Origin: Bacteroidales bacterium
Lineage (GTDB): Bacteria; Bacteroidota; Bacteroidia; Bacteroidales; GCA-2748055
Assembly (NCBI GenBank): GCA_029210585.1
Contig: JARGFP010000015.1
Location: forward strand, 1-64,000
Reading direction: 5' to 3'
Length of the DNA: 64,000 bases
In this document: in pieces, positions 1 through 64,000 of the stretch
Layout: every line of letters starts with the position of its first letter
How positions within the stretch are numbered: position 1 is the first letter of the stretch
Program-made: the position numbers and the translations under genes
Notes under the pieces: model-generated
The model's database searches: none
What the model saw: the letters and a program-made list of their open reading frames with translations, nothing else
What the model was told of the DNA's origin: nothing

Positions 1-1226
1 AGGTCCCCGTTCTCATCATAGGGCTGGGCCAGGGGCGGAAGGTAGAGGTAATCATAGTATGCAGAACTTGCCTCCCTTGTCTGGAAAGACCGGGCGAGAT
101 AGGTATTACCTCCCACGCTTAGCCAGTCTGTTGCCTTCTGGTCAAAATTCAGCCTGAAGCTCCCGCGCTGGAAGGAGGATTCAGGTCGCAGTCCATCCTG
201 GTCAAAATAACCAAAAGAGGTTGCGATCCTGGTATTTTCATCGCCTCCCCTGATGCTCAGGTTATGTTGCTGCATCATGGCATTGTCGATCACCAGGTCC
301 TCCCAGTTTACAAATTCACCGCTTTCAAATGATTCCAGCATCGCTTCATCCAGGATCACCTCCGGCGGGAAATATTCTCTCCAGTTCGACAACGTATCTA
401 TAAACGGTGCGCTCAGTGCTGCATCAGATCTGAATCCCTGTGTCCTGTATTCCAGCCATTCATCACCCCCGTAGACTTCAAAATTTTTCCAGATCGTCTG
501 CAGTGTGGTGGAGGCATCATAGGTTACCTGCATTTCACCGCTTTTCCCCCGTTTTGTGGTGAGCAGGATCACCCCATTGGAGGCCCTTGCCCCGTAAATG
601 GATTGTGCACTTGCATCTTTCAGCACTTCGACGGATTCAATATCCCTGGCATTGATATCATTGATATTGCCAACAGGTACACCATCCACAATATACAGCG
701 GGGAGTTGCTCCCTGAAAGTGATTTGCGTCCCCGGATGATAATATTGGAAGAACCACCCGGTCTTGCGTTTCCCAGGCTGACTTCAACACCGGCTGCATT
801 TCCCCGGATCATTTCGGCAATATTGGTTGTAGGGACCGCATTCATCTCATCTGCAGTAATGGATGCAACCGAGCCCGTAAGGTCGCTCTTCTTTTGCACA
901 CCATACCCCACCACGACCACTTCATCCAGTCCAAGGTAGTCCGATTCCAGCTGGACATCGATACGGGTCCTTTGTCCCACCGCGACTTCCTTGTCAAGCA
1001 GACCCACAAATGAGTACCTCAGGATGGCATTTCCATCCACCGTGATCGTATAAAACCCGCTGGCATCCGTAATGGTTCCGTTATTGGTACCAAGTTCCAT
1101 TACTGTCACACCAGTCAGTCCCCCCGGATCTTCAGCTGTGGTGACCTTTCCCGTAATGGTTCGTTCCTGACCAAAAATAAAATTACAGGTCAGTAATAAT
1201 ACAAGCGTTGGCAATAACTTTCTCAT
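1..1226 (-). CDS. susC: SusC/RagA-family TonB-dependent outer membrane receptor, N-terminal part (3' end truncated by window edge)
   Basis: My reverse-strand reading from 1226: MRKLLPTLVLLLTCNFIFGQERTITGKVTTAEDPGGLTGVTVMELGTNNGTITDASGFYTI...DEVVVVGYGVQKKSDLTGSV...PLYIVDGVPVGNINDINARDIESVEVLKDASAQSIYGARASNGVILLTTKRGK. This is a signal peptide, a carboxypeptidase-D-like domain and a SusC plug. Open to the window start, so absent from the ORF track. Confidence 0.93.
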   Translation of the reverse strand, partial: MRKLLPTLVLLLTCNFIFGQERTITGKVTTAEDPGGLTGVTVMELGTNNGTITDASGFYTITVDGNAILRYSFVGLLDKEVAVGQRTRIDVQLESDYLGLDEVVVVGYGVQKKSDLTGSVASITADEMNAVPTTNIAEMIRGNAAGVEVSLGNARPGGSSNIIIRGRKSLSGSNSPLYIVDGVPVGNINDINARDIESVEVLKDASAQSIYGARASNGVILLTTKRGKSGEMQVTYDASTTLQTIWKNFEVYGGDEWLEYRTQGFRSDAALSAPFIDTLSNWREYFPPEVILDEAMLESFESGEFVNWEDLVIDNAMMQQHNLSIRGGDENTRIATSFGYFDQDGLRPESSFQRGSFRLNFDQKATDWLSVGGNTYLARSFQTREASSAYYDYLYLPPLAQPYDENGD

Positions 1227-1496
1227 TCAATTTTAGTTTTAGCGTTGTATTAAAGAATGTAGATGAAAAAGAGTAAAAAGCCCACCATACATACTATGAG
1301 CAGAAGCTGTACATAGAAATATTTTTTTTGTTGCTTGTGGCTCATAAGTTGGCTTAATGATCAATTAAAATTATCTAAAAGTCCGTCATCAAAGGTTTTA
1401 AAATAGTTCAACATGGTTTTTGAATTGGTTTTTCATCCTCCAGGCACTCACGCACAGTAAAATAGATCTTTGATGAATCTCTTTTTCGAGAAGCGC

Positions 1497-4400
1497 CTAT
1501 TTGCCTGCATTTTTCCTGAATTCAGTCGGTGTAACGCCAAAATGTTTCCTGAACCTGGTACTGAAATGCTTGGCATTGGAAAAACCTGAGGAATATGCGA
1601 TCTCGGAGATCGATTCTTGTGAATTGATCAGGAGGTTTGCGGCTTTCTTCAGTTTACATACCCTGACGAATTCCTGGATGGTGTACCCGGAGATTGATTT
1701 GATCTTGCGATAGAGCACAGACCTCGACATACCCATCTCCCTGGAGACAGAGACCACATCGAGCTCCGTCTCACCGGACCTGGCTTCAATGACATTGATC
1801 AGTTTATCCAGGAACTTTTCATCCAGCCTGTTTGAGGTAACCTCCTCCGGAACCAGGGTATTGAAACCACTGAATTTTTTCTTCAGCAGCTGCCTTGACT
1901 CCAGCAGGTTCCGTATCGTCAGTTTGAGCACTTCGGGGTTGTAAGGCTTCTTGATGAATGCATCTGCCCCATGATCCAGTCCGGCTATCTGCGTCTCATC
2001 ATCGGTTTTGGCAGTAAGCATGATCACCGGGATGTGCGATGTGGCCAGTTCCGACTTGATTTTTTCTGTGAATTCGATCCCGTTCATCACCGGCATCATC
2101 AGGTCTGTGATGATCAGATCAGGCATATACTTATCGGCCATTGTTAAGCCTTCCCTTCCATTGGGGGCCGCAACAAAATTATATACGTCTCCCTCCTGGT
2201 CCCTGATCATCCTGATGATCGACGGATTGTCTTCCACAATGAGGACAAGCGGCAAGCCTTCACGAAGTTTATCCGGTGCATCAAAAGCACTGAGGAAGAG
2301 TTCGTTTTTAATCTCGGAGCTGTCAATCCGGAGCTGATATCCCTGTGGATTTTCCTGCGTCTTCTCTTCTGCAGTAAAATGTTGTTCACCAGTGGGCAAT
2401 TCCACGTTGAATATGGTCCCTGTTTCCGGGTTGCTGGTCACTCCGATGATTCCCCCGTGTAATTCAACCAATCTTTTGCTGTATGCAAGCCCGATGCCTG
2501 AACCTTTCTGCCGGTTGGAACGCGTTTCATCCTTTCTGCCCGACTGGTAGAAACGGTCAAATATAAGGCCGAGTTCTTCTTCAGGGATACCCTCCCCGGT
2601 ATTAAAAACACTGATAACCACATATTCGACGGTAAGTAGATTTTCACCACTCATTTTTTTCTCCGCAACATGCTCAGAGACCATTTTCCTTTGAACCATA
2701 TCCAGGATAATTCTGATCTGTCCTCCGTCATCAGTAAACTTGAAGGCATTTGAAAGCAGGTTAAACATCACCTTTTCAATCTTTGCCGGATCGAACCAGA
2801 TGTCAGGGATGGGTGATGCAACGTGGAATGTGAAATCAATTCCCCGTTGCTCCGACAATTCAGTGTAATTGTCCTTGATATTCCGGATGAACTCAACAAT
2901 ATTCAGTTTTTCCACTGAAAGCCGTGTCAGCCCGCTTTCTGCTTTCCTGAAATCGAGTAGTTCATTGATCAATCGTAACAACCTGTTAATGTTCTGCCTG
3001 ATAATCTGCCCGGCATCTTCACGCCGGTTCGTGTTTTCATTGTCAAGCAGACTGTCAAGATACCCCCGGATCAGTGTAAGTGGTGTGCGGAATTCATGCG
3101 AAATATTGGTAAAGAACCGGAGCTTCAGTTGGTTCAGTTCCTCCATGTGCTCCTTCTCCCTGCGCTGCATCTCCAGCTCATTTTTCACATTGATCCATGA
3201 GATGATATAGGCCCTGAAAAGCAATAACAGGGAAGTGAGAACGATAGCATAAATAACGAAGGCGACCCACGATTTCCATGGTGGCGGCATCACCCGCAGG
3301 TACACTGCTGCGGCCTGTTCCGACTCAACTCCACTGCTGTTGACTGCTTTCACCATGAATGTGTATCTCCCGGGGTCGAGGTTGGTATAAACTGCCGACT
3401 GGTTTTCAGTGAAATCCGTCCAGTCCCGGTCAAACCTTTCAAGGAAGGTGGCGTATTTTGAATTATCCGAATTGATGAGCCCGATACTTGTAAAATGGAT
3501 GGAAACATTGTTCTGGTCGTGCCTGAGCACGAGCGTATCCTGGAGGAAAAGCTGCTTATTTAGCGGACTGCCTTCTTCACCGATAATGACCGGTTTGTTG
3601 TAGAGGTAAAGGTCCGTCAAAATGACACGCGGGCTGAACCGGTTCTCTTTCAGGCTATCGGGGAAAAAAGCGTTGAATCCCCCTGGTCCTCCAAGGATAA
3701 TGCGCCGGTCACCAGTAATGATTCCTGCATTGGAGTAGAACTGGTTGGATTGCAGACCGTCCGATTCTGAATAAATCCTGAACCTGTTTTGCAGGGGCTG
3801 ATAACGCACCAGCCCGCGATTGGTTGTAATCCAGAATTGCCCGTTGTGGTCCTGGAGGATGCAATTGATCACATTGCCCGGCAATCCGTCAGATGCACTG
3901 ATATGCCTGAAGACTCCGCTCTCAGGTGAAAGAATATTGATCCCCCCTCCTTCGGTCCCGATCCATATGTCACCGTGTTCGTCTTCAAGGAGGGTCAGAA
4001 TCCTGTTGTTGGATAGAGAAGTTGTATCACCCTCCCTTGTCCTGTAGGCACGAAAGGACTTTTCGCCCGGGATAAGTACGTTCAACCCATTATTGGTACC
4101 GATCCAGATCCGGCCTTTCCTGTCTTCCATCAGAACTTTCACAGCATTGTCGAGCAGGTTCATATCCTCCCGGAGATATCTTTCCATCTGATCATTACGC
4201 AGGTTGTACCTGTATACTCCACCCATGGTGGCTATCCAGATTTCGAAGGTCCTGGAAAGCAGCATATCATAAACATGCGCCCGCAGGAGGGAGTTATTTT
4301 CATCTCCAGGATGAGTGAATTTCCTTATCCTGTAGGTATCAAGATCAAGCAGGTTGATCCCGCCGGCAAACGTTCCAACCCAAAGGTTCCCCCTGTGATC

Positions 4401-5672
4401 ATCCATCAGGCTCAGAATGGTATTGGAACTGATCGAGGAACCACCTTCCGGATCGTTTTTAAAGATCCTGAAATCATGCGCGTTGTTGCGAAGCAGGTTG
4501 AGTCCGCCCCTGGTACCAAACCACACACCTCCCCTGCTGTCCTGCAAAATGGAACGCACGTTATTATCAGACAGACTGTTGGGATTATTAACCTCGTGTC
4601 CCACCGGCAGAAAGATCCGGTCATATTCACTGTTGAAACTGATTCCTCCGGCATACGTCCCCACCCAGAGGTTTTTATAATGATCCCTGAAAATGCTGTA
4701 AATACTATTGTTAATGATACTGTAAGGATCATTCGGGTCATTGGTGATTATTTCCATTTCAAAGCTGACCGGGTCCATCAGGACCATGCCACCCCCATCA
4801 GTACCGGCAAGAAGAATACCTTCTTCGCTGAAAGCAAGGTCCCGGACCAGGTCAATCGTGATACTGGAGTTCCCGGAATTGATCAGTGAAAATGCCCCGG
4901 TGTGCTTGTTCAGTTTCAGGATTCCTTCCCCGTCTGTTCCTCCGAACAACCATTCCTCGTTATAGTCAAGCAACACCTGGACGCGCTGCTGTATGTCTTT
5001 CCAGCGTTCCAACACCACCTCACACCTGCCGGTGTTCAGGTGGTACCTGCACAAGCCTTCATAGGCGCCAAACCATAAGGTGGAATCATTCTCGAACATC
5101 AACCCCCTTACCCGGGTCAGCAACAGGCCCGGTAGGTTTTCCGGTTCCGGGACGATTACTTTTACTGAATCGTCTCCCTGCTCCAGTTTCATGATTCCAC
5201 TGGCATTGGTTCCGAACCAGATGTCTCCCCGGCTGTTACCGGTTATTGAAATTATATTTGAAGCATCTGTGTTTTCGTTTCCCAGGGGGTTGCTGTAAAC
5301 ATGAAAATGATCGGTCGCCTGATTATACCTGGCCAGGCCGGACTGCGTCCCGACCCAGATGTTCCCATTCACATCCTTATACAATATATTGATATGGGAA
5401 CTTTTCAGCCCGCCGTCAAACTGGTCATATACCCTGAATCCTGAGCCATCAAATCGGTTCAGGCCATTCCTGGTCGCAATCCAGATAAACCCGACATCAT
5501 CCTCCACGATGTCATATACCACATTGTTCGAAAGTCCATCTTCAGGAAGGATGTGTCTGAAAAACAAGGGATCTCCCAATGGCAATGCCCGGACTGGCAT
5601 TCCAACTGTAAGTACCAGGAATAGCAATATAAAGCGTGAGACAATATTTGCGTGCTTCAGCTGCATGTTCAA
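1497..5672 (-). CDS. Hybrid two-component system (HTCS): periplasmic beta-propeller and Y_Y_Y domain, HisKA/HATPase, receiver, AraC-type HTH
   Basis: 1391 aa. Repeated WFGT/WIGT propeller motifs; NISHEFRTPLTLIRGYL H-box; LIITDLMMPVMNG receiver; C-terminal AraC HTH (ISEIAYSSGFSNAKHFSTRFRKHFGVTPTEFRK). Confidence 0.95.
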   Translation of the reverse strand: MNMQLKHANIVSRFILLFLVLTVGMPVRALPLGDPLFFRHILPEDGLSNNVVYDIVEDDVGFIWIATRNGLNRFDGSGFRVYDQFDGGLKSSHINILYKDVNGNIWVGTQSGLARYNQATDHFHVYSNPLGNENTDASNIISITGNSRGDIWFGTNASGIMKLEQGDDSVKVIVPEPENLPGLLLTRVRGLMFENDSTLWFGAYEGLCRYHLNTGRCEVVLERWKDIQQRVQVLLDYNEEWLFGGTDGEGILKLNKHTGAFSLINSGNSSITIDLVRDLAFSEEGILLAGTDGGGMVLMDPVSFEMEIITNDPNDPYSIINNSIYSIFRDHYKNLWVGTYAGGISFNSEYDRIFLPVGHEVNNPNSLSDNNVRSILQDSRGGVWFGTRGGLNLLRNNAHDFRIFKNDPEGGSSISSNTILSLMDDHRGNLWVGTFAGGINLLDLDTYRIRKFTHPGDENNSLLRAHVYDMLLSRTFEIWIATMGGVYRYNLRNDQMERYLREDMNLLDNAVKVLMEDRKGRIWIGTNNGLNVLIPGEKSFRAYRTREGDTTSLSNNRILTLLEDEHGDIWIGTEGGGINILSPESGVFRHISASDGLPGNVINCILQDHNGQFWITTNRGLVRYQPLQNRFRIYSESDGLQSNQFYSNAGIITGDRRIILGGPGGFNAFFPDSLKENRFSPRVILTDLYLYNKPVIIGEEGSPLNKQLFLQDTLVLRHDQNNVSIHFTSIGLINSDNSKYATFLERFDRDWTDFTENQSAVYTNLDPGRYTFMVKAVNSSGVESEQAAAVYLRVMPPPWKSWVAFVIYAIVLTSLLLLFRAYIISWINVKNELEMQRREKEHMEELNQLKLRFFTNISHEFRTPLTLIRGYLDSLLDNENTNRREDAGQIIRQNINRLLRLINELLDFRKAESGLTRLSVEKLNIVEFIRNIKDNYTELSEQRGIDFTFHVASPIPDIWFDPAKIEKVMFNLLSNAFKFTDDGGQIRIILDMVQRKMVSEHVAEKKMSGENLLTVEYVVISVFNTGEGIPEEELGLIFDRFYQSGRKDETRSNRQKGSGIGLAYSKRLVELHGGIIGVTSNPETGTIFNVELPTGEQHFTAEEKTQENPQGYQLRIDSSEIKNELFLSAFDAPDKLREGLPLVLIVEDNPSIIRMIRDQEGDVYNFVAAPNGREGLTMADKYMPDLIITDLMMPVMNGIEFTEKIKSELATSHIPVIMLTAKTDDETQIAGLDHGADAFIKKPYNPEVLKLTIRNLLESRQLLKKKFSGFNTLVPEEVTSNRLDEKFLDKLINVIEARSGETELDVVSVSREMGMSRSVLYRKIKSISGYTIQEFVRVCKLKKAANLLINSQESISEIAYSSGFSNAKHFSTRFRKHFGVTPTEFRKNAGK

Positions 5673-5700
5673 ATAAAAACAAACGAATCAATTGCACTTT

Positions 5701-8346
5701 TTATTCCTGAACAGTAAAAGGAGTACTGGTATCCAGACTGCCCTGAAGCTTCAAAATATAATATCCGGGATTCAGTCCCATTGCATGGGTTTGCAAACAA
5801 AAATCTATACGGTTCTCATTCACAGCTTCTTTCCCCCTGGCAACTACTTTTCCTTCTGTGTTCAGGATCGACCAGCTAAAGGTACCACTCTCAACATTAT
5901 CAGCAGTAACATTCAGAATATTTCTTGCAGGGTTCGGAAAAAGCCGCACCGGTTGTCGGGGTTTAAATACTTCCAATGCATTATTCAGGGTCTGGTGGAC
6001 GCCGATATTTATCGATCCAGTGAGCGGATTACCATATAAATCTTCTTCAGGCATCCCTTCAACCTGCATACCTGCACCCGTCAGGGGAGAACCGGACTGG
6101 ATCATAAATCCATCCAGGGATTCAATATCTGCAGCAGGTCCGGGATCAACAAAAGCAGGATCAGCCAGAACCTTCTCAGGATCCGGCGGTTCACTTGCTG
6201 TATGGTTGCCATAAAATGCATTATTTGAGAAAACATTGTTCCTGGATTGTCCAAAATCGTAAGTCGGATTGCTTCCGAGACTGTAAAAAACATTGTTGTA
6301 ATAATAAGAGCCATTCGCTGCTGCTCCTGACCATGCACCGTTGTATATCTGGATAATATTATCCAGTGATTCTCCCGTATAAAAAACATTGTTGTAAACG
6401 AAAAGGTTGGTTAATACACCAGATGTCCGCACAATATGGGACGCGTTGTCGACCAGTATATTGTACCTGATGATCGTCCCGTCGTTGAACCTGGGAACCG
6501 ACGTGGTACCACCGGCTCCCCCGGTTGCCACGACCCCGCCGTACCCGTTATGGTGAAGGTAATTGTACTGGATAATGGTGTACTTGGTCCTGAAATCGCT
6601 GTCGATCCCGCGGGCATCAGTGTCACCCTCGTTGTATACCGTATAAGATGCCTCGTTGAACTGGAACAATGCACTGTCGGTATTGAAACAGAATGCTGCA
6701 TTTCCGCTGAGGGTGGTGGCACAATTATAAAAATAATTGTATTCGATCAGCGGCTTATCTGCAACCCTTAGAATCAATCCATTACCTTCTGTGCTCTCTA
6801 TCCGGTTGTTCCGGAAAACCATGTTCCGTGCAGGGACCCAGTTGTCATACGTGTTTTCGCTCAGCTCATCGCCGAATTCAGACAACAGCCCGCGCCGGTC
6901 CCAGCTTGAAGCATTGCTGACACCGGTCCTTCCAAGGTCATGAAAATAACAGTCCTCTATAAACACGGTGTCGAACCAGGTGGGGATTGCATCACCGGTG
7001 ATCTCCATGTAAATACCTCCATAATTCTTGCTGATCTCGCTGAATGACTGGTCGTCAGACACCTGGGCATTGATATCATATATTTCCAGGTTTCTGAATA
7101 TAAAATGATTGACCTCACCCATTTCGTGTGCGTGCACGTAAATGCCTCTCTTATAGACTCCTGACATCCCATCGTCTACTACTTCAAAATTCCTGATCCG
7201 GAGGCCATCCATTTCCCAATAACTTACATTGTCGAAGTGTACCGTATTGCTCTGGTAGGTGCCCGGCCCGTTCAGAAGTGGAGCATCGCCTTCACCGTAT
7301 GTCCCGACCAGGTTTGGGTTCCCGGGTTCTCCTGACCCATGCAGTACCAGCGAACCTGTCCATTCTTCCCCTTTTTTGAAAAGGACCTGGCTTCCCGGCA
7401 GAAAGTGGATCCTGTTCACTACTTCAAAGGTCCTGAAGGGAGAATTCTCCGATGTACCGTCGTTACTGTTGTCACCTCCTGTACCATCAATATAATAGGT
7501 ATACTTGTTGCCGAGGGGTGGTGTGGTCAACTGCACTGCATTTGTCGGTTCTGAACTGCCCAGCCCGTTCACGGCCTTCACCCTGAAATGGTAACTTGTA
7601 GAAGGAACCAGGTCAAAATACGATTTATATTCTGTGTTTGCGGGCACTGTATCATGAACCACGAAATTTACACCGTCAGGACTGCTTTCTATGATATAGA
7701 AAGATTCCTCCTCTGCCTGGTCCGCCCAGGTAAGCTCTGCCTGTTTTGGTGTAAGAACTCTGACCCTCAGGTCGGAGGGTGCCACGGGAATTTGTGTTGC
7801 CTCGGAAATTACGAGTTGAGGTATGTTTGTCCCCGCCTCCTTCGTGGTAAAACGTGTATGGTTGTTCGACTGGAAAGGATCTTCAATACCAACCGAGAGA
7901 AATCCGTCTGTCCCCTGTTTGATAAGATGAGCGGTGACATCCAGGTGGATCCAGGTCCCCTCATCCGCCTTTTTAATGCTTTGCAATAATAAACGTTCTC
8001 CCATCTCCGGTGCATTGCTCCATGTAAGGGTACTCTCCTCCCAGCTATCGGGAATGCTATAGAGACCGATCTGCATGTCATCATGTACATATTCGGTAAA
8101 CAGCTGTATTTCGGCACGCAGGATCTTATCAAGGGAAATACCTGAAACATCAAATTTCAGGTAACCTCTGCGTGTATATTCTTCGCTGGTGGGACTGCTT
8201 TTAACATAAATGCTGTTATCAGCACCAAAATTATCATCTGTGTATGAACCTCCCCTGTCATACGTATCCGCTGTAATAAAAGGTATTTGTGCGCTTATTA
8301 CGCTGGATATCAGTATATAAAAACAAATGAAAGTGATTTTTTTCAT
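5701..8346 (-). CDS. Secreted protein: DNRLRE (CBM96-like) domain, fibronectin type III, right-handed beta-helix (pectate lyase-like), T9SS C-terminal domain
   Basis: Track ORF starts at 8430, but MKKITFICFYILISSVISAQ (start 8346) is the natural signal peptide. DTYDRGGSYTDDNFG...KFDVSGISLDKILRAEIQLF; FN3 (PSDLRVRVLTPKQAELTWADQAEEESFYIIESS); parallel beta-helix-like region; C-term LFPNPARNILNV...GYYILKL. Confidence 0.8.
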   Translation of the reverse strand: MKKITFICFYILISSVISAQIPFITADTYDRGGSYTDDNFGADNSIYVKSSPTSEEYTRRGYLKFDVSGISLDKILRAEIQLFTEYVHDDMQIGLYSIPDSWEESTLTWSNAPEMGERLLLQSIKKADEGTWIHLDVTAHLIKQGTDGFLSVGIEDPFQSNNHTRFTTKEAGTNIPQLVISEATQIPVAPSDLRVRVLTPKQAELTWADQAEEESFYIIESSPDGVNFVVHDTVPANTEYKSYFDLVPSTSYHFRVKAVNGLGSSEPTNAVQLTTPPLGNKYTYYIDGTGGDNSNDGTSENSPFRTFEVVNRIHFLPGSQVLFKKGEEWTGSLVLHGSGEPGNPNLVGTYGEGDAPLLNGPGTYQSNTVHFDNVSYWEMDGLRIRNFEVVDDGMSGVYKRGIYVHAHEMGEVNHFIFRNLEIYDINAQVSDDQSFSEISKNYGGIYMEITGDAIPTWFDTVFIEDCYFHDLGRTGVSNASSWDRRGLLSEFGDELSENTYDNWVPARNMVFRNNRIESTEGNGLILRVADKPLIEYNYFYNCATTLSGNAAFCFNTDSALFQFNEASYTVYNEGDTDARGIDSDFRTKYTIIQYNYLHHNGYGGVVATGGAGGTTSVPRFNDGTIIRYNILVDNASHIVRTSGVLTNLFVYNNVFYTGESLDNIIQIYNGAWSGAAANGSYYYNNVFYSLGSNPTYDFGQSRNNVFSNNAFYGNHTASEPPDPEKVLADPAFVDPGPAADIESLDGFMIQSGSPLTGAGMQVEGMPEEDLYGNPLTGSINIGVHQTLNNALEVFKPRQPVRLFPNPARNILNVTADNVESGTFSWSILNTEGKVVARGKEAVNENRIDFCLQTHAMGLNPGYYILKLQGSLDTSTPFTVQE

Positions 8347-8419
8347 AATTATCATTGATGTTTGTCCTGGTTGAGTCAACCAAAGGATCATGGGTAGGTT
8401 GACTTTACTTTCTTCACTG

Positions 8420-8427
8420 CAAAGGTA
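8420..8427 (-). promoter_or_regulatory. Candidate Bacteroidetes -7 element TACCTTTG upstream of the beta-helix gene
   Basis: Reverse strand reads TACCTTTGCA, matching TAnnTTTG. No clear -33 TTTG at the expected distance. Position fits a start at 8346, not 8430. Confidence 0.5.
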
Positions 8428-8551
8428 CAAAAACTCCCCCCCTCCCTGAAGTCATTTCTGCTTCCTGAAGCGGGGAAGTTTAAAAAATACAGACTGAATG
8501 AATCACACTGGAAAAGAAACGTGTTCATTCCAAGGTTCATTTTATGCCCGT

Positions 8552-10621
8552 TTACCTTACCACTACTCTGAACACCTTGGTATTATTGTCTATCGTCGCT
8601 TTAACAAAGTATACGCCGGCATTGAACTGAGAGCGCATATCCACCTCCTCATTCCACTGGTAATCTTCTATCCTTTTAAGCAATTCACCTGTAATACCAT
8701 ATACGCTTACTACAGCCTGTCCTGTCGACTCCGGACCGCTGATCCGCACCATGCCCTGTGTTGGATTGGGTGACAATACCATCTGAATCGCGGTGGCACC
8801 GGGAACACCAGTTGCATCAACTGTAAAGTTGACCTGGTAGGTCTCCTGCGTAGTGCCATCTTCAGCAGTTACTACCACAGTTGTGGTCCCGGGAAGCTGG
8901 GCTGCGTCATTTACAACATAGGTTGCATTGGCATCTGCCGGAACTGCATCCACGGCGGGAACAGCAGTGGTACCTGCGGGAAGTTCCACATCATAGGTGA
9001 GGTTGCCGGATGCAAAACCGCTGACAGTTGTTCCATCGATGGTCAGGTCACTTAATGTTGCATCGTCATTGAGCGCTACGGTAAAAAGGATCGTATATTG
9101 CTGAACCGCAACACCATCGGGTGCGGTCACAGTGACTGTCGTTGTCCGTTCAGCTTCACTTCCCCTGGGGTCAGTGGCATCTTCCACTTCAATTGTTAAT
9201 GCAACAAGTCCGGATGCTGCAGAAACCGCAGGAATACCCTGGTATCCGGCAGGTAATTCATAAGCATAGGCATAGACTTCGGGACTGAATCCGTCAATGG
9301 TGGTCCCATCCACTTTCAGGTCGTTTAATGAAGCAACGGTTGCTGCTTTACTGATCATCACACCGATGTCATCCACCATTGTCCTGGGTGAAGTGCTGAT
9401 GCCCGAATAGCTGAACCTTATCATGGTCGGAACATAGCTGTTCACCTCAATGGATTGGAAGGCCAGGACATCCGCTGCATCTTCACCAGGATACGACGGT
9501 ATCCTTCCGTCGGACGGCAAATAGGTTTCCAATTCCTGCCAGGTCGCTCCCTGGTCTGTGCTCGTGGAGAGGATCAGTGATTCATCGTCCGTTGTTGAGA
9601 ATTTGGCTGCAAAAGAGACCGTTCCAATGCTAAAATATTCAGGTGAAGTGATCTGCCCTTCCCCGTTGTTGGCGCTGTTGTACATGCGCAACCCGTTGTC
9701 ACCGGGATAAAGTCCGTAGTTACCACGTGAAGAAGAGGCATACAATCCGCCGCTGCTGCTCCAACCTGACGGTCTCCTGGCATCACCGCTTTTTACAAAG
9801 CCTGTTTTCACATAATAAAGCGAACGTGATATCACTACTTTATAGGTTTCGGTCGTTACGCCATCTGCCGCATGGATAGTAAAAACCGCCGTATCCGAGC
9901 CACCGGCTTCAGGAAATGGTTGCCTGGAGAAAGAGGCTGTCGCGGCACTGTTCAGCGGCACCACATCGATGGTGGCAGTATCATTGTATGAGATTGAATC
10001 GTGTGCCACAAAAATATTACTGTTTTCAGCTGTTTCAGAAAAGAGGATATCCTCTTCCGAAACAGTCTGGCAGGAGGACAAGATCATACTGAACCCCGTA
10101 TTATCTGCCGGAACCGCTTTTTTCTTCAGCCAGACATTATCCAGGACAAACGGATAGTCACCGTTGTCTCCACTGTCATTCGCACTTTCAAACCTGATCA
10201 TAACAGGAGTTTGATCAGTGTCGATCACAATCGTATCATGAAGCGTTCCGTCAGGAAGTGCGTCCAGTTCCAGGTAGGTGGTATCCCAGACGGAAGTCCA
10301 GTTCACCCCCTCATCGAAACTCAGGTAAACACTGAATATGGCATCTGTTGCAGCATTGGAAGTTTTTACAGAGAAAAACAATGTATCTGCCCAGGAATAG
10401 GCTATTTCAGTGGTGAGTGTTGAAACCGCATCTCTGAATTTTGCGCCTCTTCCATCTATACCACCGCTTGTGGAAGCCACGCCTTCACCACCGGTTATCC
10501 AGCCGGCGAAGTTATCACTGCTACCTGATTCAAAATCTTCCTGGAAATGGTATTCCTGTGCAAATGCAGCACCGCACAGCAACATTAATCCAGCGACAAT
10601 AAGTGTAAAAGTTTTTTTCAT
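8552..10621 (-). CDS. Secreted protein with tandem cadherin-like beta-sandwich domains and T9SS C-terminal domain
   Basis: MKKTFTLIVAGLMLLCGAAFAQ signal peptide; repeated LNDLKVDGTTIDGFSPEVYAYAYELPAGYQGIPAV / LSDLTIDGTTVSGFASGNLTYDVELPAGTTAVPAV units; C-term LSPNPTQGMVRISG...VYFVKATIDNNTKVFRVVVR. Confidence 0.75.
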   Translation of the reverse strand: MKKTFTLIVAGLMLLCGAAFAQEYHFQEDFESGSSDNFAGWITGGEGVASTSGGIDGRGAKFRDAVSTLTTEIAYSWADTLFFSVKTSNAATDAIFSVYLSFDEGVNWTSVWDTTYLELDALPDGTLHDTIVIDTDQTPVMIRFESANDSGDNGDYPFVLDNVWLKKKAVPADNTGFSMILSSCQTVSEEDILFSETAENSNIFVAHDSISYNDTATIDVVPLNSAATASFSRQPFPEAGGSDTAVFTIHAADGVTTETYKVVISRSLYYVKTGFVKSGDARRPSGWSSSGGLYASSSRGNYGLYPGDNGLRMYNSANNGEGQITSPEYFSIGTVSFAAKFSTTDDESLILSTSTDQGATWQELETYLPSDGRIPSYPGEDAADVLAFQSIEVNSYVPTMIRFSYSGISTSPRTMVDDIGVMISKAATVASLNDLKVDGTTIDGFSPEVYAYAYELPAGYQGIPAVSAASGLVALTIEVEDATDPRGSEAERTTTVTVTAPDGVAVQQYTILFTVALNDDATLSDLTIDGTTVSGFASGNLTYDVELPAGTTAVPAVDAVPADANATYVVNDAAQLPGTTTVVVTAEDGTTQETYQVNFTVDATGVPGATAIQMVLSPNPTQGMVRISGPESTGQAVVSVYGITGELLKRIEDYQWNEEVDMRSQFNAGVYFVKATIDNNTKVFRVVVR

Positions 10622-10861
10622 GACAATTGATAAGATTAGTTAGAATGATTTTTGAATAAATGTACTGACCCATACCTGTGCCTGGGTTTTGAAATCGTTC
10701 GATCTGGTTTCTGCCTCAACCAAAATCATGCAACTGGAGGGATACAGGCAAATGATAGGTGTAACCGGTCCGCGGTGCATGGTTCCTGCATTGCAGGGAC
10801 AAATTTGAACCGGCCGGTTGCAGCGCCATTCAATAATCCGGACCCTCCTCTTGATTACCTG

Positions 10862-13783
10862 CTAGTAAAATACCGTTTCAAGCAGCACGAGCCTCCTGTC
10901 ACCTGTAAGCATCACTTCCAGTTCTCCGGTGGATCCATCAACAGGAACCTGCAAAGACTGGTATGCGCCCGGCCGGATCACTGCCGAGGTTGCTGTTCCA
11001 TTCACAGCGATCGTAACCTTCGCAGGTTCATCAGCAGGATTCCATACCAGGTTGCTCATTTCAGATGTATTCCCAGGAACGCGGCACCAGAAAATTGCCT
11101 CTCCATTTTCGGAATCAGGATCAAGAGGTGTCGCCACACCTCCAAAATCGCGGTGGTAATAAGGGCCGAATATTCTCCTGCCATAAGGTACATATTGCTT
11201 GCCGGCACGGTTGTTCCAGCCCCATTTGGCACCCGCATACCCATGTCCCAACGCATCGACTGAATATTCCAGGTCTTCGTAGGAACCCACAAGTGCCGGT
11301 TTGGCATTGATCATCAGCCCACTGTATATACCGGTCAGTACCCCCTTCTCTGTTCCGTACGCTCCCCAGGTAATTGGCGCATCGACAAGCACATAGGGTT
11401 CGTGACCTTGACTGTCCTGCATATAGGAGATACAATTTTGCATGATCCGATCGGCGACGGGATCCTTTCCAAGGCGGTTCACGAGGTCAAATCCTGAAAG
11501 GAGTATGCTTCCCTTTCCATCAAATATTTCGGCCAGCGCTATTCCCTCGAGCCCGACACTATAGTTCGCGAGTATCGCCGTCTGTTTGACTGCCATTGGA
11601 TCCCTGAGAACAAATCCATGCGTTACCGGGTAAATTGCCGGCATCCCCGGCTGTGTCTCGTCCCATTGGGTATAATCTGACCATATCCGAAGTTCTTTCC
11701 TGCTGATGCCCTCGAAGATGGGATGGCCGGGCCGTTCCGGGTTAATATTGAATCCATTGCGGGATGGCCTGTCCGGAGGAGGATAACTGGGATCATCTAT
11801 ATCCATTTCCGGAAACTGTATCTGTACGGGCAGCATATTCGCAAGGGATCCCCGGTGGGAGCTGTCCTGGGGCAGGATGAACAATCGTCCGCCCTCCGCG
11901 ACAAATTTCCTGATTTCACTGTAATGTGCCCCGAGGGATGAATCAGCTGAATTCTTTCCAATGATCAGCAGGTCTGTACTGCCGGGAACAGCGCCGGGAA
12001 TATAATCCATAACCGGGATCCCCCTGGCCTGGAAAGCGGTTTTGGTGGTACCGGCAGGATCATAGAGCAGGATTAATTCACCTTCCCCGTTCTTTGCACT
12101 ATACGCTTGTTTCAAGCTGCCGGCCCGGGATGAAATATACAGTAAATGATGGTTCCTGCTTACTTCCCTTCCTCCTGAGAATAAGATTCCTTCCAGGGTG
12201 TAGTCTCCCGTAAACAAACTTTCCGGCAACTGGATGGGAATTCTTTCCGAGTGGATATCAAAATACGCAATATCCGGCAGTGAAATCGTATCCACATACC
12301 TTACTGTCGTTGCATTATCCAGTAGCCGCACCACGAGCCTGTTTTTTTTCAGTGCACTGAAATCTTCTGAATCATTGATGACATGGGCGATAGGATCAAT
12401 CATGGACCCTGCATAGACCTGGAACCTCCAGTTTTCCCAACTCACCAAAACCGGCTGGTAGGATTCCCTGACCTGGCGTGTGGCAGGTTTGGGATCCATA
12501 TCCACGAAACTGGTTGCGGTATGCCAGTTCCTGAATAAGATTGTAAACGGGAATATCCCTGAAGATTCACTATTGATGCGCCGCAGTCTGCGGGTGAGTT
12601 CTGTGGCCTGCTTGAGGGTCCAAGACTGGTGCTGATCTGCAAGCAATTGCTGAACCTGCTGCGGTGCATGTCCTGTCCAGTTCAACTGCGAAACGGGGTT
12701 TTTATGATTGGGTGTAAGATTGTACCTGCCATCGGGACCTGTATAGTTCCCTACACATTCTGTAAATGTAAGGGGTTGAACTTTATCGGGAAAGGTAATA
12801 CGTTCATAATCCCTGATATGCAAAAAGGTGAACGGGGAGGCATAGTACCATCCCCAGTAACGGTGAAGATCGCAGATATCCCCTGATTGTCCGTAACCAT
12901 AACCTGCATTGCCAATGTAGAGCCGTGACGGGTCCCATTTTTGCAGACCGGCATAGGCGTAATTCAGGAACTCGATCCATTCCGAGACTTTTGAGCCACG
13001 GTAAGGCACCTCATTAGTCAGTGCATAGATTACAAGCGAGGGGTGATGCATGATGGGACCAAACTTTTTCTCTTTGTACCAATCCACAGCTGCATCATAG
13101 TCAGCGGGGGGCCGTTGTCCCATCACCGATCCCGAATAATTGCCTCCAAATACCATCATACCGAGCTCATCACATACATCATACCACACCTCGCTGTCCG
13201 GGATCCTGATAATGTTCAAATGCATGCTTTTCATGAATCGCACATATTCGAGCGCAAATTCACGGCTGTTTTCAAGTGTTTCGGGAATCCCTCTCCCGGG
13301 CGGGTTGATGGCGATGCCACGAAGGAACAACGGATAACCATTCAGCCATATCCTGCCTTCCCTGCTTTCGATGGATCTGAAACCTATCCTGTCCGAAAGT
13401 TCAATGTTCCTGAAATGTTTGTCCGTCGAAATCACAAGGTCATACAAAACAGGAGATGCCGGAGACCAGTGTTCGGCCCGGAGTCCTGAAATGATATACT
13501 GTTTTCGGCCTGGTGAGGTTGCCGTGGGAACGGCAGTAACATCTCCCCTGAAAAGCAACTGGTCGGGATCATTTTCACGGGTCAATCGCACATATATCCT
13601 GTCCGGTGCTGATGCCGGACCAGAAATTGATAGATGGTCCATGCCCGTTGTAAACGTATAGCTTTCCGCACCATATAACACAGGCGTTACGACAAAGAAA
13701 AACACAATCAAACAGGAGGTTGCAAACTTTCCCGGTAGTTTTTTCAAAAAAATGCGCTTGTCATCTCTGGATGTTCTCATCAT
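10862..13783 (-). CDS. GH2-type glycoside hydrolase lacking the usual N-terminal sugar-binding domain, with a GATase1-like domain
   Basis: 973 aa. GRIWLNGYPLFLRGIAINPP, MKSMHLNIIRIPDSEVWYDVCDELGMMVF, SLVIYALTNEVPY (acid/base NE), TFTECVGNYTG; later GRLFILPQDSSHRG...GKGSILLSGFDLV. Confidence 0.78.
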   Translation of the reverse strand: MMRTSRDDKRIFLKKLPGKFATSCLIVFFFVVTPVLYGAESYTFTTGMDHLSISGPASAPDRIYVRLTRENDPDQLLFRGDVTAVPTATSPGRKQYIISGLRAEHWSPASPVLYDLVISTDKHFRNIELSDRIGFRSIESREGRIWLNGYPLFLRGIAINPPGRGIPETLENSREFALEYVRFMKSMHLNIIRIPDSEVWYDVCDELGMMVFGGNYSGSVMGQRPPADYDAAVDWYKEKKFGPIMHHPSLVIYALTNEVPYRGSKVSEWIEFLNYAYAGLQKWDPSRLYIGNAGYGYGQSGDICDLHRYWGWYYASPFTFLHIRDYERITFPDKVQPLTFTECVGNYTGPDGRYNLTPNHKNPVSQLNWTGHAPQQVQQLLADQHQSWTLKQATELTRRLRRINSESSGIFPFTILFRNWHTATSFVDMDPKPATRQVRESYQPVLVSWENWRFQVYAGSMIDPIAHVINDSEDFSALKKNRLVVRLLDNATTVRYVDTISLPDIAYFDIHSERIPIQLPESLFTGDYTLEGILFSGGREVSRNHHLLYISSRAGSLKQAYSAKNGEGELILLYDPAGTTKTAFQARGIPVMDYIPGAVPGSTDLLIIGKNSADSSLGAHYSEIRKFVAEGGRLFILPQDSSHRGSLANMLPVQIQFPEMDIDDPSYPPPDRPSRNGFNINPERPGHPIFEGISRKELRIWSDYTQWDETQPGMPAIYPVTHGFVLRDPMAVKQTAILANYSVGLEGIALAEIFDGKGSILLSGFDLVNRLGKDPVADRIMQNCISYMQDSQGHEPYVLVDAPITWGAYGTEKGVLTGIYSGLMINAKPALVGSYEDLEYSVDALGHGYAGAKWGWNNRAGKQYVPYGRRIFGPYYHRDFGGVATPLDPDSENGEAIFWCRVPGNTSEMSNLVWNPADEPAKVTIAVNGTATSAVIRPGAYQSLQVPVDGSTGELEVMLTGDRRLVLLETVFY

Positions 13784-13792
13784 CGGATTAGC

Positions 13793-16525
13793 TTAAAGTG
13801 ATTCATTGCTGTTGGCAGTAACACGGATAGCGGAGATCACAGGTTCCCCGGAAATCGCACCAAACCGGATGTCTATGCCCTTCCCGCCGGAAGCAGTCAC
13901 GTTCAGAACAGCTTGCTGAGCGCTGGTGGAAAGCGGGTCCCTGGATGAGACTTCACACCTTACCTTTGATTGATCATTGCAGGTAATTTCAAAAACCCGT
14001 TGTTCTCCAGGTAAATCGGGCTCGGCAAACGTAACATGCACAAGGTATTTTCCATCCGGAAGATCAAAATGATAACTTTCAGGATTGAAAAGGTATTGGA
14101 AAAACAGTGCCGGATCCCCTGTCCCTTTAAGTGCTATATCCTTTTGAAGCATCATTTTTTCTCCACCCACATAACCAAAACCACCGGGCACATAAGGCTG
14201 ATCTGCAAGCCAGACAGTATTGCCCCCAGCGTAGTATTGTACATTGGATCCGCAATTAATCGCAAGATCAACCTCCTGGGGATTTATCAGGACGAGCTGC
14301 GATGGCAATACAATTGCGCTGATTTGCATCGTATCGGCGATATTTTTCTTGCTTTTTATGGCCTGCGCAATCACCTGGTTTTCTCCGGGATGCAGGACTG
14401 CGTTCCATGTAATCGTACCTGTTATATCCGGACCTTTTGTTCCGTAGCTTTTTCCGTTCACCCATAACTTTACCCGACCAGCGTTGGTATACACTTTAAC
14501 CGGCTGCATTTCAAGGTTCCCCTTTTTGCCAGCCCGTTCTGCACGCACATTCCACTCCCGGGATGCAATCCTGACAAAAGGTTCCTTTGAATAATTGGCC
14601 TTGTACAAGTAGTATACATCCTTTGGCCTGCGGTCCCATGTGTACATTCCTTTCTGATTTACATGCGGAATGGTCCCCCCGGTCCACGGTTGCGAAAAAT
14701 CAAACTGGTTCCAGATGGCCGCACCGGTCAGCTTATCCATCTCTTTCATCTGCCCGAGGTAGGATTCATGGTACAGCTGCTGGTACTGAACAGAAAAATC
14801 AAAGCGTTCGGGGGTATTTGAGTTTACCTCGCTGTCGGATCCGGCACCATATTCACTGACAATGATAGCCTGGTCGGGATATCGCTCATGTGCCTTGCGG
14901 ATGGTCCCGGAAAAATGTTTTAATTCGCCCGAATACCATCCTGAATAAACGTTGAGTCCCAGGATGTCGGAGATGCCCGTAAGTCCATACCTGGCATAGT
15001 CCGATGAACCATGAACGGCCATCGCGGTAAAACGGGTGGCGTCCTCGGCGCGAATGGTGCTGTCGAGCAGAAGCGCCAGCTGACGGACCTGTCCGGCATA
15101 CACCGGGTCCTCCTGCGTGCGCATCCGTCTCGCATTCTTTCCCCAGAGAAAGATCTCATTCATACTGCCCCAGGTGATGACCGACGGATGATTATAGTGT
15201 TGCCTGATCATTTCGCGGAGCATTTCCTTCGTATTTTCATAAAAAGCAGGATCGGTAGTGATGTAATTCACCAGGGGGATCTCCTCCCACACCAACAGCC
15301 CGAGACTGTCGCAGGCATGGAGCACGGCAGGGTCCTGGGGATAGTGCGCCAGCCTGACAAAGTTACATCCCATTTCCTTAATGATCTTAAGGTCCCTGAC
15401 ATGATCCTCGTTGGTGAGGGCCGAACCTTTTCCCTGGAAATCCTGGTGACGGTTGGTTCCCCTGAGGAACAACTTTTCTCCATTCAGGAAGAAACCTTTC
15501 TGCGGATCGAGTGCAATGGACCTGATCCCCAGCGGAACTTGCTGATAGTCTGCTATTTTCCCATCCACCAATAATGTATATTCAACATCATACAGAAACG
15601 GGTTGTCGGGTGACCAGAGAACTGGATCAGGAACCTCCATACTGAGGCTCGCATTCATTCCATCCGCTCCTCCTGGCAGGAGCAACAATGTGTCTTTGCG
15701 GTTTACCAGCCTACCGGACGGATCCTTGAGTGCCACCTGCAATTGGGTCTTCACATTTTTTTCCGTGTGGTTGGTGACCCGTGCCCTTGCATGCAACACT
15801 GTAAGGTCGCCATTTACGACAGTTGTGCTTTGCCGGATACCACACGAGCCATGATCAGACAAGGAAAAATGAACCGGCATTGTGAAAACCAGGTCCAGGT
15901 CCCTGTATATTCCGCCGTATAATGCGTAGCCTACCGACAGGGGCGGAATATACGGATCATGGGCATTTGATACTGATACTGCAATGAGATTGGGTGTATC
16001 CCCGGTCTCTATAAATGGCGTAATATCAACCGAAAAAGCTGTGTATCCTCCCTTGTGACGACCCGCGAACATTCCGTTTACGTAAACGTCTGCCACCTGG
16101 TTCGCTCCCTCAAACCTTAACCAGCATTGCCTGTCACTGTATTGTTCCGGTATGATGATCCGTTTCCTGTACCAACCCGTCCCCCGGTAATATCCATCGT
16201 CATCATCAAATGGGTCGGAAGCGTTCCATGTATGGGGGAGTTCTATCTTTTCCCAGGCTGCATCATTGAATTTATCATTATAACCAAATTCAAATCCTCC
16301 CTTGTGGAACAGCCAGGACCTGTTCAGATTAAATACCGCCCTTGCATTCTCTGAAGAAGGGATGACCTGGGTCCCTGAAGCTTCTGTATTGCTCCCGGCA
16401 CCTGCTGTATTGGCCCCGGAAGAATTTACGTTGCTGCCGGATGCAATTACATTGAAATTCAGCAGGAAGATTGCCAAAAAAGTAACAAATGCGCTTTGTA
16501 TGTGTAATTCAGATCGTTTCATCAT
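13793..16525 (-). CDS. GH2 family glycoside hydrolase (beta-galactosidase-like) with C-terminal malectin/CBM-like region
   Basis: 910 aa. FNLNRSWLFHKGGFEFGYNDKFNDAAWEKIELPHTWN (GH2 N domain), FFLNGEKLFLRGTNRHQDF, VITWGSMNEIFLWG, AIIVSEYGAGSD. Confidence 0.9.
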   Translation of the reverse strand: MMKRSELHIQSAFVTFLAIFLLNFNVIASGSNVNSSGANTAGAGSNTEASGTQVIPSSENARAVFNLNRSWLFHKGGFEFGYNDKFNDAAWEKIELPHTWNASDPFDDDDGYYRGTGWYRKRIIIPEQYSDRQCWLRFEGANQVADVYVNGMFAGRHKGGYTAFSVDITPFIETGDTPNLIAVSVSNAHDPYIPPLSVGYALYGGIYRDLDLVFTMPVHFSLSDHGSCGIRQSTTVVNGDLTVLHARARVTNHTEKNVKTQLQVALKDPSGRLVNRKDTLLLLPGGADGMNASLSMEVPDPVLWSPDNPFLYDVEYTLLVDGKIADYQQVPLGIRSIALDPQKGFFLNGEKLFLRGTNRHQDFQGKGSALTNEDHVRDLKIIKEMGCNFVRLAHYPQDPAVLHACDSLGLLVWEEIPLVNYITTDPAFYENTKEMLREMIRQHYNHPSVITWGSMNEIFLWGKNARRMRTQEDPVYAGQVRQLALLLDSTIRAEDATRFTAMAVHGSSDYARYGLTGISDILGLNVYSGWYSGELKHFSGTIRKAHERYPDQAIIVSEYGAGSDSEVNSNTPERFDFSVQYQQLYHESYLGQMKEMDKLTGAAIWNQFDFSQPWTGGTIPHVNQKGMYTWDRRPKDVYYLYKANYSKEPFVRIASREWNVRAERAGKKGNLEMQPVKVYTNAGRVKLWVNGKSYGTKGPDITGTITWNAVLHPGENQVIAQAIKSKKNIADTMQISAIVLPSQLVLINPQEVDLAINCGSNVQYYAGGNTVWLADQPYVPGGFGYVGGEKMMLQKDIALKGTGDPALFFQYLFNPESYHFDLPDGKYLVHVTFAEPDLPGEQRVFEITCNDQSKVRCEVSSRDPLSTSAQQAVLNVTASGGKGIDIRFGAISGEPVISAIRVTANSNESL

Positions 16526-16543
16526 GGTGATTTGGAAGCGTGA

Positions 16544-19231
16544 CTAAATTTGTGTGGTCTTGATAAATTTTGTTGTAAAGTTCCCCGAGGTACCTGTCAC
16601 CCGGATAAAATAAAGTCCCTCCGGGAGCTGGCTGATGTCTACCGGCCCATTATTGAGTGCACTCATTCCCAGCTGCATGACCTTATGTCCATCTGCTGAA
16701 AGTATTTCAACGCGACCGGGGAGGCTCTGAAATTCTTTACTCCTGAAATGCAGGAAATCACCAGCTGGATTTGGATAGATTTCTACTCCAGGTGCTGTTT
16801 TCAGGTCTGTGTTTTCCACAAGGCTGAATGCAAGCTTTGCAAATTGCTCCCCACTTTCAACAGCGTCAATATAAGCAGGGTCGGTGGCTGATTCCAGCGC
16901 CTTCATGGCGATGCTGAACGTATATTCACCTGCTTCGGTTTTCGGTAGCACATAATCGCTGACATCCCACCGGCAACCAACAGTTTCATTGTTGCTGCTC
17001 ACGCTCAGAGATGAAACAGGATCTCCTGAAAGATCGGGTTGCGAGAGCCAGGTAAGCTGCATCTCTCCCCAACTGTTGTCATCTATCCCGAACACACCAA
17101 GTTCCACCGTGGATCGCCTGGTATTGACTCCGGCCATGAGCTCAACCTTGTTAAAGGATGCAGGAAGCTGCAAAGGATCAATGTCAAATCCAAAAAAAGC
17201 AATTCTGGTGTAATTGTCTGAAGACGAACTCTTTACAAGTACTTCAATATCTTCTCCATAATTGTCTCCATTGTAATCGCCACCCCTGACATAGGTATCC
17301 TTCACTGCGGCATTCCAGGCCAGTTCCCTGAGTACAATCCTCAAGGTATCCATAGCAGATAGGGCATTTAATTCAGAGCGGATTACTACGATTCCCTCCC
17401 CTGCTTCACCGGGTTCTACAACAATATTCAGGATGCTGCCTTCAACAGTTGCGCCAAACGGTGCCCCCGGGGTAATATAATCGATGCTGTAGTTGAGTTC
17501 CTTACTCTCATCACCTTTCAAAACAAATACCTCGGAAAGTTCGATCTCCCGTTCCACCGGTTTGTATACAATGATCTCACCAAGTGGCTGGTCAACTATG
17601 ATCCTGATGTCCTTAATGATCCTGATCGATGCCGGAGCAAATTCAAGGTTGTTGTTCAGATAACCGTCACTGGTAAATACTTCGAGTGAATCACCCGTAA
17701 GATCCGTATTTGAATAGAGCACTGCTTTGAACCCGTCTGCCAGTTTTACAGAGATAATGTCCCCAGCCTGCATGCCAAGTGTTACCAGGTCAGTTCCGGA
17801 ATAATCCCCTGCTGCCAGGCCTGTCCCCGTTCCCAAAAAATTGAGTGTATCATAGATCATTGCCTGGTTGTCTTCCGGCAGCGGCTTGAGATAATTCCTC
17901 AGTCCGTAAATATCCCTGGTAATCTTTCCCAGCGAATTTTTCAGCGGTGCGTACCAGGTGCCATTCTCATTGATAAAACCCTTGTTTACATCCGGGTTGA
18001 TATCGTCCTGGAAACGGTGCCATTGCACCCCAACACATCCCCGGGTTTCCAGCATCCTGAGCGTAAAGTTCTCAAAGTAGATCGCCCGGTCGGTTTGCGT
18101 CGGTACTTTGTTCCCTGCCCCGCTTGCATTTGGCATTCCTACATCATATGCCTTGGCATAAAATTCTGAGATCAGGAAGGGCTTGTTGCTCTCTTCGAGC
18201 CACATTCCGAGGGTCTCCATGGGCGGATTATACGGGCCATAGAAATTGACACTGATCACGTCCACGTATTTCCCCGCTTCCCGGAATATAGAGGGTTTAT
18301 ATTTGGCAGCTCCATGCAGCCGGCTGCCAAGGATCAGGAGATCCGGCGCAACCGCACGTATGGCAGCGTGCACGATGCGGTAGTAAGTGCCCATCACATA
18401 CCCATGAAATTCCTCGCGATCCGTGTCATCGATGGTATATCCCTCCCCCTTCCTGTTCAACATCCACTGATGCGCAGCGATGTAATTGGGGTCTGAAGGA
18501 TGCACATCCAGGAAGCGTTCGAGCAAGACGCCGTAGGTCGTATTGTCATAATTAGGCAACTCATTATCGGTAAAAACACCTATACAAAACGGGTCATCGG
18601 CAAGGGGAATGACCTCGTCGGCTATGTTCCCGGCATAGGTTACGAATTCAGGATCGAACACCCCGATCACTCCTTTATTATACAGATCCTTCAGCCGTTG
18701 TGTGGTGTTCTTGTAACTTAGCATAAAATTAACCCGTGTCACATAAGGCATATCAGGTCCCATGAAACTATTGATATTCTCGTAAACAGACCAGTTACCG
18801 AGCGAATTGAAACCCGCCGCAACAAGGTCTTCCGGCATGTTGATATTTGGATAATAGGAGTTTACCGAATTGGGTGCGACACTGAAAAAGGGATGTCCCA
18901 GTGGATCGACCAGGTACCAGTACCCATCTATTTGTTCGGTACGAAAATGCCCGGTAGCTTCCAGCTGCAGCCCTTTCCATCCGAAATACGCATCCAGCGG
19001 GGCGTTTGTCGGTACATCGCGCAGAATCCTGGCAGGTTCCGTATTGCCGGGCGAAGTACCTACGCCTCCTAATGTATCAACAAGAACAAAACGGGCCTCA
19101 ACGACCGTATCTGTATCTTCTCCCGTTGTCTGAAGGGGAGAAGGTATTGCGGCATTTACCACCATTGAAACAGCCACCATGATCAGCGTCAACAGGGTTG
19201 CGGGATAAAAATGGGATGTGTATTTCATCAT
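16544..19231 (-). CDS. GH50/agarase-like glycoside hydrolase with DNRLRE (CBM96-like) and T9SS C-terminal domain
   Basis: 895 aa. GHFRTEQIDGYWYLVDPLGHPFFSVAPNSVN, CIGVFTDNELPN, KPFLISEFYAKAYDVG, GVQWHRFQDD; DTYVRGGDYNGDNYGEDIEVLVKSSSSDNYTRIAFFGFDI; C-term IYPNPAGDFLHF. Family number is by resemblance only. Confidence 0.62.
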   Translation of the reverse strand: MMKYTSHFYPATLLTLIMVAVSMVVNAAIPSPLQTTGEDTDTVVEARFVLVDTLGGVGTSPGNTEPARILRDVPTNAPLDAYFGWKGLQLEATGHFRTEQIDGYWYLVDPLGHPFFSVAPNSVNSYYPNINMPEDLVAAGFNSLGNWSVYENINSFMGPDMPYVTRVNFMLSYKNTTQRLKDLYNKGVIGVFDPEFVTYAGNIADEVIPLADDPFCIGVFTDNELPNYDNTTYGVLLERFLDVHPSDPNYIAAHQWMLNRKGEGYTIDDTDREEFHGYVMGTYYRIVHAAIRAVAPDLLILGSRLHGAAKYKPSIFREAGKYVDVISVNFYGPYNPPMETLGMWLEESNKPFLISEFYAKAYDVGMPNASGAGNKVPTQTDRAIYFENFTLRMLETRGCVGVQWHRFQDDINPDVNKGFINENGTWYAPLKNSLGKITRDIYGLRNYLKPLPEDNQAMIYDTLNFLGTGTGLAAGDYSGTDLVTLGMQAGDIISVKLADGFKAVLYSNTDLTGDSLEVFTSDGYLNNNLEFAPASIRIIKDIRIIVDQPLGEIIVYKPVEREIELSEVFVLKGDESKELNYSIDYITPGAPFGATVEGSILNIVVEPGEAGEGIVVIRSELNALSAMDTLRIVLRELAWNAAVKDTYVRGGDYNGDNYGEDIEVLVKSSSSDNYTRIAFFGFDIDPLQLPASFNKVELMAGVNTRRSTVELGVFGIDDNSWGEMQLTWLSQPDLSGDPVSSLSVSSNNETVGCRWDVSDYVLPKTEAGEYTFSIAMKALESATDPAYIDAVESGEQFAKLAFSLVENTDLKTAPGVEIYPNPAGDFLHFRSKEFQSLPGRVEILSADGHKVMQLGMSALNNGPVDISQLPEGLYFIRVTGTSGNFTTKFIKTTQI

Positions 19232-19620
19232 TCTAAAATCATATGTTAATTTTCAGGTTCTCTCAGCGATATTGTTGTAGCCTGACTTCTATAGTGCCGG
19301 CTATCATTATGCGGGATTAAAAATAGCACCCCCACACAAATAAAGGTTGCAATGTAAGTCAATATGGTTCCTTTTTTGTTCAGAGATGAGATTGCGCTGC
19401 AGTATGGTATTGAGCCGGTATGCAAAAGATCATTCAGAAAACCTTATCGTACGATCCGGGCAACACAGACAAAAATATTTAGTGTGAAATTAGTGTATTT
19501 TTGTGAGCGTCTGCAATGAAGAAAACACTGTGAAAAGCCACCCGTTTGTTGTCCTCTGAACAACACGCATAGAAAACAATTCCTCAGATGAACTTGCCAA
19601 CCTGCAGTGCCGGATGTATC

Positions 19621-22600
19621 TCACTTCACCTTTAACACCCTGCGCATATGTATGGAATCCGGTGTTTCCAGTTGCAGGATATACATGCCCGGTGCAGTTG
19701 AAGGGGTCCAATTGATTTCGTGGAATCCATCCCTGAATTTCCTGTCAGCAAGTACCTCTACCTGCCTTCCATGCAGATCATACACAACCAGTTTCAGATG
19801 CTGGTAGGTATCGGAGTACAAAGTAACCGTAGTGTTCCCGGTAAAAGGATTCGGATAATTTCCCAAAAGCAGGTCTCCTGAAACGCTTTCCTCCGTAATG
19901 ATGCCGTCCGGGATTTCAAAATTCCTGCTGCCCGGGGTACCATACTTTTCCCCGGAAACTTCCCATGCGCCGGCGCTAAAATTATCCATTTCCGGCGAAC
20001 GCAATGAGAGTGTGAACCCTTCAGGCACATCCGGCCAGGGGGAGGCTGGTTCATACGACACAATGTTCACCAGCGTGTTTTCAGCGTCGTACAGCCGCAC
20101 CACGTCCCCCACACTGCTGAGTCCAAAATTAAAATTTCCCTCATACGTATCGAAATCGGCATGCAATTCACGGAACTTGAATTTGTCCCTGCAGACCACG
20201 TAATATCCATAGGGATTTATCACGGTCCCCTCACTGATCCGGTACATGTGTTCCCCTTTGCTATCCTGCAGTTTCCAACCCGACAGGTCAACATACTGGT
20301 CACTCCTGTTGTGTAATTCTACCCAGTCTTCACTGGACCTGACGCTGTCGGGAGCATAACAAATCTCGTTGATGATGACCCTGGAAAAAAACGGATCCTC
20401 AGCAGGTTCAAAATGCGCAGTTAATGAATGTGCGGAGGATAAATCGATGGATATGCATTGTGCATCAGACTGTGTGTCACCGGACCAGCCGGCAAATTCA
20501 TACCCCCCGGGGGAAACAGCTGTAAGCACCACAGGAACGTCCTCAAAGTATGTGCCGGTCCATGGAAAATCACTGATCAGTAGAGTATTCAGCTTTATTG
20601 TCCCCTGCACATTACCGGCCACATCCAATTTCAGGTCGTGTTTCCCTCCCAGTCCAAAGGTGCTGATAATATGACTCTGCACCATGGCAGACCGGAGTGA
20701 AGCAAAATACTTCAGATCGTTGGTCCTGCTGACCCAGGTCTGGTAATTGCCTCCCCACCTGTTGGTGTGTTGTACCATTTCCCCTTCTATCCGTTGCTTC
20801 AAAGAATCAATCTGAAGGTCCATGCTCTTTTTTTCGAAGGAAGTATTGATTTGATCGGCAAAGGTATTGATGAACCGGTATTTGAACTCCTGGTTATCCA
20901 GGAGCTTTCTTAACAGCAATGTGGACCAGGACGGATTAGGCCATGCATTGTTATCCGGATCCAATGCAAACTCCAGCGTGTTCACAGATACATTGTTCCT
21001 GTTCCAGAGTCCAAAGCCAAAATCTGTATCATAGATGATCCACCGCCAGCGTCCGTTCCTGTATGCGGGTCGCCAGTATTTGATATTGTTCCCGGGCCAG
21101 TCCTTGTTATCAAAATAGATCTGGGCAAGCTCATAATGAATGAAATTCTGAATTTCCATGCGCTGACAGACGTAATTATAATTTACTTCCAGCGCCATGT
21201 TGGAATTCCCCACAAAATTAAACAAGTTCCTGTAATGATCGTTGCTGCCGATAATTACATCCTGGTTGTTGGTGAGCAATTCCACCCTGTCGGGATCCAC
21301 CCCGGTATTCGACGCCAGAAAATGCTCATTGATCTTCTCGCGGATGTTGTGGATACCCCAGTATGCACCATTGAGATAAAGGACGGCCTGCCGTGCTTTC
21401 TGGTACTCGATGTGCATGCTTTCTGTAAGACTGGTCATCAGGATATCCCGGTACATGGATCCAGCTTCAGATCCTTGTCCGAACCAGTCATTCCCCGAAT
21501 TTCTCAGTACAAATGCCTCAAAATCGTATATGGGCGCATCCGGGAAAAGCTGATAATTTACCTTCCTGTCACCGTACTCTGCCCGGGCAAAAAGCGATAC
21601 GGACTTCTGAGGATGTCCCCGGGTATATCCCCCATAGATTTTCATCCCTGCCCCGATGCTAAAGGCAAGACTGTCATGTTCATCGTACATTTCGACATGC
21701 ACCGGGCGCTCCCAGTCGTTCCAGAAATTCGCACCGAAATATGGGAAATTGTTGCTCGCATTGGGCCCCATTACATACATCCCATATTCATGGTCCCAGA
21801 GATTATATGGATTGGTTGAGATGGACAATACCGGCAATCCTTCGTGCGCATTGGCAATGTAGGAATGAGCCACCACCTTCCCGGGCAGATATCCATGTTT
21901 GAGGATTACTGCCTTCACGACTGTATTTCCTGTGATTGCCACGGGATCGGCATAAAGCGCCGAAGTGATGTGAGGCGTTGTCCCATCTGTGGTATAATAG
22001 ATCGAATCACCTGGCGGTGCTGATATGGTAAGTTGAAATGGATCAGTGATCCTTCCCCCTGGCCTGGAAAAGACAGGCTGCGTTTCTACGTATCCCTGGT
22101 ATGCAAATGTAACATTGGATGAACCGGGCGTGGGAAGATCAAAAAGGTACCATTCACCCGGGATACCGGGTTTCCTTCCAAAGGAATGGTCCGGTACCTG
22201 CCAGCGGATAATCAGCGAATCGGTCACCTTACCTGCAGGCCCGGTAAGGTACAGTGTATCGCCGTCGGCATCCAGCCTGAAATTTGTATGAAAAGTCTCC
22301 GAAGAAAGTCCCAGAACTTCCGGGGCCGGACTGCCTGACTGTAGTTGCGACATCACGGAAAGGAACGGAATGGCAGACATATCGGAGGATGTTTCTGAAA
22401 CATTATGCACTTCGATCGCCAGGACATTTTCCCCATTCCTGAATACAGTGCCGGGGTCTGCTATATCAAACCGCTCCGGCCTTCCTCCGCTGTACATCTG
22501 TGCCTCCCTGTCCGGCGAAGCCAGGGTATTAAACTCCGGCGGATCACCCGACAGGTTTACCCTTCCGATCTCGATCCCGTTGATATAGGCGACAAACCCA

Positions 22601-23244
22601 TCGTCATAATCCATATGCAGCACTGCCTCCCGGATTTCCGCGGCATCTTCAATAACGAAACTTTTACGCATATAGACCGAAAGCGATTGCGAAATGACCG
22701 TTACATCGTCACCATCCCCGTAACCGATCCCGCCTGCACCGGCCTGCCACCAGGAATCATCATACCCGGTCTTCCTCCATCCATCCTCATTGGCTCCTGG
22801 GACAATGTATCGCCAGGTATCACCTTCTTTAACAATGGTCTTCCATTGAGAAGGGGTTGTTTTGATATCCTTGCCGGAAGCAAATACCACCAGGAATTCC
22901 CCGGGCTGAAGGTAATATTGCAGGAAATTCCATTGTTCCTTCAGGCTGCTGTCATCGCCCAACCCATAGCCCTCCAGGTTCACTGGTTCGGCACTCGTAT
23001 TGGTGAGTTCGATCCAGTCATTGTATTCCCCGTCGGTGTCTGACAACACACTTGAATTTGAAGCACAGACTTCATTGATCAATAGCTGGGCATCTGTCCC
23101 CTGGATGTTCAGAAGAAAAACTACGTACAAAGCGAAAATATATTGTAATCCCTTCTTCAAATTAATTGATTTTAACCTGGTTTTCGGCTTTTCATAAAAG
23201 CTTAAAAAACTAGTCTGTATGAATAAGACACAACAACCAAGCAA
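19621..23244 (-). CDS. CotH kinase-like protein with lamin-tail domains, chitobiase/hexosaminidase C-terminal-like and InlB-B-like regions, T9SS C-terminal domain
   Basis: 1207 aa. LLINEVCASNSSVLSDTDGEYNDWIELTN (LTD); LYLNGAYWGIHNIREKINEHF ... FDNKDWPGNNIKYWRP ... WRWIIYDTDFGFG (CotH); GGYEFAGWSGDTQSDAQCISIDLSSAHSLTAHFEP; second LTD IINEICYAPDSVRSSEDWVELHNRS; C-term LGNYPNPFTGNTTV. Start uncertain; TTG at 23160 gives a better signal peptide. Confidence 0.85.
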   Translation of the reverse strand: MLGCCVLFIQTSFLSFYEKPKTRLKSINLKKGLQYIFALYVVFLLNIQGTDAQLLINEVCASNSSVLSDTDGEYNDWIELTNTSAEPVNLEGYGLGDDSSLKEQWNFLQYYLQPGEFLVVFASGKDIKTTPSQWKTIVKEGDTWRYIVPGANEDGWRKTGYDDSWWQAGAGGIGYGDGDDVTVISQSLSVYMRKSFVIEDAAEIREAVLHMDYDDGFVAYINGIEIGRVNLSGDPPEFNTLASPDREAQMYSGGRPERFDIADPGTVFRNGENVLAIEVHNVSETSSDMSAIPFLSVMSQLQSGSPAPEVLGLSSETFHTNFRLDADGDTLYLTGPAGKVTDSLIIRWQVPDHSFGRKPGIPGEWYLFDLPTPGSSNVTFAYQGYVETQPVFSRPGGRITDPFQLTISAPPGDSIYYTTDGTTPHITSALYADPVAITGNTVVKAVILKHGYLPGKVVAHSYIANAHEGLPVLSISTNPYNLWDHEYGMYVMGPNASNNFPYFGANFWNDWERPVHVEMYDEHDSLAFSIGAGMKIYGGYTRGHPQKSVSLFARAEYGDRKVNYQLFPDAPIYDFEAFVLRNSGNDWFGQGSEAGSMYRDILMTSLTESMHIEYQKARQAVLYLNGAYWGIHNIREKINEHFLASNTGVDPDRVELLTNNQDVIIGSNDHYRNLFNFVGNSNMALEVNYNYVCQRMEIQNFIHYELAQIYFDNKDWPGNNIKYWRPAYRNGRWRWIIYDTDFGFGLWNRNNVSVNTLEFALDPDNNAWPNPSWSTLLLRKLLDNQEFKYRFINTFADQINTSFEKKSMDLQIDSLKQRIEGEMVQHTNRWGGNYQTWVSRTNDLKYFASLRSAMVQSHIISTFGLGGKHDLKLDVAGNVQGTIKLNTLLISDFPWTGTYFEDVPVVLTAVSPGGYEFAGWSGDTQSDAQCISIDLSSAHSLTAHFEPAEDPFFSRVIINEICYAPDSVRSSEDWVELHNRSDQYVDLSGWKLQDSKGEHMYRISEGTVINPYGYYVVCRDKFKFRELHADFDTYEGNFNFGLSSVGDVVRLYDAENTLVNIVSYEPASPWPDVPEGFTLSLRSPEMDNFSAGAWEVSGEKYGTPGSRNFEIPDGIITEESVSGDLLLGNYPNPFTGNTTVTLYSDTYQHLKLVVYDLHGRQVEVLADRKFRDGFHEINWTPSTAPGMYILQLETPDSIHMRRVLKVK

Positions 23245-23262
23245 ACAGATGCATGGTTGTTG
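23231..23262 (-). terminator. Inverted repeat (9-bp stem CAACAACCA/TGGTTGTTG) after the GH43 lipoprotein gene; weak terminator or processing hairpin
   Basis: Perfect 9-bp arms at 23231-23239 and 23254-23262. No strong T-tract. Confidence 0.4.
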
Positions 23263-23288
23263 AAAAACCGTGAAGATAACAACTAATA

Positions 23289-24344
23289 TTAATTCCCGGT
23301 GCCTGAAGGAACCTCAAGTTTGGTATTAACCGAATAGGGTTCTCCGAAAACCGGGACACCATCCTCGTCCCATGAAAATTCCTGCGCACGCATGCTTCTG
23401 CCGGCACATTCATTGCTTGAAGCCCGCTTTGCATGATACACGATCCAGTCCTCTTCCAGGTCAGGGGATTTGGTAAAACAATTATGACCGGGACCATATA
23501 CACTGCTGTCGGGATTCTGACCAAACACCTGCAGCCGGGAGCGCGACCATGAGGCGGGATCCAGCAAATCGGCATCCTTTTGTGCAGAAAACATCCCCAA
23601 TCCATAATTGTCATCCCAGCAGGCACCTGCAGAATAGATGATAAAGATTTGATCCCCCGGGCCTTCAAGGAATTGGGGACCTTCAAGGATTTCCCGCGGC
23701 GGTGTCTTTTCCCAGTCATAAATGGGCAATCCCAGGACCACCTCATTTTCTATTTCCGCAGGGGCTGTCATTTTTGACAGTATGATTCCGCTCTGGTTGC
23801 CGATGTAAGGAGAGTATGCAAAATAACGTGTGCCTTTATATTCAAACACGTTCCCGTCGATACCCGGGTATTTGGTATCCACCTTTCCAAGCTCTTCCCA
23901 GGAATCATCGAAGGGATTCTCCGATGTGTTTTGCATTACGTGCACATAGCGGTGCTGATCATCGCCAAATGCAGCATCTGTGGCGGAATAATAGATATAC
24001 CAGGTATCATCAAAATAATGAATTTCCGGGGCCCAGATACAGCAGGAATTGCTTCCGGTAGCAGGCATGGTCCAGATCACCTTATTCTCCCCTGCCTCCA
24101 GGTCTGTAAAGGAAACCGATCTCCATAACTGCAACCTGTCTTGTCTTGTCACCATGGTGTAATAGAGGCCATCGGTATGGAGATATACATATGGATCTGC
24201 CCCTTGTTCAAGGATCGGATTTGTAAAATAGGCCTTATCTGCATTGCTGTTTCCGGCATCATTATTCTCACTATTCTGTTTTCCACAGGCCAGCAGCAGA
24301 ATTGTCATTGCAGCCAACACCCATATTTTTATTACTAATTTCAT
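23289..24344 (-). CDS. GH43 family glycoside hydrolase, lipoprotein
   Basis: 351 aa. MKLVIKIWVLAAMTILLLACGKQ lipobox; YFTNPILEQGADPYVYLHTDGLYYTMVT; CIWAPEIHYFDDTWYIYYSA; EGPQFLEGPGDQIFIIYSA. Confidence 0.88.
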   Translation of the reverse strand: MKLVIKIWVLAAMTILLLACGKQNSENNDAGNSNADKAYFTNPILEQGADPYVYLHTDGLYYTMVTRQDRLQLWRSVSFTDLEAGENKVIWTMPATGSNSCCIWAPEIHYFDDTWYIYYSATDAAFGDDQHRYVHVMQNTSENPFDDSWEELGKVDTKYPGIDGNVFEYKGTRYFAYSPYIGNQSGIILSKMTAPAEIENEVVLGLPIYDWEKTPPREILEGPQFLEGPGDQIFIIYSAGACWDDNYGLGMFSAQKDADLLDPASWSRSRLQVFGQNPDSSVYGPGHNCFTKSPDLEEDWIVYHAKRASSNECAGRSMRAQEFSWDEDGVPVFGEPYSVNTKLEVPSGTGN

Positions 24345-24372
24345 GCTTCCTTTGTTTTTTTATTTACAGATT

Positions 24373-25425
24373 CTATTCTTCTATGCCAACCGGCAACTGC
24401 GATGCTTTACCAAAATGATCCACCAGCCTCTTATACTCATCCATCGAGATTGTAATCATACAACCGTGCCTGACTGTAGGTGGCATGGAATACTTATCCC
24501 AGGTGCTGAAAAAGGTATACCCTGAAATCTTGTACCACGGACCTTCCGGGTTCCTGGCAACTGAAAGTCCATAGGATATACCAGGGTATTGTTCATAGTA
24601 CATGTACCAGAATGTATCGTCCGGCGAAGGAATGATCATGGGCGCTTCATTGAAATTCGGACTGACGGGGTCGCCCGGATAAGAATAAGGTCCAAGCAGG
24701 GAACCGGTGCTACCAATCCTGATGGTCTTGCCGGTTACCCATTCCGGGGTCGGATACCGCTCATCTTTTACAATCGCGTAATACGTGTCATCTATCTTCC
24801 TGATGATTACATCGATTGTCGCCATGTCCCATTCGAAAAGGCGACGGGGAAATGCTGAAAATTCCACCAGGTCCTTCGATGTTACATACAATGTCCGCTG
24901 GCTGGCCCAGTATTTTTCCGGGTCCTCTTCATCCCAGTCATGGGGAGTATGCCAGGTCATTACATATGTCTCCGAATCCTGATCATAGAACAGTTTCGGG
25001 GCACCTATCCTGGGAAGTGCATGTTCATATCCAGGGGTCTTTTGCAGATCTGGTGTGTAGTCTGAATGATGTTCCCAGGTGACCAGGTCTTCGGAGACCC
25101 AGATGTTGATATCCGGCGCAGCATCATTTTTATTGCCGGCGATATAATATCGCCCGTCGTGCCCCTTGCAGATATCCGGGTGACCCCTGTAAGCATCAAA
25201 CACCCGCTCGCCGTCATTGAGAAGTTCCCAATGCAAGCCATCCAGGCTCACCGTGTAATATAATTTACCATAATCGGCATGTGTCATATGTGCAAAAAGA
25301 TAGGCCTCATGTACAGGCGCTCCTTCTTTTACTTGTCCGGGCGGATCGGGTTGTTGGGCACAGGCCGCGCTGTTCCAAATGATTAACATTATCACAGCTG
25401 CAATGGTTGTTTTTAAATTTTTCAT
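24373..25425 (-). CDS. GH43-like five-bladed beta-propeller glycoside hydrolase
   Basis: Start moved from 25551 to 25425 (MKNLKTTIAAVIMLIIWNSAACAQ signal). YYTVSLDGLHWELLNDGERVFDAYRGHPDICKGHDGRYYIAGNK; NEAPMIIPSPDDTFWYMYYEQY. Confidence 0.72.
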   Translation of the reverse strand: MKNLKTTIAAVIMLIIWNSAACAQQPDPPGQVKEGAPVHEAYLFAHMTHADYGKLYYTVSLDGLHWELLNDGERVFDAYRGHPDICKGHDGRYYIAGNKNDAAPDINIWVSEDLVTWEHHSDYTPDLQKTPGYEHALPRIGAPKLFYDQDSETYVMTWHTPHDWDEEDPEKYWASQRTLYVTSKDLVEFSAFPRRLFEWDMATIDVIIRKIDDTYYAIVKDERYPTPEWVTGKTIRIGSTGSLLGPYSYPGDPVSPNFNEAPMIIPSPDDTFWYMYYEQYPGISYGLSVARNPEGPWYKISGYTFFSTWDKYSMPPTVRHGCMITISMDEYKRLVDHFGKASQLPVGIEE

Positions 25426-25595
25426 AATCATCATATTTAATATCCCATCGGTTTTAATGTGCAGGATCCTGTGCATAAACAGACCACAGCTGCAGCACGT
25501 AATCCCCAGCTGGTTCCCGCAGCCAAAACAAATCTCTCCTGGTTGACACACCCATGCAAAACTGAGAAGTTGGCCGGTGAGCGACGGTCGTTTGC

Positions 25596-26696
25596 CTATT
25601 GCTTCCCTGTCAACTCCTTGATCAGTTCGATCTCTTCCGGGTCAAAAGCAGAACCATCGGGCCTGAAAATATCATGGAACCAGACCTCAGGTTCCGATCC
25701 ATCCGGCATAGGGGTATCCCAGGCATACATCGTATTGGATTTTCCTGCCACCAGGCCCCAGTTGATTGCCCCGACTTTTTCCTCCTTCAACATCGGCATG
25801 ATATTTTCAAACCGGCTGCTCCTTGTTCGTGCCATATATTCCGTGCATATCAGCGGACGTCCGAATAACTTCAATGAATCGATGGCTCCCTGATGGTCTG
25901 CCCTGTCAGCATAATTGTGGTACGTTATAATATCCGAGTTATCAAGCTGGAATTCATTCAGACCTTTCAGGCTGTTATTCCAAACACCAACTGAAACTGG
26001 TTGGGAAGGGTTGATTTCCCTTGCCCACCTGAACACATTTTTCAACAGGGGCATGCTTCTATTGCCGAGTCCGTTATTACCTGGTTCATTATACAAATCC
26101 CACATCATAATCCTATTGTCATCGGCAAAAGTTGACATCACATCTTTCACGTAGATCTCCAGTGTATCCATAAGCTGGGGCTCCCTGAAAATACGGTCAC
26201 CGGGATCCCTCACCCAACCCGAATTATGTATCCCGGGTTTCGGATCAGGCTGAGGCCCTGTCTCGTAAGCTGCATTCCAGCAGTCGTCGAAAAACACAAA
26301 CATGGTTTTGATCCCGTGCAGATCGGCAATGGTCAGGTACTCGTCCATACGGGATTTAAATCCTTCCCTGTCCACCTGCCAGGCAAGATGGTGCAGGTAC
26401 ACACGCATACAGTTGAACCCTATATCCTCAGCCCATCCCAGTTCCCTGTCAATCGTCACAGGAACGAAGGATGCCTCCTGCCAGGTTTCCAATTGGTTGA
26501 TGGCAGTACTTGGATTGAAATTAGCACCCCGGTACCATGGGTGTTGATTTCCCCATTCGCGGGCCTGTTCAACCGTCCATTTACCGGCGATAACGGTCCC
26601 CGATTCCTGGTCTGGTGTCTTTGGGCTATTACAGGCTACAACACCAATCAACAAGAGTGTTGGAATTAACGATGAAAGCCGGAGTAAATTCTTCAT
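25596..26696 (-). CDS. GH5-like (clan GH-A) glycoside hydrolase, lipoprotein
   Basis: 366 aa. LLLIGVVACNS lipobox; GFNCMRVYLHHLAWQVD; RIMMWDLYNEPGNNG (acid/base); RPLICTEYMARTR (nucleophile). Confidence 0.8.
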   Translation of the reverse strand: MKNLLRLSSLIPTLLLIGVVACNSPKTPDQESGTVIAGKWTVEQAREWGNQHPWYRGANFNPSTAINQLETWQEASFVPVTIDRELGWAEDIGFNCMRVYLHHLAWQVDREGFKSRMDEYLTIADLHGIKTMFVFFDDCWNAAYETGPQPDPKPGIHNSGWVRDPGDRIFREPQLMDTLEIYVKDVMSTFADDNRIMMWDLYNEPGNNGLGNRSMPLLKNVFRWAREINPSQPVSVGVWNNSLKGLNEFQLDNSDIITYHNYADRADHQGAIDSLKLFGRPLICTEYMARTRSSRFENIMPMLKEEKVGAINWGLVAGKSNTMYAWDTPMPDGSEPEVWFHDIFRPDGSAFDPEEIELIKELTGKQ

Positions 26697-26717
26697 GTCT
26701 GTCTTTATTTTAAAATG

Positions 26718-29444
26718 TTATTGTAATATTATTTTCCTGGTGATGTTACGGTCCTTTTGCTCAACCTGCAGCACGTAGATTCCGGGCGACAGGCCATGCA
26801 GATCATATTCCTGTTCCTGACCTAAAGCCATCATTGTAAATTGCAGTCTGCCATTCATATCCCTGATCGAAACTTTTCTTACTGCTTCATTGCTGAATGA
26901 GAGATGGATTTTGTTGTGTGCCGGGTTCGGATAAATACTGAAATTTTCCTCAGAAGCGACCTGGGATCCGGACCTGGCAGAGGTGGTCAGAAGTTCTGAA
27001 GTTACCCTGAAGTTGTCAAACAGAACCCCGGTATTAAAGGACCGCATTCCTGCCATTCCGTTAATAAACGGGAATGTATCGGTATAATCAATGATGGGTG
27101 TTGTCATGTCATCTACAAAAACCCTGATACGGTCATCATTGACCACCACTCTCAAATGGTACCACGTATTCATTTCAGTGGAAACAGATGCGGTGGTAAG
27201 GGATTCCCACCCATAATTATGTTTTCCCAGCACGATACTTCCAAAATTGAAGCCACAGAAATAGCCCTGCAAAAAATCTGTTCCAAGTGCCGGGTCGTTC
27301 CCGGCCCCGCCCAGTGCCGGATTTTTCACCCTGAAGATCAGTCCTGCATTCATGCTCCTAGTGAACCGGATGTCTGTATCAACCGTATAATCCCTCCACG
27401 CTTCACTGCCATGGGTTCTTTTTCCAAAGCCATCGATGGTAGCATGCCCATCGATGATCCGCCACTCCCCGTCGTCATACTTCCATCCTGCCCCGAAAGC
27501 ACCATCAAAAGTAAATATATTGCTGAAGGGTGCATTGTCTGATGCTACGAATTCAAATGCATAGAGATCAATCGTCCCGTTATCCACCTGTACTTTCAAT
27601 GTGTGAAATCCCTTACCTATGTCGATATCTTTTACAAGGAAGGGTTTCCAGGAACCTCCTGTAGAGGGAAGTTCAATTTCTCCCGAAACATCTGAATCAT
27701 CCATAAAGAAGCGAACCCTGGCAGCATCACTCCCAGACCTGTAAATAACACGGACATTGTAGGTTCCGGATGATTCTACATTCACATTGTAGCTGAACCA
27801 GTCATTTGCCCCGACAGATGCCAGTGCCAGTCCGCCAAGCTCAGAGCCGGTCAGTTCCACTTCATCACTTCGTACCTGGAAGAAGATGTTTTCATTTCCT
27901 GATTCCTTGTGGAAACCCTGACCTTCACCGCCCTGGTTATATTGAATTGCAGGAATCTTCCCGGGAACCGGCTTATGGACATCAAATGTACCCGATCCAT
28001 TAACATGGTTACTGAAGGCAATGAATCCAAATTCACCCGCTGCATACTGGGTTGCATAGCCTATTTTTCCTCCCCCGGTGGCTTTGGTAACGGACAGCTG
28101 CTTCATCCCATCGATATAGAAACGAAGCGTGTCCATAAATTTTTCTAATCGAAGCGTATGCCAATGATCAAATTGTAGTTGCTCCGGCAATGCTGCGTAT
28201 TGTGGTACTCCCCATGTATTATTTTCCTTAAATGTAATGATCAATTGGTTGGAATAACTATTGATCATTGCCAGACCGTAATTGGAGGCATCCTGGTAGC
28301 TGAAGAGAGCACCCAGGGCAGAGAACTCATTTTCCCGGGCTGTCTCCCTGAAATTGAATTCTGCCGTGTAATTATTCTCAGATACACTGTCAAGGACAGC
28401 CAGCATGACCTCTTCATTTTCATGTACCATAAGATCCTGTCTGATGACTCCGGGTTCACTGATCACCCAGTTTCCACCTGCCGGGAAGAGCCAATGATTC
28501 CCGGGGCTTTCTCCAGGGAAATAATCGCATGCATCGGGAAGCGCCGGATTTTCCTGTGCATAATCGGTAGGACCAAGAACGACCAGTTGCTCATCATTCC
28601 ATACAATCCGGTCAAAATTAAGTCTTCGGAAGGGGCCGATACCGGAAACCAGGTTATGATAGGTAAGAAAATAACTGTCCAGGTCAGGACCGATAAAAAC
28701 GCTTCCGTGTCCAAGCCCGGTATGCAACCCCAGTGCATCAAGAAGAATTGGATTCTGTGACTCAGCGGGTTCATATGTGCTGATAGGACCCTGCGTATTT
28801 GTGGCATAGTCGATCCGGTATCCTTTGCTGATTACGTGGTTCCCGGTATAGATCATATAATACCGGTTATTTCTTTTAAAAACACAGGGACCTTCTGTCC
28901 AGCGATTGTTCATAACAGCCCCCGTATTGACCCCTGCACCAATGCTGGTCGGGTCAGGCATGGGACATCCAATGATGCCTGCCGGAGAAGCATGGTAGAA
29001 ATACCAGGATCCGTCATCTTCAATAAATACGGAACCATCGATGCTCTTCCCCAGGTTCCCCGTAACAGGTTCGAACGGACCTGTTGGAGACGGAGCCGAC
29101 AACACATAATGCCCGTTACCGGCTGGGGATGTGTACATGTAAAAAGTGCCATTCCAATAGAATACTTCAGGTGCATACGCACCTTTTGTTACCGGATCAG
29201 TAGAACACAATCCCTCATATCTCCAATCCACAAGGTCAGTTGAACTCCAGGTTTTGACACCTGTTTCACTGTCTTTTGTACTGCAGTACAGGTAAAAAAC
29301 ACCCCGGTGCTTGAGTACATATGGATCCCCGATTGAATAACCGGCCCATTCATTATCAAGGGTATAGGGATTATCCATTTCCTGGGAAAGAAGATTACCG
29401 GAAATTGAAATAAGTAATGATATCAACAGGAAATGTAATCGCAT
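26718..29444 (-). CDS. GH43 glycoside hydrolase with CBM6-like and C-terminal LamG-like domain, T9SS C-terminal domain
   Basis: 908 aa. SIGDPYVLKHRGVFYLYCSTKD, KGAYAPEVFYWNGTFYMYTSPA, RWTEGPCVFKRNNRYYMIYTGN; IQYNQGGEGQGFHKES...SGTYNVRVIYRSGSDAARVRFFMDD (CBM6-like); C-term IYPNPAHNKIHLSF. Confidence 0.87.
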   Translation of the reverse strand: MRLHFLLISLLISISGNLLSQEMDNPYTLDNEWAGYSIGDPYVLKHRGVFYLYCSTKDSETGVKTWSSTDLVDWRYEGLCSTDPVTKGAYAPEVFYWNGTFYMYTSPAGNGHYVLSAPSPTGPFEPVTGNLGKSIDGSVFIEDDGSWYFYHASPAGIIGCPMPDPTSIGAGVNTGAVMNNRWTEGPCVFKRNNRYYMIYTGNHVISKGYRIDYATNTQGPISTYEPAESQNPILLDALGLHTGLGHGSVFIGPDLDSYFLTYHNLVSGIGPFRRLNFDRIVWNDEQLVVLGPTDYAQENPALPDACDYFPGESPGNHWLFPAGGNWVISEPGVIRQDLMVHENEEVMLAVLDSVSENNYTAEFNFRETARENEFSALGALFSYQDASNYGLAMINSYSNQLIITFKENNTWGVPQYAALPEQLQFDHWHTLRLEKFMDTLRFYIDGMKQLSVTKATGGGKIGYATQYAAGEFGFIAFSNHVNGSGTFDVHKPVPGKIPAIQYNQGGEGQGFHKESGNENIFFQVRSDEVELTGSELGGLALASVGANDWFSYNVNVESSGTYNVRVIYRSGSDAARVRFFMDDSDVSGEIELPSTGGSWKPFLVKDIDIGKGFHTLKVQVDNGTIDLYAFEFVASDNAPFSNIFTFDGAFGAGWKYDDGEWRIIDGHATIDGFGKRTHGSEAWRDYTVDTDIRFTRSMNAGLIFRVKNPALGGAGNDPALGTDFLQGYFCGFNFGSIVLGKHNYGWESLTTASVSTEMNTWYHLRVVVNDDRIRVFVDDMTTPIIDYTDTFPFINGMAGMRSFNTGVLFDNFRVTSELLTTSARSGSQVASEENFSIYPNPAHNKIHLSFSNEAVRKVSIRDMNGRLQFTMMALGQEQEYDLHGLSPGIYVLQVEQKDRNITRKIILQ

Positions 29445-29472
29445 AGTCAGTTATACTAAAAAGCAAAAGGAT

Positions 29473-29510
29473 TTAAAAAAAATAGAGGGTGCGGGTCCAC
29501 ACCCTCTATT
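29473..29510 (-). terminator. Rho-independent terminator after the susC-susD-LamG unit
   Basis: Reverse strand AATAGAGGGTG-TGGACCCG-CACCCTCTATTTTTTTT. Perfect 11-bp stem (29481-29491 with 29500-29510) followed by a T-tract; lies between the LamG gene stop (29532) and the next start (29444). Confidence 0.88.
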
Positions 29511-29531
29511 TGAGTAATCAACCAACTCTAT

Positions 29532-30479
29532 CTATCTGATGAAAACTTTCGTTGCATGATTTACATCTGATCCCTGGACCCTCACGATATAGATTCCAGT
29601 GTCAAATGAAAGTTTACCCAGTTCATCCAATGGTTTTTGCCCGACCAGTGCACCGGTAAGGTTATACACAGAGACCACCTCATCCTGGCGTGGCTGGTCC
29701 AGCTCTACCCTGATCTTATTATGGTATGCGTACACGGAGGGCGCTTTTTTACCAGAAACTTCTTTATTCACTCCAACCTGCCATCCACTTACGGTTTCAT
29801 CGTATAGTTGCAGTACTGCTGCTTCATCGAGTGCAGTTTCATACACGCGGAAATCACTCATGGCACCTTTCCACAATGGATCAGGCCAGAAGCTTTTACC
29901 CAAAGCATTCTCAGAGTCGTTTAACGTCCCGAAAGACCTGGCAAAACCACTTTCTGCAAATACTTTCTGATTGTTGTGATATAAGATAATTGAATCAGGT
30001 TTTAGCACAACTGCGGAAAAATACCAGGTATCCAACTGAATATCTACTATCTCCTGCGGCATATCAATATCGTACCACACAGTACCGGGATTAGAGAGTG
30101 TGAATCGGTACATGTCCTGGTTTCCGCTGACAGGAATCACCATCATTACGTCTTTGGGTTCACTCTGGTCCCCCTCACCAATCGAATAAACCCTGGACCA
30201 TACTCTTGATTCATCCATGCGGAACCAGCATGTCACCGTAATTTCGGTCATGTTGCTTCCCGCAATAAATGACGGAAGGTTGGCATAACTTTCTCCATCA
30301 AAGTAAGCCACTGGACCACGCGTTACATCATCTTGAAAAATCACCCCATTGTTGGTCCCATTAAGACTGCCGGCGACATCGTTAAGATCGGCCTTCAGCG
30401 GCCAGTGATGCACCTGAGCGTTCACACTGAACACCAGGAAAAATGCAATAGATGCACTAAGGAATAAATGTTTCTTCAT
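29532..30479 (-). CDS. LamG/concanavalin A-like secreted protein with T9SS C-terminal domain, in the usual surface-glycan-binding-protein position
   Basis: 315 aa. MKKHLFLSASIAFFLVFSVNAQ; VHHWPLKADLNDVAGSLNGTNNGV...PVAYFDGESYANLPSFIAGSNMTEITVTCWFRMDE; C-term GIYIVRVQGSDVNHATKVFIR. Confidence 0.8.
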   Translation of the reverse strand: MKKHLFLSASIAFFLVFSVNAQVHHWPLKADLNDVAGSLNGTNNGVIFQDDVTRGPVAYFDGESYANLPSFIAGSNMTEITVTCWFRMDESRVWSRVYSIGEGDQSEPKDVMMVIPVSGNQDMYRFTLSNPGTVWYDIDMPQEIVDIQLDTWYFSAVVLKPDSIILYHNNQKVFAESGFARSFGTLNDSENALGKSFWPDPLWKGAMSDFRVYETALDEAAVLQLYDETVSGWQVGVNKEVSGKKAPSVYAYHNKIRVELDQPRQDEVVSVYNLTGALVGQKPLDELGKLSFDTGIYIVRVQGSDVNHATKVFIR

Positions 30480-30532
30480 AGCAATTAATTTTTAGGTTAA
30501 ACATTAATAAACAGATAATTAAAATAAAATCA

Positions 30533-32146
30533 TTAATAGTCAGGGTTTTGGTCAAGATTCGGATTGTTGTCTACTTCAAACTGTGGCAGTGGGAGGATAT
30601 GGTGCTTTCCCAGTTCGAAATTTTCAAAATCCGGATCACGCGCAATGAGTTCGTCAATACCAGCCTGTGTCTCAAGCAAACCCCATCTTCTAAGGTCGAT
30701 CCACCTGACGGACTCCAGGCTTAGTTCAAGGGCGCGTTCCATCTGTAGGCGCTTCAGAAAGGCCTCTTTTGAATTGACACTGGCGGCAATTTCCGGCACG
30801 GTGCTGTTTTCAAGTGCAGGCAAGTTAGTACTTGGGCGCTGCCGCACCATATCCACATATCCGATCGCAGCAGGCAGTTGATCCAGTTCCTCCAGGCATT
30901 CTGCATAGCAGAGCAGTATATCGGCATACCGGATCACCCTGTAATTAATCGGTGAATAATAATCGGTACGTGCCTTGAAATAGTCGTCACCGTATTTCCT
31001 GAAGAAGGAATCACCGAACCAGTTGAATCTCCATTTGGTAATGGTGCCTGCAAATAGTGTTTCATTGGGAAAATCCTCAAAAATTTCCGGATAAATAATA
31101 CTAACTCTGAGTCGGTCATCTATGGTTGTACCGTTTACTGAATTATTCAGGGTTGGTTCACGCTTGTATTCTTCAACAAGCCATGGACGGGGCTGCCCGT
31201 CGCTCCAGCCGATCCCTTTCGGGGCAAAGAACTGTGAACGGGTATTCCCAAGTGCCATTTCCGGAACATTATCATCCACATCTGATCCATTGTTGCGATC
31301 CATCTCTGTTTCATTCACATCCGAAAACTGGATCTCGAAGACCGATTCCATATTGTTCTCATTCAGGTGGGTAAAATTGTCAAAGTAATTGTCCATCAGC
31401 CCATAATAAACGGCACCCTCTCCTTCCACGAGCCATTCAAACGCATCCCTGGCTTGCTGCCACATGTGTCGCTGCATGTATACTTTCCCAAGCAAAGCGT
31501 AAGCTGCGCCTTTGGTGATCCTTCCTTTATCTGAACCAGTCCACTCTTCGGGCAGGCCTGCAATGGCTGCCTCGAGATCCGGAATAATGATTTCATCATA
31601 GATATAATTGGGGTCCCCTACCTCATAGTTGTCTCCGGCACTTGAAGGTTCAGTCACAATCGGGAGATTTTCAAACAGGACCAGCAGGTTGAAGTAATCA
31701 AATGCCCTGATGAATTTCGCTTGTGCCACGATCATATCGAGGGCCTCCTGTTCCTGCTCATTTTCACCCACAATATCGGGGACATACGCAATGACCTGGT
31801 TACACTGGAAGATCTGCTTATAATGACCCTTGAAAATCGTATGCCCCCCCTGGATAAAATTGTAATTGGTATAATTGAAATGGGTCCAGTCAGCCAATTC
31901 ACTCCACGGACTTGCACTATACGCCATGTCTGAAGTAAGGTCGTACCTGAAATAGATCCAGCGCGACCAGTTCCCCACCCTGGTGAACTGACTATACACT
32001 GCAGTAAGACCCATTTGTGCATCATCCAGGGTTTTCCAGAAGGTTGCCTCTGTGGGCACATTCGGATTCTCGACATCCAGGATGTCTTCACTACAGGCCA
32101 TGAGGCCTGCAATTAAAACTGTTAATAGGATAATCTTTTTTATCAT
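30533..32146 (-). CDS. susD: SusD/RagB-family outer membrane lipoprotein
   Basis: 537 aa. MIKKIILLTVLIAGLMACSEDILDVENPNVPTEATFWKT; RYADILLCYAECLEELDQLPAAIGYVDMVRQR; C-term LPLPQFEVDNNPNLDQNPDY. Confidence 0.96.
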   Translation of the reverse strand: MIKKIILLTVLIAGLMACSEDILDVENPNVPTEATFWKTLDDAQMGLTAVYSQFTRVGNWSRWIYFRYDLTSDMAYSASPWSELADWTHFNYTNYNFIQGGHTIFKGHYKQIFQCNQVIAYVPDIVGENEQEQEALDMIVAQAKFIRAFDYFNLLVLFENLPIVTEPSSAGDNYEVGDPNYIYDEIIIPDLEAAIAGLPEEWTGSDKGRITKGAAYALLGKVYMQRHMWQQARDAFEWLVEGEGAVYYGLMDNYFDNFTHLNENNMESVFEIQFSDVNETEMDRNNGSDVDDNVPEMALGNTRSQFFAPKGIGWSDGQPRPWLVEEYKREPTLNNSVNGTTIDDRLRVSIIYPEIFEDFPNETLFAGTITKWRFNWFGDSFFRKYGDDYFKARTDYYSPINYRVIRYADILLCYAECLEELDQLPAAIGYVDMVRQRPSTNLPALENSTVPEIAASVNSKEAFLKRLQMERALELSLESVRWIDLRRWGLLETQAGIDELIARDPDFENFELGKHHILPLPQFEVDNNPNLDQNPDY

Positions 32147-32158
32147 GATGGCAGATTT

Positions 32159-35146
32159 TTAAAAGTTGGCACTGATTGAGAACATATAAATTCGTGGCGA
32201 AGGATAGGAATTCCCATCCACACCAAACTGCAGCAGTGATCCATTGTTGAATTCAGGATCCAGTCCCTGGTACCTGGTAAAAGTGACCGGGTTCTGCACA
32301 TTTACCGACAGTCTCAAATCGTTAATATAATCCTGAATGGGATCAATGTTGAAGGTATATCCAAGCGTGATCTGTCGGATCTTGAAGAAGGATCCGTCTT
32401 CAAGCCACCTGTCAATCCAACCCACCGAGTTACGCTCGTCGGCATACAGTACCCGTGGAAAATCAGTGTCGGTATTGTCCGGCGTCCAGGGGTCGATGCC
32501 ATAGCGGTAATTTGAATTATCGTTGAACCGTTCTGTCAGGGAACGAGTACCATTATACACCGTAGGTCCGAACGCTCCAAATCCATGCATAGAGAAATCC
32601 CAGTTTCGGTATGCAATGTCCATCGTTAGTCCAGCCTCAAGTTTGGGCCAGGGATTCCCCAATACCTGACGGTCACCCGCTGCCGAGATAATACCATTGT
32701 CATCATAATCCACATAGCGAAGATCACCGGGTTGAGCATTGGGTTGTATTACCGTACCTTCTGAATTGACGTGCGCGAGTACCTCCTCTTCAGACTGGAA
32801 GATGCCGTCAGATTCCACAAGGTAGAACATGGCCATCGGGCTCCCTACCTCGGAAATAGTTGCACCGCTCAGTATCCGGCTGTCCCCGTATGGCAGGTCC
32901 AGGACTTCATTCTTGATGGTTGTAAAGTTGGCCGAGATCGTATAGCGGAGATCTCCCCTGTATTCACGCCAGCTAAGGTCTACATCTACACCGCTGTTTT
33001 TCAAACTGCCAGCATTCACCCAGGGGTTGCCGCCGTCATTGCCCGTAGCAATAAGTATCGGGAAGGCAACCAATACATCCTCCGTTACTGAAATATAATA
33101 ATCTGCAGACATTTGCAGTCTGTTCCCCAGGAATCCCATATCTGCACCAATATTGGTCTGTTTCTTGGTCTCCCAGGTAAGGTCTTCGTTGACCAGTTCT
33201 CGCTGTATCGCCCCATTCAGGACAACTTCATCCGATCCTGTTCCGAATACGGCCAATGGAAAGGTAGTTAATGAGGGAATATAGTCGTACCGGCCGCCAA
33301 AGGCACTATTACCCAAGACTCCGTAACTTGCCCTGATCTTCAGGTTATCCAACCAGGGAACCTCAAAGAAATCTTCCTCAGTGATCCTCCATGCACCGGA
33401 CACAGATGGGAAGTAACCTATTCTGTAACCGGGTCCGAACTGCGATGATCCGTCGCGCCTCACTGTGGCGCTGAAAAGGTACTTGCCGGAAAAATCATAT
33501 TGAAGCCTTCCAAAATAAGAAATCCGGTAGAGCTCATTCATAAACCCGCCAGTGGTTGGGTTATCGCTTCCGGCATCCAGCACCCGGAGGTATTCACCAC
33601 CGGCGATAAAGATATTTTGTTTCCTTCCCCAGATTTGCTCATAGTTTTCATTCTGGTAACTTGAACCGAGTACGATATTCACAGCATGATTACCAAAATC
33701 TTTATTGAATGTTAAGAGATTATCCAGTATAAATGACTGGTATCTTGCTTTGTTTTCATAAATATGCGAAGGTTCATAGGGAAGGTTCAGTGTGAAATCG
33801 CCTTCTTTTCTCAGTTGCTTGAAAGCATCAAAGCTGGTTTCATACCCTGCGCTCAGGCGGTAGGCCAGAAACTCAAACAGCTTCAATTCTCCAAACACAT
33901 TTCCACGCAACCTGGCATTCTCCTGGCTTTGCTGCACCAGACCCTGGATGGCAATCGGGTTGGTCCCGAAAGTTCTCGCCCTTGCTTCATCCCCAAAACC
34001 ATAACCACCGAAGTTGGCAGAGTCATATACGGGGATATCAGGCGTCATTCTCATTACATCGGTGATCGGATTGCCTCCGCTGTAAGGCACCACCAGGGTA
34101 TTGGTGATGGCAAAGTTTTCTCCAACTGTAAGAATGCCTTTGGTCGCCTCGGTGTTGACGCGGATACTGTACCGTTCCAGGCTGGTACCCTTTGTTGTCC
34201 CCTCATTTTTAAAGTAATTGGCAGAAACCAGGTACCGGCTTGTTTCCGAACCTCCCGAAACACCTATATTATAGTCACTGCTAAAACCAGTCTGAAATAC
34301 TTCCTCTTCCCAGTCCGTACTGTTGTCAAAATGGTTCTGGGGAGTCATGCGGGCATTTTCATATGCCATATCGTTGTAATAGAAAAAATCGGCAGTGTCC
34401 ATCAGGTTCAGTGAGGGAAGTTTTTCGATGCCGAATTTTGCAGAGAAATCGATTGCAGGTGTGCCAGCCTGTCCCTTTTTGGTCGTAATGATAATCACCC
34501 CATTTGCTGCCCTGTTGCCATAAATGGCCGCAGCGGATGCATCTTTCAGAATCTGCACCGACTCAATATCATTTACATTGAGGTCGCGCATTCCCCCGGT
34601 AAAGATGAGTCCGTCGACCACATAAAGCGGGTTGGTATTGCTGATGTTACCGATTCCCCGGATTTTAATGTTAGGCTCAGCCCCTATGTTTCCATTTGAC
34701 CTCACCCGCACCCCGGAAGCAAGTCCCTGGATGGCCTCGCCGAAAGAGGTAGTCTGCACATTCCGGAAACCATCGGTATTCACAACGGAAACAGCACCTG
34801 TCAGGTCCTTTTTCTTTACAGTACCATAACCAATGACCACAATCTCTTCCATGGAAGCAATGTCCAGTTGAAGTATAGCGTTGATCGTGGTTCTTCCCTC
34901 AACAGGTATCTCTTCGGTCAGGTACCCAATATAGGAGAAGATAAGTACTGCATCACTACTTGCAACCTCGATGGAATAATTTCCTTCAGAGTCGGTCACA
35001 GTACCATTCGAGGTCCCCTTCTCAACGATATTGACCCCGGGCAATGCCCTTCCGTTTTCATCGGTCACTTTCCCGCCAACTGAATGCTGGGCAGAAAGCA
35101 ATCCAAAAGAAAACAAAAGAAAAGTAAATAGTAATTTTGATTTCAT
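32159..35146 (-). CDS. susC: SusC/RagA-family TonB-linked outer membrane receptor
   Basis: Start moved from 35203 to 35146 (MKSKLLFTFLLFSFGLLSAQ). GGKVTDENGRALPGVNIVEKGTSNGTVTDSEGNYSI; EEIVVIGYGTVKKKDLTGAVSVV; PLYVVDGLIFTGGMRDLNVNDIESVQILKDASAAAIYGNRAANGVIIITTKKG. Confidence 0.97.
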   Translation of the reverse strand: MKSKLLFTFLLFSFGLLSAQHSVGGKVTDENGRALPGVNIVEKGTSNGTVTDSEGNYSIEVASSDAVLIFSYIGYLTEEIPVEGRTTINAILQLDIASMEEIVVIGYGTVKKKDLTGAVSVVNTDGFRNVQTTSFGEAIQGLASGVRVRSNGNIGAEPNIKIRGIGNISNTNPLYVVDGLIFTGGMRDLNVNDIESVQILKDASAAAIYGNRAANGVIIITTKKGQAGTPAIDFSAKFGIEKLPSLNLMDTADFFYYNDMAYENARMTPQNHFDNSTDWEEEVFQTGFSSDYNIGVSGGSETSRYLVSANYFKNEGTTKGTSLERYSIRVNTEATKGILTVGENFAITNTLVVPYSGGNPITDVMRMTPDIPVYDSANFGGYGFGDEARARTFGTNPIAIQGLVQQSQENARLRGNVFGELKLFEFLAYRLSAGYETSFDAFKQLRKEGDFTLNLPYEPSHIYENKARYQSFILDNLLTFNKDFGNHAVNIVLGSSYQNENYEQIWGRKQNIFIAGGEYLRVLDAGSDNPTTGGFMNELYRISYFGRLQYDFSGKYLFSATVRRDGSSQFGPGYRIGYFPSVSGAWRITEEDFFEVPWLDNLKIRASYGVLGNSAFGGRYDYIPSLTTFPLAVFGTGSDEVVLNGAIQRELVNEDLTWETKKQTNIGADMGFLGNRLQMSADYYISVTEDVLVAFPILIATGNDGGNPWVNAGSLKNSGVDVDLSWREYRGDLRYTISANFTTIKNEVLDLPYGDSRILSGATISEVGSPMAMFYLVESDGIFQSEEEVLAHVNSEGTVIQPNAQPGDLRYVDYDDNGIISAAGDRQVLGNPWPKLEAGLTMDIAYRNWDFSMHGFGAFGPTVYNGTRSLTERFNDNSNYRYGIDPWTPDNTDTDFPRVLYADERNSVGWIDRWLEDGSFFKIRQITLGYTFNIDPIQDYINDLRLSVNVQNPVTFTRYQGLDPEFNNGSLLQFGVDGNSYPSPRIYMFSISANF

Positions 35147-35217
35147 AGCAAGCATAGTTTTAGTTATCGTTTGAATGAATGACAAGTTACAGTCGAACTT
35201 CATCTGAATATTGGAGT

Positions 35218-35317
35218 ATTGTTCATATTTATGGTAAAATTGTTCATAAACGGCTCACAGCTTACATTTTTATCCGGTGGGTACCTGCGGTTGTTCTAAA
35301 ACCATGTACTTTTGTTC
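35218..35317. promoter_or_regulatory. Candidate HTCS operator region: two TTGTTC pairs, each with 21-bp spacing
   Basis: ATTGTTCATA at 35218-35227 and 35239-35248; TTGTTC at 35291-35296 and 35312-35317. Lies in the divergent susC / HTCS intergenic region. Confidence 0.6.
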
Positions 35318-35373
35318 AATTCATCCTTGTCAATTGTAAAAAACCGGTCAGTGACTCATGAAGTGTATTATAT

Positions 35374-38300
35374 TTGTCGAGGAGTGATTCAATTAACTGC
35401 CAACGGTTGATGCGTGGTATCCAATACATAACCAAGACATTACAGCTTGTGTCTATGCGCATGCTGCATCTCCTTATTGCTTTGTCTGTATGCCATACAA
35501 TCCACGGTCAGACCAACACCCCTCCTGTAACATTGCAATTTGAGCAGGTCACTTCCATCCAGGGGTTATCCAACAATACGGTTCTGGACATCACACAGGA
35601 TGCTGAAAGCTTTATATGGTTTGCCACCCGGGAGGGGTTGAATAAGTTTGACGGGCAGGTCATTACCAGCTACTATAAAACTGAAAACGCAGCCATCCCC
35701 GGAAATTTCATTGAAAAACTGCTGATCACCTCTCACGAGCAGATGATCATCGGCACACAGAAGGGTGTATCTGTCTATCACAAGGAGACCGACTCCTTTT
35801 CACAGATTCTTTTTAAGGGCAAATCCATTGGTAATACCACCCAGATCATAGAACTGCATACGGGTGAACTGCTTCTCTCCAGCTTTCAGGGACTTTTTAT
35901 CATTGGACAGGACCTGGCACCTGTCAGAATCAGCAACATTCCTTACCGGGATATCTGTGAATTCAGAAATGGCATTATCTGGGGCCTTTACGAAGATGAG
36001 ATTATCATCATGAACATGGAGGGAGAGATCATCAGAAGATACTCAAATGACAATAAAAACCTGGGGTCATTTGACTTTTCTTCCGCAAATATTGAATGCT
36101 TTTTTAAGGACTCCAAAAACAATTTGTGGCTGGGTACAAAAAGAAACGGAATTGGCTATTATGACCAGCAGAACGACAAATTTTATCATCTGCAGATCCA
36201 CCAGGGTGTCAATCCTATCGAAGACAACTTCGTCAGGGTCATCAATGAAGATATGCTGGGACGCCTCTGGATAGGAACCGAATCCGGACTCTACATCTAC
36301 GATGTGCAGAAAGAGCAATTCTCATTCTACGGACAGTCCTTTGATGAGCTTGAAAAAGGGCTGAACGACAAAGCGATCTATTCCATCTTTCGTTCAAATG
36401 ACAACCTGATGTGGATCGGCACCTATTTCGGTGGCGTAAATTATACCAGCCTCACTCCAAACGGCTTTAACAGGATCTATGCAGATGGCGGGGAAAACAG
36501 GCTCAGTGGCAATGCGGTCAGTGAGATCATCGAGGCAGCAGATGGTAAGATATGGATAGGTACCGAGGATGGGGGGATCAGTATCCTGGATCCGCACGAC
36601 AGGACTTTCAGTTACCTGAAGCATATTCCGGGAGATGCAGGGTCTCTCTCTTCCAACAATGTGCATGCCCTGGAACAGGATGCGCAGGGGAGGATCTGGA
36701 TCGGAACATTTCTCGGAGGACTGAACAGGTACGATCCTGCAACAGGGAAATTTGAGTTGTTCGAGCTGATTCCGCGACAGGACAATATGCAGGAGGATGT
36801 CTATAACAAATCGGTCTTTTCGGTCTGTATCGATTCAAAGGGCCGGACATGGGCCGGATCGATAGGTGGTTTGTATATGCGGGAAAAAGAGGGTCAAGAT
36901 TTTAAACTCTGGAATCCGGCTCTCTTCGAATACAACTTCATCTATCATATTGAAGAGGATGCCTACGGCATTATCTGGGCTGCCACTTACGAGGAGGGAA
37001 TCTACAGGATCAATCCCGACAATTCCGTTAACAATTACCGGACAGACAACAAACACAACATATTGAGCAACAGGATCGTCTATATCCTTCCTGCTGACAA
37101 GGAAAACATCTGGTTCGGAACTGTCGATGGTGGACTGGTACGGTATTCTTATGCTTCAGGCATGTTTACCTCTTTTACAACTGACAACGGATTGCCGAAC
37201 AATACGGTCTATGCAATCACGAAAGATGAAAATGACCATCTTTGGCTAAGTACCAACAGGGGAATCTCCAAATTCAAGGTACAATCAGAAACATTTGTGA
37301 ATTATTCCGAAAACGATGGACTGATCGGCAACCAGTTCAACTTTAAATCAGGACTGAAAACCTCATCGGGCACCATCTATTTCGGGGCAGTAAACGGACT
37401 TACCTTTTTCGATCCGGAAAACATCCGGAACAATGACCTTCATCCCGTAATCCACTTAACAGATCTCAAAATCTTTAATAATTCCGTACCTATCGGCGAA
37501 GAGAGCATCCTGAGCAGCCACATTAATTTCCAGGATGAGATCAGTCTGAAATACAGCAACAAGGTCTTTTCTATTGACTTCGTGGCGCTCAATTATATCT
37601 CTCCGAAAAATGTCCGGTACGCCTATTATCTCGAAGGACTCGAGGAGGACTGGAATTATGTGGGAAACAAGCAAACTGCCAGCTATACGAACCTCTCGCC
37701 CGGCAGTTACACATTCCACCTGAAAGCCGCCTGCGGAAGTGATTTCACCACCACAACTGAACGCACCCTCGGTATAGATATCCGACCCCCTTTCTACATG
37801 TCGGTCTGGGGATATATGCTCTTTGGAGTACTCCTGGTCGGCACCACGCTCCTCATCATACGCTTCTATTCGATCCGCCAGAGGGACAAAATGAATGTAC
37901 GGATCGCCCGCCTCGAATCAGAAAAAAACGAAGAGATCAGTCAGCACCGCCTGAATTTCTTCACCTATATCAGTCATGAGTTCAAGACACCGCTCACCCT
38001 CATCATCGCCACGCTCGAGCATATCATGAACTACGAAAATGTCCTGCCACGGTTCAAAGACTACAGCCTGCTCATGCGAAAAAATGCCATGAGGCTGCTC
38101 TTCCTTATCAACCAGCTGATGGACTTCAGGAAGATCGAAACAGATCATGCATCACTAAGCTATAACAAAGGGGAAATCATCGCCTTCCTCAAATCCACCT
38201 TCATGGCCTTCAAGCCATTGATGCAAAAGCAACTGATCAAGTCGGCTTTCACATCGAATGTCGATTCGTACATTGTCTATTTTGAGGCTGATAAACTGGA

Positions 38301-39543
38301 GAAGATACTGGCCAACCTAATCAGCAACTCATGCAAATCGTTCAAAAAACCAGGAACGATCGCCATGGATGTGAAAATTACAGAGCGTACACACCTTGCC
38401 AATCCTGCTGCTGAAGCAACGCGATCGGGCGATTTGATCATCACCATCATAGATGACGGACCAGGAATGCCCAAGGAAAAACTGGAACATATCTACAAAC
38501 CTTTCATCTCTGCAGATCCTTCAGATTTTTACAGCAGCGGTATTGGTCTGTCACTTGTGAACAGCCTGGTAAAATACCTCAACGGAAAGATCAATATTAC
38601 ATCTTCATCCGAAAAAGGCACCTCTGTTGTTATCCAGCTTCCCCTGGTACATGATCCTGACCCCGGACTGATCAAAAGCGACACCTTCATCGAAAACAAT
38701 GTCTCTTTTGATCCTGAAGCCACACCACTTTTTACCAATTCGGAAGAGGAGATCACCTTTGATTTTCAGGACAACGGTACTGTCAAGGAATATGGGATGC
38801 TGATCGTAGAAGACAACAATGAGCTCGCCTCTTTCCTCCAGCACCATTTTGCCCCTGTCTTCAATGTGCAAATCGCTTATGACGGTGAACAAGCCTATAA
38901 AAAGATCCGTAAAAACCATCCCGACCTGGTCATCAGCGATATCATGATGCCCCGCATGGATGGGTATGCCCTCTGCAGTGCCATAAAGGATTCGGTTGAG
39001 ACCAGCCATATACCCGTCATCCTGCTCACGTCAAAAACAAGGAATGAAGCACGGCAGGAAGGATTCTTCAAAGGAGCCGATGCCTATGTTGGCAAGCCAT
39101 TTAACCTGAGGGAACTGGACCTCCAGGTACGAAATATCCTACGCTTCAGGGAGAATCTGAGGAATCATTTCGCCTCCTTCGGAGAACTGGAAGAGAATGT
39201 CACTACCCTGGGAAACAAAGACCAGATGCTTATCAAATCCCTGACCGCCACCGTACACAAGCACCTCGACAATGGATCCTTCGATGTGGACATGTTCTGC
39301 AAAGAGACCAATCTGAGCCGCACACTGCTGCATATGAAACTAAAAAAAATTACAGGTCTCAGTGCCACCGGGTTCATTAAGAACATCCGTCTGAATGAGG
39401 CACGGAAGATGCTGCAGGAGCACAACCTCACCGTCGCCGAGATCTCATACCGGGTCGGCTACAACGATCCTGCCTACTTCAGTAAAACCTTCAAGAAGTT
39501 CTTCGGAAAATCTCCATCAGAGATTCATGACAACAACGGCTGA
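35374..39543 (+). CDS. Hybrid two-component system (HTCS), divergent from susC
   Basis: 1389 aa; start may be 35455 (MRMLHLLIALSVCHTIHGQ). Propeller repeats; NFFTYISHEFKTPLTLIIATLEH; LVISDIMMPRMDGYAL; AraC HTH (VAEISYRVGYNDPAYFSKTFKKFFGKSPSEI). Confidence 0.95.
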   Translation: MSRSDSINCQRLMRGIQYITKTLQLVSMRMLHLLIALSVCHTIHGQTNTPPVTLQFEQVTSIQGLSNNTVLDITQDAESFIWFATREGLNKFDGQVITSYYKTENAAIPGNFIEKLLITSHEQMIIGTQKGVSVYHKETDSFSQILFKGKSIGNTTQIIELHTGELLLSSFQGLFIIGQDLAPVRISNIPYRDICEFRNGIIWGLYEDEIIIMNMEGEIIRRYSNDNKNLGSFDFSSANIECFFKDSKNNLWLGTKRNGIGYYDQQNDKFYHLQIHQGVNPIEDNFVRVINEDMLGRLWIGTESGLYIYDVQKEQFSFYGQSFDELEKGLNDKAIYSIFRSNDNLMWIGTYFGGVNYTSLTPNGFNRIYADGGENRLSGNAVSEIIEAADGKIWIGTEDGGISILDPHDRTFSYLKHIPGDAGSLSSNNVHALEQDAQGRIWIGTFLGGLNRYDPATGKFELFELIPRQDNMQEDVYNKSVFSVCIDSKGRTWAGSIGGLYMREKEGQDFKLWNPALFEYNFIYHIEEDAYGIIWAATYEEGIYRINPDNSVNNYRTDNKHNILSNRIVYILPADKENIWFGTVDGGLVRYSYASGMFTSFTTDNGLPNNTVYAITKDENDHLWLSTNRGISKFKVQSETFVNYSENDGLIGNQFNFKSGLKTSSGTIYFGAVNGLTFFDPENIRNNDLHPVIHLTDLKIFNNSVPIGEESILSSHINFQDEISLKYSNKVFSIDFVALNYISPKNVRYAYYLEGLEEDWNYVGNKQTASYTNLSPGSYTFHLKAACGSDFTTTTERTLGIDIRPPFYMSVWGYMLFGVLLVGTTLLIIRFYSIRQRDKMNVRIARLESEKNEEISQHRLNFFTYISHEFKTPLTLIIATLEHIMNYENVLPRFKDYSLLMRKNAMRLLFLINQLMDFRKIETDHASLSYNKGEIIAFLKSTFMAFKPLMQKQLIKSAFTSNVDSYIVYFEADKLEKILANLISNSCKSFKKPGTIAMDVKITERTHLANPAAEATRSGDLIITIIDDGPGMPKEKLEHIYKPFISADPSDFYSSGIGLSLVNSLVKYLNGKINITSSSEKGTSVVIQLPLVHDPDPGLIKSDTFIENNVSFDPEATPLFTNSEEEITFDFQDNGTVKEYGMLIVEDNNELASFLQHHFAPVFNVQIAYDGEQAYKKIRKNHPDLVISDIMMPRMDGYALCSAIKDSVETSHIPVILLTSKTRNEARQEGFFKGADAYVGKPFNLRELDLQVRNILRFRENLRNHFASFGELEENVTTLGNKDQMLIKSLTATVHKHLDNGSFDVDMFCKETNLSRTLLHMKLKKITGLSATGFIKNIRLNEARKMLQEHNLTVAEISYRVGYNDPAYFSKTFKKFFGKSPSEIHDNNG

Positions 39544-39604
39544 CTTTCACGATCCGGACCAGCGCTGTTGAGCGATAACTTCAATGCCGGAAATTGCGAA
39601 CCCA

Positions 39605-40768
39605 CTAAACGTGATGCGCCAGGCTTTCCTCCATAAATGGATGCTGCTTCGGGTACAGATTGGCTTTCGAGAGGTAATAACCCACCACCAGCATGAACAA
39701 GCCGAGGAACCCGAGGAACCCGCCTATCTCGTTAAATCCCAGCACCTGCTTTCCTACCACTCCCGGGAAGATCTGGAGATACAAATCAAGGAACATTCCC
39801 ACCAGCAAGACCGGTATGACAATCTTCAGCGTAACCTTGCTGCGCCTGGCGGCTGCCGGCATCATGATCGCAAAGGGGATGAGCCAGTTGATGATGATAT
39901 TCGCAAAGAAGAAGATCCGCCACTCTTCGGTTTGCATCCGGGTTACAAAATACACCGTCTCTTCCGGGATATTCGCATACCAGATCAGCATGAACTCAGC
40001 GAACCAGAAATAGCCCCAGATAATGCACAGCATGAAAATGTAGCTGGAAAAATCGTGCAGGTGGCTCTTGTTCAAAAACCTGAAATACCCGAACTGATTC
40101 AACAGCAATACAATGAAGGCGATAACTGCCGCAGCATGATACAAGGCAGAAACAAAATTTTTCAGGGCAAACAGGGCACTGTACCAGTGCGGGTCAATCG
40201 ACATCACCCAGTCGAACCCGGCAAAGGAAAAGGTGATGGCGATCACGAAAATGAAGATTTTGCTCATGTGCGCTGCTTTTTTAAAGATCCTGAGTCCCCC
40301 TTCTTCATCTTCCTTTAATGAATAATTTCTCAACATGGTGGCCAGGAGGATCCATAGAAGGAAGAACACCACCATCCTGCCAATCCAGAACGGCACATTC
40401 AGGTAGGGTTGCTTGTGCTGAAGAATCGGATCATGTGCAATGGCATCAGCATGTGACCAGTGGTAGAGCGAGTGGATACCGAAGATCATCACCACGAAAA
40501 AGAGTGCAGCCACCGGAAGGTACATCCCCATGGATTCGGGGACGCGCAGGAATCCGGCTGACCATCCCGATTGTGTTACCCGCTGCAATGCCAGGAACAG
40601 CACGGCACCTGCAGAAAGGGATACGAAATAAACATTGTTCAGCAGGAGATTGGCCCAGGCCCTTGTGGGATCATTGATGAATCCCATGATAAATGCTGCA
40701 GTCCCGATAGCTATGAGTACAAATGTTCCTACAAAAAATAAGGATGATAATTTTAATCGCTCTTCCAT
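39605..40768 (-). CDS. actF: Alternative complex III subunit ActF (NrfD-like quinol-interacting membrane protein)
   Basis: 387 aa polytopic protein, last gene of an ActA-F-ordered operon; IWGYFWFAEFMLIWYANIPEETVYF, FAGFDWVMSIDPHWYS. Confidence 0.9.
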   Translation of the reverse strand: MEERLKLSSLFFVGTFVLIAIGTAAFIMGFINDPTRAWANLLLNNVYFVSLSAGAVLFLALQRVTQSGWSAGFLRVPESMGMYLPVAALFFVVMIFGIHSLYHWSHADAIAHDPILQHKQPYLNVPFWIGRMVVFFLLWILLATMLRNYSLKEDEEGGLRIFKKAAHMSKIFIFVIAITFSFAGFDWVMSIDPHWYSALFALKNFVSALYHAAAVIAFIVLLLNQFGYFRFLNKSHLHDFSSYIFMLCIIWGYFWFAEFMLIWYANIPEETVYFVTRMQTEEWRIFFFANIIINWLIPFAIMMPAAARRSKVTLKIVIPVLLVGMFLDLYLQIFPGVVGKQVLGFNEIGGFLGFLGLFMLVVGYYLSKANLYPKQHPFMEESLAHHV

Positions 40769-40788
40769 TTGTTTGGGTTTTACCTGGA

Positions 40789-41340
40789 TTATTTTTGTAA
40801 TGCTTCCCTGATGTAATAAATAATTTTCCAGCGGTCCTCCTGCGAGATCATGGCACCATGCGCCCCCATCACACCGTACCCGACCGTGATGGAATGATAG
40901 ATCTCCCCATCTGCCAGTTGCCGGACCTTTTCATTGACCAGGCTTGCCGGGGGAAAGGGATAACGTCCCGAAGTATAGAGAAACCCCAGGCCATCTCCTT
41001 TTTCACCATGACAATTAAGGCAGAACACATTGTATGCATCTTTCCCTGCTTCCATGCTGGCCTGGCTGAATGGTACCGGGTTGGTCAGCTCCTTTCCGGC
41101 CAGGATCCTGTCCTCATCGGTCTTTTCATAGGGAAATGGAATCATTCCCCTGGGTACCGTTCCTTCCACGGGGGTCCGCATGGTCATACCGTTATCAAAA
41201 TTCTCATTGGGGCTATAGGTCTCATAGGCCTCTGAATAATACATATCCGGCATGTAATCCCATCCTGTACTGGTCCGGGTCCGGTCACAGGACGCGATTA
41301 CCAGCAGTGTCAGACTAATCGTGATGATGTTGAACTTCAT
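40789..41340 (-). CDS. actE: Alternative complex III subunit ActE, monoheme cytochrome c lipoprotein
   Basis: MKFNIITISLTLLVIASCDRTR lipobox; single CLNCH heme motif (DAYNVFCLNCHGEKGDGLG); TVGYGVMGAHGAMISQEDRWKIIYYIREAL. Confidence 0.92.
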   Translation of the reverse strand: MKFNIITISLTLLVIASCDRTRTSTGWDYMPDMYYSEAYETYSPNENFDNGMTMRTPVEGTVPRGMIPFPYEKTDEDRILAGKELTNPVPFSQASMEAGKDAYNVFCLNCHGEKGDGLGFLYTSGRYPFPPASLVNEKVRQLADGEIYHSITVGYGVMGAHGAMISQEDRWKIIYYIREALQK

Positions 41341-41457
41341 ATATAAAAAATCTTTCATATCTGGTAAATAATTGTTTCAACGTTCGCTAAAACTGCAGGC
41401 CTTTTGTCGTCCCGCTTATCCTGTTTCCGTTCGAGACCATTTTAATCAACCGTGGTT

Positions 41458-41991
41458 TTAAACGATTGGTGTTTCACTGTCCTGCTTTTCAATAATCTCA
41501 ACGGCACCCAGGTCTTTAAGTAACTGCTTTACCTTTTCCGCATCCACCTTTTCAGTATCAAACATGATCACGAATTTGTCGTCGGTCGCACCCTCGTGGC
41601 AGACCGGTTTCCCCACATTGGGCCAGATCCTGGCACGTGCCGAAAAGGTGAAGAGGCTGAGTATGGTAACGCTGAAAATTGTAAGAATAAGTGTGATCAC
41701 GATAAAAGAGGGAAATGCACTGCTGGGCTTGCCCCCGTAATTCAGCGGCCAGTCGATTACGGCTGTATAGTACAGGAATGCAAGCACGGCAGCTGCAGCA
41801 AAGAATCCATAAAACCATGAAACGGTAATGATCCGCGTCTTTTTTCCATGATTTTCAAGCACTTCATGTATCGGGAAAGGCGTAAAGACATCCGAGATCT
41901 CCACGTTTTCCTGTTTAAATTTTCTGAATGCCTGCACCAGCGGTTCCTCGCCGTCAAAAACACCCAGTAGTCGCTTTTTATCGTCCTCCAT
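41458..41991 (-). CDS. actD: Alternative complex III subunit ActD (DUF3341)
   Basis: 177 aa, LLGVFDGEEPLVQAFRKFKQENVEISDVFTPFPIHEV, two TM segments, position between actC and actE. Confidence 0.92.
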   Translation of the reverse strand: MEDDKKRLLGVFDGEEPLVQAFRKFKQENVEISDVFTPFPIHEVLENHGKKTRIITVSWFYGFFAAAAVLAFLYYTAVIDWPLNYGGKPSSAFPSFIVITLILTIFSVTILSLFTFSARARIWPNVGKPVCHEGATDDKFVIMFDTEKVDAEKVKQLLKDLGAVEIIEKQDSETPIV

Positions 41992-41993
41992 TG

Positions 41994-43355
41994 CTATTTC
42001 TTTTTATCAGTCTTTAACTTGTTGACCATTTTTACTTCATGGATCGCAATCATCGGTATGTACTTGAAGAAAAGGAGTACACCGAACGCGAAAATCCCAA
42101 GGGTACCCAGGAACACCGCGATCTCCACGAATGTGGGTGAGTAATCGGCCCATGCAGAAGGAAGGTAATCCTTTGCAAGCGAGGTAATGACAATATTAAA
42201 CCGTTCAAACCACATCCCCAGGTTGATGAGTATCGATATAACGAACACAATTTTGATGTTGTGCCTGATCTTTTTGAACCACATCAGCTGCGGGATCAGC
42301 GCATTACAGATGAACATGATCCAGAACTGGACGGTATATTCCCCCGTGATCCTGTTCCTGAATAAGGTGAACATCTCATACTCATTGGCTGAATACCACG
42401 CGATAAAGATCTCAGTAAGGTAGGCAGTTCCCATGATCAGGGAAACGAAAACGAGGATCTTGGCCACATTGTCGAGGTGCCTGTTGGTAATGTAATCATG
42501 CAACTTGTAAATTTTCCTGATAATCACCATCAGGGTCATCACCATGGCAAAACCGGAAAAGATCGCCCCCACTACAAAATAGGGTGGAAACAGCGTGGTA
42601 TGCCAGCCAGGCTCCACCGAGACAGCAAAGTCGGTGGAAACGATTGAGTGTACCGACACCACGAGTACGGCTGCTATTCCTCCCAGGACAAATGCGAGGC
42701 CCTCGTATCTTTTCCATTCTCCGACCGAACCTCTCCAACCCATGGCAAAGAAACCATAGACTGCTTTTTTGACCTTCGATTTGGTGGTATCCCTGATGGT
42801 GGCAAAGTCGGGAATCATGCCAAGGAACCAGAATGAGGCTGAGATCAGTAAATAGGCAGTAATCGCAATGAAGTCCCAGAACAGTGGTGAGTTATAGTTT
42901 ACCCAGAGTGGTCCGCGTGTATTGGGATAGGGAAAAATAAAAAACGCGTCCCAGACCCTGCCCATATGCAGTGCCGGGAAGATGGCCGCACAGCCCACTG
43001 CGACCACGGTCATTGCCTCGGCTGCCCGGTTGATGGACGAGCGCCATTCCTGGCGCAGAATCAGCAAAAAGATCGAAAATGCCGTCCCGGCATGACCGAT
43101 CCCGATCCACCACACGAAATTGATGATGGCCCAGCCCCAGCCTACCGTGTTGTTGACTCCCCAGGTTCCTATACCTGTAGCTATGGTAACATAGATCCCC
43201 CAGAATCCCAGCAGCATCAGTATTGAACTGATCCCCATGCCGACCAGCCACCACATTTTGGGTCGCTGGTAAATGGGCGATGTGATCTCCTCGGATATCT
43301 GTCCCAGGGTCTTGTTCCCCAGGATAAGCGGTCCTCTGATTTCGGTTTTGTACAT
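41994..43355 (-). CDS. actC: Alternative complex III subunit ActC (NrfD/PsrC family)
   Basis: 453 aa polytopic; NNTVGWGWAIINFVWWIGIGHAGTAFS typical of the NrfD/PsrC family; operon position. Confidence 0.93.
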   Translation of the reverse strand: MYKTEIRGPLILGNKTLGQISEEITSPIYQRPKMWWLVGMGISSILMLLGFWGIYVTIATGIGTWGVNNTVGWGWAIINFVWWIGIGHAGTAFSIFLLILRQEWRSSINRAAEAMTVVAVGCAAIFPALHMGRVWDAFFIFPYPNTRGPLWVNYNSPLFWDFIAITAYLLISASFWFLGMIPDFATIRDTTKSKVKKAVYGFFAMGWRGSVGEWKRYEGLAFVLGGIAAVLVVSVHSIVSTDFAVSVEPGWHTTLFPPYFVVGAIFSGFAMVMTLMVIIRKIYKLHDYITNRHLDNVAKILVFVSLIMGTAYLTEIFIAWYSANEYEMFTLFRNRITGEYTVQFWIMFICNALIPQLMWFKKIRHNIKIVFVISILINLGMWFERFNIVITSLAKDYLPSAWADYSPTFVEIAVFLGTLGIFAFGVLLFFKYIPMIAIHEVKMVNKLKTDKKK

Positions 43356-43436
43356 TCTATCCTATTTTACTTTATAAGTGCCTGTCCGTAAAATCAACAC
43401 TATTTCCAGCCACTTTACATTGTTATCGGTCTCTTA

Positions 43437-46418
43437 TTAACTATGACTGACTGTGTGATGGTCTTCATCATCCTCATCCTTTCCCTCCACGTTTCGCACC
43501 TTGGTGAGATAACCCACCGAGGGAAGCGTGTGCAACTGCTCCAGCAGATGGTAATTCCGTTCATTCTGTATGTGCTTCGTCACCTTCGCTTCCTTGTTGT
43601 TCATGTCACCGAATACAAGTGCATTGGTCGGGCACGACTGTACACATGCGGGCTGTACCTCCCCGTCTTCAAGTGACCGCCCTTCCAGCTTGGCTTCCAG
43701 CTTTTTCTCCTGGATGCGCTGTACACAGAAGGAACACTTCTCCACCACTCCCCTGCTCCGCACGGTCACATCGGGATTCAACACCATTTTGGATGTATCG
43801 TCGTTCAAGTGGAAGTTGAAATCATCGTTGTTGACATATTTGAACCAGTTGAACCTTCGTACGCGGTAGGGACAGTTGTTGATACAATACTTGGTACCGA
43901 TGCATCTGACATACGCCACCTGGTTCAGTCCCTCGCTGCTGTGCATGGTCGCTGCCACCGGGCACACATTTTCGCACGGTGCATGGTCACAATGCTGGCA
44001 CATCACAGGTTGCAGGTATGATTTCGGGTTGTTCACATCCTCGCTGTAGTACCTGTCGATACGCAACCAGTGCATGATCCTGCGGTTCTTCACCTCTTCC
44101 TTTCCCACGGTGGCAATGTTGTTCTCAGCGATACATGAGACCACGCAGTTGTTGCATCCCACACATTTGTTCAGGTCTATGGCCAGACCCCAGTGGTACC
44201 CGTCGAAATTGGTTTCGGGATACAGGGAATAATGGTGCGCTTCGGCATCCAGGTGGAAATGGTTCCCGGCATTCGGATCCTTTTTATAGGCTTCCAGCGT
44301 TGTTTCCCTCACAATGGGCCGGTCTTCCATGGTATGGTGGGTCTGGGTCCGTGCCAATGGATAGGTATCACCTGTTTTCTCAATGACAATCCCCTCCACG
44401 GTATAGCTCCTGAACCCGTTCTTCTCTGTCACCAGTCCGAAAGCATTCAATCCCACGTTGTCGCCCACTTTTCCTGAAACGGTCCGGCCATACCCGACCG
44501 CAAGTGAACAGGTTCCCTTTGCCTGTCCGGGCTGAACGAGTACCGGGATCCGGAGGCCGTTGACGGTAACCACATCCTCATCTTTCAGTTCCATCTCCCT
44601 GGCATCATCCACGGAAACAGCCAGGTAGTTGTCCCAGCACACCTTGGTGACCGGATCCGGAAGTTCCTGCAGCCATGGGTTGTTGGCATGCCTGCCATCA
44701 ACAATCCCTACCGATGTATAGAGGGTAAGGGCCATCCCTGCAGTTTCCCCTGCAGACTGCAATGCGATCGCAGACAAATCGGGTTCATAAGAGATTGATG
44801 GATTCCCGCCTACAATGAATGCTCCCTGCTGCAATTGCGTATTCCACCAGTCGGTGAATGACATCGCTGCTCCGGAAAGCGGGTAGATGTTTTCCTCCCA
44901 GTACGCCTTGATGGCATCATAAACGGTTTCCTCAGCACCATTCCATTTCAGCAATGAATCCTGGAAACTCCTGGTATTGTAGAGCGGATTGATCGTTGGT
45001 TGCTGCAGGCAGAACGTTCCCTTCACCGGTGCTGCATCGCCCCACGCCTCCAGGTAGTGATGATCGGGTGCCACGTACTGGCTGTTTTTCGCTGTCTCGC
45101 TGAACGAGTGTCCTATATATACACTCAGTGCTGCCGCGTTGATCGCGTACCCGAAATCATCCCCGTCGGGATCACTGAACACCGGGTTCACGTTATGCAT
45201 GATCAGCAGGCTGACACCGTTGTTTTTCAATGATGACCTGAGCGCAGCGAAATCCTTGTCACTGCCCTGCCTGATGTTCATGGTGCGGTTCATGTCCAGG
45301 GTGGCCCCGTAGTTGCCCAGCATCGCATTCAGTCCTGCTACCATCAGCTGCATTTCCTGATCGTTGGAGCCGCTGATGATAATGGAGGCAGCCTGGTGGC
45401 GCAGCAAATCCGCCACGATATCCTCCACTTCAACATCACATTCGGGCGCCGACAAACCGGCAATGCCCTGTCGTGACGCAACCCCATTGTAAATCTTTGC
45501 AAGTATGGCCTTCGACTTTGCAGGAGTGACCGGGTGGCGGTCATCGGCATTGGCCCCGGTGATGGAATACCCGGATTCAAACTGGACATGTTTGGACATT
45601 TCAGGGCGCTCCTTCGTGACCTCGCGTTTTTTCGCATACCCTGCGGCAAATTCCACCGGGGAGAGCCAGGTACCCAGGAAGTCGGCATCGAAGGAAAGAA
45701 TATAGTCCGCTTTGTCGAAATGGTACCCGGGAATCATGTTTTTCCCAAACACTTCCTGGTGGGCATCCCTGATAGCTGCTGAGGACACTTCGTCGTACAC
45801 GATCCATTCAAGTTCCGGGTAGGTGGATTGAAGGTCGTTGATGATCTTTTTCGTTGTCGGGCTGATGATCGTGGAAGTCAGGAGAACCTTCCTTCCGGGG
45901 GTCGGATTACGCAGCGTTCTTACCACAAGTTCATCGATCTCTTCCCAGGTGGCACCGTTGCTTCCCTTTGCAGGTCCCTTCAACCGGGCCTGGTCGTAAA
46001 GCTCCAGCACGGAAGCCTGCACACGCGCCGAAGTTCCCCCACCGGAAACAGGTGCCAGCTCATTTGCCTCGATCTTGATGGGACGGCCGTCCCTGACCTT
46101 GGCCACGACCGAGCAATATTCTGTTCCGTCGAAAAAGCTGGTGGCGTAATAGCTGGACTTGCCCGGGGTGATTTCCTCGGGCTTGACCAGGTAGGGGATG
46201 GCTTTCTGAACAGGCTTCTCGCAGCTGCTGGTAATCGCAGCAGTGGCAAAACTGAAACCTACCAGTTTGAGGAAATCCCTCCTGGAAGCACTTACCCCGG
46301 CAATCTTGTCGCTGGCCAGGTCCAGTACCAGGTTTTTCTGTTCTTCCTCAACCACTTTTTCAGTCTGGTCATCAGGACCGTTTTTATATTCATCCAGACT
46401 TCTCCAGTATTTTTCCAT
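43437..46418 (-). CDS. actB: Alternative complex III subunit ActB (degenerate molybdopterin oxidoreductase plus Fe-S domain, Tat-type leader)
   Basis: 993 aa. SRRDFLKLVGFSFATAAITSSCE Tat-like motif; CVGCNNCVVSC, CQHCDHAPCENVCP, CIGTKYCINNCPYRVRRFNW, CSFCVQ, CVQSCPTNAL. Confidence 0.95.
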   Translation of the reverse strand: MEKYWRSLDEYKNGPDDQTEKVVEEEQKNLVLDLASDKIAGVSASRRDFLKLVGFSFATAAITSSCEKPVQKAIPYLVKPEEITPGKSSYYATSFFDGTEYCSVVAKVRDGRPIKIEANELAPVSGGGTSARVQASVLELYDQARLKGPAKGSNGATWEEIDELVVRTLRNPTPGRKVLLTSTIISPTTKKIINDLQSTYPELEWIVYDEVSSAAIRDAHQEVFGKNMIPGYHFDKADYILSFDADFLGTWLSPVEFAAGYAKKREVTKERPEMSKHVQFESGYSITGANADDRHPVTPAKSKAILAKIYNGVASRQGIAGLSAPECDVEVEDIVADLLRHQAASIIISGSNDQEMQLMVAGLNAMLGNYGATLDMNRTMNIRQGSDKDFAALRSSLKNNGVSLLIMHNVNPVFSDPDGDDFGYAINAAALSVYIGHSFSETAKNSQYVAPDHHYLEAWGDAAPVKGTFCLQQPTINPLYNTRSFQDSLLKWNGAEETVYDAIKAYWEENIYPLSGAAMSFTDWWNTQLQQGAFIVGGNPSISYEPDLSAIALQSAGETAGMALTLYTSVGIVDGRHANNPWLQELPDPVTKVCWDNYLAVSVDDAREMELKDEDVVTVNGLRIPVLVQPGQAKGTCSLAVGYGRTVSGKVGDNVGLNAFGLVTEKNGFRSYTVEGIVIEKTGDTYPLARTQTHHTMEDRPIVRETTLEAYKKDPNAGNHFHLDAEAHHYSLYPETNFDGYHWGLAIDLNKCVGCNNCVVSCIAENNIATVGKEEVKNRRIMHWLRIDRYYSEDVNNPKSYLQPVMCQHCDHAPCENVCPVAATMHSSEGLNQVAYVRCIGTKYCINNCPYRVRRFNWFKYVNNDDFNFHLNDDTSKMVLNPDVTVRSRGVVEKCSFCVQRIQEKKLEAKLEGRSLEDGEVQPACVQSCPTNALVFGDMNNKEAKVTKHIQNERNYHLLEQLHTLPSVGYLTKVRNVEGKDEDDEDHHTVSHS

Positions 46419-46490
46419 CCTAATAAATTGTATACAGATTAGTATTGTTTAATTTGCTGAACATGCATATCGAGGACCATTCATCACGAA

Positions 46491-47690
46491 TCAGTAATGA
46501 CATTTTGAGCATTCTGCACCCCCGACCTGTTCGGCAGTAACCCGGCTGATTTCTCCCGACTTCATCGCCCTGTGCAACTCCTCGTATTTCTCGTAGAATG
46601 CGTTGTCGAAGAACTGCACCTCCGTGTCGCGATGACAATTGATGCACCATCCCATGGACAGGTCGGAAACCTGCCTTACGCGGTGCATCTCCTCAACCGG
46701 ACCATGACAGGTCTGGCAATCGATTCCAACCACTTCCACGTGCTGGGCATGACTGAAAAATACATGGTCCTGAAGGTTATGTACCCGGATCCATTCGATG
46801 GATTCATTGTTTTCATGTGCGCTGACCACCTTGCTGATTTCGTGCATTCCGGAATGGGTCCCGTCGCGCACGATGATATGACAATTCATGCAGAGGTCTA
46901 CTTCGGGGAATCCTGCCGATTTGCTTTGCCCCACGGTATGGTGACAATACTTACAGTCAATCTGGTTATCGGTCACATGCACCATGTGCGAGAATTTGAT
47001 CGGCTGATCAGGCTCATAGTTTTCCTGGCGTCCAAGGGAGATGCCCGCATCCAGCAGCAGGATGACCTGCCATCCAAGTGCTCCTGAAAATAGTACGCCC
47101 AGTATCCATTTCCGCTTCACCTTTTTCAGAAAAACCACCTCGATAACGATCCAGGTCAGCAAGACACCAAGCAGCAGGAAGAGCAATATTTTATTGATTA
47201 CCGGCTTGCGCTTCGTGAGGCCCTGCTCCTCAAAATGATCCAGGAATTCCTTAACCAGGGCGACCTCCGCCTCATTCAGGCTGAATGATTCATGTACTTC
47301 TGACATGGTGCGCCCGGTAGGGTTCATGACTGCCCTGGTAAATTCCTCAATGGATCTCTCCTTGTATTTGTGGGCGATCTCCCATGCATTGGGATTCCAG
47401 TTGAACGTGTCAATTTCCATCGTATTATGGCAATCTGCACAGGCGTTTCCTTCAAATTTCCCTTCCACCAGTCCATAAAACAATCTTTCTCCACGCTTTA
47501 CGCCCTGGGAGTAGCTGTCGTGCTTTTTATCACTGTCGCCGGCATCATCTTCAGCCGTGGCATGCACAAATGGAAAAAAGAACAGGAATAACAACAAGGT
47601 AATAAGGGTTTGGAACCCCGGTCTTGGACTACATGAAGGCTGCTTTTGGGCAAAGGCATGACCTTCATGTTGCTGACAGGTCTTTGTCAT
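46491..47690 (-). CDS. actA: Alternative complex III subunit ActA, multiheme cytochrome c
   Basis: 399 aa. Six CXXCH motifs: CADCH, CKYCH, CMNCH, CQTCH, CINCH, CSKCH; first gene of the act operon. Confidence 0.92.
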   Translation of the reverse strand: MTKTCQQHEGHAFAQKQPSCSPRPGFQTLITLLLFLFFFPFVHATAEDDAGDSDKKHDSYSQGVKRGERLFYGLVEGKFEGNACADCHNTMEIDTFNWNPNAWEIAHKYKERSIEEFTRAVMNPTGRTMSEVHESFSLNEAEVALVKEFLDHFEEQGLTKRKPVINKILLFLLLGVLLTWIVIEVVFLKKVKRKWILGVLFSGALGWQVILLLDAGISLGRQENYEPDQPIKFSHMVHVTDNQIDCKYCHHTVGQSKSAGFPEVDLCMNCHIIVRDGTHSGMHEISKVVSAHENNESIEWIRVHNLQDHVFFSHAQHVEVVGIDCQTCHGPVEEMHRVRQVSDLSMGWCINCHRDTEVQFFDNAFYEKYEELHRAMKSGEISRVTAEQVGGAECSKCHY

Positions 47691-47703
47691 TTATATTCGG
47701 GTT

Positions 47704-47747
47704 AGATTAAATTTTCTTAATCTTAACAGCTGAAATACAGCTGTTAA
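47704..47747. promoter_or_regulatory. Two adjacent perfect inverted repeats upstream of actA
   Basis: AGATTAA-ATTTTC-TTAATCT (47704-47723) and TTAACAGCTG-AAATA-CAGCTGTTAA (47723-47747), 14-57 nt upstream of the actA ATG. Confidence 0.65.
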
Positions 47748-47984
47748 TGTCTGGTTTATATTTGCAGATCTGCATCCACCTATTAATCAGCAATGAGCTA
47801 ATTTAAAGTTAATGTGGAAGATAATCAACAGCGATGGGTTTTTTTGAACAATATGGCCAGAAGTTACTCTATTATTATTTGGACCAATTCCAGTTAAGTC
47901 AGCAACCAGAGGGTTGTATTTACTGGCCTGGATACGTAGTGCCGATCTTTTTTCCTAAATTGCGACTTTTTACAGCAGCTCTGT

Positions 47985-48875
47985 ATGGCGAATATATTTT
48001 CAGGTTATTTCCTCCCGGTCACACTTGCGATCATCACGCTGGGCATGGGATTGTCGATCACCCACCGTGATTTCAAAAATGTGTTTTTCCGGCCCAGGGC
48101 TGTTATAATAGGTATTTGTTGTCAGATCCTGCTGCTTCCGCTCATCGCTTTTGGCGTTGCGATGCTCACCAACATCGATCCCTATTTCAAGGTCGGATTG
48201 GTCATCATTGCCGCCTGCCCGGGAGGAGCAACCTCCAACCTGGTTACTTACCTGCTGAACGGGAACGTGGCGCTGTCGATTTCAATGACTGCCCTGAACA
48301 GCCTGATTACGCTGGTCAGTATACCGGTAAATGTAAGCCTTGCACTGATGGTGTTCCTGCATACTGATGTAGAAATACAGCTCAACGTTTGGGACACGAT
48401 CCTCAAAGTGTTTCTGCTTACGGTGGTGCCTGCATATATAGGAGTAACCATCCGGCAACGGAAAAGTGCATTTGCCAAAGGGTTGAACCATCCGCTAAAG
48501 GTAATCCTTCCATTGATCCTTCTTGTTGTATACCTGGGTGTGTTGTTTATCGACGAGGGGTCGACCATTGCCACGAGGAAGGATTTTTTCAGTCTCATGC
48601 CCTATGCATTGCTGCTGAATGCTCTTTCGATGTTCCTTGGATGGCAGGTTGCCTACCTGACAAAGCTAAAGCGCGTTGACCGGTATACTATTGCGATAGA
48701 GGTAGGACTGCAAAATTCAGCGTTGGCCATATTTGTTGCCAGTACGCTACTCGGCAACCGGGAAATGGCGTTGGTGGCTGTGGTATACGGTTCCTTCACC
48801 TTCTTTTCAACCGCATTTTTCGGATGGGGGATCAAACGAATCAGCAAGGAAAAAGTATTCCTGGACAAGAAATAG
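47985..48875 (+). CDS. Bile acid:sodium symporter (BASS) family transporter
   Basis: 296 aa polytopic; MGLSITHRDFKNVFFRPRAVIIGICCQILLLPLIAF; VGLVIIAACPGGATSNLVTYLLNGNVALSISMTALNSL. Confidence 0.9.
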   Translation: MANIFSGYFLPVTLAIITLGMGLSITHRDFKNVFFRPRAVIIGICCQILLLPLIAFGVAMLTNIDPYFKVGLVIIAACPGGATSNLVTYLLNGNVALSISMTALNSLITLVSIPVNVSLALMVFLHTDVEIQLNVWDTILKVFLLTVVPAYIGVTIRQRKSAFAKGLNHPLKVILPLILLVVYLGVLFIDEGSTIATRKDFFSLMPYALLLNALSMFLGWQVAYLTKLKRVDRYTIAIEVGLQNSALAIFVASTLLGNREMALVAVVYGSFTFFSTAFFGWGIKRISKEKVFLDKK

Positions 48876-48923
48876 CAGATACACATCAGGTGTGCAGTAA
48901 CTTCCGGGTGGCGGTGCGCTCAA

Positions 48924-49760
48924 TTACCTGAACAGGTAAAAGTATCCTGACAAGGATGTTTCAGTGGGAGATTCGTCGCTCCTGATCACATAGAAATAAA
49001 CGCCGGGTGAAGCTTCCTGTCCGCTGGTAGTCCTGCCGTCCCACCGGATCAGCGGTGACATGGAATAATATACCTGCAAACCGGCCTTACTGAATACCCT
49101 GAAAGCATAGTTGTAATCCCCGGGCGTGGTCACCTCAAAATAGTCGTTGATTTCGTCCCCGTTCGGGGAGAATACATTGGGGACAAGCAGTTCTTTCGAG
49201 ACAGGCACCTTTTTTAGTATTGAATCTTTGCATCCCACAGCGTCCTCGATCCGTAAAAACACCAGGTAGATACTGTCCTCCGGGAAACTATATTCAGCGA
49301 CACTGTCAACAATCTCCGTTCCATCGGGAAATCTCCATGTATATGCTACATCAATCCCGTTAACCGGTTCAAAATAGCTGGCATGAAACTGGTATTGAAA
49401 CTCCGTGCCTGAAGGAGAAAGGTCTTCAAAGGTGAAGTCAGCAAACGGTGTGGCCCCGATACGGACCTGGTCCGTGGCCGTAACGATCCGGCTTCCGTTA
49501 TTGATCACTGCGCTCACAGAATATACCCCGGGGCGGGTATACGTGTGGCTCCGGGTCAATCCTCCCGGCTCAGAAGTTCCATCGCCAAAATTCCAGAGGA
49601 TTGATTTGTAAAATGTTTCCGGATCAGCGTTGTCGAGTGTAAACTGAACAGTCGTTGTATCGCAGCCGTCCGTCTGATCTGCAAGAATTACATCCTGTCC
49701 GTATGCCCCGGCACAGGAGCAGCATAGTACTGCAAGTATATAAATCGTTGTATTTCTCAT
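48924..49760 (-). CDS. PKD-domain protein with gliding-motility-type (CHU_C-like) C-terminal domain
   Basis: Start moved from 49850 to 49760 (MRNTTIYILAVLCCSCAGAYGQ). WNFGDGTSEPGGLTRSHTYTRPGVYSVSAVI (PKD); LLVPNVFSPNGDEINDYFEV...FRVFSKAGLQVYYS. Confidence 0.85.
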   Translation of the reverse strand: MRNTTIYILAVLCCSCAGAYGQDVILADQTDGCDTTTVQFTLDNADPETFYKSILWNFGDGTSEPGGLTRSHTYTRPGVYSVSAVINNGSRIVTATDQVRIGATPFADFTFEDLSPSGTEFQYQFHASYFEPVNGIDVAYTWRFPDGTEIVDSVAEYSFPEDSIYLVFLRIEDAVGCKDSILKKVPVSKELLVPNVFSPNGDEINDYFEVTTPGDYNYAFRVFSKAGLQVYYSMSPLIRWDGRTTSGQEASPGVYFYVIRSDESPTETSLSGYFYLFR

Positions 49761-49765
49761 AACCC

Positions 49766-49784
49766 GAAAGTGACGGTCACTTTC
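49766..49784. promoter_or_regulatory. 19-bp perfect palindrome GAAAGTGAC-G-GTCACTTTC
   Basis: 9-bp arms with a 1-nt centre, 6 nt upstream of the predicted ATG of the PKD-domain gene. Confidence 0.6.
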
Positions 49785-49932
49785 ATTCATTACAAAGCGT
49801 CGGTTAAAGTTATTAAAAAAATTCACTGACGAATAATTAGTTTTCACCATGTTATTATCATGTTCATAAAAATTGCTTTTAATATCCTCTTTGAAGTGCT
49901 ATTTTTATCCGAATAAACAATGGGAGGATGGT

Positions 49933-50727
49933 ATGAAGCAGTATCTTGATTTGTTGGAACATGTGCTTGAAAAAGGGGTTCGGAAAGAGGACCGGACAGG
50001 CACCGGGACGATCAGTGTCTTCGGTCACCAGATGCGGTTTGACCTGCAAGAGGGATTCCCGTTGCTGACCACGAAAAAATTGCACCTCAGGTCTATTATC
50101 CACGAATTGCTCTGGTTCCTGAAAGGAGAGACGAACACCAGGTATCTCACTGAAAACGGTGTGCGGATCTGGAACGAATGGGCTGATGATGAAGGGGAGC
50201 TGGGCCGGATCTACGGTTACCAGTGGCGTTCATGGACCTCCCCGGAGCATGGGAACATCGACCAGATCAGCCAGGTGATCGATTCCATAAAGAACAATCC
50301 CGATTCCCGCCGCCACATTGTGAGCGCCTGGAACGTGGGAGACCTGGATAAAATGGCGCTCCCCCCCTGTCATATCCTGTTCCAGTTCTATGTTGCCGAT
50401 GGAAAGTTGTCATGCCAGCTCTACCAGCGAAGTGCCGATATCTTCCTGGGCGTCCCGTTCAATATTGCCTCGTATGCAATCCTGCTGAAGATGATGGCCC
50501 AGGTGACCGGTTTGCAGCCCGGTGAATTTATCCACACACTCGGAGATGCACATATCTACCTGAACCACATTGAACAGGTAAAGCTCCAGCTCACCAGGGA
50601 ACCGCGAAAGCTGCCTGAGTTAAAGATCAACCCGGACCGGTCTTCGATCTTCGACTTCGTATTCGGGGATTTCAACCTGGTGAATTATGATCCCCATCCG
50701 CACATCAAGGGTGCAATCTCTGTATAA
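49933..50727 (+). CDS. thyA: Thymidylate synthase
   Basis: 264 aa from [79 protein letters not shown]-term [12 protein letters not shown]. Confidence 0.98.
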
Positions 50728-51252
50728 GTGAAATCTATGAAGAACACCACTGCCATCAGGAAGAATATCTCCATTATCGTCGCTGTTGCAGCGAACAATG
50801 CCATCGGCAAAGACAACCAGTTGTTGTGGCACCTGACAGATGACCTGAAACGGTTCAGGCGGCTCACTTCGGGGCATACCGTGGTCATGGGCCGGAACAC
50901 ATATTTATCCCTTCCAAAAGGGGCCTTGCCCAACCGGAGGAACATCGTCATTACCGACCGGCCCGGTGAACAGTTTGAAGGCTGTGAAATGGCCTATTCC
51001 ATCGACCAGGCCCTGGACCTTGCGGGAAACGAAGAAGAATGTTTTATCATGGGAGGTGGTATGGTCTACCAGCAATTGTTTCCCGTGGCCGGAAAATTAT
51101 ACCTGACCACCGTTGACCATTCCTTTGATGCCGATACCTTTTTCCCGGAAATTGATTTTGCCGGGTGGAACCTGGTGGAATCAGAATTCGTGAATTCCGG
51201 CGGGAAGAACGACTATCCACACACTTTCACCCTGTATGAACGAAAAGCCTGA
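50728..51252 (+). CDS. folA: Dihydrofolate reductase
   Basis: ISIIVAVAANNAIGKDNQLLWHLTDDLKRFRRLTSGHTVVMGRNTYLSLPKGALPNRRNIVITDR; start GTG 50728 or ATG 50737, directly after thyA. Confidence 0.97.
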   Translation: MKSMKNTTAIRKNISIIVAVAANNAIGKDNQLLWHLTDDLKRFRRLTSGHTVVMGRNTYLSLPKGALPNRRNIVITDRPGEQFEGCEMAYSIDQALDLAGNEEECFIMGGGMVYQQLFPVAGKLYLTTVDHSFDADTFFPEIDFAGWNLVESEFVNSGGKNDYPHTFTLYERKA

Positions 51253-51254
51253 AC

Positions 51255-51271
51255 CAAAGGCACGGCCTTTG
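51255..51271 (+). terminator. Short hairpin (CAAAGGC-ACG-GCCTTTG) after folA
   Basis: Perfect 7-bp stem 3 nt after the folA stop. No T-tract, so terminator function is uncertain. Confidence 0.35.
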
Positions 51272-51413
51272 CCCACATGCATCGGTAATTTCAACATCTA
51301 ACATAAATGAATGGTACCTGTGCGACTATCAACAGTCTTCACGGCAGGATACGGATTTTGGATTATTCAGTAAAAGAACTTAATTTTCAACCCTGAACAA
51401 AAAACTGAACAAC

Positions 51414-51863
51414 ATGAAAAAACTATTGATTGTACTGGCTGTACTTCTTTTTCTCCCCCTGGCGATGCACGCACAGGCCAGCAGGATTACCGGCGTCTGG
51501 TATACGGCAAATGACTCATCAACTGTAGAGATCGTCAAACACACCAATGGCAAGTATATTGGCACGATCAACTGGCTGATGGAACCAATGAATGACCAGG
51601 GTAAACCGAAAGTAGATGAGGAGAATCCGGATCCTAAAAAGCAGAATGATCCGATCATCGGGCTCAGGATCCTGCGCTCATTTGAATATAATGCCAAAAA
51701 AGACCGCTGGGAAAACGGGACGATCTATGATCCCGACAATGGTAAAACATATTCCTGTTATGGCTGGTTTGAGAATGGAAATTATGATAAGCTTTACCTG
51801 AAAGGGTACGTGCTTGGCATGAAATTTCTGGGAAGGGAAACGACCTGGAAAAGAAAGAAGTAA
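51414..51863 (+). CDS. DUF2147-domain secreted protein
   Basis: 149 aa. MKKLLIVLAVLLFLPLAMHAQASRITGVWYTANDSSTVEIVKHTNGKYIGTINWLMEP...KDRWENGTIYDPDNGKTYSCYGWFENGNYDKLYLKGYV. Confidence 0.88.
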   Translation: MKKLLIVLAVLLFLPLAMHAQASRITGVWYTANDSSTVEIVKHTNGKYIGTINWLMEPMNDQGKPKVDEENPDPKKQNDPIIGLRILRSFEYNAKKDRWENGTIYDPDNGKTYSCYGWFENGNYDKLYLKGYVLGMKFLGRETTWKRKK

Positions 51864-51910
51864 TACCAGGGAATACTTAACCTGAACCACTATAGCCGGT
51901 TCGCCGGCAG

Positions 51911-51943
51911 AAAGCAGCCTCGGTAATCCGGGGCTGCTTTTTT
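51911..51943 (+). terminator. Rho-independent terminator of the DUF2147 gene
   Basis: AGCAGCCTCGG-TAAT-CCGGGGCTGCTTTTTT, 11-bp stem (one G-T pair) and T-tract. Confidence 0.9.
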
Positions 51944-52198
51944 CAATGCTGATTTCAACTGCAATCTGACGGGGTTTAAACTGTATTAAAATCGTCCGAT
52001 TCCGTGCAGCAGTGTCCATATCCGGCCATAATATGTACTACCCGTTGTCTATCACTCAATCATTATGTGCTTGTATTTCTGAATGTTATGTTTTTTGGCA
52101 CGTAGATTGTTTATATTGCATCAAACAAATCATACGTCCTTTTACATTTCATAAACGGGTTAAGTAAAAGTTCTTTTTTTTAGGTTTAAGTGGTTAGT

Positions 52199-52232
52199 AA
52201 AAAGGGGATTCCTACCAGGATCCCCTTTTTTT
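52199..52232. terminator. Bidirectional rho-independent terminator
   Basis: AAAAAGGGGATTCC-TACC-AGGATCCCCTTTTTTT, with A-run and T-run flanks on both strands; between the DUF2147 gene (+) and the GldL-like gene (-). Confidence 0.85.
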
Positions 52233-52296
52233 GTGCCATAGTCCTTTCCTTGATGCTGTGGAAATTCTGCCGGAGTGGTGATGGCCCGACAAAAAT

Positions 52297-53511
52297 TCAT
52301 TCCTCCGAAAGCAAATACTTCATCACCTTGTATTCGGCACTGACCACTTTCCACTTGAATTCCGAAATGATTTTATAATTGATGACCAGGGGATCATTCG
52401 CATCATCCTCAGGATCCCAGCCGTTGATCCATTGCCCGTCTGCAAACAGGAAATCAAGTTCCAGCTGGTCCTGTAGGACAGGATCTTCCACCAGTTGAAC
52501 AAGAACATCTTTGAATTCTCCCGACTTCTCAAGAAATGCATATGCCAGTCCATTGTCAAGAAAAGCATCTCTCCCCGCATTGCGGAAATCCTTGCGTGAC
52601 ACCTCCTCTATTGGCACTCCTGCCTGGTCAACACCGGCAAGCAATCCTTGCAGCATTTCATCTGCATCTGCCTTTAGCTCTTCGGAAAGAGACATCACTT
52701 TTTTCATGTCGGGTGTGATGGCACTATCTCCGGCGGCTTCAAGCATGTTGGTCAGTGCGCTATCAATCACCCCGGTGGAAGCCCTGTAGTCCACTGCGAT
52801 TTCAGTATATCGGTCGATACTGTCCTTGGAAATATTTACTTTTACCAGGATCAGGACGATGGAAAAACCCACCAGCAGCATGATGATATATGCCGGGTTG
52901 ATTTTGGTTTTCACACTTCGTTTAAAGATCTGCACGATGTACAGGGGTAAAAATCCCACCAGCAGGAAGATCACACTGGCACGCAGGAGCATTTCAGCCC
53001 CGGGCCAGTGCATGATCTTGAATACGGCACCGGTAAAAACGATCAGTAAAGAGAGATAGCCGACAACAGGGAAGATTACATTGGGTTTCTCAGTCTGCTC
53101 CCTGTAACTAAGTATGAAATAGAGCGGAAGAAATCCCAGCACTACGGTCATGAATCCCAATACCATGATGATGCCGGCACCCGGCCAATGCATGATCTTG
53201 AACAGGGCCCCGACGATGGTCAGCAGGGAACCCAGCAATCCCAGTAAATAGGTTGTTCGTTTCATTCTTTGAAATTTATAGTCCAATAGCAATAAGGTCT
53301 GATGCTGCAGATTTGAAAAGGTATTGCCGTCGATGTCAGACATGATTTCCCCGTAGGAAACATCAAAGGCCTCCCCTGCCTCGAGTTTTTCCTCGATCAT
53401 ACAGCAGAGATGGTCAAGGATATCATCCTGCAGACTTTCATAGGTCAGTCCCTTCGCTGCAAGATCGTTCCTGATCCTGTGCAACTGGTCTTCAATGATC
53501 ACAGCATTCAT
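52297..53511 (-). CDS. Membrane protein with duplicated GldL-like transmembrane motif, paired with a PadR regulator
   Basis: 404 aa. Two copies of FKIMHWPGA (ALFKIMHWPGAGIIMVLGF and AVFKIMHWPGAEMLLRASV); N-terminal cytoplasmic LTYESLQDDILDHLCCMIEEKLEAGEAFDVSYGEI. Confidence 0.7.
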   Translation of the reverse strand: MNAVIIEDQLHRIRNDLAAKGLTYESLQDDILDHLCCMIEEKLEAGEAFDVSYGEIMSDIDGNTFSNLQHQTLLLLDYKFQRMKRTTYLLGLLGSLLTIVGALFKIMHWPGAGIIMVLGFMTVVLGFLPLYFILSYREQTEKPNVIFPVVGYLSLLIVFTGAVFKIMHWPGAEMLLRASVIFLLVGFLPLYIVQIFKRSVKTKINPAYIIMLLVGFSIVLILVKVNISKDSIDRYTEIAVDYRASTGVIDSALTNMLEAAGDSAITPDMKKVMSLSEELKADADEMLQGLLAGVDQAGVPIEEVSRKDFRNAGRDAFLDNGLAYAFLEKSGEFKDVLVQLVEDPVLQDQLELDFLFADGQWINGWDPEDDANDPLVINYKIISEFKWKVVSAEYKVMKYLLSEE

Positions 53512-53512
53512 A

Positions 53513-53845
53513 TCAGGCGGGTGTGGGCTTTAGCACATAAGTGAGTGTATTCACAAAATCAAAGAATTCATCCACTTTTCGCTCAGACCATGACCTGCCC
53601 GTTTCTGTAAGAGTATAGTACTTCCGGACACGTTTGCCGATGTATTCTACCTCGGTTTGTATGTGTCCATCAGCCTCCAGTTTATGTAAAACCGGGTAGA
53701 GCGCACCGAATGTCAGTTTGATCTTACCGGCGGAGAGCTCTTCCACCCTTTTGGTAATTTCATAACCATACATCCGTCCGTTGTCGGCCAACAACTTCAG
53801 AACAATCGTTCGTAAGGTACCTTTCAAAAGATCATTTGATATCAT
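53513..53845 (-). CDS. PadR-family transcriptional regulator
   Basis: 110 aa. MISNDLLKGTLRTIVLKLLADNGRMYGYEITKRVEELSAGKIKLTFGALYPVLHKLEADGHIQTEVEYIGKRVRKYYTLTETG. Confidence 0.95.
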   Translation of the reverse strand: MISNDLLKGTLRTIVLKLLADNGRMYGYEITKRVEELSAGKIKLTFGALYPVLHKLEADGHIQTEVEYIGKRVRKYYTLTETGRSWSERKVDEFFDFVNTLTYVLKPTPA

Positions 53846-53850
53846 ACTGA

Positions 53851-53890
53851 CAAATATATAAGCATTTTATATATAATGCAAATATATAAG
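53851..53890 (-). promoter_or_regulatory. PadR promoter/operator: CAAATATATAAG direct repeat flanking GCATT...AATGC dyad; -33 TTTG and -7 TATATTTG
   Basis: CAAATATATAAG at 53851-53862 and 53879-53890. Reverse strand TTTG (53882-53879), 20-nt spacer, TATATTTG (53858-53851), ATG at 53845. Confidence 0.65.
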
Positions 53891-54072
53891 ACTATTATAT
53901 ACGCCGAATTATACACCCCCTGGTTTTGGTGCAAGTGGAATGGATTTGCCATCGGTACGCCATAGAAAACCTGACTGAAATGGGAATTTTTGTGGTGGAA
54001 AATTCCAGTAGGCAGAAGATTCCAGGAAACAGACAATTGCCGTATACGTTCAGATCGCCGGGGCGATCAAAA

Positions 54073-54106
54073 TAAAAACCCCCTGACCGTAATGCATCAA
54101 GGGGTT
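54073..54106 (-). terminator. Rho-independent terminator downstream of tRNA-His
   Basis: Reverse strand AACCCCTTGA-TGCATTACGG-TCAGGGGGTTTTTATTTT, 10-bp stem (one T-G pair) and T-tract. Confidence 0.85.
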
Positions 54107-54117
54107 CTGATTGTAAG

Positions 54118-54196
54118 TGGGGTGGAAGACCGGACTTGAACCGGCGACCTCTGGAACCACAATCCAGCGCTCTAACCAAACTGAGCTACATCCACC
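54118..54196 (-). tRNA. tRNA-His (GTG), including encoded G-1 and CCA
   Basis: Reverse strand GGTGGATGTAGCTCAGTTTGGTTAGAGCGCTGGATTGTGGTTCCAGAGGTCGCCGGTTCAAGTCCGGTCTTCCACCCCA; anticodon stem CTGGA/TCCAG, loop TTGTGGT; T-arm GGTTCAAGTCC. Confidence 0.95.
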
Positions 54197-54255
54197 ATTT
54201 TAAGGACTGCAAATTTATAGAAAAAAAACAACTCTTGAAATACAAAAAATAAAAT

Positions 54256-55938
54256 CTATTTAGAAATTTTTTCATGCAACGTGGAAAGGTACCAGTCAAT
54301 GATCATTTTATTATACCTGCTCCCGTATGCTGCGGGCCTGCCTCCCCTGTCCACCAGGTCTTGCCTGAGCTGTGATGTGATCTCCCGGTAAAAGAGCACA
54401 TCGGACTTTCGGCGGCGCAATGCAAGGACCCATTGCGGAAGGAGGCGTTTGATGCGTCCACGAAACCTGGCCATGGCATAGGCACGATCCGGTGTCTGCA
54501 GCTCTACATCGAAATGCACCCCTTCAGGAATAAAATATTCGTTGACAAGCAGATCGTCATACAATGATTTACCGCGCTTCACTGCCACCGGCACATCCCT
54601 GAAAAAATTCACCAGTTCCCGGTCGTAATAGGGCAACCTGAAGGCATATCCGAAAAAAGTATAGGTGGCATTGGAATTCACATTGAACTTTGCAAGCTTT
54701 TCCTTGAGGTCCCAGTCTTCATGCACTGACCAGGACCTGGCAGTGGCTGAGTCCAGCCCGGACACCTGCTTCTGCTGCAACTGGTCCGTGATCCGTCCCG
54801 GCAAAAGCCTTTGCCCGGGCACCTGCTTTTGCAGCAGATGGTCCGTGATCCGCTTTAGCATCAGACTGCGTTCTGACTTGTTGTAACGTTCAAAGTGGTA
54901 TTTCACCTCCAGGATCCTCCTGGCCAGGGTACTGACCGCTTCTTGCTCAACAGGGAGTCGGTGCTTGGCAAACTGGCTTCCCCCCAGGAAATCTCCTGAA
55001 TGACCCGGGATAAAGACAGCATCCCCGGGAATAGTTCCTTGATCCCGCAGATATTTCACTGCAAAATACTCCTGGAGAAAGAACATGGAGGTCAGATTGG
55101 ATGCCCGGGGGTAGAATGCGTTAAATTCCGGATCCCTGATAAATTCAGCAATAAGTTGCTCGTTATATTCCACGAAATGCCATGGGAAGCCCAGTTCCCG
55201 TGCCACGCGCTCCGAAATGGCTGCTTCCTCATTCCCTTTCCGGCCATAGGTAAAGCATACCACTTTCCTGTGCCGATGCCTTTTCAGCATTACCGCGATC
55301 AGCCGGCTGTCGAATCCGCCACTCAGCGGCACCACAGCGGCCCTCCCTTCCAGGCTCTGCACCATTCGGGAGAAAGTCTGCTCCATCTCTGCTTCCGCCT
55401 GCTTCAGCAACTGGCCATATGATATTTCCATCCCGGCAGCGGTCCTGTAGGTATGATAAAAACCATGATCCGCCTTTTCGCCGAGTCGCAGGACCTCACC
55501 TGCCTGCAACTGTTGAATTCCCTTGACCAGCGTTTCGCTGCCGGTCACGTACCCGGTGCCCCTGAACTCAAGTCGGGCCGTTTCGTTGAACGCCGCCTCG
55601 TCCAGGTATTCCATCAACAGGTCTGCATGGTCCGAAACCACCCAGTCAGTTCCTGACCTGCAATAAAACAGGGGCAGCGACCTGACCAGGTCCGTGGCCA
55701 GCCAGCATTCCCCCGCATTCATTCTTACAACAGAAAATACTCCGTTTACCTGTGCGGCCAATGTCCTGAATGCCTCATACGTGCCGGCTGCAGCGAAGTA
55801 GCCTGACATTGCGTTCCCACTGTAGTACTTCCCATCGCTGTCGAAAAAACTGCCATGCACCCGGCACTGGTCATCCCCGTACCATGGAAAACCCCTGCAA
55901 TCTTCCAGGATGATCTTTATGTTTACCTTATTCTGCAT
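54256..55938 (-). CDS. Asparagine synthase-related protein (PP-loop amidotransferase-like)
   Basis: 560 aa. VVPLSGGFDSRLIAVMLKRHRHRKVVCFTYGRKGNEEAAISERVARELGFPWHFVEY; N-terminal Ntn-like domain without Cys2. Confidence 0.85.
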   Translation of the reverse strand: MQNKVNIKIILEDCRGFPWYGDDQCRVHGSFFDSDGKYYSGNAMSGYFAAAGTYEAFRTLAAQVNGVFSVVRMNAGECWLATDLVRSLPLFYCRSGTDWVVSDHADLLMEYLDEAAFNETARLEFRGTGYVTGSETLVKGIQQLQAGEVLRLGEKADHGFYHTYRTAAGMEISYGQLLKQAEAEMEQTFSRMVQSLEGRAAVVPLSGGFDSRLIAVMLKRHRHRKVVCFTYGRKGNEEAAISERVARELGFPWHFVEYNEQLIAEFIRDPEFNAFYPRASNLTSMFFLQEYFAVKYLRDQGTIPGDAVFIPGHSGDFLGGSQFAKHRLPVEQEAVSTLARRILEVKYHFERYNKSERSLMLKRITDHLLQKQVPGQRLLPGRITDQLQQKQVSGLDSATARSWSVHEDWDLKEKLAKFNVNSNATYTFFGYAFRLPYYDRELVNFFRDVPVAVKRGKSLYDDLLVNEYFIPEGVHFDVELQTPDRAYAMARFRGRIKRLLPQWVLALRRRKSDVLFYREITSQLRQDLVDRGGRPAAYGSRYNKMIIDWYLSTLHEKISK

Positions 55939-55970
55939 CTACTTATTTCCAATACGCTTTCAACTGCCAT

Positions 55971-56001
55971 GGTCTCCCTGTCTCCCCGTCCCCTTGTCTC
56001 C
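55971..56001. repeat. Short 8-bp-period purine-rich tandem repeat
   Basis: Reverse strand GGAGACAA GGGGACGG GGAGACAG GGAGACC, directly after the flippase stop codon. Confidence 0.7.
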
Positions 56002-57288
56002 TCATCCATCCTTCCCCTGGTCCGCTTTCCTGGCCAGTACCATGTACCAGTAAAGATTGTAGGTCACGATCACGAAGCTGAACCCGCTGAACAGCATCAA
56101 AGCAAGGTATACATCCTTGCCGATGACCCCGATGCCGAGGGCGATGATCCGTGCAATAAATTTCACTACCTCGATTGCCAGTGCCTTGCGTTGTCTTGAC
56201 AACATGTCGGCAACGAACGACAGCGGGGCCGAGAGGAAGACCATAAACAGCCAGGGAGCAAAGATTTGCATGTACACACCCGCCTCGTGCCATTCGTCCC
56301 CGAAAATAATCGTGACCAGCCATGGTGCACAACACAGTATGACCAGGAAAGGAATTGCAGAAATCCATGCCATGCGGATTACAAACTTCCTGATATCGGC
56401 CAACACAAGCTGGCCGTTATTGTGCCTTTCGATGGTGCGTTGCGAATATACCTTGGAAAAGGAGGTGGACAGCAGGTTCATGGGACGGTTGATCAGCATA
56501 AAACCCAACCCGAAATACCCTACAATGTCGGCACCGAAGTAAGCGCTGAACACAAATACCGGGAGGGAGGAGGAAAAATTATTGATCAGCTTGTGCATCA
56601 TGCTGTACCGGGGAAAGAACCAATATTCCCTGGCCAGCTTCCGCAAATCCGGAAAGGAAACAGAACGAAAGATTCCTGTTCCATTCCTGAAGATCCGCCA
56701 GGTATATACCACCGCACCCACGAACTGACCCACGATGGCCCCTGTCATGAGTCCACCGCCATGTGACATCGCCTTGCTTGCTGACAACTTGACAGCAGAA
56801 TTGAATATGGACTGGCTGAGATTGGCCCCGGCGATGGCCCTGTATGCGCTCCTGCGGTTCATCCAGAAACTCAACACCTGGAAGACACCCACCATGAATG
56901 TCGATAAGGGAATAAAGAAGATCCATTTATCGATATACTGATTGCCCAGCCACCGTGGTAAGGGATCCCTGAAAACGAAAATAAACAACAACAAGAACAG
57001 GCTGAAACCCAAACTGAGCATGATACCCAGCAAAGTAAGTCCGGCCCCATCCTTGTCTTTGCGGGGGATCATGACCGCCAGTTCGTATTTTCCCGTGGAA
57101 ATAATGGCTGTTATCGTAATAATACTCATATACAGTGCGAACAAACCATGCTCCTCAGGTGTATAGATGCGTGTAAGTACCGGGTAGATGGCCAGTGAAA
57201 TGGCCTGGGCGATCCCCGTGGCTGACACCAGGGTGAATACGTTTTTCAGGAATTCACTTTTTGTAAGCCGGTTCAGAAGGGATCTCAT
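56002..57288 (-). CDS. Polysaccharide/O-antigen flippase-like membrane protein (MATE/MVF superfamily)
   Basis: Start moved from 57459 to 57288 (MRSLLNRLTKSEFLKNVFTLVSATGIAQAISLAIYPVLTRIYTPEEHGLFALYMSIITITAIISTGKYELAVMIPRKDKDG). Confidence 0.9.
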   Translation of the reverse strand: MRSLLNRLTKSEFLKNVFTLVSATGIAQAISLAIYPVLTRIYTPEEHGLFALYMSIITITAIISTGKYELAVMIPRKDKDGAGLTLLGIMLSLGFSLFLLLFIFVFRDPLPRWLGNQYIDKWIFFIPLSTFMVGVFQVLSFWMNRRSAYRAIAGANLSQSIFNSAVKLSASKAMSHGGGLMTGAIVGQFVGAVVYTWRIFRNGTGIFRSVSFPDLRKLAREYWFFPRYSMMHKLINNFSSSLPVFVFSAYFGADIVGYFGLGFMLINRPMNLLSTSFSKVYSQRTIERHNNGQLVLADIRKFVIRMAWISAIPFLVILCCAPWLVTIIFGDEWHEAGVYMQIFAPWLFMVFLSAPLSFVADMLSRQRKALAIEVVKFIARIIALGIGVIGKDVYLALMLFSGFSFVIVTYNLYWYMVLARKADQGKDG

Positions 57289-57366
57289 CAGGTGTTTATG
57301 GTTACACAAAGAAACAAAATGTTTACCTGTTTGCAAAAAGACCGTCACGGGAGCAGACAGAACGGT

Positions 57367-57410
57367 CTGGTGAAGGGTCAACAGAGCTGGTGGAGGGTCA
57401 ACAGAGCTGG
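57367..57410. repeat. 20-bp tandem direct repeat (two copies) in the flippase / Bax1 intergenic region
   Basis: tgaagggtcaacagagctgg followed by tggagggtcaacagagctgg. Confidence 0.8.
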
Positions 57411-57584
57411 CGCAAAAGAACGTGCTATTGGTCAGTGTATGACCGAACAGGGCAGCCAAAGGCTAAAATTGAAGGTATGCCCTGACACCACAAGAACTGT
57501 TGTTTTTGGACGTTATGTCATATCAACAGCAGTGGCATACAATTTGACAAAACAAAATAAGTATTAAAAAAACCTGAAATAATT

Positions 57585-58334
57585 ATGAGATTAACAGGAT
57601 CATCCAATCCAGCAATGACGGGTAGTGCATTTGAAAGGGCTGTTTCGTCAGTCGGAAGTGGCGTCATGACCATCAACGGAACGATTAACAAGATAGGCAT
57701 CCTGATGCTGCTGGTGCTTGCATCCGCATCATACACCTGGTCGATGGTTACCGGTGATAACCCTGCGGGGGCACAGACCTATGTTATGATCGGCGCCATT
57801 GGCGGGCTGATCATGGCGCTGGTAACTATATTCCGTCCGCAAAGTGCGGGGGTGACTGCCCCGATATACGCGCTGCTTGAAGGGTTGTTCCTTGGGGGGA
57901 TCAGTGCAATGTTCAACCAGCAATATAACGGTATTGTATTCCAGGCTGTATTGCTGACCATAGGTGTATTGTTCACCATGCTCTTCCTTTACCGGTCGGG
58001 ACGCATACGTGCCACACCCAGGCTGCGGAGGGGCGTGATCATGGCAACGGGGGCTGTATTCTTTTCCTACCTGGTCAGCTGGATACTCAGCCTCTTCGGA
58101 CTGGGTTTCGGTTTCATGCATTCCAGCGGTCCGCTGGGTATCGTCATCAACCTGGTGATCATTGGTGTCGCGGCATTCAACCTGATTCTCGATTTTGATT
58201 TTATCGAAAAGGGAGCCCAGGCTGCCGCCCCGAAATATTTTGAATGGTATGGCGCATTTGGACTGCTGGTGACACTGATCTGGCTGTACATAGAGATATT
58301 GCGGCTGCTGTCCCGTTTCGCCGGAAGAGACTAA
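57585..58334 (+). CDS. Bax inhibitor-1/YccA family membrane protein
   Basis: 249 aa. SSNPAMTGSAFERA; NKIGILMLLVLASASYTW; PIYALLEGLFLGGISAMFN; LILDFDFIEKGAQAAAPKYFEWYGAFGLLVTLIWLYIEILRLLSR. Confidence 0.95.
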   Translation: MRLTGSSNPAMTGSAFERAVSSVGSGVMTINGTINKIGILMLLVLASASYTWSMVTGDNPAGAQTYVMIGAIGGLIMALVTIFRPQSAGVTAPIYALLEGLFLGGISAMFNQQYNGIVFQAVLLTIGVLFTMLFLYRSGRIRATPRLRRGVIMATGAVFFSYLVSWILSLFGLGFGFMHSSGPLGIVINLVIIGVAAFNLILDFDFIEKGAQAAAPKYFEWYGAFGLLVTLIWLYIEILRLLSRFAGRD

Positions 58335-58495
58335 AAAGGTAGCTGAACTGACAGACACCAGCTGATGTCTGCCTGGTCTCTGAACAATTTTAAAGACATT
58401 AGATAACATATGCAGATTCCTGTAAATTCTGAAAATGGTGTGTATATTTACGCATCATTTTTTTTATTTCAACTTATTAAGTAAGCGTACAAGCA

Positions 58496-59971
58496 ATGTC
58501 GGCGCTGGAAGCATATTTTCAGAAATTCAGGGAGCATATCGTTGGTGATCAGAAAGAGTTTGATTCACCGTATGGTAAAAAACGGATCCATTATGCCGAC
58601 TGGATCGCAAGCGGCAGGCTGTATGCCCCCATCGAAAGAAAGATGCTGGACCAGTTCGGTCCCTATGTGGCCAATACACATTCTGAGTCAACCACCACCG
58701 GCACTTTGATGACCAAGGCCTACCATTATTCTCACCAGTACATCAAGAGGCATGTGAATGCGGGTCCCAACGATGTGATCATCACAGCAGGATACGGAAT
58801 GACCGCCGTGATCAATAAACTCATGCGGATATTAAGTCTGAAAGGCTGCGGGGGCACGGACCGCGACTGCGTGAAGGAAATGGACAAACCGGTGGTGTTC
58901 GTGACCCACATGGAACACCATTCCAACCATACATCCTGGTTCGAGACCATTGCCGAAGTGGTACAACTGGAACCCGACAAGGACCTGCTTGTGGACCTGG
59001 ATGACCTGCGGTCCAAACTGGAGCAGTACAAGGACCGTACCTTCAAGATTGGTTCATTTACTGCCTGTTCCAATGTCACCGGAATCCTGACACCTATCCA
59101 CGAAATGGCAAGGCTGATGCATGAATACGGCGGGCTGGTATTCGTGGATTATGCTGCCGGTGCACCCTATATGGATATCAACATGCACCCCGAGGATCCG
59201 CTGGAAAAACTGGATGCCATCTTCTTCTCTCCCCACAAATTCCTTGGCGGACCCGGATCATCAGGTGTGCTGATATTTGACAAAGCCATGTACAAGCTGG
59301 AGGTCCCCGATAATCCCGGCGGAGGCACCGTTGACTGGACAAATCCATGGGGAAAATATAAATACGTGGACGACATCGAGGCCCGCGAGGACGGGGGAAC
59401 GCCCGGCTTTCTTCAATCCATCAGGGCAGCACTGGCCATCGAGCTGAAGGAACAGATGGGAGTGGAAAATATCCTTGCCAGGGAAGAAGAATTGCTGAAG
59501 ATCGCCTTCGACGGACTGACGGCCATCCCTGGGGTTGAGATCCTTGCCGACAACATCCGGAAACGGATCGGGGTGATTTCTTTCTACCATCCCGAAATTC
59601 ACTTTAACCTGGCGGTAAAAGTGTTGAATGACAGGTACGGCATCCAGACCCGCGGCGGCTGTGCCTGTGCCGGAACCTACGGTCATTACCTGCTGGCAGT
59701 AAGCTACGACAGGAGCCGGGAGATCACCGACAAGATCAGTCATGGCGACCTCTCCGAAAAACCAGGATGGGTGCGCTGGTCGCTCCACCCAACCATGAAA
59801 GATGAGGAAGTGCGCTATTTTATCGATGCCGTAAGGGAGCTGACCGAAAATATCGAATTCTACAAGCAGGAATATGTGTATGTTACAAAAAGAAATGAGT
59901 ACATTCATCACTCAGAAGTTGATTCGAACCGCGACCAGGTGACACTCGATACCTGGTTTAGCCTTCAATGA
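58496..59971 (+). CDS. Class V aminotransferase / cysteine desulfurase-like PLP enzyme
   Basis: 491 aa. THMEHHSNHTSWFE; GGLVFVDYAAGAPYMDINMHPEDPLEKLDAIFFSPHKFLGGPGSSGVLIF (PLP lysine); GIQTRGGCACAGTYGHYLL. Confidence 0.92.
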   Translation: MSALEAYFQKFREHIVGDQKEFDSPYGKKRIHYADWIASGRLYAPIERKMLDQFGPYVANTHSESTTTGTLMTKAYHYSHQYIKRHVNAGPNDVIITAGYGMTAVINKLMRILSLKGCGGTDRDCVKEMDKPVVFVTHMEHHSNHTSWFETIAEVVQLEPDKDLLVDLDDLRSKLEQYKDRTFKIGSFTACSNVTGILTPIHEMARLMHEYGGLVFVDYAAGAPYMDINMHPEDPLEKLDAIFFSPHKFLGGPGSSGVLIFDKAMYKLEVPDNPGGGTVDWTNPWGKYKYVDDIEAREDGGTPGFLQSIRAALAIELKEQMGVENILAREEELLKIAFDGLTAIPGVEILADNIRKRIGVISFYHPEIHFNLAVKVLNDRYGIQTRGGCACAGTYGHYLLAVSYDRSREITDKISHGDLSEKPGWVRWSLHPTMKDEEVRYFIDAVRELTENIEFYKQEYVYVTKRNEYIHHSEVDSNRDQVTLDTWFSLQ

Positions 59972-59981
59972 GTATAATACG

Positions 59982-61178
59982 ATGAAAATAAAAGCGGTAA
60001 ATAACCATAAAACCGAAAAGGACTTCCTTGATCTGCCGAGGAAACTCTATAAAAATGATCCTTTCCATGTGATGCCTTTTGACAAAGACATCAGGGCAGC
60101 ATTTGATCCTGCACAAAATGTTCATTTCAGGAACGGGGATGCTGCCCGGTGGATCCTCCTGAACGATGATCAAAAAGTGATTGGCAGGATTGCCGCATTC
60201 TATGAAAAGGACAAGGCAAAAGCAGACTACGTGGACAATGGAGGGTGTGGTTTTTTTGAATGCATTAACAACCAGGCGGCAGCCAACATGCTTTTCGATG
60301 CAGCTGCTGCATGGCTGAAGGAAAAAGGATTCGAGGCCATGACCGGCCCTGTCAATTTTGGTGAAAACGAATCCAACTGGGGTTGCCTGGTTCAGGGTTT
60401 TGAGCCACAGGGCCACGGGATGGCCTATAACCTGCCCTACTACAAGGAGTTATTCGAAAACTACGGTTTCCAGCTCTACTACAGGCAGTTCAGTTTTCAT
60501 ATCGAAATTGAAAAACCCTTTCCCGAGCGTTTCTGGAAAATTGCGGAATGGATCAATAACCGCCCCAATTACAGCTTCAGGCATTTCGATTACAAACAAG
60601 CCGATAAGTTTGTGAATGATACAGTAAAAGTATACAACGAAGCCTGGCCGCTGCTCAAGGACGACTTCACTCCCATGGACCCGAAGTCGATATACGAGCT
60701 CATGCAAAAGGCAAAACCGATCCTGGATCCCGAACTTTGCTGGTTCGCCTACTACAAGGATGAACCCATTGCCTTTTTCTTTTTCTTTCCCGATGCCAAC
60801 CAGATCCTTCGGCACCTGGATGGCAGGATGCACCTTTGGAACAAACTGAAATTCGTTTACCTGAAAAAGAAAAAAGTGATGACACGCATGCGGGGAAGTG
60901 CTGCCGGTGTATCTCCAAAATACCAGAATTCAGGGGTGGAATCGGGTATCATCTACCAGCTGAAACAGGTGGTCGACCGCAATCCGCATTATAAACAGGC
61001 AGAATTATCGTGGGTGGGGGATTTTAATCCGAAAATGATCGCATTGTATAATGCAACCGGGGCAACGCACGCCAAAACACATTATACCTACCGGTATATG
61101 ATCAATAAATCACTGCCATTCAAACGTTTTATGCCCGAAAAAGTAGATGAGTCAGCCTTTCCGGATGGTGCCATCTGA
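59982..61178 (+). CDS. GNAT-like acyltransferase superfamily protein
   Basis: 398 aa. EKDFLDLPRKLYKNDPFHVMPFDKDIRAAFDPAQNVHFRNGDAARWILLNDDQKVIGRIAAFYEKDKA; GFEAMTGPVNFGENESNWGCLVQGFEPQGHGMAYNLPYYKELFENYGF. Confidence 0.7.
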   Translation: MKIKAVNNHKTEKDFLDLPRKLYKNDPFHVMPFDKDIRAAFDPAQNVHFRNGDAARWILLNDDQKVIGRIAAFYEKDKAKADYVDNGGCGFFECINNQAAANMLFDAAAAWLKEKGFEAMTGPVNFGENESNWGCLVQGFEPQGHGMAYNLPYYKELFENYGFQLYYRQFSFHIEIEKPFPERFWKIAEWINNRPNYSFRHFDYKQADKFVNDTVKVYNEAWPLLKDDFTPMDPKSIYELMQKAKPILDPELCWFAYYKDEPIAFFFFFPDANQILRHLDGRMHLWNKLKFVYLKKKKVMTRMRGSAAGVSPKYQNSGVESGIIYQLKQVVDRNPHYKQAELSWVGDFNPKMIALYNATGATHAKTHYTYRYMINKSLPFKRFMPEKVDESAFPDGAI

Positions 61179-61216
61179 TCATATCGCATTTTGTATGATG
61201 GATGGATGCAAAAAAT

Positions 61217-61247
61217 TTTGTATAAAAGTGAAACATGATTATCTTTG
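61217..61247 (+). promoter_or_regulatory. Canonical Bacteroidetes promoter of the L31 gene
   Basis: TTTG (61217-61220), 19-nt spacer, TATCTTTG (61240-61247); start codon at 61293. Confidence 0.85.
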
Positions 61248-61292
61248 CAGTCCGTTTGAAAACAGAAACTTAAGACAAGTAATAACAAGATC

Positions 61293-61553
61293 ATGAAAAA
61301 AGGAATACATCCGGATAATTACAGGTTGGTGGCATTCAAGGATATGTCCAATGAAGAAGTATTCATTACCAAGTCTGCAGCTCCATCCAGGGAGAAGATC
61401 GAGATTGAAGGTGTGGAATATCCGCTGATCAAACTGGAGATCTCCAACACGTCACATCCGTTCTATACAGGTAAGATGAAGCTTGTGGATACTGCCGGAC
61501 GTGTCGACAAATTTATGAGCAGGTACAAAAAGCACTACGAAAAGAAAAAATAA
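61293..61553 (+). CDS. rpmE2: 50S ribosomal protein L31 type B
   Basis: 86 aa. MKKGIHPDNYRLVAFKDMSNEEVFITKSAAPSREKIEIEGVEYPLIKLEISNTSHPFYTGKMKLVDTAGRVDKFMSRYKKHYEKKK; lacks CXXC zinc motifs. Confidence 0.97.
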   Translation: MKKGIHPDNYRLVAFKDMSNEEVFITKSAAPSREKIEIEGVEYPLIKLEISNTSHPFYTGKMKLVDTAGRVDKFMSRYKKHYEKKK

Positions 61554-61577
61554 ACCTGTTCGGTAATATACAACAGA

Positions 61578-61610
61578 AAGTGCTTTACTTTGGTAAGGCG
61601 CTTTTTTTTT
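61578..61610 (+). terminator. Rho-independent terminator of the L31 gene
   Basis: AAGTGCTTTAC-TTTG-GTAAGGCGCTTTTTTTTTT, 11-bp stem and T-tract. Confidence 0.88.
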
Positions 61611-61634
61611 GCCTATTTTTATATAAAAAAAACA

Positions 61635-62822
61635 ATGGGGCTTATCTTGTTCGACAACCGCTGCTGGGAAAACCTGCTCCCGCTTACTTTCACCAAACCT
61701 GCTGCAGAATTGCGTGTAGGCATCCTCCGGATCAGGGAGAAATGGGAGAAACGACTCGCAATGAAAGCATCGTTTCTGACCCACGACTACCTGCAGACAA
61801 AATTCACCACAAGCATTGCAGACCACAACCTGCTTGTCAATGGTGCCCTGTTACCCAACGACAAACTGGTTGCGGCCATTACATCCCTGAAAAGCGGACA
61901 ATCGCTGAAGCAGAATGACCGGCTGCTGGCCGTCAACACCACGTCGGGCAACTTCGACCTCAACAATAAGGCATTGTTGAAGAATGCCATTGAATATTCA
62001 GAGGATATTTCGCTCATTGATGCCCCCTGGAAAATTTTCACGTTGAACGGCCAGGAAATTTCCACCGACTTCGAAATCCTCACAAAGGACCGGAAATCAT
62101 TGCCTCTGAGCGAATCTGTGCAGGTATTGCACAGGGAAAACATCTTCGTGGAGGAAGGGTTTACAGGGGAGTATTTTACTGTCAACGCAACAAATGGACC
62201 CGTCTACCTTGGAAAGAACAGTGAAATCATGGAAGGAAGTGTGATTCGCGGACCGTTTTCCCTGGGCGAACAGTCCACGATCAAATTGTCGGCCAAGATC
62301 TACGGACCCACAACGATAGGCCCCTATTGCAAAGCCGGTGGAGAAATCAATAACGCGGTACTGCAGGCCTATTCCAACAAGGGACACGATGGCTTCCTGG
62401 GAAATTCCGTAGTGGGGGAATGGTGCAACTTCGGGGCCGACACGAACAATTCAAACCTGAAAAACAATTATTCCGAGGTAAAAACCTGGAATTACCCGGC
62501 GAACCGGTTCAGCAAAACGGGACTGCAATTTTGCGGTCTGATCATGGGAGATCATTCCAAGTGCGGCATCAACACCATGTTTAATACGGGTACCGTGGTG
62601 GGAGTAAGTGCGAACATTTTCGGCGCCGGATTCCCGCGCAATTTCATCCCTTCATTTACCTGGGGAGGTCCGCAGGGAATGTCGGTCTACAAGATCGAAA
62701 AGGCATTTGAAACCATGGAACTGGTCATGGGGCGCAGGGACATATCGCTCACGGACATCGATCGTGATATGTACCGTCACATCTTCATGGATACGGAAAA
62801 GTACCGGAAATTCATTACCTGA
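61635..62822 (+). CDS. GlmU-like putative sugar nucleotidyltransferase
   Basis: Start moved from 61590 to 61635 (MGLILFDNRCWENLLPLTFTKPAAELRVGILRIREKWEKRL). C-terminal left-handed beta-helix repeats (VYLGKNSEIMEGSVIRGPFSLGEQSTIKLSAKIYGPTTIGPYCKAGGEI). Confidence 0.88.
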   Translation: MGLILFDNRCWENLLPLTFTKPAAELRVGILRIREKWEKRLAMKASFLTHDYLQTKFTTSIADHNLLVNGALLPNDKLVAAITSLKSGQSLKQNDRLLAVNTTSGNFDLNNKALLKNAIEYSEDISLIDAPWKIFTLNGQEISTDFEILTKDRKSLPLSESVQVLHRENIFVEEGFTGEYFTVNATNGPVYLGKNSEIMEGSVIRGPFSLGEQSTIKLSAKIYGPTTIGPYCKAGGEINNAVLQAYSNKGHDGFLGNSVVGEWCNFGADTNNSNLKNNYSEVKTWNYPANRFSKTGLQFCGLIMGDHSKCGINTMFNTGTVVGVSANIFGAGFPRNFIPSFTWGGPQGMSVYKIEKAFETMELVMGRRDISLTDIDRDMYRHIFMDTEKYRKFIT

Positions 62823-64000
62823 GAAGCACCTCGTTGAAATCCTGTTCCAGCCTTACATCATTGATCCAGTCATACAATGTCAGGATGCGCAGGCTGTAAA
62901 AATAATCCCAGTAATTGCGCAGGGCCTGTACATATCCCCTTCGGGCAACATCCTTTGCTTCAAGTGCATCGTTCAGTTCAAGCACATCGATTCTCCCGAT
63001 CAGGAACCGTTGTTTTGTTACTTCATATCTTTTTTCCGCGATGGTATCCGATTTTGAGGCAATCAGCAGCTGATCATCCTGCAGGTTGAACTGCATCACC
63101 TGTAAAAAAATCTGCTGCTCGAAATCGCTCCTGGACTGGATCACGTTGGTTTTAACCACTTCTTCGGCCGACTGGGCCATCCTGTACCGTCCCCTGCCAA
63201 GCCCCCAGTCGAGAATGGGAATTTCGAATCCAACCCGCAACCGCTGCTGGTCTTCGGGATCCACATACACACCCCCCAGGTCATCGGCATTCTTACTGAG
63301 GCCGTACAATGCGAAAAGATTGGCCTGTAGCCCTTTCTGGGATCTCGCCCGGGCAACTTCCTGCTCTGCTTCCAGCAACCTGCGCTGCATGGCCAGCACC
63401 TCCGGATTGTTGGCATTGGCCTCCTGGAGCGCCCTTGCCAGGTCAATATTCACTTTGGGAATCTCATTGGGCAAGACCAGTTCGATGTCCACCATTTCGT
63501 TGTACCCCAGGAAGGACCTGAGCCGGAACTTTTTTACCTCCAGGTCGATATTCGCCGCATTCAGTGCTGTTCCGGCATTCAGAAAGCCCAGCTCCATGTT
63601 CAACAATTCATTCTCGGCGATGGTCCCCAACTGGTAGCGTCCCGTGGCGATGTTGTACAAGGTATCGCTGTTGGCAAAGTTTTTCTTCGCAATTTCCAGG
63701 TTGATCTGTGCCAGGATCAGGTCGAAGAAATACCCCACGGCCCTGTTGTTCACCTGTTCCAGGGTATGGATCAGCTCCTTTTTTGCCTCTTCGTACTTGG
63801 CCGGCTCAATCTTTTTCTCCCATTTAAAGGAGTTATACCCATTGATAGGTTGTGAAAAACCTACCGTAAAAGGATAGGAAAGATAACTCAGGTCAGGATT
63901 GTCACCCAGGTTATCAATCCGCTGCAGGCTGGAATTCAGGAAGATATTTCCGCCGGTCAGCCCCACATTCTGGGAGACTTCCATCTCAACGGAACTGTTC
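62815..64000 (-). CDS. TolC-family outer membrane efflux protein (5' end truncated by window edge)
   Basis: VNNRAVGYFFDLILAQINLEIAKKNFANSDTLYNIATGRYQLGTIAENELLNMELGFLNA...EAEQEVARARSQKGLQANLFALYGLSKN...ILDWGLGRGRYRMAQS; frame open to the right edge. Confidence 0.88.
   Translation of the reverse strand, partial: NSSVEMEVSQNVGLTGGNIFLNSSLQRIDNLGDNPDLSYLSYPFTVGFSQPINGYNSFKWEKKIEPAKYEEAKKELIHTLEQVNNRAVGYFFDLILAQINLEIAKKNFANSDTLYNIATGRYQLGTIAENELLNMELGFLNAGTALNAANIDLEVKKFRLRSFLGYNEMVDIELVLPNEIPKVNIDLARALQEANANNPEVLAMQRRLLEAEQEVARARSQKGLQANLFALYGLSKNADDLGGVYVDPEDQQRLRVGFEIPILDWGLGRGRYRMAQSAEEVVKTNVIQSRSDFEQQIFLQVMQFNLQDDQLLIASKSDTIAEKRYEVTKQRFLIGRIDVLELNDALEAKDVARRGYVQALRNYWDYFYSLRILTLYDWINDVRLEQDFNEVLLR

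Follow-up and report, generated by a model that had tools for sequence, protein, structure and literature searches.

The intergenic region between a SusC-like transporter gene and a divergently oriented HTCS gene carries four copies of the hexamer TTGTTC, and the question raised by this locus is whether these repeats form an operator and, if so, which regulator and which genes they serve. Analyses were carried out on the window (the whole 64,000-nucleotide stretch of DNA, whose coordinates are used throughout), on the genome from which it derives, and on an orthologous locus.

Gene starts, promoter boxes and repeats

The HTCS (35410..39543, + strand) combines in one chain a periplasmic propeller sensor (two-component regulator propellers, Y_Y_Y), HisKA and HATPase kinase domains, a receiver (REC) bearing the S/CHIP motif as SHIP, and an AraC-type HTH; the motif reads CHIP in the ortholog from genome G007 described below. 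Encoded on the opposite strand are the SusC-like TonB-dependent transporter (32159..35146, -), a SusD-like lipoprotein (30533..32146, -) and the rest of the predicted target operon (23289..30479, -), comprising a LamG protein, a GH43 with a CBM35/CBM6-like module, a GH5-like protein and two GH43. At its far end, this run of glycan-related genes includes a second HTCS (1497-5672, -), which is 32% identical to the first and has CBM96, GH2 and CotH-type secreted proteins as neighbors. Directly behind the first HTCS is an alternative complex III cluster (40789-47690, -; ActD, NrfD, an Fe-S/molybdopterin-like subunit and a multihaem cytochrome c), and further along is a 404-aa protein with a match to the GldL N-terminal domain (52297-53511, -), which is longer than expected for GldL.

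The start of susC was set at 35146 (MKSKLLF..., signal peptide), and the ORF start at 35203 was not used. For the HTCS, the sequence-only reading had given a start at 35374, which was discarded because it falls inside the conserved promoter element TATATTTG (35369..35376, + strand). This element agrees at every position with TAnnTTTG, the consensus of the Bacteroidota -7 box (PMC7366714), and is predicted to serve the HTCS promoter as its -7 box. Since TATATTTG stands at a like distance from the likely start in both genomes (41 bp here, with ATG at 35410, and 39 bp in G007, with TTG at L010:1456), the HTCS most likely begins at ATG 35410, the next in-frame ATG (35455) being a possible start. 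With both starts corrected in this way, the intergenic region spans 35147-35409 (about 262 bp). A weak -7-like element for susC, TAACTTGT (35182..35189, - strand), is located at -43 from the ATG and has a counterpart, TATTTTTC, at -44 in G007. Another full TAnnTTTG match, TACTTTTG (35307..35314, + strand), overlaps the last TTGTTC and is a possible alternative HTCS promoter.

Copies of TTGTTC were located at 35219, 35240, 35291 and 35312; all four lie on the + strand, upstream of the susC/susD operon that adjoins the HTCS gene. They form two pairs of like half-sites in direct orientation, each with a period of exactly 21 bp: a proximal pair (35219..35245), which on the susC strand reads as GAACAA with half-sites at -99/-78 relative to the susC start, and a distal pair (35291..35317). 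The proximal pair is embedded in a 10-bp exact direct repeat, ATTGTTCATA, at 35218-35227 and 35239-35248. The sequence-only reading had thus described the repeats correctly, including the exact repeat at 35218 and 35239, the copies at 35291 and 35312, and the period and orientation shared by both pairs.

Chance expectation was assessed using 3000 dinucleotide shuffles of the 262-bp intergenic region, with equal-spacing pairs counted at 12-45 bp. Two pairs of some 6-mer with the same spacing arose in 1/3000 shuffles and a 10-bp exact direct repeat in 21/3000, and the expected count of TTGTTC-N15-TTGTTC per shuffled region was 0.0003. Exact matches to this pattern in the window were limited to the two pairs, and with one mismatch there were 4 (0.45 expected). 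The genome scan that had been proposed for the pattern returned 8 exact matches (4.6 Mb, both strands) vs 3 for a reversed control. Given these shuffle results and the few exact matches in window and genome, the repeats are real and not easily produced by chance.

Conservation at the orthologous locus

Among about 1000 genomes searched, G007, which belongs to the same family but to another genus, held the sole complete close ortholog. Close HTCS relatives were present in G330 and G013, where the loci are cut off at contig edges; order- and class-level ortholog searches yielded no complete locus beyond G007, and genome contigs scanned with the HTCS returned remote kinases only. In the HTCS alignment the row for the second HTCS was out of frame and was left out, and the G013 row looks chimeric at its start. 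The G007 HTCS is 64% identical to that of the window and the susC N-terminus 76% identical; the HTCS is divergent from the orthologous susC, and synteny extends over seven genes. Gene sizes follow in the same order (window/G007, in aa): susD 536/537, LamG 311/315, GH43 910/908, GH5-like 367/366, and the last two GH43 of the operon 378/392 and 349/351.

The G007 intergenic region contains TTGTTCAGAAACGTAGTATTATTGTTC, an exact TTGTTC-N15-TTGTTC in the same orientation, with half-sites at -100/-79 from the susC ATG on the susC strand vs -99/-78 in the window. A match to this pattern is expected by chance in this region at 5e-5 per shuffle. Ungapped identity between the two intergenic regions is 65% over the site, 43% over the susC-side flank and 24% over the HTCS-side flank. 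The comparison of orthologous intergenic regions, which had been suggested as a check, therefore came out in favor of the proximal pair, kept in this one ortholog in sequence, spacing, orientation and position, and against the distal pair, which was not kept. At loci of SusC relatives sharing about 50% identity or less the exact pair was absent, as expected if other regulators act there; a tally of repeat periods made on these loci disregarded strand and was left out.

The distal pair and alternative readings

The only other TTGTTC in the G007 intergenic region (L010:1422) sits within the TATATTTG box and has no partner at 21 bp, which means that G007 does not conserve the distal pair as such. 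Reading this lone copy as a half-site was considered and dropped, since it belongs to the -7 box. As the distal pair is not kept in G007, the earlier suggestion that two sets of repeats might give bidirectional control is unproven and finds no support here. The distal pair is nevertheless too regular for chance, and it is probably a second, lineage-specific copy of the operator; a role as second operator acting perhaps on the HTCS gene itself, as a putative auxiliary or autoregulatory site, is possible but unproven.

The alternative that survives best, and which we regard as a genuine though lesser possibility, is that the distal pair is no operator, TACTTTTG at 35307 being a -7 box that happens to precede TC and the copy at 35291 its chance partner. 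TAnnTTTG followed by TTC easily makes TTGTTC, as it does in G007 (L010:1417-1427), and the pair is missing from that genome; against this stand the exact 21-bp period of the distal pair and its spacer GTA (see below), the expectation of 0.0003 given above for an exact TTGTTC pair, and the better fit of the conserved HTCS -7 box to 35369 by distance to the start. A more elaborate proposal, which appears improbable to us, is that HTCS dimers bound at two in-phase sites separated by 72 bp would act together, the proximal one activating susC and the distal one, overlapping the TAnnTTTG box on the HTCS strand, repressing or tuning the HTCS gene itself; if true, a membrane-bound regulator would here show autoregulation or looping in the manner of AraC.

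The trinucleotide GTA is found at spacer positions 10-12 of the proximal, distal and G007 pairs alike. The extended pattern TTGTTC-N9-GTA-N3-TTGTTC has exactly one match in the G007 genome, at the orthologous locus, and 3 in the genome of the window, namely the proximal and distal pairs and a third inside an ORF. Because GTA was spotted on these same sequences, the cleaner test is the TTGTTC-N15-TTGTTC pattern formulated beforehand in the sequence-only reading. As the extended pattern is intergenic at this locus only in each genome, the predicted regulon looks like a single operon.

These counts also bear on the proposal that the pairs serve another regulator, whether another protein of the AraC type, the HTCS at 1497-5672 or a global carbon regulator. 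The sequence by itself does not name the protein, and this genome encodes about a dozen HTCS genes; still, in two genera the site accompanies this HTCS-susC pair, the second HTCS shares just 32% identity with the first, and a global regulator is unlikely because the extended pattern occurs at no other intergenic place in either genome, so that we give this proposal little credence. Chance repetition can be put aside almost entirely, for while AT-rich intergenic DNA commonly has short repeats, the shuffle tests argue against it, as does the fact that the proximal pair is independently conserved at a matching distance from susC.

Upstream regions of 20 other HTCS genes from the two genomes (one containing masked N) showed no clear peak of 21-bp repeats in a simple self-comparison, in which degenerate half-sites could hide an excess. 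Upstream of another HTCS (L048; G000:C22, about position 2785), a repeat formed by TGAAATTATCC and TGAAATCATCC with a 20-bp period was observed and is a possible operator of that HTCS.

The predicted operator and its relation to known systems

The TTGTTC pairs are thus very probably docking sites, predicted from sequence, for the sensor-regulator encoded next door. Taken as a whole, we consider it highly likely that the adjacent HTCS uses the proximal pair (35219-35245) as its operator and that the susC operon is activated from this site, with the distal pair probably being an additional copy. The earlier assignment of the repeats to an AraC-type HTH dimer of this HTCS is supported for the proximal pair, which is conserved in G007 and has the published HTCS geometry, in a setting where the HTCS contains both a REC and an AraC-type HTH domain; for two sets as a conserved feature the comparison with G007 gave no support. 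We infer that the periplasmic propeller domain would sense a glycan, upon which the fused kinase would phosphorylate the receiver domain and free the AraC-type DNA-binding domains. These would then dock head-to-tail as a dimer, one subunit per TTGTTC and two helical turns apart, about 30 bp upstream of the weak -7-like element, leading to transcription of susC, susD and the downstream hydrolase genes. The site also supplies short DNA probes for binding and possible autoregulation.

In Escherichia coli, AraC occupies araI1-I2, head-to-tail half-sites about 21 bp apart that lie upstream of the activated promoter and are divergent from the regulator gene. The window pairs resemble this arrangement in their head-to-tail spacing of about 21 bp, their location upstream of the promoter predicted to be activated and the divergent regulator gene; they differ from it in that the HTCS is a membrane-bound phosphorelay protein and that no distant looping operator is shown here.

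The closest parallels are in Bacteroides. In Ravcheev et al. (2013; PMC3878776), direct-repeat motifs were predicted for 16 Bacteroides HTCSs, with an average of 21 bp between tandem sites, and were read as dimer sites in which the two monomers occupy the same face of the DNA at a distance of two helical turns. In published EMSAs, HTCS fragments comprising the receiver and DNA-binding domains bound the promoters of the susC homologs at the loci to which these HTCSs belong (PMC11253607). Like the operators of HTCS_Man, HTCS_Rgu-1, HTCS_Rgu-2 and HTCS_Hep, as described in PMC3878776, the site is a direct repeat of about 21 bp upstream of a susC/D operon, here one predicted to be controlled by the adjacent HTCS; unlike them, the intergenic region here has a second pair, and the likeness is one of geometry. 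Since such control sites have already been described in Bacteroides, the finding is real but ordinary, and the predicted operator is a clean fresh example of an already known HTCS site type. It extends the operator-geometry rule predicted in Bacteroides to a genome outside the Bacteroides set, and adds an unusually exact, position-conserved example together with a testable second site.
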